A stretch of 64,000 bases of DNA from Axinella damicornis (taxonomy: Eukaryota > Porifera > Demospongiae > Axinellida > Axinellidae): assembly GCA_963931865.1 (NCBI GenBank), contig OZ007510.1, positions 1,573,205-1,637,204 on the forward strand, written 5' to 3'. Positions 1 through 64,000 of this stretch are shown here, piece by piece (position 1 is the stretch's first letter; each line of letters opens with the position of its first letter). The notes under the pieces were generated by a model that saw only the letters and a program-made list of their open reading frames with translations, had not been told where the DNA came from and searched no databases. The position numbers and the translations under genes were made by a program.

Positions 1-612
1 AACACGGAGTTTCAGGAGGTATGCGTACACTTGAGCGTCTAGGGTATCAATCTGTTGTGCATGCACTGAAATTGGAAGCTGAGGAGTGCTTTCTCTTGGT
101 TAGCATAAAGAAGAGTTTGTTAAGCAAGCCTTGAAGGAGAAGAAAGCAAGAGGGGAGGTTGCTGGTGAGTCTGGAGTCATTAATGCAGTTTCAGACATGC
201 ATACACACCAAGGAGCATGACGATATCATCGTATCCACCACAATGAAGATGATATCATAATGCACTCACGGTAAATGGTGCTGGTGCACACTAGCCTCAT
301 ACCCAGGCCCCGCCCTGCTGCGGCCTGGGTATGAGCCTACCCAGGCCCCGCCCTGCTGCAGCCTGGGTATGAGCCTACGAGGCTAGGTGCACACTTATAC
401 ACACACACACGCACACATTCTTGACTCTACAATACATCTAGATGATGCAAAGACGTTAACAGCTAATGAACTTTCGGTGTTCTATAAACAGTTTCTGGAT
501 GAAAAATTCCAAGATCATACAGAGTATAGCAAGTTAGTGGCACAACACCATAATGACATTGTTACTACACCAGAAAGACTAAGAAGGTGTGGTTACTATG
601 TGCAGTTATGAT
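1..612 (+). CDS. COA8: COA8 (APOPT1)-like protein, 3' exons, partial
   Basis: Three exons can be joined in phase: 1-18 (ending before GTATGC), 104-164 (after a TTAG acceptor, before GTGAGT) and 442 onward. The product has a charged KEEFVKQALKEKK helix, then TLTANELSVFYKQFLDEKF. Both match the order seen in COA8/APOPT1, a mitochondrial factor that supports cytochrome c oxidase assembly. The family's usual ending, an aromatic/basic stretch after the FYK-FL block, is not obvious. Either the frame runs to the TGA near 612, or a donor at AGCAA|GTTAGT near 535 leads to an exon I could not find. The 5' part, including any mitochondrial targeting peptide, lies left of the window. The assignment rests on remembered family similarity over about 60 residues. 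Confidence 0.58.
291..386. repeat. Short GC-rich foldback repeat, tandem pair
   Basis: Two adjacent copies of a self-complementary unit (CATACCCAGGC ... GCCTGGGTATG) lie in the intron before the last recognised COA8-like exon. They resemble the TAGCCTCG foldback family found across the window. Confidence 0.7.
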
Positions 613-1530
613 ATTTTATGAGGTGATGAATATTCAGCAGGTGCTGATCTGTAGCTAAGTAAGTGGGTAAGATGGTGACAATGGTGATGTTGGCTATATG
701 TTGGCTATATGTATGAAGATGGTGACAATGGTGATGTTGGCTATATGTACCAGTGCCGTTATTACACTTCAGCTTATGGTGGTATAATTATAAGAGTGAC
801 ATCCAGGGATCGATCTTCTTTCCTTTTGATCTGTTCACCTGTTAGGACTTGGATGAGACTGAACTTGGTACTCACTTGGGTCTCACTAAAGAACTGGTTC
901 ATCAAAGCGTGACCAAAGTGCTCATCCTTGTTCAAAGATTCCAGACAAGTGTGATAGGATGTGATATCCAATAATTGTTGTTCTTATGATTGTATTATAT
1001 CTGTAACTGTGTATATTATTACCAGGTCTTGTGATCACCTTAGAATGGCACTGAAGAGTTCCGACATTGATGATACTACACGTAGCCAGTGTAGAAGCAG
1101 AATTGGCTACTGAGTGGCAAAGACTAAAATTTAACAATACTTCATCCAAGGCAGTATAGATCTGGTGACAAGTAGCAGTTGCTGTTTTCATGTTGTTCCT
1201 CTCCTGCTTTCACTCAACAGGTAAGCAGGAGCGCAGGAGCTGCCGAAGGCAGTGTGCTCCTGAGGTAAACTTCTCCATGCTCTCACATGCAGGAATGACT
1301 GAATGTGCATGTGCATGGAACTTCGTAGCCTCGTTCCCAGGCCACGTGATTCCCTCCCACGCGGCCTGGGAACGAGGCTAGGTACTTCCGTGAGTGTTGG
1401 AGTATAGTATCGTTATGTTGGCCATCAGTACTCCTACTGCCCTTCCCAGTTCCAAGTCCAACATTGTAGAAATAATGTGAAACTGACCAGTATAGGGTAT
1501 TGTTTTTCACTCTGCTAGCAATCACAAAAC
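612..1530. other. Non-coding stretch with a duplicated segment and one foldback
   Basis: No convincing gene is visible. A direct duplication lies at about 668-750 (the unit contains GATGGTGACAATGGTGATG). A foldback at 1326-1380 has TAGCCTCG / CGAGGCTA ends and imperfect 9-bp flanking repeats (GGAACTTCG / GGTACTTCC). Confidence 0.5.
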
Positions 1531-2714
1531 TTAGGAGTGTTGCCTCAGTTCCTTAGTAGCTTTCTCCAGTTCCTTGTCTGCTTTATTGATGGTTCTATTA
1601 CAGTCTTCCAGTACTTCGACCTGTCTGTCCACTTCCACTCCAATCTGCACTGCCTCCTCACGTAACTCCTCCACAATCTCTGCAGTCCTCCTGCATTCCA
1701 AGAGGAAATTAATATTACTAGTGGAATGCACGGCATGCGTGTGGGCCTTGACCCTTAGTGAGTAAGTGGTTGGCCCGATCCAAGCATAGTATGCACACTG
1801 TGTGTGCAATGCACACCCGCTATACTTATATATTGCATCATATCCTGTTCTGGACATTGACAGGGGAAGAAGTACTGTACTCATTTCCTGTGCATGTTAC
1901 TTAACCATGGCTTCCAAGTTAAGTTTATGTGCAAACATTATAAGGTTTCTTGCCCCTGCAGTCTTATAGCGGAGGGTGTGGTGGTTTTACCGGCCGGTTA
2001 CATCAATTGCAGCAGATGTTCCGCACAGGATATGTGTTCTATGAACATCTCTAGTTGCATGATGAACAGTTTGCTGGAATTGATTTAACCAGCGTACAAC
2101 GGCTACCGTATGAGCTACTATAATGATGATTAGTCTGCATGTTGACTACCCTCCCTGCTTTGTGTTGAGTAAGTTGACTTCACTAGCTCAACCATGTAAA
2201 TATCTACTGTCCACACATAACTGTTTTAATACTGGAGCTCGTTCACACTCATGCAGCCCACACTAGCTGGACAAGCATGCAACCTGAAAGGACAGTGTAT
2301 CTGTGATCTACATTCTCACCTTAGATTTTCGTCTATCCTGTCTTCTTCGGGGTCATTTGTGATTCTTTTGATGATTGGTCCTTCTGCTAAGGAACTGTGC
2401 CCATTCTCGCCACCAGTCTTGGAATGTGCATTAGGAGAACTCTTCTTGGGTTTTCTCCTGGGGCGGGACGCGCAAAAGCAACAAGAAAAGCAACTCAGCT
2501 TCGATATATCCCTCCTCGCTTCGTGCACATCTTCGCGTACCTCTTCGGCGGTTCGTCTGATGTTTTCAATCTGCTCGCCCTGGTGTACCAGATTCTCGGT
2601 GATATTGCCGGCAGTTTCACGCGTTTCTTCTGCAATAGCAACTATTCTTTCGGTAGCTGCCAGCGATTGTTTGGTCGTGGCCTCAATGCGCTGGTCAATC
2701 TCGTGTGCAGCCAT
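1531..2714 (-). CDS. SNAP-25-like Qbc-SNARE, divergent copy 1
   Basis: Two exons: 2714-2320 (ending CTAAG before GTGAG) and 1690-1531 (after ATGCAG), giving about 184 residues. SNAP-25-type proteins supply two SNARE helices (Qb and Qc) to the four-helix bundle that drives membrane fusion. The N-terminal SNARE helix holds HQGEQIENIR with the zero-layer Gln. A cysteine cluster CFSCCFC, the usual palmitoylation site, sits in the linker, followed by the conserved PIIKRITNDPEEDRIDENL. The C-terminal helix in exon 2 (VDRQVEVLED...) keeps its zero-layer Gln. It is the most divergent of the three copies: it is about 20 residues shorter, and its linker is basic (RPRRKPKKSS). Exon 2 is 160 nt and the intron is phase 2, as in copies 2 and 3. 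Intact frames and splice sites suggest a functional gene. Confidence 0.88.
2067..2190. repeat. Dispersed direct repeat, copy A
   Basis: A segment of about 125 bp starting AGTTTGCTGGAATTGATTTA recurs in the same orientation at about 5567-5693 with scattered mismatches. It lies in the intron of SNARE copy 1. Confidence 0.75.
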
Positions 2715-2884
2715 GGTCAGTTGCTGAAGTGTCTTATTACATCGCTGGCCATCGTTTTATAAAACGATAACGATAAAGTACTTCCGGATTTTAATATTGT
2801 ATAGGTTGCACTATCACGTTCCCAGGCAGCATTTGTCGCTGACACTGCCCGGGGCGTGGAGGCCTGGGAACGAGGCTACTATCA

Positions 2885-3018
2885 GTTCCTTGTTGCAAGA
2901 CTTAATGTCTGCCTATGCGATCCAACTGTCCAGTTTACCCCCCCCCCCCCCCCCCCCCCCCCCCCACGTCTACTGCCATGCCCTTCAAGTGGGTGAGGGC
3001 ACCAGACACATCCTGCCT
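2885..3018 (-). pseudogene. Decayed C-terminal SNARE exon of a SNAP-25-like gene
   Basis: Read on the minus strand, this matches the 3310-3469 SNARE exon over GGTGCCCTCACCCAC..GAAGGGCATGGCAGTAGAC. It then enters a run of 28 G (C at 2938-2965) exactly where the intact exon has the Gly-Gly codons. After the run the frame is broken: the segment coding for the helix middle is shortened and the 3' end is not preserved. It is read as a broken duplicate, not a used exon. Confidence 0.8.
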
Positions 3019-3309
3019 GCACCCCGGGGTCAAAGAGGAGAAACACATGTAAGGTGGATTGGTGCACCCTTCTCAAGAAATGAACTGCTGTGCATGTGCA
3101 CTCACCTGTCCATGCAGTTTTATATAGCACCATCTCATTAGCTAGGTAGTTGGTATCCCTGGAATAGCTTCCATTAGCTGAGTCTCGTTTCCAGCCCTAG
3201 GGAAGACCGCTTCCAGTATCACTCATAGGGAGACGGAGGCGATCTTCACTGGGGTTGTTTGGGTCTGGGAATAAGACTACATTACACCGCAGTGACAAAG
3301 CAATTCTAT

Positions 3310-6300
3310 TTACAACTGCCTCCTAATCCGGAAGTTAGTTTGTGATAGGTGAGCAGTGTTAATGTCTGCCTTCTTGTTGATGCGATCCACCTGAGAGGTT
3401 TGTCTGTCCAGTTCACCCCCCATGTCTACTGCCATGCCCTTCAGGTGGGTGAGGGCACCGGATACCGCCCTGCAGGAAAGAATGAAGTGGAGAACTTCAG
3501 GTAATCAAAATCCAGTGTTATTAGCTATTCCCTTCCTGTGTAGACTAGAAACAAAAACATTTCTTACAAAAATTACAAGCGATTTAGTGATGGCCACCCC
3601 GATCGACTCCCGAAAAAGCAGACAAACAAGGAATGCCATTAACCAGCCTCAGTCCCATCCCATTTGAAAAATGTAGGATTTAGGGATGGGATGGGACTGA
3701 GGCTGGTTAATGGCATTCCTTGTTTGTCTGCTTTTTCGGGAGTCGATCGGGGTGGCCATCACTAAATCGCTTGTAATTTTTGTAAGAAAATTTTTTGTTT
3801 CTAGTTTGTGAGGTTTTTTGAGCGCATGGAATGCGTAAGTTTCTAACGATAGGGGTAATGTATCAGAGATGGATAAAATGTTTGATTGAACAATCTCTAG
3901 CTAGGTCATCACCGTGCAAAGGAGAGCTGCCTTGATGGATGTGGTTGAGGATCCTACTGCTCGGGGCAGCACAATTGCTCCTTCCTTATGTTGTGATTCA
4001 CCAGATCCATTATTTCTTTGATATAATTATACCAAAAGTGATCATATTGCTCTTGGGTAGAGCATATACATTATAGATAGATAAAGAATGACAAGATAGA
4101 TAGATAGAGTGAACTCAGTATACCTCCCTTCACCTCAAACCGAGTTTCTCACTAGCGATCACAAAAATGCTTACTGATACCAAACTGGTAGGTACCACTA
4201 GGATACGTTCATAGATGATAGCTCCTAGGAGTGTGCCACCAGACGACGGATTAGACAGATTCAGCAAACACTTCGAAGTCCAAACGCCAAAACTGTAGCC
4301 TCACTCACAGTTCTGCATGGTCAGTATTGGTACACTGTAGTTACGTCATGAGAAGAAAGCCACGCCTCCACGATGGCATAGTCACGATAGATCTTGGCAA
4401 GAACAGGGTGGCAGAAATTCCTTGCAGCGGTAGTGATGCACCAGATGATGGATTCACAAGGATTCAGCTGATCAGCAAGTGCCCGAAATGCAACCATCAC
4501 CAGCAAAAAAGAAAGCAATGTGCGTTTGCAAGTGAACTGCGCATGCGCATTTGGCACGCGTGACATCTGGTTGCATCAAAATGGCTTCGTGCTAGCAATT
4601 CACGGAATCGTAGCTAGCCAGAAGTGCCGTTCCTGCCAGTATGTAGTCAAAAGGGCCGAAAGGAGCTACTACGACGAAAGCGATGTTGTTCTGTGAGTGA
4701 ACTAGCTCAGGAAATGCTTTTGTTGTCCAGCTATGCTAGTCAATGAGAAAGAAAGAAGAAAGAAGAAAGTAGAAGATGACGAAATCGGAATTTTACGGCG
4801 ACTTATTTCTCGACTCCCGCGTACTCTCAGGTACGTTTGCGAGTGTTTTTGTGAACTGCTAGGCAGTATCATTCTGTCTGCATGCTTGGTTTGGGGGGTA
4901 GTAGCTTCTTTGGCCGTTTTCCTGCTGGTGCATCAGTATGGTATTTCGAAATTTCCTTAGCCATCCCTAAATAGAGAATGCTACCGCGTTCTCTGATATA
5001 GGCACATGCTCTTAATAACAGGCGACTACGATTGTAGTATGATTCTACAGAATAAGTGCCTATAAGCAATATGCGCTTCATTTCAAATGACGGAGTAGCT
5101 GGGACGAGAGTCAAACCTGTACCTGCACCAAACAGCGAATATGGGCCTATAAGTGAGCTGTGCCTAATAAGGAGCAACTTAGCAACTTAAGGTTACGGGA
5201 TCCCTGCGCGCGGATACGCGCACCGTATACTTAATTAAGCGCTATTTCATAGTTTTTTTGTCACCAAAAATAAAGCCGTGTGATCCGACTTGGACTTGGA
5301 AGACCGTGTTGAAATAGGCACAAACAGTATAGAAAGGGCCGGACGAAGCGTTTTTGTAAATGCTGACGACCGTTCCGAAGTTATACGGCACTGTCTTCCA
5401 AAGACGAGAATCAAGATGGCGGTTATTCGCACTCAAGGGTCGTTCTTTCGAAGACAGTTCAACCTAGCCACAAAACGCTTTCGTCCCGCCCTAGAGCTTC
5501 CTATGGCGTGTCTCCAAACAGTAGAATCGAGTTGCTGGCGGTCTTCGCACTGGAGATTTTTGGCGAATAGTTTGCTGGAACTGATTTAACCAGCGTACAA
5601 CAGCTACAGTGTGAGCTACTGTAATGATGATTGGTCTACATGTTGACTACCTTCCCTGCTTTGCGTCGAGTAAATTTGTTTTCACTAGCTTCATTTTTGT
5701 GGGAGAAAAATGGGTTTGAACAAATTGTCTGGCCACGCCCACCGCACGGGGATCCCGTAACCTTAACCTCGTTCCCAGGCCTTCACACCCAGCTTTTGTC
5801 GCTTGCAGTATGAAAAGCGCTTTTTGTACTGCAAGCGACAAAAGCTGGGCGTGAAGGCCTGGGAACGAGGCTAGAGCAACTACGGTAATTACATCCTGTG
5901 GATCCATATCCAAGGCCATGCTGAACATGACTTTTACAAGACAACAACAATAAAGTACAAAAAGTCATGCACATAGTTGTCGACAACAAACTCCATTAGA
6001 ACTGCAAGTGGCAAGGAATCCACTTCTACATTCTCAAAACAAGATAGCAACTACCCTCATTCCCAGGCTCCTCCAGATTTCTGTCACTTGCAGTACGGTT
6101 CTGTGTACTGCAGTACAGTTCTGTGTGCTGCAGTACGGTTCTGTGTACTGCAGTACAGTTCTGTGTGCTGCAGTACAGTTCTGTGTGCTGCAGTACAGTT
6201 CTGTGTGCTGCAGTACAGTTCTGTGTGCTGCAGTACAGTTCTGTGTGCTGCAGTACAGTTCTGTGTGCTGCAGTACAGTTCTGTGTGCTGCAGTACAGTT

Positions 6301-8730
6301 CTGTGTGCTGCAGTACAGTTCTGTGTGCTGCAGTACAGTTCTGTGTGCTGCAGTACAGTTCTGTGTGCTGCAGTACAGTTCTGTGTGCTGCAGTACAGTT
6401 CTGTGTGCTGCAGTACGGTTCTGTGTGCTGCAGTACAGTTCTGTGTGCTGCAGTACAGTTCTGTGTGCTGCAGTACAGTTCTGTGTGCTGCAGTACGGTT
6501 ATGTACTGCAAGCAACGAAAAGTTGGGCGGGGGCCTGGGAAGGCCCTACAAATCCGGAGGACTGTTACATTACAAAGCCCGTTCAATGAGGCCTCTGGGT
6601 GAAGCTAGTGTATGAATGCAACTGGTATCTCCTGCACCATGGAAAACTAGTGGTGCTCAGCAGAGCACGTACCCCGTGCGCAACTTTGACTTGACAGCTA
6701 TAGGCCTACCACCTATGGAATTCCAAAGTGGACAAAATTGTGTCGCAGAAATAAACATCGTGCTGTGTTAAAAATGCACAAAAACACTATGCTATGGTGC
6801 AAAACGTAGAGAAGTCATGCTCAAAATGCGGAGACATCATGCTCAAAATGCAGAGACGTCATGCTCAAAACGCAGAGAAGTCATGCTCAAAATGCAGAGA
6901 CGTCATGCTCAAAATGCAGAAACGTCATACAGAGATGTCATGCGCAAAATGCAGACTAAAGTCATGCTCAAAATGCAGACTAAAGTCAGTCATGCTCAAA
7001 ATGCAGACTAAAGTCATGCTCAAAATGCAGACTAAAGTCATGCTCAAAATGCAGACTAAAGTCATGCTCAAAATGCAGACTAAAGTCAGTCACGCTCAAA
7101 ATGCAGACTGAAGTCATGCTCAAAATACAGAGATGTCGTGCGCAAAATGCAGAAACGTCATGCTCAAAATGCAAAACGCAAAATAACGCACATTATGTAT
7201 TTACGGTACAGTACGTGTTCTATTTAATTCCCACTCTAGCTGAAGTTAAGTTAGGGAACTACGTGAAGGTACTCGCGATCTGGATTCGTTCTGGCCCACG
7301 GTTATGAGCATCTGTGCGCAGCTCGAGCGCCACTACAACACGGACGACTTGTCTTTAGCTGAGCAGCTGATCCTGAGAGCAGAGGAATGCACTAGTGTCC
7401 TCAGGGCCATCTACGGAAGGGTTTGTGAGGTGCTGCCAGGTAGTGCAATCCTTCACGACGTCTTGAACCCCTAAACCTAGCTAGCTCAAGACTATGTCTG
7501 CCTTCAGGCTTTCAGCCCGCAAACGGTCAAGGTAGGTAAGTTGCTCTTACATTTCAAACATGCAGCTTGCATTTCTGCCTTGAGTGTACGGTCTGAGTCA
7601 AATACATTTTTTGGTTCTCCTTGAAAGCGCTACTGGTCCTACTACTGCTTTAGTCTGCATTTTGCGCATGACATCTCTATTTTGAGCATGACGTTTCTGC
7701 ATTTTGCGCATGACTTCTCTGCGTTTTGAGCATGACGTCTCTGCATTTTGAGCATGATGTCTCCGCATTTTGAGCATGACTTCTCTACGTTTTGCACCAT
7801 AGCATAGTGTTTTTGTGCATTTTTAACACAGCACGATGTTTATTTCTGCGACACAATTTTGTCCACTTTGGAATTCCATATTCCACCGATAATTCATACA
7901 GCATGCACGATGAGCTAGCTAGGCTACGATTTACAGCGCTATCAGCATGCAGAATGAGATACCGTAAGTTGCGGCAGTAATGTTAGAAATAGGGTGTGGT
8001 CAAGTTGTATAAATTAGAAGCACAACTTTCACGCAGCTTTTCTCAGCCTCTCGAGTAGATCTCTGGTCTGTGAGTTACGTAGACGCTAGTATTTTCTGAA
8101 TTCTGACACTTCTATCCCGAAATAAACCTTCAACAAGGCATTCACTGCTCAAACCACTCTACATCTATGGACAGACTGACAGACAAACTGATCACCCTGC
8201 TGTGCATGCGCACGGGGTAAATATTGAGTATACATGCAGTAGGGTATGGTACAGATTTACGTTGTGATCATCACTCACTGCAGGTTATCTTCCATTTCAT
8301 CCTCTCTCACATCGTTTGTAACTCTTTTGATGAATGGGCCTTGCGCAGGGCCCCGTCCACCGCTAGCAGTAGGCTGTTCGGTTACTACACTGTGCCTTTC
8401 CTCTTCTTCGGGTACACTGTCATACAGCCTTCTGTAGGCGTGCGCTTTTACAGTGCTTCTGTTACATACGCAACAGCCGCAGCATTTCTCTAGTTCCCTC
8501 ATAGTCTTGTCACTTTTCTTCAAATCCACGTTGATTTCGTCCAGTCGCTGCTCGACATTGTCCAGTTGTTCTCCTTGATCGTGTAGGGTTATGAGCGTAT
8601 CCACGCCCATGTGGTGAGTTTCTTCCGTGACCTGACGAATCCGCCTGGTAGCAGCCAAGCTATCGTCTGTTATGAGGTCGATCTTCTGATCAAGCAGGTG
8701 CCGTTCGTCGCCATCATGCTCATATGCCAT
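3310..8730 (-). CDS. SNAP-25-like Qbc-SNARE, copy 2
   Basis: Exon 1 is 8730-8279 and ends AACCTGCA before GTGAGT. Exon 2 is 3469-3310, after TTTCCTGCAG. The intron is 4.8 kb and phase 2, and the product is about 203 residues, the normal SNAP-25 length. The first SNARE helix runs ALDQKIDLITDDSLAATRR-like to HDQGEQLDNVEQRLDEIN. The palmitoylation cluster is KCCGCCVC, and the linker ends FIKRVTNDVREDEMEDNLQ. The second helix contains GGELDRQTSQVDRINKKAD with the zero-layer Gln, ending IRRQL. The start follows the family: ATG at 8730 leaves a short acidic leader before the helix. The long intron contains several transposon-like foldbacks and the 6.1- and 6.8-kb satellites. Confidence 0.9.
3545..3806. 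repeat. Near-perfect 120-bp-arm inverted repeat (hairpin)
   Basis: The left arm (3545-3665) and right arm (3686-3806) are almost exactly complementary, from GACTAGAAACAAAAAC to GTTTTTGTTTCTAG-like ends, with a loop of about 20 nt. It lies just upstream of exon 2 of SNARE copy 2, inside its intron. No flanking duplication was recognised. Confidence 0.92.
3813..5560. other. Intronic stretch with small unassigned ORFs
   Basis: No recognisable gene. One ORF, 4733-4960 (+), would encode 75 residues: a basic start (NEKERRKKKVEDDE) and one hydrophobic segment (IILSACLVWGVVASLAVFLL). It could be a first exon with a donor near 4831, or chance. The 5290-5589 ORF overlaps a frame on the opposite strand, and neither resembles a known family. 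Confidence 0.25.
5567..5693. repeat. Dispersed direct repeat, copy B
   Basis: This is the second copy of the 2067-2190 segment, same orientation, about 3.5 kb away. Confidence 0.75.
5766..5874. mobile_element. Foldback MITE with CCTCGTTCCCAGG ends
   Basis: The arms are almost fully complementary, reading CCTCGTTCCCAGGCCTTCAC inward to CGCTTGCAGTA. The loop is about 13 nt. The inner TTGCAGTA / TACTGCAA motif is the same one that flanks the 20-bp satellite at 6.1 kb. Confidence 0.85.
6057..6545. repeat. 20-bp satellite (about 20 copies) inside a foldback element
   Basis: The unit CTGTGTGCTGCAGTACAGTT repeats about 20 times between 6091 and 6508. Variants (CAGTACGG for CAGTACAG, GTACTG for GTGCTG) concentrate at the two edges. 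The outer sequence (CATTCCCAGGC ... GGGCCTGGGAA) and the inner CACTTGCAGTAC / GTACTGCAAGC boundaries are those of the foldback at 5766-5874. Long ORFs on both strands here are artefacts of the repeat. Confidence 0.92.
6713..7881. mobile_element. Non-autonomous element with long inverted ends and internal tandem repeats
   Basis: Sequence 6713-6960 is inverted at 7650-7881, starting TATGGAATTCCAAAGTGGAC on the left and mirrored on the right. The inner part of each arm is a tandem repeat of GTCATGCTCAAAATGCAGA-type units, amplified further on the left (to about 7180). The unique centre (7180-7640) holds only a 56-codon ORF and no transposase. Confidence 0.85.
7304..7474 (+). CDS. Small ORF in the centre of the 6.7-7.9 kb element, unknown
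   Basis: ATG at 7304 to TAA at 7472-7474 gives 56 residues (MSICAQLERHYNTDDLSLAE... ending LHDVLNP). It is amphipathic, with two cysteines in the body and no recognised motif. It may be a captured exon fragment or chance. It is listed because it is the only open frame in the non-repetitive core of the element. Confidence 0.25.
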   Translation: MSICAQLERHYNTDDLSLAEQLILRAEECTSVLRAIYGRVCEVLPGSAILHDVLNP

Positions 8731-8855
8731 TCTGAGATTCTGAGCTGCACCATCTGTTTACTATTTCCGCCCCCATTGATTATGTAGTCACGTGTCATGT
8801 CATGGTTGATTAATCCAGCCCACTTCCGGTTTGTTTGGCCTCGTGCAGTTTCCAC

Positions 8856-8907
8856 CTAGCCTCGTTCCCAAAAGCTGGAGATGTGGAAGGCCTGGGAATG
8901 AGGATAG
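8856..8907. mobile_element. Mutator-like foldback with 9-bp duplication
   Basis: The ends are TAGCCTCG and CGAG-like (here GAATGAGGATA). Both flanks read GTTTCCACC, an exact 9-bp direct repeat. It lies just upstream of the start of SNARE copy 2. Confidence 0.8.
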
Positions 8908-9236
8908 TTTCCACCTCCATGCAGTCTTTGATGGCTTGCAGGCCTGGGAGATCAGGCCATGTGTGGTGGGTGGGTAAAGCAATCAAAGAATGGAGATGGG
9001 GATGGCCTGGGAACGAGGCCACGCAGGATTGTGGTGACAATTGTACAGGTTTGCAGCGCGATATGAAAAAATATTGCATACACCCGGGGTACGAGGCTAA
9101 CACCAGGGTAGACTGTCAACGTGACAATGGCACACAAATTATAAAATTGTGGAAGTAATGACATGATTGCAATAAGTCACGCACAATATATAAGTCTTGG
9201 GATACAAGTTGTCAGTAGGTTGTCATGACGCTGTAT

Positions 9237-12200
9237 TCACAGCTGTTTGCGGATACGGTAGTTGGCTTGATCCAGGTGGACAGTGTTGACTTCTGCCTTC
9301 TTGTTGATGCGCTCCAGCTGTACATTCTGCCTGTCCAGCTCACCTCCCATGTCTACTGCAATCCCCTTCAGGTTAGTTAGCACATCAGACACAGCCCTAT
9401 TTGGTCAGAATCAGTGGGTAAACAAGGGCCGGGGTATTCAAAGAACAAGGATCCTGCACAATGTTACGTTGAGACTGCTTTGCCTCTCTTCTGAGATTCA
9501 TAGCAACTCCTCAGAACATGATCTTCACTGATAGATTTTTAAGCGTGGCACTGGTTTGGGCTAGTACGCCAACACCATGTCTCCCTGACCGTACTAGTGG
9601 AATTGACAGTACCACTATCACAGAGTCGGTAGACTCTGTATGTAGGGATACGACGTACACGCAATATATGCTAATACATAAGAATCTCTCCAAATCTCAG
9701 AAACGGTACACTTATAAGCCTTTATAACCACATACCGTTCATCTTCGAGTGTTTTCATGACCAACAAGACTCCTCGCGTCGCGAAAAACCGTCGCGAAAG
9801 TACCGCACCAGGTACTCGCAAAACGGGCAAATTGTTTTTCTTTCTTCTTTCTTCTTCTTCTTCATCTTTCTTTCAGACGGGATAGCTCAACGTCGCCTCA
9901 ATCCCTCATGATGGTTTTCGCACGAAACAGCAGCATTTTACACCGAGCAGTGCACCAGCCCATCGCTTTTTGGCAACCTCCAAGTCTTCACCAGGCGGCT
10001 ACAGCTGCCCACTCAATAACTATGGCTTCATTTGTCACGCCATTTTCATGTTTGTACGCATGCGCACTTAAACGATCACTTAGCAACGATACGTAATTAT
10101 TATTATTCAAGATCGCTGAATTAGACGTGCCTTGCGTTGTGTTACCGCAACTAGACTGAGGTAAATTCTCTGTGCTATATATGTTACTAGACTGTGTTCT
10201 GTGAGAGGGGTGAATGCCTATCTAAAGACTCAACAATGTGTCGCTACTACTATCTGGTATAGCTATTTTAGCTACACTAAACTTAGCTATGGTCTTCAGC
10301 TCAGGGAGCACTGGCGTAGTATTCATCCAGAAAAGGGTTGGCTTTTGAGATGCTTGGGTCTGATTCTTCAGCCATTGCTGGCAGTGTAAATGCCAGAGTC
10401 CAGCATGCATGCGCCTGCTGTTAAAAAAAATGACATAAACAAGTAATAAAAAACATTTAAAATGTAACAGGATGTAGGGATACCAGAACCGCAAAAAGTA
10501 AGGAAACAAGGTAGGGATGATCACACAAAACAGTGAAGTATACAATCCCCCTACATATCTTTTTTCATTATACACGTATTATGGAAAAAGATCTCTGTAG
10601 GGGGTTGTATACTTCACTGTTTTGTGTGATCATCCCTACCTTGTTTCCTTACTTTTTGCGGTTCTGGTATCCCTACATCCTGTTACATTTTAAATGTTTT
10701 TTATTACTTGTTACGAGTATAATGTGCAACAAAATAGCAAAGGGACAAGTGTTCAGTTCATTGTTGGTCCATGTGTACCAAGCCAGTTAAGTGAATTCCT
10801 CTCAACAGACTCTAGTCTAATCATCCTTCTAGCTGTGAACAAAGCACCACTTCAAACTTTGTGAGTGCACTGAGGTTTGTGCACTGACTGCTGCTGGTAC
10901 ACTCAGTGAACTGCTGCTTGGCTACTTGCCTAGCAACCAATGAAGCCTTTTCACAGGTCACTATAGCCTCGAACCCAGGCGCGGGGGGGGGGGGGGGGGG
11001 GGAGAAAACAGTGCCTGGTATCCACTGTTTGCGCATGCGCTTAATTTCCCGACATTCCGGGAATCCCGGATAATACCGCGCCATTCCCGTGGCTTGTGAC
11101 GTCAGATACGTGTACGTACCGGATGGAAGACCTAGACCAGGCTGTTTCGTACCTCCAGCGACTTGGATTTGCAGCGATGACGCTCGAACCCGAGCAGAGG
11201 GCATCTTCGAAATGAGTATGCGAAGAGACTCCGGCTACGCACTGGTTTTGGTAAGTCATTGTGCTATTAGCATATAGCTAGTACCGTCCATGTTTGATGT
11301 GAAGCTTGCCCGAGATCACAGCGTAGTCATTGTAGTCTCATCCCTCATGGCATTGATGACAGACCAAGTTCCAAGCGTGAGAGCGATCAAGTCTTCGTGA
11401 ATTCGTTGTGTGGTATAGACGTCATTGTTTACGCTTGGAAAATTTTTCGACGTCATCTGCATAAATCCACGTGGTTTTATGTTATAATTAAGCGCATGCA
11501 CAAACAGTGGATACCAGGCACTCTTTTCTCCCCCCTCCGCGCCTGGGTTCGAGGCTAAGGTCACTACATCTGTCCATACCTTTCCTATTACGATGTGTAA
11601 AACAGATCACAATGTCAGCCAATACAGTTTGGTTATGGGCAAACCAAACTGCAAACTTTCCACTGGTGAAATAATACACTAGGCAGTTGGGCATGGCAGA
11701 AGCTGGAGTCTAGCAGTACGTGTGAGGGTGTGCATGCTACTGTAAATATGCAACCACTGCAGTCATACCATGACACCAGAGAGGCAAAGCTGAAGTGAGC
11801 AAATAATGGTGGCCAACTATCAACAATGGCTGGACAAACAGAATTCATGACTGACTGATCAGTTGTACTTGAGGGCCTCAAAGCTTGGGGAGTCCTCTGG
11901 ATGAGATACAAACGACATCATTATAGCAACCACCAAAGCTTGAATCAAAAGCCCAGTGCTAGGATAGGGAAGCGCAAAATTAAGAACATAAACACGAAGT
12001 GCCTCCGTCAGCTAGCATGGTGGACAGCGCCTAGCATGGTGGACAGCGCCTAGCATGGTGGACAGCCATAGAACCTTGTGCATGAATAAGCAATTGCTGA
12101 TGCAAATGGATTCCGAATGGGGGGGGGGCATCTTGCTCTGCCGTGCATGCTGACAGCACATTCACTGTTACCCCTTACCTACCAGAACAAGAGGCAATTA

Positions 12201-13343
12201 TTGATACCAAGTCATGTCTACCCTCATGAGCTTTTCAGCAGCTATCAAGCAGCATTCGAGTCACAACTACCGTATATTAAGTGCAATTAGCGCATGCGAC
12301 TGTATCTCCACAGGAAGAAAATTCTCCACAGGAAGGAAATTTGCACCTATAAGCGAGGTGCGCTTAATTTCTAATGACATTCCTTGGAGGCTTGGATAGG
12401 AAGTGTGCTTCATTTTGAATTGTAGCTTTTCCCACTCCATATAGTTTTCCACTCCATAGAAAACATGGCCAGCAGAACTGACATTGTTTCCCATGATCTC
12501 ATTCACATTGACCATATTCAGGTCAGGGTTGCAATGACCCATGTGCCATGACATAATAGCCCAGCGGGTGTGTCCATGCTGAAACTCCCTTCTAGCCTTT
12601 TCACCAAAAGTGCTATGGACACAGCTGTTGATACCAGCTTGTCCAGTTTAGCTTAGGTTTACGTGACACGGCTACCACTGCACTCGCCAGCTCACTGCAT
12701 GCTTCATTGACCACACCATTAGGTACCACACCCTTAGGTTTCACATCTGTATTACATGAGTTTCTGTTAAATGCATGTGACCATCTGAAAGTCAGTGCTC
12801 ACGATCACCATCTGGTGAGCTGGAGGCCTGAATAGGGTACAGCCTTTACTGATCTCAACCACCCAGTATGAAACGAAACAATACATAAACTCACTGTAGA
12901 TTATCCTCCATTTCATCCTCCCTTTTATCATTGGTGACCCTCTTGATGAACGGTCCCTGGCCCTGCTGGCCACCACTAGCGGTAGGCTGTTCAGTCACAA
13001 CATGATCCCCCTGGTTCTGAGCTTTCTTCCCATACACTTTCTTGTAGCCCTTCGACTTCTGGATGTTTCGGGGACCCGCACACGGACAACTACAGCAGCC
13101 GCAGCACTTCTCTAATTCTTTCAGGTTTTTGTCGGTGTACTTCAGGTCCACGTTGATTTCGTCAAGTCGTTGCTCCACGTTCTCAAGTTGCTCTCCCTGT
13201 TCGTTTACGGTTACGAGTGTGTCCACTCCCATTTGGTTCGTTTCTTCGGCGACCTGACGGATCCGCTTGGTAGCTTCTAGGGATTGGTTGGTGACATGGT
13301 CGATTCTCTGGTCCAAGCCGTACCGCTCGTCTTCTAAAGACAT
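9237..13343 (-). CDS. SNAP-25-like Qbc-SNARE, copy 3
   Basis: Exon 1 is 13343-12895 and ends AATCTACA before GTGAGT. Exon 2 is 9396-9237, after AAATAG. The product is about 202 residues. ATG at 13343 is preferred to the in-frame ATG at 13415 because MSLEDERYGLDQRIDHV aligns with the start of SNAP-25 and copy 2. Visible features are the first SNARE helix (NEQGEQLENVEQRLDEINVD), the cysteine cluster KCCGCCSCPC, the linker end PFIKRVTNDKREDEMEDNLQ, and the second helix (GGELDRQNVQLERINKKAE, ending RIRKQL). Both zero-layer glutamines are present. The protein is expected on the cytosolic face of membranes through palmitoylation and to pair with syntaxin and VAMP in vesicle fusion. The 3.5-kb intron is full of foldback repeats. 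Copies 2 and 3 are clearly more alike than either is to copy 1. Confidence 0.92.
9540..10430. other. No gene seen (intron of SNARE copy 3)
   Basis: AT-rich and low-complexity patches (CTT-rich at 9838-9876). Short ORFs on both strands have no recognisable content. Confidence 0.5.
10438..10712. repeat. Near-perfect 120-bp-arm inverted repeat (hairpin)
   Basis: The left arm starts AACAAGTAATAAAAAACATT at 10438 and the right arm ends with its complement at 10712. The arms are nearly identical across the central GGGATGATCACACAAAACAG block. The loop is about 40 nt. It is in the intron of SNARE copy 3. Confidence 0.92.
10963..11557. mobile_element. Mutator-like MITE (TAGCCTCG ends), 595 bp
   Basis: It starts TAGCCTCGAACCCAGGC and ends GCCTGGGTTCGAGGCTA. 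A second conserved inner motif (GCCTGGTATCCACTGTTTG, inverted near the right end) is shared with the element at 21384-21919. The flanks are exact 9-bp repeats, AGGTCACTA. A G run of about 20 sits near the left end. Confidence 0.88.
11558..12890. other. No gene seen (intron of SNARE copy 3)
   Basis: A 22-bp unit (CTAGCATGGTGGACAGCGC) is repeated three times at 12011-12067, and there is a short G run at 12119-12128. No supported coding sequence. Confidence 0.5.
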
Positions 13344-13530
13344 TTCAGAACCGGTCGTCCACCGTCGATACGCGTCTGTGAGTGTGCGAAACTTTTCACT
13401 GTTACTAAGCTGCAATAATTAACTCCCTTAGTCATGTGACAGTCATGCTTAAGTCACGAGATACGACTCTATACAGCTACAGCTAGCTACGGTCTACTGT
13501 ATACTACTCGACAAGTCGAGTTCGAACGCC

Positions 13531-16500
13531 ATGGCTCGTAACATTCTCGTTGTGGGGCTAGGAGAAAGTTGTATCAATCTAGTGGTCGAAGAGGACCTCT
13601 CTGTAGGATATCTGAAGGAGAGAATCTGTCAAAGGGAGGTAAGGTGACATGGGTGAAGTGTCACCCACGGTGACCCACCATAATTTTTAATATGGGTGGG
13701 ATGTAGTCAAAATAATTACACTGGTGAGCAGAAGCTGTCTGAAGCTTATCTGACCCTACCACTGTAAAACAGAGAATTGCGAAGGGGTGGTCACGCCAAT
13801 AAGCACCGTACTTAGAGCTGCGACCGGCAGTTGTGACCCTGTATACGGCAGATGTAGGTGTGGCTTACCGTACTACTCCGTATACTACCAAAAAGTCACA
13901 CAGTCACGGTGGATTTTAGCGACGGTCACAGGGTCACTGGCAGTTAAGCAGCGCGGTCACAGGCAGTTTTTGGACGGTCACACGCTGTGACCGGTTATAT
14001 ATATACTTACACAAAATCAATCTTTTCTCCTCCTATGGAGGGGAAATTTTATGTGGCAAGTACACACAAAATTTTCCCTCCTAAGGACATAAAATTCCCC
14101 CTCTGTAACTATGGAGGGGGAATTTTGTGTGGTCTATAGCTACTCACATTAAATTTCCCCTCCATGAGTTAAGATTTTGTACCTCTATGGAGGGGAATTT
14201 TTATGTGTACAGTAGGAGGGAAAGTTTTGTGTGACTAGCCACATAAAATTTCCCCTCCATAGGAGGAGAAAAGATTGATTTTGTGTACTTTTATCTGAGA
14301 CCCTGTGACCCTGGTCGCAGCTCTAAGTACGGTGCATATTGGAGTGACCACCCTTGATTGCTATACAGTTATACGCTGGTATCCTTTTCCATACAGAACA
14401 TTTTTCTGTATATTATGATCACTAGGTTGCCGTTGTCTTTTCTGTGTGGCGAATATCTGTGTCCTTCCCCCTTTGGGTGTAGTTAGCCTCTCAGAATCAG
14501 TTACTATAAGTCTCTCAGTATAATTCCGCCTGGCAAAGATGAAGGAGTGTGGAGGGGTTAGTTGGGGAGTGTGAATTGCAGTATCATGGCTTTGCTGCTG
14601 GGGAGGAGCATAGAGGGAGATGCGGGAGCTAGAGTGGATGAGTGCATTATGGAAGAAGAGTGCTGAAGTGGTGGCAGAGGCGGAAGAAGCTGCTAACCTA
14701 GCCCCCTGTAACCCCCAATCACTCCCACCAATCACCATTGTGTGTCATCAGGGTAGTCATTAATTTATCATGTGTACTACCACTGTTGTACATGTATCAG
14801 TGTGATGGCCCCCACGGGCCCGGCATTCTCAATCAATTACCCTCTTGGTTGGCTATGAGTCATGATCCGTGCATACTGAAGGTTCTTCAATTCCAACCAG
14901 AATTCACTCAGCTAGCTGCGCCTCTTGGTAACTCATTTGAAACTGGTTGTTCCTACCATAGCACGTTGATGCTGCCAGCTTCTTCCTGGTTCACAATGGC
15001 GCTCCTCTGGAGGAATCAGCATCCATTGAGGCAGAGGATTACTCCACTACCATCATCAGAGCCTACCCTATCGTTAGGGGTGGCAAAGGAGGTAAGGTTC
15101 CCAGTAATTTCTGTTTCAGTGTTTAAAAAGTAAACCATTTTCCAGCTTTGGTTTCCAGTCTCTGATATCCCAAGTCCGAGTTTGCTGCTCCTGTATTGGG
15201 GCGAGCCCAAGCACGTCCCACATAGTTGCGATCATTGGAAGCCTCTTGTCCTCATGAGTGCAGTTATAACACAAATTATTGACATAATTTTCGGTTTCTG
15301 CCCAGGGATGAGATACACATACCTGATACACAATAGCCTCGTTCCCAGACCTCCACACCTATATGAACTAGGGATACACACACACTTCAATAACCTCCTT
15401 CCCTTCCATCCCTTAGGCTTTGGTTCCCTGATTCGTGCCATTGGTATGCAGATCAACAAGAGCAATAACAAGCAGGCATGCAGAGATCTCAGTGGCAGGA
15501 GAGTAAGGGATATCAACGCTGAAAAGAAGTAAGCTTTTAGTGTCCAGTTTGTTGATGAGGAAGCGTACGGTCGATGGTGTCATCAAGCAATAACTACGGC
15601 AGGATGATTGTTAGACTGGCCATTGTCTTTCAGGGTTGCCAAGTGGTTGAAAGCCGAGCCAGAGCGGCGAAAGAAACTCGAGGAGGAGAAGAAGAAGAGA
15701 CAGACAATGAAGAAGGGAGAGTCCAAACACTACTTTGAGGACCATAAGTACATGGAGCAGATCAGGAGCACTGAGGAGAACATGGGAGACGCACTCAAAC
15801 AAGGTAAGTACAGGATGCCTTGTTCCCATGCGGCCTGGGGATGAGGCTAGGTACAGGGGGGGGGGGGGGGGGGGGGGGGGGCTCGTTCCATGCAGCCTGT
15901 GAACGAGGCTAGGTACAGGGATGCCTCGTTCCCACACAGCCCGGGAACAAGGCTAGGTACGGGGATGCCTCGTTCCCACATAGCCTGGGAACGAGGCTAG
16001 GTACGGAGATGCCTCGTTCCCACACAGCCCGGGAACGAGGCTAGGTATGGGGATGCCTCGTTCCCACACAGCCCGGGAACGAGGCTAGGTACAGGGATGC
16101 CTCATTCCCACACAGCCCAGGAACGAGGCTAGGTACGGGGATGCCTCGTTCCCACACAGCCCGGGAACGAGGCTAGGTACGGGGATGCCTGGAACTAATG
16201 AGGTTTGTCAGTTCTTGCATCCTAGTTTTAGATGTATGCCATCACACACGCTTAATACTCTAGGTCTTGAAGCAGCCAGCTCCAGCAACGGTGTGAAGAG
16301 AAAGCAGCCTGCGTCCAGTGGTGCCAGCAAGAAGCCCAAACTTTGGTGAGGACAGGATGAGGTCCAATGTGTGTAGCACAGAAATGAGTTCATTTGTCAT
16401 GGGTTTAATGCCAACTACATCAAAGGAATTATTGCTTGCTGCTACCTACACACTTTCTGTAGTGAAGTAATCAGTGTTCTCGCTAGGCCTTTAGCAGATG

Positions 16501-17609
16501 GTGCAGCACCGGTTTGGTTAATCGAATCTCCATTTGGAAAAGTAGGTGCACCATTTGGATAACTTCCTTAATTATTATCTATTTCCCTGCCCACAGCAGC
16601 TGCTGGCAGGGTATGTTAGCTGCATTCCCAGCGAGTTTTCTGTCCTCACTGTGGTGACTTCAGTATGTAATGCTCGAACCCACAGGCTTGGACTAGATGA
16701 AGCAGAGCTGGACTCTGATGAAAGCAGTGGGATTGAGGATGAGAATGGAGTGGAGTCTGCAGCTTCTAGATCTTCCGGTGGGGGGAGCCCTGACAGCATG
16801 CATGGTTCAGGGGACGGACCTGGGCCGAGTGGTCTACAGAATGTAGGGTGTAGCTCACAAGAGATGTTACGTGACAACAATCCACATGGTGGAGATTATA
16901 GCAATACCAGCAGCCCTGAGCCTGGCGATGGAGAAGACCTGCCCATTCTGTTACCAGCAAAGACTGAGAGAGAGACTGATGAGGTGGAGGACAAATCGGA
17001 GAGAATGGATGTGGAAGTGAGGGCAGAGATTGAGACTGAGGAGATAAAGAGACCCGAAATTGTTGTTGAAGAGAAAGTTGGTAGTGATGGGCGAGCTAGT
17101 GCAGAGAATAATTCTGGAGAGAATGGTGAGGAGGAGAGCAAGAGGAGTTCCCCATCAGTGCAGGAGCAAGAGAATGGCACAGAGGTATCAGAGGAGAGGG
17201 AGAGGACATCCCCATCAGTGCAGCAGCAAGAGAATGGCACAGAGGTATCAGAGGAGAGGGAGAGGACATCCCAGGAGCAGTCTTCCGAGCAGGCTGCTAA
17301 GCAAGAGATTGAGCTGGAGGTAAGCTATAATTGTGTAGGCCTAAATTGCCATCACTTTTGTTACTGTGGATTGGCCCATCCCTCTTGCACACACAGCCCA
17401 TTGACTTGGACAATTACAGTTCAGTGGAGGAGCTTGAGCTGGCCGGTCCTGAACGGTTGAAGGCAGCACTGCAGGCCCTTGGGCTCAAGTGTGGGGGCAC
17501 CCTGCAGCAGAGAGCTCAGAGACTGTTCTCAACCAAGGGGAAGACAGTTGAAGAACTTCACCCCTCACTGTTTGCCAAGGCCAGCAAGCAGCGACGGAGG
17601 AAGACGTGA
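13531..17609 (+). CDS. SDE2: SDE2 homologue (ubiquitin-fold precursor, SAP domain)
   Basis: Seven exons join in phase: 13531-13638, 14962-15091, 15417-15528, 15634-15803, 16264-16345, 16686-17319, 17397-17609. The order is an N-terminal ubiquitin-like domain ([11 protein letters not shown]... [13 protein letters not shown]), then the GGKGGFGS cleavage site, then the SDE2 core ([35 protein letters not shown]). A long acidic Ser/Glu-rich region follows with a tandem repeat ([15 protein letters not shown], two to three copies). The C-terminal SAP-like domain reads [20 protein letters not shown]. In yeast and human, Sde2 is cut after the first Gly-Gly to free a Lys-initiated protein acting in splicing and replication stress. 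Here a phase-1 intron falls inside the GGKGG motif. Introns 1 and 4 carry transposon-like elements. Confidence 0.93.
13784..14355. mobile_element. Foldback element in SDE2 intron 1
   Basis: The outer arms (GCACCGTACTTAGAGCTGCG at about 13803 and its inverse at about 14315-14334) extend to GGGTGGTCAC / GTGACCACCC. An inner inverted pair (CAATCTTTTCTCCTCCTATG / CATAGGAGGAGAAAAGATTG) encloses several short GGAGGGGAAATTTT-type palindromic blocks. No coding capacity. Confidence 0.8.
15814..16190. repeat. Tandem array of foldback units (about 60 bp each)
   Basis: About six copies of GGATGCCTCGTTCCCACACA...GGGAACGAGGCTAGGTA, each itself a hairpin, lie in SDE2 intron 4. A G run of about 25 sits at 15857-15881. 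The unit matches the ends of the TAGCCTCG foldback family. Confidence 0.88.
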
Positions 17610-17745
17610 CCATATGCTTTCCACAATGTCTTACAATGTATGCATTATAAACCTTCTCACTGTTGTAAGACTTTCATTTTTGCATCATACAAATAAGGAA
17701 GATATCAGGAACTGTTTCTGTTGAGCTCTCGCTGAGGAAAAATAT

Positions 17746-19271
17746 TCATGATGTGGAAGAGTTCAGGAACTCCAAGAACTGTTTTCTGTTGAGCTCCCGC
17801 TGAGGAAGATAATGTAACAGTATAACCCTGAGTGACTGCATGGCGAAAACAAACCAGACCAGCAACAACTTGATAACAACCCTGCCACACATGGTTTGTA
17901 CAAGTGTGGAAAGTAGATGTATACCTCTTTGTCTTTGCTGGACTTCTTCACCTTCATCTTGATACGTTTGCCTGTTACAGCACTTCTGTGTGTGGTTCCC
18001 TTTTCTTCTTTGTCCCACATGAACTGTATAAAACGGAGTACATAAAGGGGGGGGGGGGGGGGGGGGGAACGACGACAATGCTACATACATTGTACTCCTC
18101 CCCCAAAAACAAACCAATCCTTTTGCTGACCTTGGAGAGCTGCACAGGTCCTCCTTCCGACGACCGCCTCTTGGTCTTTGTCTTGCTTCTCCTCCTCTTT
18201 TGCTTTTCCTTCTAGCTCAGCTCCCCCAGGTACGGAGCAAAACATTGGTCATGGGGAGGGGAGAACCATCCTCAGAGCGTGGGAGAAAAGCACAGGGGGA
18301 GAGTAAAATGATAGCTACCCAACTCATTTTAGCTAGTCTATCGAACAAGATCTCTATTGTACCCATGGCTCAAAAGCTTTTCAGCAGTGGCCCAGGCAAA
18401 GAGAATGTCCGGCCTGATAGATCACCATTTAGCTTTAAAATTCTCAATACCTTGTGTTTGGTCTTGTGTCTTCGGTCATCTCTCCTTCTTCTCTTATGCT
18501 TACGTTCTGTACACACAAACAAAATCCAGGGAAAATTACCTGGGTGCTAGTTACATGTAGTCTCGGAACCAGACCTTTCACACAGGGAGGAGGAAGGGTC
18601 TGGGCACGTGCCTACATTCGAGTTGTCCTCACGGAATGCAATTATGTGTGGTAATTAGCGACCAGCTGCAATACCACGCGTACAATCACAGTCAACCTGC
18701 TCATTGCTCTCCTCAACTTTAGTCAGACACTCGTGGGTAATGCGGTACAGCACAGTGATGATTGGCCGTGTCTACAGTCACTGGCGACACTGAAAGCCTG
18801 GAGAAAAATCATTTCCCTGACGTCATTCGCAATTAACACTTCTGATTCGTTTGGTCAACATTCTGACTTGGAAACAACTCGAATGTAAGATGGTGCCCAG
18901 ACCCTTTCTTCTCCCCGTGCGAAGGGTCTGGTTTCGAGACTAGGTGCTAGTCAGAAAGATCCTAAATGATTGTGCATTATCACCTTCACTGCTGCTTCTA
19001 CTGAAGGAGGAGGAGGAGGAGGATGAATCAGAGCTCGGTGAAGAGGAGCGGCTTAGCCGCTTCCTTTTGTGTTGTCTCGCCACAGGACTTCTGCTGCGTG
19101 AGGAAGATGAGTGGTGTCTGTGCTTCTCCTTGTGCCTCACACGTTCTTCACGACCTGGAATACACAAATTTTAGACTCTCACTGCTGCCTTAGAGTAGTT
19201 TTTCAGTGGATTCACAACTTACTGCGACTCTTCTCGTACTTGTCACGTTTCTGCTCCCCTCGGTCAGCCAT
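17746..19271 (-). CDS. Small RS/Lys-rich nuclear protein, unnamed
   Basis: Six exons join in phase: 19271-19223, 19154-18984, 18506-18451, 18211-18131, 18023-17925, 17799-17746, giving 169 residues. It starts MADRGEQKRDKYEKSRSREE. An RS stretch and a poly-Ser block follow, then basic runs (KHKRRRRDDRRHKTKHK), a conserved-looking SEGGPVQLSKFMWDKEEK, RSAVTGKRIKMKVKKSSKDK, and the end ELNRKQFLEFLNSSTS. Composition suggests a nuclear splicing-associated protein. I recall similar C-terminal motifs in SREK1IP1/NKAP-type proteins but cannot assign a name. A partial copy of the last exon's acceptor region lies just downstream (17713-17740). Intron 2 holds a MITE, and a C run lies in the intron before exon 5. 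It is head to head with the kinase gene (158 bp) and tail to tail with SDE2 (136 bp). Confidence 0.72.
18552..18942. mobile_element. MITE with TAGTCTCG ends
   Basis: TAGTCTCGGAACCAGACC near the left is mirrored by GGTCTGGTTTCGAGACTA at the right. The sequence GGTGCTAGT flanks both sides. The inner GGAAGGGTCTGGGCACGTG relates it to the pair in the TRIM intron. It lies in intron 2 of the RS-rich gene. Confidence 0.75.
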
Positions 19272-19429
19272 TTTTCATAGGTGTGGTCTAGTTTCTACTG
19301 CGCATGCTCAGTTCCGTTACAAACTTTCGCGCGGGCATTTAGCGGGTAAGTGACCATAGCCACCCTTTCTCGTCTCTTGGAAGTTGCTGCTGTCTTTTTC
19401 TGCGTCCTCTTTTGGTGTGATTAGCCAAG

Positions 19430-20572
19430 ATGATGGTTGGAGAGCCGGAGGAGATGCCTGCAGTGACAGACTGCAGGAAAGGGCTGCTGACTATGGACCA
19501 AAGAAACAGCAGCAGTGACCTTTTTATCTCCATCAGTGGTCTGATCGGTAAGTGTCTCTGGATACGGACCAGATAAAATACTCGTATTTAATTTCTTTCT
19601 CCTCACAGGTGCTGGCAAGACAACACTAGCCACCAAGCTAGCTGAGAAGATGAACCTCCCTTGCTTCTATGAACCCGTCATTGACAATGTCTACCTAACA
19701 GATTTTTACAGAGACCCTGCGAGATATTCCTTTCCTCTTCAAGTAAGTCCTTGCAGCTGTGAAGCTGTTTTGGTGACTCATTTTTCTCTTCTCCCTCTCT
19801 AGTTTTGAACATGTAGTTAGTCTCATTATAACGGTCCAATCAGCAGCTGTGATTCTGTGTATTAGGTGTTCCTGCTCAATCGGAGGTTCCAGCAGCACCA
19901 GCAGATCATCTGGCAGGGTCACGGAGGAGTACAAGACAGAACGATTTACGAGGACTCTGTGTTTGCAAAGGTAACAAGGAATTGTTACTGTGACAAGCGC
20001 ATGCACTTATTAACCTCCGCTTGTGGTCTTTTCATGGCAGGTCCTGAAGGACTCTGGAATGATGGAGGAGAGGGAATACGAAACATACCGCTCCCTCTTC
20101 AGCAACATGTCCAACTTCATGTGAGTTGGGTGACCTTGACGTTGGTGTGCAGTTGTAATTGTGTGTTGTGGTGGACACGTGGAAGCCCCGATTTAGAATC
20201 AGATATCCTGATAGACGACGGTAATGCCCTGTACTGTAGCTTCTGTGCATCCATGCTAGATGGTCAACTTGTTCACTGAGAACACTTTAGTTTGTTGTAT
20301 CAATGGAACGTGTCTCCTATCAATACAGGAAGAAGCCAAACCTAATTGTCCACTTGGACGTGTCTCCGGAGGAGAGCAAGCGTCGTATTGAAATGAGGCA
20401 GCGTGAATGTGAGTCCTCAATCTCCCTGGAGTATCTGCAGGGCCTACACTCTGCATATGAGGAGTTCATCCAAGATATCTCCAGGATAATCCCAGTGATC
20501 CGTGTCAACTATGAACGGTTCCGGACAGCTGATGAAATGGCTGAGATGATTGTGAGGTGGGCCACTGTATAG
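19430..20572 (+). CDS. Deoxynucleoside kinase (dNK/dGK/dAK family)
   Basis: Five exons join in phase: 19430-19547, 19609-19742, 19866-19970, 20041-20120, 20329-20572, giving 226 residues. It transfers phosphate to deoxynucleosides in the salvage pathway. Visible motifs are a P-loop at the exon 1/2 junction (SGLIGAGKTTLATKLAEKM), the substrate-site region NVYLTDFYRDPARYSF, the catalytic DRTIYEDSVFAK, and the LID and C-terminal region KKPNLIVHLDVSPEESKRRI. The C-terminus (ESSISLEYLQGLHSAYEEF, IPVIRVNYERF) reminds me more of the bacterial/Dictyostelium deoxyadenosine-kinase branch than of vertebrate dCK. Subtype is not settled. No targeting peptide is evident. ATG at 19430 is followed by a second in-frame ATG. 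Confidence 0.9.
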
Positions 20573-20667
20573 ACACAATGTGAAGTATGTGTTCTAATCA
20601 TAACCAACCTGCATGATACATCAAACTGAGATGCCTGATGTGGCGAAATTGTTTTGGACAGAGCTAG

Positions 20668-21245
20668 GTGACTCAGGGCCGTAGGAAGGTTGTGAGTAGT
20701 GGGGAGGCCTTGCAGGGGCGGATACAGGATTTGTGAAAGGGGGGCTAATAGCTTCCGAAGGCAGCGAATAGAGGCGCGTATTTTTTCGCCTTCATTTTTC
20801 AGTTGTCAGGATGGGCTCTCGTGGCACTTTCGTGCTTTCCACTGCAAGTTCCAGATGTACGGGTAGCAACACGAGTTCCAGGATCGATGCTGCACAGAGA
20901 CGTAAAACTAAATTATTCAAGTGAAACACCCGGACCCGTGAGCCCGATACTCGTCCCCAGCGCTACTAGTTAGGTCAAAGGTCGCTGTAGCTGCAACGTG
21001 ACCAGATCTGAAGTCTAGCTAGCTCTAGCTGTGATATAAAACTTACCATGTTGCTGCTTTCAAATGTCTATGTATCGCTATCTTCATTGGCAAAGATGAG
21101 AACAAAAGGCTGAGCACAAAGTGCTGGAGTCAAACTGCCCAGGTAAGCTTTAATAGATGGGCGTGGCCAAACTTTGGGGGCTGAAAAAGTGGGGCGGCTG
21201 AAGCCTCCCCAGCCGCCCCTACTCCTACGGCCTTGTGACTTAGTT
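20668..21245. mobile_element. Non-autonomous element with GGGCCGTAGGA ends
   Basis: The left end AGGGCCGTAGGAAGG is mirrored by CCTACTCCTACGGCC at the right. The internal segment 20752-20845 (CTTCCGAAGGCAGCGAATAG, later GGATGGGCTCTCGTGGCAC) is related to 40196-40330 in a Dicer intron, so both belong to one family. No ORF. Confidence 0.72.
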
Positions 21246-21383
21246 CAAAAGTGGCAAGTGGGGTGTCTTGTAATTCCTGGGATGAATGTGCTAATACAGA
21301 CCTGTATGGGTAAAGAGCCCATAATGTACAGGTTGGTAGTAACCCCCTTGCAATTTGTTTAGGTCTCCAGTGAATGGATAATT

Positions 21384-21919
21384 GTAGCCTCGTACCCAGG
21401 CCCCGCCCCGCCTGAAAAAGAAAAGGCCTGGTATCCACTGTTTGTGCATGCATTTAATTTCCCAGAACTCTTGGGTAAATTGTGGTCTACAGTGTGTTAC
21501 ATCTGTACAACACCACAACGTCAAAATCATGTACTATATCGCTACTGCAGCTTTCCTGAGCAACAATGGAGTTCAACGATTGAACACTCCTACATGTATA
21601 ACCTTCAGTGGCCAAGTACACCTGTATGTGTCTCCAGCCAGAATGGGTAGCCTCCGTTTCAGCCAAATAGACTTGTGTACACGGCTCACCGACCAAGTTT
21701 GAAACGTCTGTGTGCTATGAAGCATTACTGTTTGTCATGACTGTAATGGCCACGTGCCGATGACGTGATGCTACACCAGAACGAGATCAAAACTTGCTAA
21801 CTTGCCCTGCATCATATGCCCCTCCCCCTTCATCTTGGCCTAGATACTTACGCGCATGCGCTAACAGTGGATGCCAGGCCCTTTCTTTTTGGGTGGGGTC
21901 AGGCCTGGGCATGAGGCTA
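21384..21919. mobile_element. Mutator-like MITE (TAGCCTCG ends), 536 bp
   Basis: The ends are TAGCCTCGTACCCAGGC and GCCTGGGCATGAGGCTA, flanked by exact 9-bp repeats GGATAATTG. It shares the inner CCTGGTATCCACTGTTTG motif with the 10963-11557 element. Confidence 0.88.
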
Positions 21920-22343
21920 GGATAATTGCTTCTCAATGCAATTCTGCATGTGCAAGCCCCAAATTAGTTGTAGAGCTGGCGGATGATGATGACGGTGTTA
22001 AACTGTTCACACTGTAATTCTGCTTTTGGACGTCATACCGGTACCGTAAATTTGGTGCATGCAATGTAACGTATGAACAACGAACAGTTAGAATCGTATT
22101 CAGTGGCAGGAGGAATGTGTTAATGGGCAACGTGGCTGATAAAGGAGCATAAGACAAGAGCATCAGGAAGAAAGGGCTGAAACATTATACTGACATGAAA
22201 ATCTGTAGACAAAGGTAGACTAGGCTAACAATGACAACTATTGTGACCTCACTGGCCAAAGCTCACTCACGCTTGCCCCACAATGTCCTGCATTCTCCTG
22301 GTACAATGACTATTGTATGAACTGGTGAGCTGAAGCTACCTGG

Positions 22344-22643
22344 TTGACCACACCTGTCTACAACTACTCAGCATATCCACGAAACCACTGTTACTGCATC
22401 ACCGTCTTCCCATATGCTATGCCATTGATCAATTGGTGGTACATGGGCATTAATTGGGGCAACTTGTACATACGAGCTAACGAGGTTAACACTGAGTGTG
22501 TTGTGTACATGTCCCACAGGGAGTACGCCAATATGGCGTCGGTGCGGTACATCGACTTTGACAGTCCTGAGAGGGTCCACCGCAAGCCCAGATCCACCAT
22601 CCGATCCAAACCCGAGCTAATAGAGACTGAGCCGGTGCACTGA
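22344..22643 (+). CDS. Unassigned ORF, possible terminal exon
   Basis: An open frame ends at TGA 22641-22643. Its last part (ASVRYIDFDSPERVHRKPRS, then STIRSKPELIETEPVH) has the look of real protein. Plausible acceptors precede it: CTACTCAG at about 22370 and GTCCCACAG at about 22519. No upstream exon could be linked and no family was recognised. It lies between the kinase gene and the RhoGEF gene. Confidence 0.3.
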   Translation: MTTPVYNYSAYPRNHCYCITVFPYAMPLINWWYMGINWGNLYIRANEVNTECVVYMSHREYANMASVRYIDFDSPERVHRKPRSTIRSKPELIETEPVH

Positions 22644-22649
22644 ATCAGT

Positions 22650-23107
22650 TCCGGACATGTGATATTACCCGACACAGTGATATTATTACCCCACTTTTAA
22701 ACTTTATGTCAATGACTAGTCGTAAAATTTAATAGTTCATTTGGGATGACCTCTTGTATATATGCTAGTAATACATGGCAACTATAGCTACTTGTGTATG
22801 TGTGTAGTTATGTGTTCATTTTCAACTTAATAACCTGTTCTGTCATAGTGTGGAAACATGAATTTTCGTTACCAGTTTATTTTGTGCTATGGTTTGTTGA
22901 CATTCACAGCAGCTGTCTCGCATCTTCAGGACAACAATGGATTCTCCACTTCATGAATTTACAGGAGTCGAGTCCATGGTTGATGTCAGCTGCCATCGTA
23001 GAATCTCACTCAGAACACCATACCATCTAAACAAACAGCAGAATTTTAACCCCTGACTTCCATGTGTACACGTGACAGCCTAATAGTGACTCTAACTGTG
23101 TACACAC
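22650..23107. other. No clear gene; probable 3' end of the RhoGEF gene
   Basis: On the minus strand two acceptors (TTTGTTTAG at about 23031 and a CTGAAG at about 22925) could supply a short last exon of the RhoGEF gene. Neither end is convincing. Confidence 0.3.
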
Positions 23108-25795
23108 CTCTCATAGTCGTATGAGTTGGGCAGCTGGAAGAAGTACGGTCTCTTGCCTGGGTAGCTGAGTTTGAGGACATTTTGTCTGGTGATGGCATCA
23201 GCCTGCTTGGACGGGGGGGGGGGGGGGGGGGGGAGGAAGGATATTCTTGATTGGGTGTTGCGTCTTGGACTGGGGTACACTAGAGATCACATGCATCACA
23301 TGCAGTCTTATAAGCTGATGCTGGTAAGAATCTTACCAGGTCTGGCACAGATAGATGATATCCCACCAGTAACAATGCCCCAGTTGCCGCGTCACACTGC
23401 ACATGATAATGAATAGAGGGGTGTCATACATTGTATTCCCTGGTGGTTCCCAACTTTGCTAAGAACATCATGACCATGCACTGAAATGGTGACTGCTGTT
23501 TTGCAGTCTTCATTAGGCTGATGAAGACAAGATGGTGGTGGAAGGTAGCCTCGTTCCCAGTCCCACGCCCAGCTTTTCGTCAAAAAGCTGGGCGTGGGAC
23601 TGGGAACGAGGCTAAGTTGAAGGTGAACTTGAAACAGATTGCAATATGACTGACTGAAGCGGCTGGAGAAAGTCTGGAAGTCTTGTCTAGCTTCAGTGAT
23701 GCTAGGCAGGTTGAAAAGTAAAAACAAACGATCCATCTTCAGGGCTGCCTCACTTACGCGATGGTTGTCATAGCAGATGAGGGCTCGGTTTGTAAGCACA
23801 AACCATCTCCTCCTCCAGAGTTCTCCGCTAGCTGACCTCTGGTTCATGTAGCTGCTGAGGCTGTTGTCTGCTCCAGGCCTGAGGGACTGGGAGGAGGGGA
23901 GGAAGGAGTGACCCACTCTCACACCGACCACACACACAGAAGAAGGAGTGATCCACTCACTCACCTCCACATGACATGACACACACATACACACACTCAC
24001 TCACCTTGTGTAGTTCTTCCTTATTTTCTTCGCTTACAAATTCAGTCACAACCTCGATCTCTCCCATGTCTACTTCCTCCCTCCCCACTCTTGCTCCGCC
24101 CTCCCCAGGAGGTAGCAGAATCGAAGGTCTTAATCCAGTAGAGTGGGACACTCGAATTGACCTCCGGACCCAAGAAGGTTCACTGTGCTCGAACGAAGGA
24201 TCATTCAGTACTGCCAAAATAGAACCTGATTGGAGGATGTGCAGTTTTCATAACTTGTAGTATGAGCCCACACTATCAGCTATACCAGGTTGGCATTTCC
24301 CGAGAGCCTTGATTGAAAGTTCCAGTGGTATATTTAACTACTATCTCACTTCCTAACCTAGGTGAGCAGCTGTTATGTTAAAAGCTGCAACATCTGCACT
24401 TCCCCCTCGTTTTAACTCACTGTTTGTCTCTGGGTCGTTCAACAGTGTTTCATACTTTTCCACGCTACTGAACGACTTCCTGCGCTCACTGTCCGCTGTG
24501 ACTGCCTTGTGTAGTTCCTGCAACAATAACATTTCCATGAAAGGGCACAATTAAGGTATACTACACACTATATTCATGCACCCGAGACCAGTGATCCCAG
24601 CCTCATACCCAGCCTCCCCCACCTCTGCTTCCATACTGAAAGTGAAACACCACAGATGGGAAGAAGGCTAAAGCAAGCCCCCACTGAATCACTGAATGGA
24701 ATGGGTAGTTGTGGTTGCTATGACGTTCTTTACCTTGAGCCACTTGGTCCTCTCATCCAGTGTCCTGCAACACAGACAAAGTCAACCGAAATTGATAAAT
24801 TCCCCCATCCATGTCCCATTCCAAGGTTATCCCTATATGTCTCAAACCAAGGTTTCTATTTCCATACTAGGAATGGGAACATGTAAATGTGTGTACTTAG
24901 TGCAGAATCGGAAGAGTTTTGTCATCCCTCTCTCTGCAATGCAGAAGGCATTTTCCAGTTGTGGAGATTGCAGATTGGACACCTAGGAGGGGAGGAGGAC
25001 AACAGTTGGTGGGGAGGGGAGGAGATGGGAAGCGGAAGGAGAAAGCAAAGACAATGACAGAGTTGGGAGGGGGCGACACACTCACTCACCAAAAGGTCCC
25101 TCAATGTCAGCTTGTGTTGGATCTTGTACTGCCCATGTTTGGTCATTTGGGTGATCAGCAGGATATCGGAAAACTGGGCCATACAAAGTGGAACATTAGA
25201 ATCATATACTGCTGTGAACTGAGGCATACAATGGCGGTGAAATGATAAAACTCACGAGGAACAGGATGCGTTGTTTTCTCTTTCTGCTGCTTTTCTGTCC
25301 CGGTACCAGGTAGACTGGGCCTCTGCCCAGGTACCTCTGCACGGTAGTGTGCAACAGAAAGATGGTGAGGTATGCATGCAGCAGTCTCATTCCCAGGATG
25401 ACATGGTTTGGGAATGAGGCTGCAGTCCTTAGCTGGCACCACCAAGCATGGGGCAAGGTACATTTACTATGCATACAATGTGTCCACCTAATGCATTAAT
25501 GACCGAGAATGTCATGTGACTGACGTACCCTTCCTGGAGCCACAATGTTCTCTCTCCCAGCAAATGTCTTCTGAATCCTAACCACCTGGGCCTGGTTCTC
25601 CTATGGGACAGCCATGCACAACAACTGAACAGTATATAGCCCACGATTGGCCTCATTCCAAAGCTGGGTGGAGAGGCCTGGGAATGAGGCTTGCCTATCC
25701 TTTGGAGATATCAAAGAAATTAATCGTTGGCTGTACCATGTTACTATGCCTACATTAGATAGATAGATTGATGGATTGATAGATAGATAGATAGG

Positions 25796-25826
<31 letters not shown>

Positions 25827-28800
25827 GTACAAATGTAGATAGCCCAGGTTATTTGTCCAGATCATCTAGAACTATTTCCTTAAAAGAAATCAAGAGTGAG
25901 AAGAGAGCTAATCAGCTCTTGATTGCGCTAATTAGTAGCTTCATGCAAGAGTGCATGATGACGCCATCTGCCGCAATCACGATGATGTCATCATGTGCTC
26001 TTGCCATCTGCCGCAATCACGATGACGTCATCATGTGCTCTTGCCATGTGTCTTAGGCTCAAGGCCAGTAGTTCTGCAACTCACAAGATCCTTGATCCTT
26101 TCGTTCATGTGGACAGCAGCTGCTGAAATGGCAGCCAATGCAGCTGCAGAAAGAACACGACGGTGTAATCACATGGAACAGAGTGTCTAACTCTAATCTC
26201 GTCTTCAGTGCAGTTTTTTCATCACTACCACTTTCCATACTGCTGACGGCATGGAGATGAGGTTATATTTTCATTGCCCTCCATTGCAGTATGAAAACCT
26301 GGCAACATGTGGTGCCGGAGGTCAAGGAGAAATACACACCTTTTGTGTATTCGATGTCAGAGTGACCCTCTGGGAGGTGCCTTAGGTAGTCTGCAGAATC
26401 AATTGGCCATGGGGTCAAAGATCAAGGGTCAAAGGTTAATGTGAAGTCTCTAGTGAGGAAGAGGGGGAGATGATTGATATAGTACCGCACCTTCCAGCAG
26501 CAGTCGGTATCTTGGGATGCGTTGTATTGGACAGAGCATGTAGCTGGAGATGGGGAGGCCTTTGCAGAGTCGACTCAACTGGAGAGATTGAGGGAGAAAA
26601 CATACCTCCCATGGATTCTCAATAGTAAATTCCGCATTGATCAGCTTCAAATGATCACAATTAAGTATATAGGTCACCTTTGAGCGGAAACAAATTTACT
26701 AATCGAGGAAGAAATCTTTAGCAATCACTGGAAATCTCTAGTGTAATCTCTAGTAACATCCAGTAATTATATTCATTTAAACAGGAGCACCCTTCCTTCT
26801 CGTCATCATGTGCTACTGCTTTGAGACTTTAACATACATTCTGTAATTTTTCCAATGAACAATAATATGCAGTGATCTCTATAGTATAACCTCGAGTAAT
26901 CAATAATAATACCTCGACAGTCCTGATGAGATCAGCAAAGGCCTTACAGTTCTTCAACCACTTGCAGTAGCCTAACTGAGCCTCATCGAACCTCGCGGCA
27001 TACATAGTGTAGAGCTGTGTACATGCAAAGAGAGTGAGGCAAGAATGATTGACAGCTAGAGGGTTCTGCACATACTAGTTATTGTTGACATCAATATACC
27101 TCAACTGCAATATCAATTCTACCTTGAAGAAAGGTGCCCTCTTTGCCAGAACATCAGCCACTACTGGGTTGTCGTCCCTGGAGTGGTGGATAGACACGTG
27201 TGTACCCAGCAATACTGCAGGTGTGTTGAGTACTCTGTGCACACTGTCATTGCCATACTGCAGGTGTGTTGAGTACCCTGTGCACACTGCCATTGGCATA
27301 CTGCAGGTGTGTTGAGTACTCTGTGCACACTGTCATTGCCATACTGCAGGTGTGTTGAGTACTCTGTGCACACTGCCATTGGCATACTGCGGGTGTGTTG
27401 AGTACTCAGTGCACACTGTCATTGCCATACTGCAGGTGTGTTGAGTACCCTGTGCACACTGCCATTGGCATACTGCAGGTGTGTTGAGTATCCTGTGCAC
27501 ACTGCCATTGGCATACTGCGGGTGTGTTGAGTACTCAGTGCACACTGTCATTGGTATAAGCTTACCAGTGTTCTATGCGATCTTCCAACTCTTGCAAGAG
27601 GTCAAAGTTCAGGGCATAGATCTCTCCAACATTAAGGAAGATCTCCTTCCGTCCATTCTCTGGGAGTATGGGTCTTCCTGTTAGTTTGGCTGTTTTGAGG
27701 GCACCATGAACTACCTGAGAGAGGGAGGGGGGGAGGAGTTAGCCTCATCCAAGCCCAGACACAGCCATGCTGCTTTCACCCTTTGGGTGAACCCACCCAC
27801 CTCCCCTTTCTATGCAGAACCTATCTCCCAAGGACATTGCTGGAAGTGATGTACACCATGAAGCTGAAAGTATCATGACGTCAGGAAAAGGGTTAAACCT
27901 ACCTCTGCTTGCCAACACAGCTATGCATAGGAGCATGATACATGTGCAGACACTAAATAGCTGTACATAGTTAGAGGGGTTGAAGGCATGCTGATGTAGG
28001 GCCAACTGACTATGACATCAGTATAGGGGAGGAAATGGTCAAGGAAGTCACCCAGCTTGACTAACCTTTTCCAGCAGTTTCAGACTCTGCACGTACCTGC
28101 ATGTGCATGTGTAGATATGGGGAAAAGAAAATGTATGGGTCACGAGCAAACTGTCATCCATCTGCAACGACCAACGTGCATGATGATATCACAGTGCTAG
28201 GCACATGATGCCAAATAAATGAAGGAACCAGCTGATTTCGTTCTTGGACAGAGCTAGCTAGCCTACACATAGGCTGAATAGAACCTCAACAGAAGATTGG
28301 GAATCAGATTCAGCAGGATTTCCTGAAATTCCTACAGTAAAATTAATGTGCTATTGCAAAGTCTATGGCAAACCCTGGTAATTACATGAGATGCATGCAT
28401 CATACACAGCTAGCACCTAGCATTGATCAATCCTGGATAGAGTGAGGTTACAGTAAACAACTTGGGAACCAGAACAAGATAACAGCAAACAATCAAGCAT
28501 ACGTTCGCTCCGTCGTCATGATTTCATGGGCAATGTAGTAGTACTTGGGCTTCTCTGGCTGCACAGTAATACCGTCATCCTAACACGTTGTTGGAGAAGA
28601 AGACAGACAGATCAACCTCCAGAATGAGGATGCTAATAACCGCCCTAAAGAGTGTGTAACTCACAAAGACAGGTTCCGCAGGGTTGGGTGGACCTCCAGG
28701 AGCTTGCAGGTTTTCTGCGTGAATATCACCCTCTGTTTCCATAGCAACTGGGTCATGTGACCCCTTGGCTTCCGGTGGCAGCCTCATATTGGCAGCAGAC

Positions 28801-29726
28801 TGCAATACTTTGTTGTCACTTGATTGGAGACCCTGTGTACTTCCAGCTGCAATCTCCTCACCTTGTGCGACCTCCCCAGAGTCTGTCGCCTCCATGCTCA
28901 CACCCAGTTGCCTGAGGACCATTTCTATGATCACCTCCATCCCACCATCTCCCTCAGCTGGGGGATGCAAGAACGTAGGGTCTTCTTCATGGAGGCCGGT
29001 GGGCCACAGGAGGATGGTCCACTGGGTGTGAGTGGTCTAAGTGCATGAAGGAGAGAGTAGGACACAAAATGTGTAAAACCAAAAACATCTCAAATTACAA
29101 TGTCATGATTCCAGCTTTTTGAAAGAAGTAACTTGTTCTGTGACTGACTTGAGCGACGAGCAACCGGTGTATCCAAAGGACGGACACTCGGAGGTTGTAC
29201 CAGGCCTTACAGGTGTGTGTGTGAACGCCTTCCTCTCTGCAAATATGTGTGTACATGACCCTAACTTCATCATAACCCACATGCATTCTCCAGCGCAAGT
29301 CCTGCATCCTCAAATCGGCTTTTCCCAAGCCAGCAAAGTAACTTTTGCTGCCTTGAATGCCATGATGACCAGCTCTTCAATACTCTATTCAACTGTACTG
29401 TGTTACCAAACAGCACAGCTGGCGGAGTTCAGATCCAGAAACCAGTTTGAAAGCTATCAACAAGGTACCTCGTTTGATATGGCCAACAGTTTGCTACTTC
29501 TGCTGCTAAAATATGCTTATTCTGGCAAGTAAAACCACACGGATTGGTGGTTGTTGGCTTGTACCAGTCACTGTCTTACTTGCTCCTGTTCGGGGAGTTG
29601 CTTCAGGCTTTCAGCATCTTCAACATCCTCGCTCCCACTCTCTCCCTCGCTCTCGTACCACTGGCCTGCTTCGATCGAGCGCTGAAGCTGCTCCTCTGTG
29701 AAAATACCTTCCTTCTCGATCTCCAT
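23108..29726 (-). CDS. FGD-type RhoGEF: DH-PH...PH without FYVE
   Basis: About 19 exons. Those checked for phase are 29726-29580, 29021-28665, 28579-28503, 28096-28066, 27714-27566, 27177-27123, 27014-26913, 26578-26491, 26390-26340 and 26143-26085. Later ones lie near 25.6, 25.3, 25.1, 24.9, 24.75, 24.45, 24.1, 23.8 and 23.2-23.1 kb. An acidic N-terminus precedes the DH domain (YYIAHEIMTTERTYVQSLKL; helix with LCPIQRIPRYRLLLEDYLRH), which exchanges GDP for GTP on Rho-family GTPases. The first PH domain follows (GPVYLVPGQKSSRKRKQRIL, FSDILLITQMTKHGQYKIQH, ENAFCIAERG). After a linker comes a second PH domain (GELWRRRWFVLTNRALICYD; KRPYFFQLPNSYDYER). DH-PH-PH order and DH sequence fit FGD proteins, but the Cys-rich FYVE finger between the PH domains is not present. 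The C-terminal end is uncertain. A 43-bp satellite lies in one intron. Confidence 0.85.
23546..23614. mobile_element. Foldback MITE
   Basis: The perfect arms are TAGCCTCGTTCCCAGTCCCA inward to AGCTTTT, with a very short loop. The flanks GGTGGAAGG / AGTTGAAGG are an imperfect 9-bp duplication. It is in a RhoGEF intron. Confidence 0.82.
25754..25825. repeat. TAGA tetranucleotide microsatellite
   Basis: An almost uninterrupted (TAGA)n run with TTGA and GGTA variants, in a RhoGEF intron. A smaller related patch is at 4070-4110. Confidence 0.9.
27213..27555. repeat. 43-bp satellite, about 8 copies
   Basis: The unit begins TACTGCAGGTGTGTTGAGTA and recurs every 43 bp (starts at 27213, 27256, 27299, 27342 ...). 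GCCATTGGCA and GTCATTGCCA versions alternate, giving an 86-bp higher-order unit. It lies in the RhoGEF intron between the 27714-27566 and 27177-27123 exons and abuts the donor region at 27565. Confidence 0.92.
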
Positions 29727-29839
29727 CGCTCACCAACTCCTGCGGGCCGTACAACTCCGCGTCACACCCACGTGCACTGCGAGTGGGTGGGGCTCGTAAA
29801 CATATTACGTCATAGATGTGCAAAAGGGGGTGGTAAGTG
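29727..29839. promoter_or_regulatory. Shared upstream region, RhoGEF / TTLL
   Basis: Only 113 bp separate the two divergent start codons. It is GC-richer than its surroundings and contains TACGTCATA near 29804-29812, a CRE-like core. A bidirectional promoter is inferred from position. Confidence 0.5.
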
Positions 29840-32076
29840 ATGCGTCTCTCGAGATTCTACCTCTGTACTCTTTTGAACCTGTTGGGGTTCACTGTATGGG
29901 TGTTGCTGTGGGAGCAGTCCAGACTCAGACTGCTGGAGCCATGTGGCGACCATCGTGATATTGACGAAGACATTTCACCTAAAGACCATGTTGTGAATGG
30001 ATCGGATATTGGGCATCCAGTTACAATCTCCAAGAGGCCACTGCTGGTACGCTTTGACTGGTACTCCAGGAAGCAGACTCCAGTGCACATAGGGTATGCT
30101 GCTAAAATGCTTAGCTTTTAGGTTTTTGATCCTTGTTTCTTTCATCTGTTGCAGATATGCTGGAAGAACAGCTATGGCTATTCTTGAACCTTACGGCTTC
30201 AAGGAGACCCATACTGATGACTGGGTAAGTGTTGTACTTTGGAGGCAAATCCACACCACAATCGTCTTTTAATGCTACCACCTTCTCTCAATGTGCATGA
30301 CTGTTGATTTAGATCGCGGTGCAGCAATTTCTCAACAACCTATGCTTTGATAAGGATTAATATCAATGTTGGTGGTAGCTAGTTTCTTCCTTCATTATTG
30401 TGACGTGTGCACATACTACTCGCAAAAGCAACAACATATGGATAGACAAGTAGCTATCGCTATCTTTCGTGCTAGCATTTGCACTTACACAATGCAGCCC
30501 AATCATTCATTTTGTTCACACAGGATCTTTTGTGGACCATGGTTCCCCAGTGGGACTTCTTCCGCATGGCCTCCACCCGCCGCCTTCCCCGTCCTTGGCA
30601 AATCCACAACCACTGCCTGGCTCTCACAGATAAAAGGGGAATATCAGGAAGCAAGGTCTCCCAGTGGGAGCTGTTCAAGTGCATGAAGGATAAGTTTGGT
30701 CCGGAGGAATTCTCGTATATGCCAGAAACACTTGTCATACCAAGGTATGTAATAAATGCAGGCACCTTCTTAGATGTATATTACTGAGACACACCACTGG
30801 AAACATGTCTCTACTACTCAATTTAGAGGCTTGCGTTTGCAATAACAGTCTAGATCTTGGGCATTATGAGTCATGTATTGCTCTCAGGCAAAAGGCCACT
30901 TTGGAGAAGATTCTTGAATCTGACAACTCTCCCTGGATACTGAAGCTCTCCACTGGCAAAAGAGGCATTGGAGTGAACGTGGTAACCAGCAGCAAAGATA
31001 TCCCATCGGATCAGGAGTACGTTGCTCAGCGGTACCTTACAAACCCTCTCTTGGTTGGAGGCCGGAAGTTTCACCTGAGGCTGTACCTTGTTATTACAAA
31101 TCTCCAGCCCCTGAGAGTACTGTTGCACAAAGAGGGTCTTGTGCTCTTTGCAAGCAACAACTATTCCTCAGATCCTAGGACCTACGGTGATTTGACCGTT
31201 CATTTAACAAATGCCGCAGTTGCCGACAGAACTAAGAAGCAAAATGCAGTCAATTCAATGCTCCTGACGGATTTGTGGGAACTCCTGAAGAGGGACTATA
31301 TGGCAAATCCAGAAACTATATGGAAGAAGATTATTGACATAATGGCAAAGCTTGTGTTGAGTGAAATGTGTGACAAAGAATTTGATGTGCTGACTTCAGG
31401 GACTTGTTTCGATGTTATTGGTGTTGACATTCTTCTGGATTCAAATTTCATGCCATATTTGCTAGAATGCAATAATGGACCTGAACTGTACACCGTCACA
31501 GAGAAGATTGAAACCAGAAAGGTATTTAAATCTGCTAGTCTGTGAAAGTTGCTTGAAATCTTCCATATTTTTCCATGGACATGCAGGCCAACGATCTAGC
31601 CCACAGGGCTGTTTTGCAGGACCTCATCCCATTGGCTGCAATCAGTAGAACACCTGACTTACACGTCATGCAGCTGTTCCAGAAGAGGCAAGTTCAGAAG
31701 AATGTACAGTTTGAACCATGACTCGTGCTCATGTATAGATCATAATAATTATTGTTAGTTTGTTTTATCAGATTGCATCAGTTTTGCAAAGAACAAAAGC
31801 TGGAGATATGTGGTGAGAAGGCCAGCTTTGGGGGAACATGTCTCACCCAGTCGCAAATTGATGAGCTCTGGAGAGTACATGATGAGGTGTGTGTGCACTA
31901 TCATGACTTATTGTGTGATCTACTTCATATACAAGGTTGATTTCATCATGTAGGGAACTCGTAACCATCTTGGTCAATTTGTGAGAATTCTACCGTCACC
32001 AGACTACATCAAGTTCTTTAGCCAAGAAGTGTTGTCAATAAATCAACTTGTTGCACAATGGATTGATAAAATATAA
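29840..32076 (+). CDS. Tubulin-tyrosine-ligase-like (TTLL) enzyme with N-terminal anchor
   Basis: Seven exons join in phase: 29840-30093, 30155-30224, 30524-30744, 30888-31521, 31587-31687, 31772-31886, 31954-32076, giving about 505 residues. TTLL enzymes are ATP-grasp ligases that add amino acids (Tyr, Glu, Gly) to tubulin or other proteins. Visible features are [14 protein letters not shown] (nucleotide loop), [47 protein letters not shown], and the metal-site block [20 protein letters not shown]. The start ([23 protein letters not shown]) is a strong hydrophobic segment after a basic start, unlike cytosolic TTLLs. It suggests a type II membrane or secretory location. Intron 5 uses a GC donor (AAGAG|GCAAGT). 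Which TTLL subgroup it belongs to is not resolved. Confidence 0.9.
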
Positions 32077-32944
32077 AAAAAATCATTCAGGTTTTCAAGT
32101 AGGATGGGATCATAGGGTTGATCCAAACAGGTGATATTAGTGGCCGCGCTTTATTGCTACAAGGTACTTTTTTTTATCAAAAGCTGCAGTAACCATTGAT
32201 TCTGCATGCACGTCATTGAATTATTTGTGGTAAGCATGCACTGACAGACAGTTGTCGTTGTCCACTTTACAACTACAACTATTGTGAGGTTCACTCATCT
32301 TTGTTCAATCAGCTAGGGGACATGTTTGCTCAATCAGCTGCATTGTGTTGTGTCCACATCTTTGTGTGTTGGTCTTTGTCTGTTACTATGGTATATACAT
32401 TCTAGTCAGTAAAGATGTACAGGGCTTGACCCTTTGGGGTTTGCGGCCATCTTGGCTGCTGTGATCATAATTATGGAGGAATAGTACGTAACCTCATTAA
32501 TTCTCTAAAACAAGGTAGTCTACATAACAAGATGCTCATCCTCACCCCGACCCTGCAAGCCCGCGAGCAAGCTCCACATAGATGTGTAGTACATATATAC
32601 ATTTGAAGTGATATTTGAGGTTGTGCTAGGCCCAGTCACATTCTGATGATACTCATGTGCATGCACATTTGTATAGCACACTGGATCTGTAATCACAGGA
32701 ATAAATTCCTTCCCCCAATCTAATACAGTTTTCATTCAAAACGCAGAAGACACTTCTAGTTTTGGTGGCTTGCAGTATGCATAGATGCAGCAATATCTGG
32801 AGGTGGAAATGGCTAATACATGACATATAATTTATTTATAAAATGCAGAATGTTACTGTACATGTCTACCTGATTTGCAAAGTCTGTTAGTAAATTGAAG
32901 TAGGTAAATTAAACATTGTGGTATTTTTTACCAGGCAGGAGGAG
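32077..32944. other. Intergenic between two convergent genes, nothing recognised
   Basis: AT-rich sequence with no supported ORF or repeat. It probably holds the 3' UTRs of the TTLL and TRIM genes. Confidence 0.6.
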
Positions 32945-35900
32945 CTAGTACTTTCCCCTTTTCTCTTTGCTGCTTCTATAATCAGTGGTTCTTTTTTCCC
33001 CCCATGCTTCCTTTTTAGGTGGTGGTGATATATCTTCTGCTGGTGGTAGCTCTTTATGTAGTGTTGCTGCTGATTTTTTATAGGCAAGTGGCCATTTCAT
33101 CATGGCAGAATGATCCGTTACCGCAGTGGGTGCTTCAAACTGCGGTGATGGCTTGGCAAAGTCCATGTTATCATCCGATTCTGAGTAGGAGAAATCTCTG
33201 TGCAGGGGTCCCCTTGGGGGTTTTGCTGCTGAAGGTGGTACATCATCATCATCGCTCTTCTGCTTCTGTCTATCTGAAACATAATCCAACCAGGACCATT
33301 TTTCTTTCTCTACTCTGGAAGTATACGCAGTGGCTGTCAGTAGTTCATAGGGTGACTGTGGTTTTTCCGGTTGTGGTTCCGCTCTGGAAGTAGTGGCTCT
33401 CTCTTGTTTGCTGATTGAACGTACCGATTCTGCCAGTTGTGGTTCTATTCTGGCTCTTGATGATTTGAATCCTGCTACTTGTATGGATGGTGCTCTGGTA
33501 TACGTAGTCTCGGTCCCAAGGCTAGCTCTGGGCCAAAATGGTCCTTTGGCCATGGGTGTTACATAAGCTGGTAAATGTGTTGATTTTACAGCTTCTGATT
33601 CTACGTCAGCTCCTGGTTCTACGTATACTAGCACACATACTTCTTGTGCTTCTGGATCGATATCTGGACTTTCTACGGTAAGGGGAATTTCTTCAATGTG
33701 GTCTAGTGTGGCAGAGACTTTATACTTTCCAGCTGCTGTTGGAATGCATGAAACTGCCCATGTATTGAGGCCAATTTTACGCACATCGCACACAGTTTCT
33801 GCACTAGAAGTAGTGTGGGTGAGTTGAACAACTAAGTCAGAGGCAGCCACGTACCCCTTCTCTGAGATGTCCTTGGACAGGTGCACTTCAAATTGGAGTT
33901 CTTGGCTAACTTTGGATTGTTTTGGTAGTGTCTTTACAAGAATATCTTTTGGTTGGATTTTGTGGCTTGTGACTCCAAATGTATTCACATGCTTTTCCAA
34001 GTTGGTATCAAATTTCACTCTCATCAGTGTTGGTTTAACTGAGTTTTTGTTCCAGTTTGCGTTTCTTAGGTTTTCAAGTGTTTGCGTAGCCTGCACACCC
34101 ATTGATACAACTTCTACATCACTTCCGTTTGCAAGAAGCTGCTGTGTAAAGCTGATACTGTTTAAGAGTTTCAGAAGGGTAAATTGCAGGCCATCAGCTT
34201 CACTATCCACTTGTTTCTTCTCTAAATCATGAATGTCGTGTAACTGCGCAATAAGAGCAGCCCGGCGAGATTCAATAGCTTCTTGCAGTCGGTGGCAGGT
34301 CTCATTCACTTCACGTTCACAAGCAGTGAGAGTATCGGTGCCTATTTTGCGGATATTCTCCACGTAATCGATGTAGTTCCTGTATTCAACTTCTTTGGCT
34401 TGTACCTCCTTATTCAAGCTCTCTAACTGCTGCTGAATTTCAGGACGGATTTCTCGGATGAAGACGAACTCGTGGTCTCGGTGTTCCACAAGAGCACAAT
34501 CTCGACAGATTACCTTCTTACATGTTTTACAAAACAGCTTCAAGACTTCATCCTCATGATCTTCACAATGCTGCACCTTTCCCAAGCTCTTTGCACCAGT
34601 TGGTTTGTCAGAATGCTTGATCTCTTCTAGTGAAACTGCGATGTGGCTTTGAGTGAACACTTGTTTTCTGTGGTTATTCCAGCATGCTTCACAGAGATAG
34701 CAGCAGCAATTTGAGCAGTATGCTACAGCATCACTTTCATCAAGTCCACTGCTGCATCGGATCACGGGAGAACACGTTTCACTCTTGTCAGCTGCTTCAT
34801 GGACCTGTGCAACAGTGATTGATACGCTAGTTTTAATATTATGCAGCAGCTGCATGCACGCATGCACATCTACTGCAAAATCCAAATTGTTGTTGTAGCA
34901 AACAAGAGTGCATTAGTAGGTCGCGCGGAGTAAGAGCGTGTAACTTCCGGAAAATTCAAACCGGGCAAAATACATGAGTTGTACTAAAAATAGCTATAGC
35001 GCGTCTAAACACTCTTGTAGTGATTCTTTCCGCCATGTGATAATTGACTAGAGCAGCGACACCATGATCATTATTCTGAGTTGTTGTGCACAGCTGTGTA
35101 GTTCTGAGCCAAATGATAGCAGGAAGCGACAGCGACAGCTACCAGAGAACGCTCTACGGCTGTGCTGAAGGCTAACCTAGTTAGCCTCGTACTCAGGCTG
35201 TATGAGGCTATAACCTAGTCTACTCAAACAGTCACAACAACAGTTATTGTGTGGATGTGCTTACCTGAGGCTGGAGGTGGAGGACGTCGACCTCAGCAAC
35301 GATCGGCACGGTGGGTTATAGGTTCAAATAAGCTCAGCCGGAGCTGAATTGCTAGCCACTTAGATCTTCGCACCTCGCTAATGCGTTCACAATTACCGCC
35401 CAGCTGTACGGCTTCAGGTGCAACCGGATGTTCTATTTTTAGTACAACTCAAGTATTCCGCCCGCACTGCGGGTGCCTATTGAAGTTACACACTCTTACT
35501 CTGGGGGGCACAATCTACTTATGTGCTCTTGAGCAAACTATTTGGTCACCACAGCTGTGTGACACTCCTTCCCACACTAATTCAAAGAATGCAGTGATTG
35601 AAAATATTTTAGTGGGAGGCTAGTGAAGTTTACTCAAGTGCAGTCAGAGCTGATACTTCATATATACCTCATTAGCCCCGTATACTTCAACCAGTGCATC
35701 ATTTAGAATGGGAAGAATAGTCACACAACTGTCTGTACTATATATAGCCAAGTGGATTGCTAAAATCAGCAATTTGGTTTTGCTGTGCATGCATGTGCAG
35801 GTCTTCTGAGCAGAGAGCAAACAAAACTATACTGGGAAATTAATTGTTCCTATAACAAAACCATTTGTCGAGATGCATCCATTCACCTCCATTCACCTCC

Positions 35901-38874
35901 ATTCCTGATCATCTGATACCTTTCCTGGAACACTACAGTAGCTCCATGCAGATGGTGATAGGCCATATATGGGACAGGCAGATATTGTGGCAGGAAATGG
36001 TGGCATGTCCCCAACACTACAGTTATTTTAGCTGCAAGTGTACAGTAGTGGCTTAAGATTTTAATCGTGTGTTTGTGTGTGTGTGTGTCTGTAACGGAAG
36101 TGGGATGTTCGTGGGGCGGGACTAGACTATAGTGACACGTAACCTTCATACTTTAATTTATTTACTGAACCTCGAACTCCGCGAAGAATGTTCGAGAACA
36201 TTGGGCCTGGGCATGGCATGGGCTGGAATCCAGCAAGCGCAATCGGGGAGCAGCAGTTGAAGCGGACGCAATCGGGGAGTAGCAGCCGAAGCGGAAGCGA
36301 TCGGGAGCAGCAGCTGAAGCGGACGCAAGCGGCGAGCAGCAGCTGAAGCGGACGCAATCGGGGAGCAGCAGCTGGAAGCGGAGGCAAACGGGGAGCAGCA
36401 GTTGAAGCGGATGCCACAATCGGGCCCGGAAGCAGCAGCTGGAAGCGGAGGCAAACCGGGAGCAGCAGCTGAAGCGACGCAAGCGGCGAGCAGCAGCTGA
36501 AGTGGACGCAATCGGGGAGCAGCTCTGCACAGAGAGCTGTCCGGCGCCGGATTACGCACGGTAGGCGAACGAGGGGAAAGTAGCTGAGCGAGCGAAGCGA
36601 GCTCAGCTACTTGTATTAAATTAATACTTTAATGGTGTCTGTCTGTCTCTGAGTGACGGAGGTGGGATGTTCGTGGGGCGGGAGTGGACTAGCGATGCGC
36701 GACCTTCGTAGTGAACCTCGAACTCGTGAAGAATGTTCGAGAACATTGAGCAGGGGCTTGACTTGATCCTTCCAGAACAGCTGCATTGGGCTAAAAGCAA
36801 AATGCAATTGGGGAGCAGCAGCCGCGGAGCAGCAGTTGAAACATGCAATTAAGCAGTTGAAAGCAGAAGCTGAAGTGAATGCAAGCGGGGAGCAGCAGCC
36901 AAAGCCAGTCGGAGAGCAGCAGTTAAAACGGAAGCAATCAGGGGGCAGTAGCTGAAACGGACTCAATTGGGCAGCAGTTGAAGCGGACGCAAGCGGGAAT
37001 CAGCAGCTGAAGCGGATGCAATTGGGGAGCAGCAGCTGAAGCTGCAGCGGACGGGGCAAGTGGACTTCGTGGAACAGAAAACGGAAATGGAAAACGGAGG
37101 AAAAAATTAGCTATCTATGGTAGTACATGTAGCGCATCTTTGTTCACTGGACCTGTGGACTGGACTGGACTGGACTCACCCAAAATTCAGTTAAATGCCC
37201 TTATTTAGGTAAATTTTGAATTTCAAAGCTGAGATTGTTTCTATCTTGGGATGAAACTGCAAGATTTCAACAACTTGCTGCCAAACCTAGCCAGACTGAG
37301 CATATTATTGCTCCGGTGGCTATCACACCTACTCCTACGGCCCTGCAGGCCTGATGGACACCACTTAGTCTCGCGTGGCCCAGACCCTTCCCGCGGCGAT
37401 TAGTGGGCGGGGCGGGAGGAGGGGAGGAGGGAAGGGTCTGGTGACTCTGAATAGGATGTTGTTGGCTCTGCCGGAATGCTGGTAGAACCAACCAGATTGA
37501 AGCAGCATGTAATTTGTGGCACGATTTCCGCTTTGAGCGCGTGACTAGATTTATAGTTGACATGGCCGAGAAGATTCAAGACTGCCTCCTTAGCAGCTTC
37601 ACAGCTAGGCTACACGCAGTTGATGTCCAAACAAAGCAAAGATAATTTGCGTGAGATACGGGACGTCTCCGTGAGTCTCCACACGGGTTCTGGAATGTCT
37701 CACTGTTAGGTCTCCTTCGCGTACTACTCTTCGGCAAGTCTTTGAGGCAGACGGTACAGCGCTCTTCCTTGATAGCCATGGCTCTAGCTAGTCTCGCGGG
37801 CCAGACGTTCGCGGCGCGCGGAGGGGAGGGCGGCGCGCGGGAAGGGGGGAAAAGAACGTCTGGTCACTTTAGACAGGTTTTCGTGGACGTCGCCGGAATG
37901 TTGGCGCTACCAATCAGATTGGAGAGCGTTCAATAATTACATTTACCTTCCGTATTGCTCACATGATCCGCACAAATTGAAACGAGAAGAAGAACAGATC
38001 TACGAGTTAGATGGCCTTTAGAGTTGCAAGCGAACAGCACGAACAACACGCAACCAGATCACCGACGTTGAAGCTTCAAAGAAAGGCAGTGCAGACACTT
38101 CCTTCCTCGTGACATTTGATATGACGTCACGTTTTTGAATTCCTCCATGCCACGGAAACCTGTCTAAAGTGACCAGACGTTCTTTTCCCCCCTTCCCGCG
38201 CGCCGCCCTCCCCTCCGCGCGCCGCGAACGTCTGGCCCGCGAGACTAGGCTCTAGCTGTGTGCTCGATTAACTACTAGTATAGTATACTTGAGGTAAGTC
38301 ACGTGCAATATGAAGATTATTACATTCCATTTTGCAACAGCATCTTGTTCAGAGTCACCAGACCCTTCTTCCTCCCTCCCCTTTCGCCCCGCCCCACTAA
38401 TCGCCGCGGGAAGGGTCTGGGCCACGTGAGACTAGACACCACTAACCCACAGGCGAAACCCATCTGCACTTGATGTATTACATACTATGATTGCTACATC
38501 CAGAAGTACCCCATAAAAGCCACTCTTGAGTTATTGCCTATAAGTACTACTGTAGTAGCTACCTTAAGAAGTTCGAGGAGGTTCTTGATGGTGAAATAGG
38601 TCTTGAAGCCGTCCACACCCTCCTCCGGCAAACGGTGGTCTTCTTTACACTGAGGGCAAGTGACGTGATCATCTCGTGCCTTCTTGACGAGATCTTCGAG
38701 GCAGCCTTTGCAGTACGTGTGCAAGCAGGGGAGCACTTTCGGGGTTTCATATCGGGAAAGACAGATCGCGCACGTCAGTTCTCTGTCGACATCTTCGGCA
38801 AGAGTTGAAGTCTTAGTAGTAGTCAGGCTGGCAGTTTGCGAAGTCGCCATATTCGGCACGGCAGCTAGAGCCAT
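32945..38874 (-). CDS. TRIM-type protein: RING, two B-boxes, coiled coil, filamin repeat
   Basis: Two exons: 38874-38563 (RING, ending CTTAAG before GTAGCT) and 34804-32945 (after GTTGCACAG), joined in phase 0, giving about 723 residues. The RING finger (CAICLSRYETPKVLPCLHTY, then C..C and CPQC) makes it a likely E3 ubiquitin ligase. B-box 1 (CSSGLDESDAVAYCSNCC..C) and B-box 2 (CEDHEDEVLKLFCKTCKKVI) follow, then a coiled coil of about 140 residues. Next comes a filamin-type immunoglobulin repeat (DISEKGYVAASDLVVQLTH ... PTAAGKYKVSATLD). The last 200 residues are Pro/Ser/Lys-rich, with no NHL or SPRY domain. The order matches the TRIM2/3/45 class without its beta-propeller. An upstream ATG at 38874 and a second at 38850 are both possible. 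The 3.76-kb intron contains nested MITEs and a satellite. Confidence 0.88.
36090..37060. repeat. GC/GA-rich satellite with a larger duplicated unit
   Basis: Units of about 30 bp (AGCAGCAGCTGAAGCGGACG / CAATCGGGG) repeat irregularly at 36225-36520 and 36800-37050. A leader of about 110 bp (GGATGTTCGTGGGGCGGGA ... GAATGTTCGAGAACATTG) precedes each block (36090-36205 and 36655-36750), so the whole unit of about 560 bp is duplicated. It is in the TRIM intron. Cys/Ser/Ala-rich ORFs on the minus strand are repeat artefacts. Confidence 0.85.
37576..37779 (-). other. ORF with a RING-like start, unassigned
   Basis: It begins MAIKEERCTVCLKDLPKSST, similar in spacing to the first Cys pair of a RING finger, but the remaining zinc ligands are missing. 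It lies inside the outer transposon-like element of the TRIM intron and ends abruptly at the inner element. It could be a captured fragment of a gene exon, or chance. Confidence 0.2.
37786..38256. mobile_element. Mutator-like element nested in the outer element
   Basis: Inverted ends of about 105 bp (TAGTCTCGCGGGCCAGACGT ... ACGTCTGGCCCGCGAGACTA), including CCTGTCTAAAGTGACCAGAC arms. The flanks are exact 9-bp repeats GGCTCTAGC. No ORF. Confidence 0.9.
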
Positions 38875-39146
38875 GGCGCCAGTAAGATGAATCTCGTGTC
38901 AGAACAGCGATGTCGCTTTATATTTAGCTTCACTGACGCAATGTGAACGAACTTAGAATATGGGGGTAAGTCCCATCAGCCAGATCCCGCATGATAGCTG
39001 ACATACGTACATGTACATGTAAACAAAAACAGAAAGATAAAGAGGAAAATAAATTATAGCGGCTTTCAGCTTAAAAAATACTGTGTTTTGCAGAATTGTA
39101 GTGTATGGATAGGTATTGCACCAGGCAATGTGCAGCAATGACAGAG

Positions 39147-42100
39147 TCAGGTTTGTGCTTTTATCTTCTTAAGTGCTGCTCTAGCTGCGGCAGACTTGGC
39201 AGCCTTGTGTGAGCTGGCCTCTGCACTGACTTGGATGCCCCGGTCGACCACCGTAAGCATACACCTCACACGCCCTCCCTTCTTCCAAGATCTGGAGTAA
39301 ATTGATGGTGCGGAGACAGTTTCACATCACTATGACCATCTAGTCAGGCAGGAGTCATGTCCTCCCCAAAACACACAAAACAGGTCTGATAATTACTTTA
39401 CATGAACACACACACATGTACTAGCCTCGTTCCCAGGCCTCCGCCCAGACTTTATCTCGCAGCCGTGGAGAAAAGTCGGGAGGAGGCCTGGGAACGAGGC
39501 TACACATGTACTGTGCACACACATTCTAGTACACATGCATATACACACACAACACATACACTCCTATTAATGCATTACTTTTAGCTCCCTAGACCATAAC
39601 GCGTAACACAAAAGAGAATACAATGTATCACATCGTCCCAAGATAGAAAGCTAATGTTCCAGCATACCTCTTGGTCTGTATATTGGGCTCTAATTCAAAC
39701 AGCTCTTGAATTGGAGGTACAGGGATTTTCCCCTCAAATTTATCTGCAGAAAAAGACCATCACAATAATAGTGCACATGATGAAATTAGCATCTCTCACA
39801 CAACACTTGGTGCAATATGGGCAACTAGAAGTCTAGAACTCCAAATTAAAACCAATTGAAGTGTGTGTTGCTGGCATACCCATTTTGGACTGAAAGAGTG
39901 GCGAGAAGACTCTCCACACAGTCTCTAGGTCCATCCCGCTGTCCAGGAATATGGCACCAGCCAAGGACTCGAGGAGGTCCCCCAGGACCTTTGGAGGGTC
40001 CAGTTCTTCCACCTCTTCATCACTGTCTTCTTCTTCTACTAGCAGAGGCTCTGATGCAGGTAGGGAGCCAGTGGCAGTCTGTGAGTAGTAAAAGGTAGCT
40101 AAGTTACTGACCAATATACTCTAACAGTTTTAAGAGACCAGGACATAGTGGGATGACAGGGCCGGCGCCAGCTATTTTGGAGTGGTACGGCCAATGCCGA
40201 AGGCAGTGCATATATAGAGGTGCATAGTGCCGATCAGTCCGCGCAAAGCGCGGAAATGTTTTTTCACCTTCATCTTTTAGTTAGCAGGATGAGCTCTCCA
40301 TAGCACCTTTGTGCTTTGCACTGCACTGCCACTACTTTCCATGACTGTCTCACTCTCGACATGGAAAGGAAAATGTAAGTTACATCACGAGCACCTCGTT
40401 GTTGAAGGTTGCCATCACAGCGCGTAAGTCCTGTCTCCATTCCGTGTGTCATCCCTAGACCATGAAAATTGATGCGATTCGAAACCAAGACTCGTGATAA
40501 CATGGAACAGTCCGTCGTTATGGTCGCGGCTTTGGCCGGCGGAAGCCTCAAGGATGAAACTTTGGATGTAGCTACTCGCTTGTCAGTCAGAATCCCAGCA
40601 ACGCCATTTTTTCTCCTCAAAAACTGGTACGGCCATGGCCGTACCGGCCGTACTGGTGGCGCCGGCCCTGGATGAGCGTGAGCAAGCTGCATGCTTGTTA
40701 TTACGTAACATAGTTACACCACCTCTAAAAGCTTTGCATGGGAGGACATTCAAGCGCATGGACTTTTACACTTCAAAGATTTTATTCGACGCATGCTGCG
40801 CTGTGGGATACAATTTTGTACACTGTAATAAGAGAAGGGTTGCTTTAACCAGACTCTGGTCACCATGGTTGCATCTCAGTGTCTCCTCCACAGTGGTGAT
40901 CAAAGAATGGGTCCACAGCCACAGAGGTTGTGTAGCTTCACTTCTAATGTTCCATAATAATTATTTACGTGACTTAGCTTAATTGTTTACCCATCTGTTG
41001 GAGGACCTATAGTGATCAAGCAGTGTAAATGAATGCACATTGTTTGGAAGTGCAGTTATCTCCTATGGTTACCTGGAACTAAGCTAAGTAGGCTTATTAC
41101 TATCCAATAGCTACTAATAGGACCAAAGAAGGCTGCACTTGAGTGCTCATTCACCAAGGCTGCATGAGATGCAACTGAGGTGACCACAGCATGGTTAAAG
41201 CAACCCTCCTCCTTTTACAGTGTAGGCCACATGTGTTTCCCCATAACGGAAAGCAGCTTACAGCAGGCATTTGGTTGCCTCCTGCTGTACTCTAAGATCA
41301 AAGTAGGCTGCACTTGTGTGCACATTCAGAATCTGGAACCAGAACCTGGGTTACAGCAAATGGCAATAATTTATTTTATTGCAGTTTATCAGTATCCAGA
41401 GCATCCTGGAGTCCTGCAAAACACTCACCCCCGAGTCATCCTGATCTCTACACAGAATCTCACTGCTCTCGACAACAGTTGTATTCTCCTCCTCCTCCTC
41501 CTCCATCATTCCATCTCTGGGGGAGAGTTTCTTCAGAGCTTCAATGTACTGCGGAATCTGCCTGAACAATGCCGGAGAGTTGTGGAGGAGGGCCTTGTGA
41601 AGCTCCAACTGAATGGCCAGTTCAGCAAACGTGATGTTGTTGACGAGGGCTGATCGCATCCCAGTGATTTCCCCCGGACCATAGTTGGGAAAGGTGGAGT
41701 AGATATTACAGGTAATGAGGTAATCGAGAACAGCATCACCTAGAAATTCCAGCCTCTGGTAGCAATCTGTAACTCTGTTCTTGGTGTACGAGGCATGGGT
41801 TAGGGCTTGCAGCAGGAGGGAGGGGTCTTGAAATGTCCAGTCAATCACTTTTTCAATTTTGTGGGAGTGCAGTTCATGCCGTGAACTGGAGCTCACTGTC
41901 AACAGTCGTTGAACTTCCAGTTGTTGACGGACACTGAGTACTGTTGGGGGATGTGGGCCAAAGTACTCTGATAGGATTGATGAAGAATTCCTGAAGAAGA
42001 GGTGCGAGTTAGCTGCCTTTTCAGTGGTGAGGGAACCGTGAGGCAAGGATGGTTTCAATCGCTTGGCTCTAGGTGGTTTGGGAGAAGCATCCTCAGCAGT

Positions 42101-45100
42101 AGACTTTGCACTGCAGGACTCACCTTTCGTGATCTTGACTCCCATCCATTTTGTGAACCTTAAACCCGCTTCTATCCCGCCAGAGACTAAGTAAGCCCCT
42201 ATGAGAGCCTCAGCGCAGTCTGCTACCCCCTTGTCTGTAACATGGTGGTACAGATAGTGGCGCTGCTGTTCTGGCATCCTGGTGGAGGCATGTCCAGCTC
42301 GCTGCTCCATGAGATAAGGGTCACCCTTGTTGAAGGAGAAGCAGGGAGGAATCCACATCTCCCTGGGCTCAAAGCCGGTGGACAAGATTTTACCAGTCAC
42401 ATCTCTCCCTTCTTGCTTTGCCAGAGAGCAGAGGTTGAGGTTCCCTACCCTACGCGATCGGGCAGATGTGAGCCTACCTTCATGGGCATGTGGTCGATCA
42501 CAGAAGAGAAAGACAGAAGTTGTGAGCTTGAGAAACGAGTCACCAAGTGTCTCAAGCCTCTCGAGGTTGATGGAATCATTGGCTTTTTTTGGCGTCATAG
42601 CTTGAAGTATGAGAGCATTGTCAGGGCCTCGAAGAGGGACATCAGAGTTCATGAGAATATGTACTTCTTCACTCTTGCCTGTAGTGATGAACTGCTGTGT
42701 TTCGAGCAGTCCAAACCCATAGTCCTTGTAGCCTCTCAGAGTTGTGTGGGTGGTCACTTCGCGGCCATCACGAATTAGACCAATGCCTGTGTCACTAGCT
42801 ACAGCTGACCTAAAGGCATCCATGAGAAGGATGCACTCCACCCTCCATAAGATTGAAGGAAGACACCTGGCGAGCTTCCAGAAGTTGGCAGGGAGTGGAT
42901 ACAAGGTACAAATCTCAGGAAATAGAATTATCTCGCTTTTCTGTACATTCCGGAACTGTTTGAGATCTTCTCCCTCAGTTGTCTTGAATCGAGAGGTGAT
43001 GAGCCTAATTCTAGACGCACTTATACCCACAGGCTTACATTCGAGTGCTGGCTGCTCTAGACAATGAAAGGAATGGCGGTATTTCGTTTCAAAGTACTCG
43101 GCAAAAGAGGCAGCTCTCTCGGGATCAGGGAAGCAAGAACGTGGGGTTGTTTTACGGTTGACACAAACAACTTCATAAAGCCTGCAGTCCTTGGGTGGAC
43201 AGTGGATTCCAGTGACCAAAGCATTTGTAAAGACTTCAAGCTTGCAAGGCCATTCTATAGGCTGCTCGCTGACGCAACGTCTACTCCCCATCTCAGCTAC
43301 CTTACTAGCTAGATCCAGATCTATGTATGCTTCCATGGGGTCTAGGTCGGGCAGAAAGCCTAGTGGCACAATCAGATAGTTCTTGGCAGCATTTTCAAAC
43401 TCTGGTTGAAGCCAGGTGGCCCTCACCCCCAGAATCTCAGTGAAGATGGTTTTGTGGCATTGCCGAAGAATCTCGAGTTCTGTGAGATTGAGTTCAGCTA
43501 CTAGACTGTGGTACTTGTACACTCTCACGTACACCTCCTTCTCACCATCATAGAGGGAGAACTCAGGAATCTGCAACAGAAGAAACATGCATAGCACATT
43601 GAGGGTAAAGTTTATACAGTTACAGAATGGCTTATTCATTGAACCTGGATCCCAGGCTTAGTACATAGATTCAGGAAGACTACACTCTTACATACCTTGA
43701 GGTGTGGTAGGGGATTCCTGGTTAGGATGCCCAGAGCAGTGTGAGAATAATTCTCATCGGGAAAGCCTAGGGGAAAGCCTAGGTGGACATTCCCGGTTTC
43801 TGCATCATGCACCACAAAGACATAGAGGTGGTTGCCAGGTCCAGAGATCGGAAAACAGTTGGTAAGGGAGGGGGCCACCTGCAGATACATGGGTGCATAA
43901 TGTAAATAAGGACTCCGAAATATTAGCACGCTCATTACTGTACACACTTTAATGTATGAAGGGTTTGTGAAACACCATTCTTTGTCAATTTTCAAATCAT
44001 GCATGGTCGTTTCTTATAGAGACTTGAACTACAAGGTAGGTTCACAACTCTGACAAATACCTCATTGGGGTAGTCATGGGCTCTCTTTTCTGTCCCAGCA
44101 TTCGGCTTTCTCTTCTCCTCCATCTTGGCCACATCCTCCTCATCAGAGTCCATGCTCTTGGAGATCGGGACGAGGTGGTTGTCCAGCTCCCCTGCCTTAT
44201 GCAGCTGCTTTATTCCCTCCAGTGCTGCTGACTTGTCCGCAATACGGCTTGTTGGCATCCAATCACCCTGCAGGGGTAGTCACAGTTACAAGGTAAAAGT
44301 ATGATGCTAGTGCTACAATTCAAAATCAAAGTACGACATACTAACAGCTCAGCAAGTAAGAGCTATTTGCAAACATCAGATGGCAAATGGACTTTCCATG
44401 TTCTGTGATTCTTTACGACTGCCAACTCAGCACTAGCACTACTCAACCAGAACGTACCTCAATCTCTGTTCTGACTGGGCAACTCATGGGAAGTGTGAGA
44501 GTGCTGCGATACTCAAACTCTTGTCCAGAAATTGACAGAGGTGTAGCAATGGTGGCGGTGGGATTACGGCATGATTCAGAGTGTGTGAGCACGCTACGCT
44601 TCTCTGTCTTGAAAATGGGGGTGAGGATCGTGTACCGATCAGAAGGAAGCTTCTGACAATACCTGGAAGTACAAAGGAGTCAGGTTACTCCACAGCTTAT
44701 CGGGAATCACAATATCAGTAGAAACTGTGAATACACAGCTAGTGAATATACAGTGTTTGTGCTTCTAAGGAAATGGGACATTCTTGTTTTGCAGCTGCAA
44801 AAGTAACAAGCTATGTATACACACAGGCTATTTCAAACTGAAGATTATTCACTCAAGAGTGATGGAGGGCAGGAAATGGTGCTCCACTAGAAGGAAAAAT
44901 GGCTTGCTAGATTTAACAGCATTCACCTACCTATGAATGAGGGGTAGACTTGAGCTGAGAGTTGCCCTTGTGCCCGCCTCTCTCCCAAAAGGCATGTATG
45001 GAGACACTACCTCCTCCATCCTCTTCAAGATGTCCTCTTCTCCGGGGACATCTCGGTTGTGGCAGAGACGTTTCAGTTCCTCTTCGAGCTCCCGATAATC

Positions 45101-48100
45101 CGAGAGCTGTGAGCGAACCTCAGCCTCCTTCTTCCCTTCAATGAGAATTAGGTATGTAGACTCCTTTGCTCGAGCACGACCCTTCGACTGGATATACGAT
45201 CGCAAATTCTGAGGAAAATCAAACCTGACAACCAGATTGCATTTCGGAACATCAACTCCCTCTTCTACAACACTGGTTGCAACCAAGAGGTTGAGCTTCT
45301 CCTTGCGAAACTTTTCAAGAATCTCATTCTGTTTCTTCACACTCATGTGCGCTTCTCTCCTCACGTAGGTCATGCCTTTCCCCGCATTGTGTCCGACTAT
45401 GTACTCACACTTAAGGTGCCGAAGGTCAGGGTCATCCCGGCTCTTCTGCATCAGTAGCTTTGTGAGGAGAGCTGCAGTGGTGCGACGCTCAACAAAAATG
45501 ATCCCTAGGAGACGGGTAACTGACTTCTTGCGAGCGTGGGTTCCGCCTGCAGCAGGTTGTGGTTTGGTAGATCCAACATTGACTTCTCCATCGGAGATCC
45601 CTGAGTCGCCAAGGTGGCGAAGCAGAGCTTGCACTTTGGGTGTAATGGGTACTCTTGCAAGCCAATTTGCTTTCAGCTTCTTGTCACTTTTCTCCACGAA
45701 TATCTGGAGATGAGTTCTCCCCAGGTGTAGCAGTGAATTCTCCCATCTACTTTCCACATCTTCGGCTTCGTCAACTACCCTTTCGATGTCTTGAAGAGCT
45801 TGCTTAGCAAAATCATGCGCACACCAGATTCCGAGATTCTCCAAAATGTGCAACCCATCGTCAAGGTGAAGTTTGACAAATTCATACACTCTCGTTTTCT
45901 GCTCCTTTTTGAAGGAGTTTAGGAAGTTCAGAGGATCCTCTAGAATTCGTCTCAGTTCACGGTCATCCCCACTGGAGGAATAGTGCAGAGTTTTCTCAAC
46001 TGGGTTGGTTGCATACTTGGCTACTTCAACCATATCTTTGGCAGTCTGTGATCGACATCTGAGTGTTTCTTCAAGAACTTTAATCTTTTTCTCTAAATCT
46101 CCCGGTTTGCACTTACTTGGAATCAAGGAAGCAGTTAAGCCCAAGAGTCGAGGGACCTCAATGTCATTCTTACAAGAATCGAAGACCTTCATAATCTGGA
46201 CATAGTCGTCGTTCTTAACAGCATGATGACACTCATCAAAGACAAGGAGATTTATTTGCCTCAAATGAACAAACCCGCGAAGCAACAAGTTCAAGAAAAT
46301 TGCTCGTGTCATGACCAGAACATGATGCTCGTCAAACTCTCGCAGCCACCGGTCGGGGAGCCACGAGTCCACATTCATATCTCCCGTGTATTCACCCACT
46401 TCCAAGTGGGTGTGGTTCTTAATGTAGCCGGATTGTTGATGAACGAGAGGTACTGTAGGCATAGAAAAGCAATTCATTGGCCATAAATGGTTGACTATTC
46501 GATGGCATAGCACAATTTGGACAATGACACAATATGTAACAGATGATGGAGTCAACTTAAGGTAGCACATACCCCTTTACCGTTAGGATACGTTATACCG
46601 TTAGGATACCTTTAACCGTTAGGATACCTTTACCATTAGGATACCTTTAACCGTCGGGGCCCTAGCTACCTTAAGGTAGCTCATACCCCTTTACCGTTAG
46701 GATACTTTTAACCGTCGGGGCCCCGGGGGTATGTGCTACCTTAAGGCTGATCACTACCATATAAAGCGTGTCCAAGAAGAGTATGTGGGTTCAAGAAGAG
46801 TATGTGCTGGTCATGTACACCTGTAGCTACAATGGCTTCATGTTGAGCAACACCAAGCATTAAGTACACTAAGCACATTGGTGCCTACACTAATTGATCT
46901 CACAATTAAATTTGCATGGTTATCTAGGTGGGTTGTTGGAATTCAGCCTTCTACAGTCATGTAAATTTCACTGAATGCAAGGAGGTACAGTTAACCCAGT
47001 TTGAAGGGGGCTACAAAAAACAAATTCAGGCAGTAGTAGAGGGCTGAATCTTTCCATTGTGTAGAGTAGTTCATCTATTTTCTGACGCCATCAAGCGGAC
47101 AATGCTCAGACATAGTAAGATAACCAACCGTACTTGGTGTGTTTTCTCATGAGGCAGTGAATAAGAAGCAAAAGAATTCAACAGCTTGTAGGCTATGCCA
47201 CAAATTGTTCTAATAGTCAATGCTATCAGGCCATCAACATTCGAAGGGCAACCTCTATCTTCTGGGCTGTATACTTCAATCGTTGGACATCATTCCACGA
47301 CCAGGCTTGATAAAATGCTGCTACACGGTCTACAGAGTTGAAGTGCAGTCGCACACAACAACAGTAGCAAATTAGAAACTACGGTGTGCATAGGATTAAC
47401 TCCCCATGTGGAACGTAGAAAGCATTAGGCCACTCCAAATTAGACTTCAGTTTCCCGTCCACACTTCTTAGAAATTGAATGCGGGCGGGCGGGCCATTAC
47501 CATTATTCATTACTGTGAATATAATTACCTGTACGGCCAAGCAGCAATGAATAAAGCAAAGATAACACAAGAAACCATAGATAACTGACATTGCGGTTGA
47601 AGCGCAGGCTAATAATGATGCAAAGAGCAATAATGGTCAACCATGCGGTCTTCTCTGGGTGGGGCGGGCGGAGGACGGGAAACTAAAGTTTAATTTGTAG
47701 TGGCCTTAGCGTTTGTAGGACCGTTGTTGCAAACAGTCCAGCAGTGTCAGATTTTTATGGTATCCGATGATTGATGGCGTACTCTACAGTTGCAATGGAG
47801 CAGCATCATAGCCCCCACCTCAAGCAGCCATTGGAGTAGCTGTCTGCGGTCTTTTGGTGCTATAGTCACAGTACAGGGTCTTTGACTGTGTGCACTTAAT
47901 TTGCTAACCCTGCCATAATATAGGCTTAGCCCCCCCCCCCCCCCCCCCCCCTTACCTGTGTTAACGAGAAACACGGTCCTCTGCGCGCCGTCGGTTCTAA
48001 ACCGTTCCAGGATCTGGTACGACAACTCTCGAATAAGCATCACTGCGATAAAGGTCTTGCCCGTCCCCGTGCCCAGGTTGACGATCGTGTTCTCGTTGAG

Positions 48101-48247
48101 AGACGCGTCCAGGAGCTCGAGTTGATACGGACGCGGCTTGATGGTACCTTCAGCCACCTCCTTCCCGCCATTTTTGTCTCTGGTTTTCCTCGAGGATGAC
48201 TGAGGCCTGCCTCCAACAGAGACAATAGTGCTGCCGGTCGCCATCAC
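39147..48247 (-). CDS. DICER1: Dicer ribonuclease
   Basis: Nine exons join in phase: 48247-47956, 46452-44931, 44662-44458, 44267-44061, 43878-43696, 43570-41429, 40078-39880, 39743-39668, 39291-39147, giving 1656 residues. It cuts double-stranded RNA into siRNA/miRNA duplexes. In order: helicase motif I ([15 protein letters not shown]), the DECH box ([12 protein letters not shown]), motif VI ([20 protein letters not shown]), and the dimerisation domain ([20 protein letters not shown]). Then come the PAZ domain ([34 protein letters not shown]), RNase IIIa ([28 protein letters not shown]), RNase IIIb ([31 protein letters not shown]), and a short C-terminal dsRBD ([20 protein letters not shown]). 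All four acidic catalytic positions are visible in both RNase III domains. Exon 6 is 2142 nt, unusually long here. Intron 1 has a G run at its donor. Confidence 0.97.
39422..39502. mobile_element. Foldback MITE with exact 9-bp duplication
   Basis: The ends are TAGCCTCGTTCCCAGGCCTC and its inverse, flanked by CACATGTAC on both sides. It is in the last Dicer intron. Confidence 0.88.
40158..40671. mobile_element. Non-autonomous element with GGGCCGGCGCC ends in a Dicer intron
   Basis: GGGCCGGCGCCAGC / GGCGCCGGCCC ends, plus an inner TGGTACGGCCA pair. The interior is related to the element at 20668-21245. No ORF. Confidence 0.75.
46557..46747. repeat. Foldback with repeated TACCGTTAGGATAC units, Dicer intron 1
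   Basis: CCTTAAGGTAGCACATACCC at the left is mirrored by GGGTATGTGCTACCTTAAGG at the right. Inside, TTACCGTTAGGATACCTTT-type units repeat about five times, with a second internal CTACCTTAAGGTAG palindrome. Confidence 0.85.
46748..47929. other. Rest of Dicer intron 1
   Basis: No supported gene. An inverted pair is visible: GTAGAAAGCATTAGGCCACTCCA..ACTTCAGTTTCCCGTCC at about 47412-47460 faces GGACGGGAAACTAAAGT..AGTGGCC at about 47673-47704. A small element of about 300 bp (47420-47705) is therefore probable. Confidence 0.5.
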
Positions 48248-48298
48248 GCCTCCCGGAGAAGCCTCAGGGGATTTCCCAATGACGTCACCGCGGGCATC
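48248..48298. promoter_or_regulatory. Shared 51-bp upstream region, Dicer / ALKBH6
   Basis: The divergent start codons are 51 bp apart. The gap contains AATGACGTCACCG, a full CRE-type site (TGACGTCA). No TATA box is seen. A bidirectional promoter is inferred from layout. Confidence 0.65.
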
Positions 48299-49764
<1,466 letters not shown>

Positions 49765-49915
49765 TGTACAACTGTCAGAAAATGTTTATAACATTCCTGT
49801 CCTGCAAACACCATGAGTGATTGTATTGAGCAGTGTTTATGATTTTCTTTTGTTATACTACAAGCAAGTTATTTCCCCACTAGCGTCATGTTTGCCGTAC
49901 TCTGCAATATTCTAT

Positions 49916-50034
49916 GGAAATTGGTTCCTGGACGTTGACGGTAGTTCGCAAACATGTATGCCTGAAGAAGATCACAAGACAGTCTTGAAATGTTGCAAAA
50001 TAACGAACTACCGTCAACGTCCAAGAACCAATTT
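49916..50034. repeat. Short inverted repeat between ALKBH6 and BRF1
   Basis: TTGGTTCCTGGACGTTGACG at the left and its near-complement CGTCAACGTCCAAGAACCAA at the right form arms of about 28 bp with a loop of about 55 nt. Confidence 0.85.
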
Positions 50035-50479
50035 CTATTCCCAACTATTGTGGATAAAAAGCTTTGTGGAAGCCCTGGCGATAGTGGCAGTTATCAACTC
50101 TCTTGTTAGACCACTCCACACAGACCCAGCATTCTATTTATTTTCTCACCACCCTTCCCATATGCTTCCCATGGCACATTTTCACCCCACTTCTAGTCAG
50201 ACCCTCCCACTTTCATGCTGTTTCATGCAGTGTGGAGGGGGTATTGTTGATGCGGTGTACTATTATGTCACAGACAAGGGCTGAAACATTTAGAAAATAG
50301 GTTTCGAGTTCTTTGATAAGGGCTGAGTTGAAACTGCAGACGTCGGAGGTATTATGTGATATTACATTCATATGACCTTTGACCTTTGGTATCGAATTCG
50401 GAGTGAGCGGTGATCTTCAAATGGGGAATGAACTAGACGGCACTATACCCTAGCGCTTAGTTATCTCGTCCTGACAGCG

Positions 50480-53233
50480 ATGTCTAAGCCGAAGGTGTGC
50501 TCCAACTGTGGAGGGGGAGAGATCGAGTACGATGCTGGACGGGGGGATGCGGTGTGCACCAGCTGCGGGTCGGTGCTAGAGGAGGACATCATCGTCTCGG
50601 AGGTCAGTTTCCAGGAACAGAGTAGCGGCGCCTCCTCTGTCGTTGGACAGTTCGTCTCTTCTGAGGGTAAGCTGCTTCACTCTGTCTGTGATCTGACAGT
50701 GAGTGAAAGAGGGCCACCTTGGAGATTTTTTTGCAAAATGAAATGTTTTGTGATTCTAAATGTTCTGAGACTTACAATTTTTGTCATGTATTTGATCATC
50801 AACAGGAGGGAAGGCACCTCTCAGTGGGACAGGTTTCCACCATGGAATGGGGAAGGACTCACGGGAAGTCACCCTGCAACAAGGCAAGCACTGTTTTGGT
50901 TTCCGTTAGCAACAGTACGTTAGCATCCGTATGCTACTGATCCTACTCCCATTAGTGGCATTTTTTGTACTGCACTGTAAATGATAAGCTAGATCTAGCT
51001 ACTTAGCGCTATAGCACATAGGTTGTCCTATAGGGCCATTCACTGGCATACATTCTTGCCATCTGGAAGCCCACAACACAAACAATCTGGACATAACATG
51101 CACATATTGGTGTTCCCACCTCTGGTGTTTGATTGCCTGCAATATGCAAAACGGCATACTGCAAGCAGTCATTATATTTAAAACTGCATTGTAGCAGTTA
51201 TAAGCTCACTACTGATGTAGCAAGACTGCGGTGGACAGACAAGCCAATGGTTACTAGAATATGATCATTCTGCATCTTGATCTGATCCATGCAGCCAAGA
51301 GGCGGCTGACTCAGCTGGGGAACATGTTGAAACTGAACCAGCACTGCATTGACACGGCCTTCATGTTCTTCAAGATGGCACTGCAGATGAACCTGACAAG
51401 GGGTCGCAAGTCCAGTATCGTTGACACAGCTTGCCTCTATCTGGTCTGCAGGAGTGAGGGCACACCACGTATCCTTCACAGCCCTACCTCGTTCCCATGC
51501 TGCCTGGGAACGAGGCTATCACAGCCCCAATTTGTATGTGGTAAATGGCCCTTTGTGTTTGATGTTAATTCTTTTTAGTGGTGATATAATATACCCGTTG
51601 TTGTAAACTTGTACCCATGCTGGCAGAGTGAAAAATAGTGGTCTGGGAATGAGCCTACCATTTGCATTCATTCATGGTACTCCTTGACTGCCGTCCCCAG
51701 ACCTCCTGCTAGACTTCAGTGATGTGCTGCAGGTGAGTGGGCACACCTGTCTTGAGTAACTACTCTTGCATACTTCCGTACATGTGTGTATTCTTGAGGG
51801 TCCACCAGGTTTGGTCCGACTCCAAAATGGATGATTTGTAAGATCCTCACTTGTAACAGACAGTAGGCACTTTGAATCTTGTCTGAAATTGGATCATCCG
51901 ATTACGGATGAGCATTGCTGCTTCCACAAATGAAAGTCTAATGCCGTTAGATTCTATATTTGGAAGACACAGTAGCAACTAGATCTGAAACTGGATCTGA
52001 AACTGGATCGCACAGATCGTTCACTCTGCCAACTTTTCACTGCTATATAGGATAAAGGAGCACATAATTATGAAATCATCAGTAAATCATTCACAGTTGG
52101 ATGATTTGAAGCACTTACAAATCGTTGATATTTGAAGGGGAACACATACCTCTGGTGCACCCTGCGAGTCTGCTCAAAGTCTCGTATTCTTACCCTGCAG
52201 ATCAATGTGTACGCTCTTGGCAGGGCCTACCTGAAGCTCTCTAATGCTCTGCACATCAACCCTCCAGCAATAGGTAGGCAGTATTATGGCTTGCTATTAT
52301 AAGAGGGGATGTGTACATGATTGAGTTAGGGGGTGGTAGCACGGATCAATGCTCCAGCTGCTTGAACACGGGCTGATTGCTGTGACATTGTTGACTCATT
52401 ATGTTATCTATAGCCCTTCACCTTTTGCCATGCCCTGCAAATACTTGCACCAGACTGGCCGCACAACTAGTGTTGATTGCCGTCCTGTTGAGTGCTTTGC
52501 CAACACTTTGAGGTTTGACATTTGATTCTTCTCTCCCTGGCAGACCCGTGTCTTTATATCCACCGGTTTGCACATAAACTAGAGTTGGGGGACAAGACGC
52601 ATGAAGTCTCCATGACAGCACTGCGACTGGTGGCTAGGATGAAGAGGGACTGGATCCACCATGGGAGGAGGCCCGCTGGGCTCTGTGGTGCAGGTGGGAG
52701 GGACGAGGGGAACGGAATCTAGACCCATTGATCTCCGTAGTACAAGTGGGAGGGTCAAGATGATCCAGAACAGTGACTAAATCCACTAAATCTGTGTGGC
52801 ATAGGAGGAACGTTTCCTAAATGTACTTGTTCCCAGGCCATTCCCACTGCCAGTATTTGCAGTACTTGCGGTGGGAATGGCCTTGGAACGAGGCTAAATG
52901 GAGACTAGTTGATGTGTCCTTGCTTGTGCTTAGCACTGCTGGTGTCTGCCCGGTTGCACAACTTCAACCGCAGTGTGAAGGAGGTGGCTAGGGTTGTGAA
53001 GCTCTCAGACGGGACCATCCGCAAGCGGCTAGGAGACTTCCGGGACACACCTTCCAGTCGACTGACCATCGATGAGTTCCTTAAGATTGACCTGGAACAG
53101 GAGCACGACCCACCCAGCTTTACTGAGGCAAAGAAGAGAGCAAAACATCATCAGGTGTAAATTCGTTCCACCTACCTCTAATTTCGATTACTTGAAGGTC
53201 CAGTGCTCAAAATATCAGCAGTGTGGACCTGGA

Positions 53234-53267
<34 letters not shown>

Positions 53268-56193
53268 GGACGGATGGACAGAGGGATGAATGGATGGAGG
53301 GATGGAGGGATGGAGTGACAGACAAACGGAGGGAAGGACTGATTGAATTTTGGGGTCTCAAAGCTTCTTGGTTTCTCAGGCCCATTTCTCATCATTGACT
53401 GGATAGGCAGGCTTTCAATGCACACGCTAGGTTACATGGTGTGATCAAGATTATGTTATTTCTTCCCAGTTGACCCGTCAAGCCTGAAAATTGGCCCCAC
53501 ATCTCTTTCTCTCCTTAAAATAAGGTGTATGGTAGGAGGACATCCACCAGCTGTAGACCTCCTGGTATAGTTGGTTAATTTCAGCTGTCAGAATATTGCT
53601 TCACTATATCCTTTGTTCAGGTGGCAGGTGAAGCTGACCAATCCAAAGATGACAAGGAGAGTGATAGCACAGACAGTGAGGATGACCTGGAGTTGGAGGA
53701 TGAAGGAGGGGGAGGAGGGTTTGGTGGCATCAGGATGAGCTCTGTGCAGGAGGTGATTGCAAAGGCACGGTTTGCCGAGGCATTCAATATTGGACCAACC
53801 GTGGGGCTATCCAATGACCTGGATGATCTGGTCAAACTTGTGGATGAGGAGCAACAGGAGGAAGAGGGAAAGAGTACGTCAACGAACTAAATTGCAGAAC
53901 CCCATTCCCATACCTTATTCCAGTCCCTGTTCTCTGCCAAGCAGACTGTGACCAGTTTGATGTATATTCTGTACAGGTGCACTTGAGTTGGAGAACTCCA
54001 CAGAAGGAGAACTCAGTTTGGAGGGCATTGACGATCAGGAGATGGACAATGTGAGTGGTATCCTGTGTGATGAAGATGTGTACAGGTGATGAATTCCTTG
54101 TCTTCGTGTGCATGCAGATGCTACTGTCAGAGGATGAAGTGAAGATTAAAACTCAACTCTGGTTTGCTGAAAATGCTGATTTCCTCAAAGAACAAGAAGG
54201 TGGGGAACGAGGCTAATGTGTGTAGCCTACACCACTCGAGTGACCTGGGAACGAGGCTAGAACATGTGTACAGTATAGTTAGAACTGTAAGATTTTCTGC
54301 TATTTCATCACAGAAAGACGGCAAAGACTTGCTGCCATCAAAGCTGCTAAAGGAGACAAACCAAAGCGGGTTGGTAAAAGTATTACTAAGGAGAGTAGGT
54401 CTTAGTCTATTGAATTTTCATTCGCTCAGGAAGTTGGGGAGGGGCGTACACCCTACACCACTCCCCCAACTTCCTGAGCGATAGAAATTTGATCTAGCTC
54501 TATAGACTAAGTAGGTCTCTAGGGAGTGTGGATGGTAATTTGGGGGCATGGCAAAACCTTTCGTATAGCCAGAGATGAGATAGTCCAACTCCAGGTATGT
54601 AGCCAGGCTCATGGTGTGTTCTGCTCTGCTCTCCGTCAGAGGGTCAACCGTAAGAAGCAGAAGACACCCTACCAGCCAGCTAGCACTGCTGGAGAGGCCA
54701 TCGAAAGAATGCTTGTTGAAAAGAAGATCTCGAGCAAGATCAACTATGATGTTCTCAGGGATTTGGACAAGGGGCTCAGCAATAATGGCTCCACGATTGC
54801 TGGTGCTTCAGTAACTATGCCACAGGCTGATCAGGCACTGGCTGGAGAAAGTAGTTTGACTGGTTTATCCAGTTCAGCAGGTGTACTTCCACCTGTAACA
54901 ACTGAGGACACCTCACCACTGACTATCAAGAGATCACCCTCTTCTGGAAGTGGTGGGAGACTGCCTTCCCTCAGCACAAGAAAGAGAACATTCACCTCTC
55001 TTAGTGGAGTGTCAACCCACGGCATTCAACCCGCAAGAAAGTAAGGAGTCTATCTTATACATTGTATATAGCTGGTTATCCTCGAACCCCAGGTACTGTG
55101 GGGAGGATATTTGTGAGGGCCTGGGAACAAGGCTGATAGCTCAAGTGAGTCACTGAGCAAGTATAGAAAGGCTATAGCCAATGTGACTGCTTCTTGTAGC
55201 CATAGTGGTCCCATCTCCCAGTCACCCCATTGTAGCTGGCGATGCCTGCATTAGCCGGAGTGAGCTCCCTGTGCAGCTGGTAACTCTAGCCTCGTTCCCA
55301 GGCCCGAGATGGGGCCTGGGAACGAGACTACTGGTAACTCTAAAGTGACACTTAGCATAGTGAACTAAGGGAGATGAGATTGCAGCCTTGTACTCATACC
55401 CAGTCCCACACGTGAAACCGTGTTCCGCGTGTGGGCCTGGGTACGAGGCTAGTGAGATTGTTGGTGCTGACTCTTTCCTGCGTACTATTCATACAGATTT
55501 TCCAGAACCAATTCTCCTTTGGATACCAAACCTTCAGTGAGTTGATTCCTCTTTGTGATGCTTCTTATACTCATGTGCTTTGTGGCCTTCAGATACCTGT
55601 CCCAGAAACTGACTCCATGTTACAAGCATCGCCAGAAAGACGGAGAACTGCTTCACCCAGTAATCAAAGAAATGCTCTGCCACTTGTCAGAACTGATGAT
55701 CTTGACAGCCAACCACCAGACACGAGCCCTCCATTGAAAGGTACTGAATCTAGTGATGACTTGTTACTTGTGAGTACTAGAGAGCCCAGTCTTGGCAAGT
55801 CTCTAGTTATGAGTTCCTTGCAGTATAGAACAAGGATACATGTAGACTAAGAACTGTCCACCAAACAGCCTTCTCAATAATTATGAAAGCATTATAGTCT
55901 TGCTGACATGTAGCAGGTGCAAAATAAACTAGGCTTTGCCTTTTCACCTCCAGTACCAGACGTAATAGAAGAGAGTGGTCCTGTGCAGTACTGTGAGGAT
56001 GTGGAGGAAGGGCTTGATGATGAGGACATGGACGAGCTTGCATACGACGGAGACCCTCTGCTTAACAGTGATTATGAGGAAGAGGGTATGTCATTGGTTA
56101 CAGTAGCTGGTAACTTGTCACCATGGTAACAGAGTGATTGTGATCTTCCAACATGCAGCTGGTGATCAAGACGATGAAGACTATGACAATTAA
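50480..56193 (+). CDS. BRF1: BRF1, TFIIIB subunit for RNA polymerase III
   Basis: Exons 50480-50666, 50806-50883, 51295-51468, 51701-51732, 52201-52273, 52544-52693 and 52934-53154 join in phase. Others start near 53622, 53977, 54118, 54314, 54641, 55598 and 55951, and the last is 56159-56193. BRF1 bridges TBP, TFIIIC and Pol III at tRNA and 5S promoters. Visible features are the zinc ribbon ([20 protein letters not shown]), two cyclin-fold repeats ([66 protein letters not shown]), the TBP-binding homology block II ([40 protein letters not shown]), and the acidic C-terminus ([20 protein letters not shown] ... DQDDEDYDN). Intron 2 appears to be GC-AG (CAAG|GCAAGC). Exact borders around 54.37-54.64 and 55.04-55.6 kb are uncertain. 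Confidence 0.95.
51485..51518. mobile_element. Tiny TAGCCTCG-family foldback with exact 9-bp duplication
   Basis: TACCTCGTTCCCATGC / GCCTGGGAACGAGGCTA, flanked by TCACAGCCC on both sides. It starts 17 bp after the donor of BRF1 exon 3. At 34 bp it is the shortest copy and consists of little more than the two ends. Confidence 0.85.
52825..52896. mobile_element. Foldback MITE in a BRF1 intron
   Basis: CTTGTTCCCAGGCCATTCCC / GGGAATGGCCTTGGAACGAG arms. Flanking duplication not clear. Confidence 0.7.
54384..54515. repeat. Inverted repeat at a BRF1 exon border
   Basis: TCGCTCAGGAAGTTGGGG at the left and CCCCAACTTCCTGAGCGA at the right. The wider arms (AGTAGGTCTTAGTCTAT / ATAGACTAAGTAGGTC) start within about 30 bp of the likely exon end at 54371. 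Confidence 0.8.
55286..55330. mobile_element. Short TAGCCTCG-family foldback with flanking duplication
   Basis: TAGCCTCGTTCCCAGGCCC / GGGCCTGGGAACGAGACTA, flanked by CTGGTAACTC on both sides. It is in a BRF1 intron. A second copy at about 55384-55451 has near-identical flanks (ATGAGATTG / GTGAGATTG). Confidence 0.85.
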
Positions 56194-56266
56194 TACAGTG
56201 ATAGATCCGCATATCAATCCATCATTTTGTTGGCTGTTGTTATTCATTTTTACTATATCGATCATT

Positions 56267-59200
56267 TCAAGTGTCATCAGTTGTCTCATTGGTCTGCTGA
56301 TCATCCTGTGCTGGTGAGCAGCTGCTATTCCTGTTCTGCTGATGCTGATCATCCTGTGCTGGTGAGCAGCTGCTACTCCTGTTCTGCTGATCATCCTGTG
56401 CTGGTGAGCAGCTGCTATTCCTGTTCTCCTGCATCTTAGACAACAGTCTCTGAACACACGTTGCACTCGCCTGCTTCAAGTCGTGCTGCAGAGGTACGTG
56501 GAATCAGTGTTCAAGGCTGAATGCATAAAGCACATAAATGGGGGATGAATGGTTTATTCAAGCCTGTTTTTGTTGCACGTAAATTGGTGAAAGTTGTGCA
56601 GGATTGAGTGCAAACATATTATACCTGGAGTATGTGTACTCCTCCCATGGAGACCACAGCCAGCTCTGAGAGGCCATCGTGGGTGAGGTCACCGTACCAC
56701 ACCTGGTGGATGGGGTGGGCAAAGTTGCGCTGCCATGTCAGCTCAAACTGTGAGCAGGAATGCGAGTCTGGAGCACTAGGAACGCCACCTGCACACATCG
56801 CAAGTGTGGGGGGATGAGAGAATTATAAGGCATATGCACAGTACCAACTCCATTCATACTACTGGAAGGTTTCTACTAACCAGTTTCATGGAGACGGTAA
56901 ACCAAAACTTCCTGCAGGTATACAAAGAACGTTTGTAAGCCATACAGTCAGCAAATCCAGTCACCCAACTGCATGACCCCCACTGCATGGACGCCTACCT
57001 TGCCATAGGTGCCTAGAATCAACTCCTTCCGTCCATCCCAGTTCACATCTGCCACCTCGGCACATAGCACACTGTCATGCAGGTGAGACTGAGGGAGAAA
57101 CAGTGGCCTGCTGAAACCATTCTCCAGCACATTCCTGCAGTTGGGAGACGATTCTTGGTGAATCCTTTGTCCTTTTGGCAGAAAACATGCAGAAGTAAAT
57201 TTGGCTTTTAAAATTTGAAACTGGAACTAAATCTCTGTACATTACTGTAAAACAATATCTGCATTTTCCACTGATAACTGCATTTCCAAATTTACTTCTG
57301 CATGTTTTCTGCCAAAAGGTTGCCATAGTTAAATAACTGAACATTGTCAAGTGATGGCGGGAACCCAACTAAAATCATTCCAGAATCTACAAACTACTTA
57401 CAGAAATACTGCTCCCAGCTCAATAGCAGATCCCACAAGGAGATGGTAGTCGTCTATACTTTCTAAGGAGCATAAGAAATCGAGAGAGAGCATGGTACAG
57501 TGAATGAGCACACTGTCATACTAGCAAGACTGTGTGTGTCTACATATTCATACCCGAGGTCTGAACTCCACTTTTGCAAGTGAAGAACTTGACTGAAGTG
57601 ATGGGACCATCAATCATCTTTGTGCTCCAACACTTCAGCATATCTGCACACGCAAAGAAATTGGGGTGGGGTGGGGGGAGAGAGAGATCAATACTTGTAG
57701 ACTAATGACTCACAAGGCAAATCTCTTACTGTTTGAGGTCAGGTCTACCAGAGCACACTGGAGATAGCCTGTTTGGCATCCAAGACTGGTAATTCGCTGG
57801 AAACCAACAAGCTTGATATCCATGTAGGTCACACTGCTGGGGAGGTCTTGTAGCTCAGGAAACCAGCCATTGGATGGCTCCTCTTGAAAAGACAGCTGCA
57901 CACATACAGAGAACAAAGGTGGTTTTGCAATTGAGAATGATCGCTTCTTACATAATGGCATTTACAGTAGTACATTACATATTGTGTGTCGGTGGCATCT
58001 CTACATAATTATAGAGTCAGAGTCTATCAGCTCTTCAGTTACTGCATGCTGGAAAGAAGTTTGCTTGGTACCATCCAAGCACAAACCTAGGGGCCTACAA
58101 CAACTATATATTAGATGTACCTCTGAGAGACATTCTTCTCGGTATAAGTGCACCTTGAGGTCATCTCCTGCTAGAAGGAACACAGTCTCCCACTTATCAT
58201 CAGCAAAAATCCTGCAACAAGAGCGAGGTACTAATAAGGAGGTTCACACAGAGTCGAGCCATGTCACTCACTGGGTGTGTGTTAGCTGGAAGGGGATGAA
58301 TTTCAGGTTCAAGGGTTGCCAGTCCTCTGTATACAGAGATTCATGTAGATCAAAGTCAATGAAGATGTATGTATGTAAGTGCTGTGGGTGGCCATATGGG
58401 AAGACTGACAGTAGCTTGCTCACCTGCAATTTTTTCCCACTGAAAGGGTTCGTTTGGATCACAGTGGATCCCATACAAGTTAAAGAATATCTCCTTAGGT
58501 TCTGAGTCTCTCTGCACAAAGTAGAGACTTTAGAGTGGAGGCAATACTCCATGGAACCAACACAGATTTGGGAATACCTTGATCAGCGTTACACCAAAGA
58601 TGAGCCCTTTAGGTTCTTTCACAAACGCATCAATGGAGATCACTTCCGCATCACCTGGTGTGCATCAGCATGTATGTACGTGTATGTGGGAATGTTGGTA
58701 TGTTTCATGAATGGTATGGAACAATGTATTTCATTGGTTAGGTTTTGTGAGTGATATAGTGCAACAAGAGTTTGCACAAAAGGAGCAGACAAAATATCAT
58801 GCACGTTACTGAAACAATTATTGTTAAACAGCCACGGTCCATGTTTTGGTAATAATCAAAGTTTTGTGGATGTTGAAACAATGTATGCTTTTGGTTAAGT
58901 TTTGGGAGTGATAGTGAAACTTATATTTTCACAACAAGAGTTTGCACAAAAGGAGCAGACAACATACCATGCACTGTTACTGAAACAGTTATTGTTAAAC
59001 AGCCACGTACTGTCCATGTTTTGGTAATAATCAAAGTTTTGTGGATGTTGAAACAATGTATGCTTTTGGTTAAGTTTTGGGAGTGATAGTGAAACTTATA
59101 TTTTCACAACAAGAGTTTGCACAAAAGGAGCAGACAACATACCATGCACTGTTACTGAAACAGTTATTGTTAAACAGCCACGTACTGTCCATGTTTTGGT

Positions 59201-62200
59201 AATAATCAAAGTTTTGTGGATGTTGAAACAATGTATGCTTTTGGTTAAGTTTTGGGAGTGATAGTAAAACTATATATCACAACAAGAGTTTGCACAAAAG
59301 GAGCAGACAACACATACCATGCACTGTTACTCAAACAATTATTGTTAAACATCCACTGCTCATGTTTTGGTAATAATATGGAGGTTACCCAATAATAATT
59401 ATGGAACAATGTACGTATGTTTTTGGTTACGCTGTGAAACTAATGGCAAAGGAAAGTGTCGTAGCTTTGAACTTGATATTAGGAGTTCTCCTTCCTACAC
59501 TTGCAGAGGGGTTGGTGGTGACAATCTCTCAGAGTCGATCGCAGTGCCAAGCAAGCAAATGTCTCACGCTGAGAGAATGCTTGACTGACCCTGGATCTTG
59601 TTTCACTCCACACACCGTCATTAACTTTCTCCCAGGAGACCATCAAGCTGCACACAGGTATGTGATTGTGAGTGACATTAGCAACATAACTTTACAAGGC
59701 AGCGTGCAGAACAATGCCCCAGCTGTCAGAATCCTTTGCTCCAAAGCGGGCCTTGCTTTCGTGCAGGTTGAGATGCTAAATATTTCAGGGATATCGTTTC
59801 TTGGCTGTGGAGCACCTATACCCGACCAACTGAAGAGGGAAGCCATGCAACAGAGAACAAGAACATACCTTGTAATGTTTGAAGGGACTAAGGTAGCCAT
59901 ATTTTTGGTCAATGTACTTAACCTAAACATGAGCCAGATGCACGTTAACGACAGCGATGGATACGGCTTGCTCGCTTTGAATGTGTTCGGGTCTTCAAGA
60001 ATTACCAGCTGTGTCTTTTCTCATAACAATCGAAGGGCACTAGTTTACCATCAACATAACCCACTCTACTGCAGAGGAGAAGCAACTGAAAACACCACTT
60101 CATGCTCGGGAGGTAATGCGGTCTTCATCTTCATGGATACAACAACTCACTGCCCAAGTCTTAAACCTACACACTTGCTGTGGATTGCTGGATCAACTTT
60201 CAGCCATGGTGTCAACTATGATTACCAGGATTGGGGTCCCCCGCCACGATATCTCAGTGCTGCAGGCGGACTAAGCATCTTCTCGGGACAGTCATCCTAC
60301 ACAATGTGGGTTTTCATCAACAACTCCGTCATTGATGCAAATATTGGCTTCTCTGGAGCAAATGTATTCATATCTCTTCATGATCAATACCATGCAGACT
60401 GTGAAGTGACAGTTGAAAATAGTCGCATTAGCAATGGCAATGCTGGTGAGAGCTTCCTTTCCAAAGTAGGCTTTACTTCAGGGATTCACATATACTACGG
60501 ACCAGCTACATCTGTGAGCCATCAGCCTATTTGCCATGACAGGTGCACGTCAGAAAGATACTTACTTGACTGCGGCAGAGGATATTGCCAAGATAAAAAC
60601 CTCAAGAGTGTTTGGGTTTTCAAATGCTCTCTGTTCGGTAATGCTGCATTCTGGGGGGCTGCATTTCACGTTGAGTCCTTACTTGGTTCTGTCAAGTGCA
60701 TTAACAGTAAAGTGACACTGGAAGATTGTGATATACATGACAATATTGGAGTCGATTCAATAGTCCAAGCAACAGAATACCATCATGATGGAGTGAACGA
60801 CGGTTATTCTTCCATGGAATTCACAATAAAGAATGGCACAAAATTACACCACAACAAACTGGTAAAGTTAGGAATAGTGGAGAACAAGCCGCCAACACTC
60901 AAAGATGATCCTGCCCAGGCAGTAATATTCGTGGATAAACTCTATATTATGAGGTTTGAAAACAGTACCATAAGCGACAATATGGGTACCGGTTTGCACA
61001 TGAAATCAGGTAGTCTCAGCATCAAGGGTGAGAGCTACATAACCAGAAATAGAGGCAATCTCGGTGGAGGGATCATGATCGGTCGTGCAGTATTTGATTT
61101 GTATTATGCAGCATGTCTATTCATTGAAGAAAACCAGGCTACATATGGGGGAGGTATCTTTGTCGTGACCAAGAAATATAGTTATAAGCTGCGTAAAGGA
61201 TGTTTCTTTGATGTTCTCAGTTCACAAATTACAAATGGAACTATACACACAGGTGCCCAAGTTGTATTAAGAAATAACAGAGCCACAGTTGCTGGTAATT
61301 CTGTATATGGAGGTGACATTGACAAATGTTACATGCAAGCAGACATTCACAACCAACTTGATGAGGTTGTTGTATTCCGTCAACTCTTCTCCATTCCTAA
61401 CACTACGCTCACTGAAGTTAGTTCAGACATTCGTCAGCTGTGCTTCTGTGTCCATCAATTCCCGCAATGTGATATCCAGGGTCACGAAGCGGAAGCTTAT
61501 CCTGGCCAGGAGTTCTATGTGTCCGCAGTCGCAGTTGGACAGCTGAACGGAACAACACCTGCAGTAGCATTGAGTAGTCTAGCAGAGGGGTACACAGCAG
61601 AGTTTGAATCACAGCAAGCTGCACAACAGTTGGGGACTGTTTGCGGTGATCTAGCGTACCGAGTAAGCACCAATGAATCTTTTGTTCTCTTACAGCTCCA
61701 TGCAAACTACGAAAGAAGCCTGAATCCCTCTGAGCTTGTGACTCTGAGTGTTTCACTGACATTACAAGAATGCCCATTGGGGTTTGAGCTATATGTTGAC
61801 CTAGGCAGATGTGACTGTATCACCTTCTTAAGTACTAAGGGAGTAACATGCCTTATAGATCATCAGAGCTTTGTAAGACCATTTCCCCTTTGGATTGGGT
61901 ATCAGAATCATTCCGAGAGAATTCTAGTCCACGATACTTGCCCTTTTGGTTACTGCAAGACAGAAAGTACAGAAGTGACTCTGAACACCACAGATATGCA
62001 GTGCGAGTTTGATCACTCTGGGGTTCTTTGTGGTGGTTGTAAGAAAGGATTGAGTGTTGTGTTTGGGAGCTCTCGATGTCGATCATGCTCAAATGGTTAC
62101 CTTGCATTTCTCCTGCTGTTCTTGCTAGCCGGATTTCTGCTGGTGTTAGCGATGATTTACTGTGATCTAACCGTCTCAAAAGGGACACTCAATGCACTGA

Positions 62201-64000
62201 TCTTTTATGCTAACATCGTGAGAGTTAACCAATCCATCTTTTTCCCACCTGGTCAAATCAATGCTTTCACCGTGTTCATAGCCTGGTTGAATCTGGACCT
62301 TGGGATTGAGTTGTGCTTCTATGATGGGATGGATGCGTACGGCATGACCTGGCTACAATTTCTGTTCCCCATCTATATCTGGGTGATAGTTGGAGTAATC
62401 ATAGTTGCAAGCTGGTACTCTTCCACTGTAGCAAGGATCTCAGGCTCAAACGCAATAGCAGTGTTGGCAACTTTATTTCTCCTCTCTTACACCAAACTCC
62501 AGCGTACAATTCTGTCTGCGTTTTCATCCACAGTCATCAACACGCACGATGGTGACTCATTTCCTGTGTGGCTCTACGATGGAAATGTCCCATTTCTGGG
62601 TACAAAACATGCTTTTCTCTTTACCGCAGCGATTGCAGCAGGCATAGGGTTTGTACTTCCCTTCACTCTTGTAGTGCTCCTTGGTCCTCTTCTGCAGGCC
62701 AAGTTAGGTTACCGCATGCTACAACTGAGACTGACACCAATACTGGATGCATACCAAGGTCCTTATAAGGACAGATTTAGATGCTGGACAGGTATAATGC
62801 TGTTGGTGCGCAGTTTCTTGCTTTTGGCTTTTGTCCTAAACATTCTCGGAAGTCCACGACTAAATCTTGCCATCATCATGTCAACCATTGCTGTATCTCT
62901 TGGATTTACTTGGAATGTGGGTGCCATCTACAAAAAGCTTATCAATAACATACTTGAGACATTCTACATCGTCAACTTGGGACTACTGGCTACATGGACA
63001 GCATTTAACCAGCAGGACTCACCTAAACACATTCAAAATCAAGCAGTCATTGCTAACTTTTTTGTTGGTACTGCATTTGCTACTTTTATGATGACAATCC
63101 TTTACCACACTGTCTTACAAATCAGAAGGTTCATGCACTCTCGAGCTCACTACTGGTGTCAGAGAAACCAGCGTGAACCTTGCACCCAGCAACAACAAAT
63201 ACAGCTGCAGCAAGTTGACGAATACGGCTCACCATTACCAGTCCATAGTGCTCGTCCTCCTACAGTGAGCTATGTTGCACTAAGTCAACTAGAAACTCCG
63301 TGCTCGGCTAACGATGCACCTGGCAATCCCAGTAATTCGTAAAGTAAACACAACAGCACTTTCAATAATTAACACTTGTTGTTATAGCAGACATGCAATT
63401 TTGAACTCACTTTCACACTGATTGAATAACTTCACGATTGCTTCCACTCAAAAACCAACAATAAACTTTGTGTAACATACTTCCCACTTTACTCTTGCAA
63501 GCCACACCCTTCGGAGTGTGGTTGGGTAATTGGCCATCAGCGGCAATACCACAATCACTATCAACAGGAGCGCATCGAGCCGGCTTTGCTGGCTCGATGC
63601 ACCCCTGCTATCGACCTGCTCACTGCTCCCCTCAACACATCAAACACTCGACATACTGATAACAATGATTCTGTCGTATCCTGATGCGAAGGGTGTGGTT
63701 TGCATGACACTATAATAGATGATTTCTGTTCAATTCCTGTTTACCTGGAATGTAGGAGAAATTGATGGGATAGAAGAGAGGAGGTCGTAGGGGGTTCTTG
63801 TGGAACTCCAGGCAAAAGATCTGGCCCCTTAGAGTTGCCACCAGCAGCTTGCTAGAGCCACTGATCCTCAGGCTGCACAGCCCATAAATATTGCTTTGCC
63901 TGTGACCAGGGAAAGCAACAAAGTTTGCCTCATGAAGCTTGATAGGTGAGGCTGGTGAACGAGTGACAAGGTCTTCACCTCCTTGTTGTGAGTTCCCGAA
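56267..64000 (-). CDS. KPTN: Kaptin (KPTN), KICSTOR subunit, 5' end outside window
   Basis: Exons 64000-63745 (partial), 58654-58578 and 58511-58424 join in phase. Others lie near 58.33, 58.2, 57.9-57.73, 57.64, 57.47, 57.13-57.0, 56.93-56.88 and 56.79-56.63 kb, and the last ends at TGA 56267-56269. In vertebrates kaptin belongs to KICSTOR, which brings GATOR1 to lysosomes and restrains mTORC1 when nutrients are low. Visible features are the beta-propeller N-terminus ([20 protein letters not shown]), [49 protein letters not shown], the FG-GAP-like blades ([40 protein letters not shown]), and a terminal helix ([19 protein letters not shown]). The C-terminus carries three copies of a 14-16 residue repeat ([14 protein letters not shown]). 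The 5.1-kb intron 58655-63744 encloses an antisense gene. Confidence 0.93.
57169..57319. repeat. Inverted repeat in a KPTN intron
   Basis: CCTTTTGGCAGAAAACATGC / GCATGTTTTCTGCCAAAAGG. The arms extend through AGAAGTAAATTTGG, about 35 bp each, with a loop of about 80 nt. Confidence 0.88.
58755..59395. repeat. Tandem repeat of about 173 bp, 3-4 copies, upstream of the nested gene
   Basis: AACAAGAGTTTGCACAAAAG recurs near 58763, 58932, 59108 and 59281. Each unit contains GGAGCAGACAACATACCATG, TGTCCATGTTTTGGTAATAA and GAAACAATGTATGCTTTTGG. The last, partial copy runs into the first ATG of the 1313-codon ORF. Confidence 0.9.
59401..63342 (+). CDS. Intronless multi-pass membrane protein with beta-helix-like ectodomain
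   Basis: One open frame of 1313 codons with no intron. ATG at 59443 is the likelier start: it gives [20 protein letters not shown] followed by AEG, a good signal peptide, whereas the first 14 codons derive from the upstream repeat. Residues about 40-640 form a long ectodomain with many N-glycosylation sites and recurring short Asn/Gly-rich strands ([75 protein letters not shown]), typical of right-handed beta-helix (pectin-lyase-like) folds. A Cys-rich segment follows ([29 protein letters not shown]). From about residue 898 there are 8-10 hydrophobic helices and then a Gln-rich cytosolic tail. I recall similar proteins as expanded, uncharacterised families in sponges. Function unknown; a cell-surface receptor or adhesion role is a guess. 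Confidence 0.92.
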   Translation: MEQCTYVFGYAVKLMAKESVVALNLILGVLLPTLAEGLVVTISQSRSQCQASKCLTLRECLTDPGSCFTPHTVINFLPGDHQAAHRYVIVSDISNITLQGSVQNNAPAVRILCSKAGLAFVQVEMLNISGISFLGCGAPIPDQLKREAMQQRTRTYLVMFEGTKVAIFLVNVLNLNMSQMHVNDSDGYGLLALNVFGSSRITSCVFSHNNRRALVYHQHNPLYCRGEATENTTSCSGGNAVFIFMDTTTHCPSLKPTHLLWIAGSTFSHGVNYDYQDWGPPPRYLSAAGGLSIFSGQSSYTMWVFINNSVIDANIGFSGANVFISLHDQYHADCEVTVENSRISNGNAGESFLSKVGFTSGIHIYYGPATSVSHQPICHDRCTSERYLLDCGRGYCQDKNLKSVWVFKCSLFGNAAFWGAAFHVESLLGSVKCINSKVTLEDCDIHDNIGVDSIVQATEYHHDGVNDGYSSMEFTIKNGTKLHHNKLVKLGIVENKPPTLKDDPAQAVIFVDKLYIMRFENSTISDNMGTGLHMKSGSLSIKGESYITRNRGNLGGGIMIGRAVFDLYYAACLFIEENQATYGGGIFVVTKKYSYKLRKGCFFDVLSSQITNGTIHTGAQVVLRNNRATVAGNSVYGGDIDKCYMQADIHNQLDEVVVFRQLFSIPNTTLTEVSSDIRQLCFCVHQFPQCDIQGHEAEAYPGQEFYVSAVAVGQLNGTTPAVALSSLAEGYTAEFESQQAAQQLGTVCGDLAYRVSTNESFVLLQLHANYERSLNPSELVTLSVSLTLQECPLGFELYVDLGRCDCITFLSTKGVTCLIDHQSFVRPFPLWIGYQNHSERILVHDTCPFGYCKTESTEVTLNTTDMQCEFDHSGVLCGGCKKGLSVVFGSSRCRSCSNGYLAFLLLFLLAGFLLVLAMIYCDLTVSKGTLNALIFYANIVRVNQSIFFPPGQINAFTVFIAWLNLDLGIELCFYDGMDAYGMTWLQFLFPIYIWVIVGVIIVASWYSSTVARISGSNAIAVLATLFLLSYTKLQRTILSAFSSTVINTHDGDSFPVWLYDGNVPFLGTKHAFLFTAAIAAGIGFVLPFTLVVLLGPLLQAKLGYRMLQLRLTPILDAYQGPYKDRFRCWTGIMLLVRSFLLLAFVLNILGSPRLNLAIIMSTIAVSLGFTWNVGAIYKKLINNILETFYIVNLGLLATWTAFNQQDSPKHIQNQAVIANFFVGTAFATFMMTILYHTVLQIRRFMHSRAHYWCQRNQREPCTQQQQIQLQQVDEYGSPLPVHSARPPTVSYVALSQLETPCSANDAPGNPSNS
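63460..63465 (+). terminator. Polyadenylation signal AATAAA
   Basis: A canonical hexamer 118 bp after the stop of the nested gene. This suggests the gene has its own transcript end inside the KPTN intron. Confidence 0.65.
63496..63708. mobile_element. Small element with inverted ends and an internal hairpin
   Basis: GCAAGCCACACCCTTCG is mirrored by CGAAGGGTGTGGTTTGC. Inside is a perfect stem GCATCGAGCC / GGCTCGATGC (63574-63602) with a 9-nt loop. It lies between the nested gene and the KPTN exon at 63745. Confidence 0.8.

What the first reader, a model, noticed from the sequence alone, without database searches (positions are those of the whole stretch)
59401..63342. Intronless beta-helix/multi-pass membrane protein nested antisense in a kaptin intron
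Every other gene here is split into small exons, yet this 1313-codon frame is uninterrupted. It sits inside one KPTN intron whose flanking exons (63745 and 58654) join in phase. Signal peptide, a beta-helix-like ectodomain of about 600 residues, a Cys-rich juxtamembrane block and 8-10 membrane helices form an architecture with no named function that I know of. An extracellular beta-helix joined to a polytopic domain would suit recognition of glycans, microbes or self. The lack of introns suggests origin by retroposition or spread of a lineage-specific family. It is the best candidate in the window for an undescribed system.
Basis: partly seen in the sequence, partly recalled or inferred. Interest (0 to 1): 0.85.

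Follow-up and report, generated by a model that had tools for sequence, protein, structure and literature searches.

The report
Intronless beta-helix nine-helix membrane receptor
An uninterrupted gene inside an intron of the kaptin gene encodes a predicted cell-surface protein with a long outer spike of a fold often used to bind sugars, joined to nine membrane helices; it belongs to a very large family for which I found no published function.

The parts
59401..63342 (+). Single-exon ORF, 1313 codons plus stop; probable true start at the ATG at 59443 (Met15)
   Evidence: start inferred from P0002 aligning only from Met15
59443..59511 (+). Likely signal peptide, about residues 15-37 (cleavage site not predicted)
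   Evidence: Hydrophobic segment 11-44, peak 2.01; low-confidence helix 10-34
59512..61320 (+). Right-handed beta-solenoid ectodomain, residues about 38-640
61321..61815 (+). Mostly beta-stranded domain with six conserved Cys columns, residues about 641-805
   Evidence: strands; columns at 85% or more
61816..62091 (+). Cys-rich juxtamembrane stalk, residues about 806-897, nine conserved Cys columns; weak DUF7630 similarity at 866-896
   Evidence: DUF7630 E 5.8 with the whole protein, 0.026 with residues 840-1313 alone, below the curated cut-off
62092..63102 (+). Nine-helix membrane domain, residues 898-1234, N outside and C inside; short helix 2 is followed by a broken segment with the NLDLG motif
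   Evidence: Model pLDDT 85.9, pTM 0.82; Lys/Arg count 16 in inside loops and tail against 1 in the four outside loops between helices
63103..63339 (+). Cytoplasmic tail, residues 1235-1313
   Evidence: lacks the LREPLL-like end motif of 86 of 120 family rows
63460..63465 (+). AATAAA, possible polyadenylation signal
58762..59377 (.). Tandem array, 175-bp unit, 3.6 copies, directly upstream of the ORF
58655..63744 (-). Host intron of kaptin (KPTN)
63745..64000 (-). KPTN exon before the host intron (continues beyond the window)
58577..58654 (-). KPTN exon after the host intron

Best explanation
The gene encodes a kind of cell-surface receptor. Supported by models and conservation: a secreted right-handed beta-solenoid of about 600 residues, a beta domain and Cys-rich stalk, then nine membrane helices with the C-terminus inside; it is one member of a very large family. 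Inferred: the solenoid binds a carbohydrate or another surface ligand without cutting it. Binding, or force on the solenoid, is passed through the disulphide-rich stalk to a membrane domain that works like TRP-like calcium channels of the fungal Flc/Pkd2 kind, so that recognition lets in calcium or a similar signal. Variation among relatives is greatest outside the membrane, which fits many specificities on one shared signalling domain.
Confidence: 0.4

Rival explanations
1. Surface receptor as described, but the membrane domain is not a channel. It couples to cytoplasmic partners or internalises bound material (scavenger-like uptake) or transports something.
For: No PF06011 match. Conserved Lys, Arg and Asp within the membrane region. 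86 of 120 family rows carry an LREPLL-like acidic/leucine motif near the C-terminus, which could be a sorting signal (that reading is recalled, not tested).
Against: One of the three best structural neighbours is named a TRP channel. The window protein and P0002 lack the LREPLL-like motif.
Confidence: 0.3
2. Adhesion or mechanosensing protein: the solenoid is a lever fixed to matrix or neighbouring cells and the membrane domain senses tension. Paralogues differ by cell type rather than by ligand.
For: A long solenoid plus a Cys-rich stalk would make a stiff lever (inference). Fission-yeast Pkd2 is described as activated by membrane stretching (PMC12028594, passages).
Against: The size and fast ectodomain divergence of the family are more typical of recognition than of a general mechanosensor (inference).
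Confidence: 0.15
3. Membrane-tethered carbohydrate-active enzyme (lyase, epimerase or glycosidase).
For: The highest-ranked solved folds are largely polysaccharide lyases, epimerases, glycosidases and phage tailspikes.
Against: No conserved acidic, basic or His column at 85% in residues 45-640 over 120 rows. The same fold list includes adhesins without known catalysis (PfbA, pertactin complex).
Confidence: 0.07
4. A decayed or silent copy that has not yet acquired stops.
For: Intronless, nested, no transcript evidence here.
Against: 1313 open codons; the window protein keeps all 110 columns that are at least 95% conserved in the 119 relatives; an 81% identical relative of 1311 aa; a possible polyadenylation signal.
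Confidence: 0.04

Closest known systems
Right-handed beta-helix (pectin-lyase-like) proteins: phage tailspikes, polysaccharide lyases and epimerases, bacterial adhesins
   Different: Those are phage or secreted/surface bacterial and plant proteins without a nine-helix domain (recalled); no family-wide candidate catalytic residues here
Chlamydia polymorphic membrane proteins (PF02415 repeats)
   Same: 15 of 37 family members scanned match the Chlam_PMP repeat; FxxN and GG[AGS]-type motifs average 7.6 and 3.5 per family protein
   Different: The window protein has no PF02415 match and only 3 and 2 such motifs, near the shuffled means of 1.9 and 0.6, the latter for a slightly wider pattern; helical membrane domain instead of an autotransporter barrel
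Fungal Flc/Pkd2 TRP-like proteins (PF06011, usually with an ML or ML-like domain; PMC9600462, passages)
   Same: Extracellular domain before a polytopic domain; structural match to giant-virus proteins, one named TRP ion channel
   Different: No PF06011 or PF14558 match; beta-helix ectodomain; a huge family rather than a few genes
Animal single-pass proteins with parallel beta-helix repeats (fibrocystin, TMEM2/CEMIP; recalled, not searched)
   Same: Beta-helix ectodomain on an animal cell surface
   Different: One membrane helix rather than nine
Expanded sponge recognition families (SRCR and NLR from search listing with abstracts; Amphimedon GPCR paper, listing and one passage)
   Same: Large families of likely recognition proteins
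   Different: Different domains; nothing seen in these names this architecture

Membership tests
Right-handed beta-helix superfamily | Pfam Beta_helix profile at the curated cut-off | tested here: met
   PF13229 25.9 bits at cut-off 25.9, E 8.4e-6; borderline
Right-handed beta-helix superfamily | Beta-solenoid fold | tested here: met
Polysaccharide lyase / epimerase / glycosidase | Conserved catalytic acidic, basic or His residues in the solenoid | tested here: not met
   0 such columns at 85% or more in residues 45-640 over 120 rows; a subfamily-specific site is not excluded
Chlamydia-type Pmp | PF02415 repeats | tested here: not met
   Absent in the window protein, present in 15 of 37 members scanned
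Chlamydia-type Pmp | C-terminal autotransporter beta-barrel | tested here: not met
   Nine helices instead
Fungal Flc/Pkd2 (PF06011) | PF06011 profile match | tested here: not met
   Absent for the window protein at E 10; not among families shown (one family of 26 not shown)
Fungal Flc/Pkd2 (PF06011) | ML-like N-terminal domain (PF14558) | tested here: not met
   Absent; beta-helix instead
Fungal Flc/Pkd2 (PF06011) | Shared membrane fold | tested here: inconclusive
   Giant-virus matches with probability 1.00 but E 3.7e-3 to 8.8e-2; no fungal structure was compared
Fungal Flc/Pkd2 (PF06011) | Calcium conductance | not testable with these tools
   Needs electrophysiology or calcium imaging
Animal TRP/polycystin channels | Six-helix voltage-gated-like channel fold | tested here: inconclusive
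   No such chain among the 50 rows shown or; a missing row does not exclude it
GPCR | Seven-helix receptor fold | tested here: inconclusive

The most novel reading that the evidence does not exclude
A large undescribed animal receptor system, probably of sponges: thousands of intronless genes, many in local clusters, each joining a private beta-helix recognition spike to one shared TRP-like calcium-channel domain, serving self/non-self or symbiont/food discrimination.
Probability: 0.2. Interest if true: 0.92.

Novelty: new variant of a known kind. Interest (0 to 1): 0.62.

Why it matters
If the reading holds, an animal lineage without antibodies has a receptor family whose size rivals known immune and chemosensory families and which no paper found in my ten searches describes. 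How sponges tell self from other and symbiont from food is a long-open question (recalled), and a defined family with a shared signalling domain would make it testable. It would also extend TRP-like domains of the Flc/Pkd2 kind to animal recognition.

Tried and rejected
Retroposition at this copy: no direct repeat of 9 or more bases between the intron flanks outside the ORF and no run of 7 or more A or T in the intron. An old event cannot be excluded.

Other members in this window: none found. tblastn of 120 family proteins gives nothing outside the ORF better than E 0.03.

DNA of relatives, for dN/dS or for the nested location: no locus found in genome contigs or viral contigs (one of eight scans used).

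Counting paralogues in the window's own genome: the genome search did not complete, so copy number per genome and the species stay unknown.

Solved structures: sequence and profile searches give only chance-level hits; the membrane model has no clear fold match. Animal TRP channels are absent from the rows shown and GPCRs weak, which does not exclude them; no fungal Flc structure was seen.

Local duplication: same-contig was judged by equal contig length, and one group (6413 bases, 34% identity) is probably a coincidence; 15 of 38 members have their nearest relative elsewhere. Without same-genome copies on other contigs as a control, local duplication is a fit, not a proof.

Literature: ten searches listed no paper on this architecture; only open-licence PMC papers are held and only listings with abstract starts were seen. 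In the choanoflagellate GPCR paper PMC12716839 the beta-helix terms have no occurrence, nor in the Amphimedon GPCR paper PMC4302439. A social-amoeba GPCR paper, PMC10445921, names PbH1 once, in its abbreviations.

Considered and rejected: chance ORF, NCBIfam match (none), COX7C hit (below cut-off).

Full report
What is there. The ORF 59401-63342 (+) is open for 1313 codons. Its closest relative, P0002, is 81% identical over 99% of the length but aligns only from Met15, so translation probably starts at 59443. An AATAAA lies at 63460 and a 175-bp tandem array of 3.6 copies ends just upstream of the ORF.

The host gene. On the minus strand, exon 63745-64000 ends at a GT donor and exon 58577-58654 follows an AG acceptor, and they join in phase as [16 protein letters not shown]. 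The joined protein matches KICSTOR kaptin chains (9o5a_E, E 2.4e-45), with the alignment running through the junction. The intron holding the ORF is 5,090 bp; the next four, by exon ends read by eye, are 57 to 226 bp. Neighbouring frames encode a Dicer-like protein, a B-box protein with a weak filamin repeat and a tubulin-tyrosine-ligase-like protein.

The family. The search scored 7,988 candidates and found 2,009 at E<=1e-3; 120 were listed, one of them the window's own. Of the 119 others, 113 are 1,150 aa or longer and 86 lie within 5% of 1313 aa. The database may favour uninterrupted frames, so split relatives could be missed and 'intronless family' is shown only for what was found. A second search with the membrane part alone found 1,332 proteins of shorter length at E<=10; some may be fragments. 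The window protein keeps all 110 columns that are at least 95% conserved in the 119 relatives. In the 15 such groups of the first list, identity averages 84% against 40% for all pairs; 23 of 38 members have their nearest relative in the group, and four groups (10 members) show none. This fits recent duplication, partly local. The window holds no second member.

The membrane domain. The model of residues 840-1313 has pLDDT 85.9 and pTM 0.82; I read nine membrane helices from it. With the N-terminus outside, inside loops and tail hold 16 Lys/Arg and the four outside loops between helices hold 1; the 41 stalk residues before helix 1 hold 4. No solved structure fits clearly. In the viral library the first, third and fifth rows are Megaviridae proteins with probability 1.00; the fifth is named TRP ion channel. 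That this name stands for the PF06011 kind is recalled. PF06011 is not matched by sequence. I therefore say it may work like Flc/Pkd2 but do not file it there. Fungal Flc proteins carry PF06011 and mostly an ML or ML-like domain (PMC9600462, passages), and Pkd2 is described as a putative stretch-activated calcium channel (PMC12028594, passages).

Variation. In 230 pairs with 85-97% identity in the membrane domain, mean identity is 91% there, 90% in the Cys-rich stalk, 82% in the beta domain, 76% in the solenoid and 73% in the tail. In 454 pairs at 70-97%, mismatch peaks in the solenoid at residues 381-400 (0.71), a stretch that many rows lack. Strand and non-strand positions differ little (0.37 against 0.36), so no binding face is shown.

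Ordinary parts. Single-exon and nested genes are common in several sponge genomes, although counts depend on annotation (PMC10282587, passages), so location and lack of introns alone are not remarkable. What is unusual is the architecture and the size of the family. No paper describing it was listed in ten searches (named under Tried and rejected), which cover open-licence papers only.

Noticed in passing
window 58762-59377: 175-bp unit repeated 3.6 times (95% matches) directly before the nested ORF, possibly its promoter region or an insertion scar.
   Followed up: no
window 63572-63600: Perfect 10-bp inverted repeat with a 9-base loop in the kaptin intron downstream of the ORF, seen by eye.
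   Followed up: no
window about 57170-57330: Inverted repeat of about 30 bases in another kaptin intron, seen by eye, resembling a small mobile-element relic.
   Followed up: no
window 41351-46576, minus strand: Dicer-like gene (helicase, partner-binding domain, PAZ, RNase III) with large open frames of 549 and 768 codons.
   Followed up: partly
window 32945-34912, minus strand: 655-codon open frame with a B-box and a filamin repeat below cut-off, a TRIM-like protein.
   Followed up: partly
window 5954-6615: Two overlapping plus-strand frames of 211 and 212 codons made of a repeated short peptide; looks like a tandem repeat rather than genes.
   Followed up: no
family alignment A1, C-termini: 86 of 120 rows carry an LREPLL-like motif in their last 45 residues and 51 a PT[VTI][ST] motif; the window protein keeps only the second.
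   Followed up: partly
Cys-rich stalk, residues 866-896: Pfam DUF7630 recurs weakly in 42 of 57 rows scanned (best E 1.8e-5) and 21 of 37; no held paper mentions DUF7630.
   Followed up: partly
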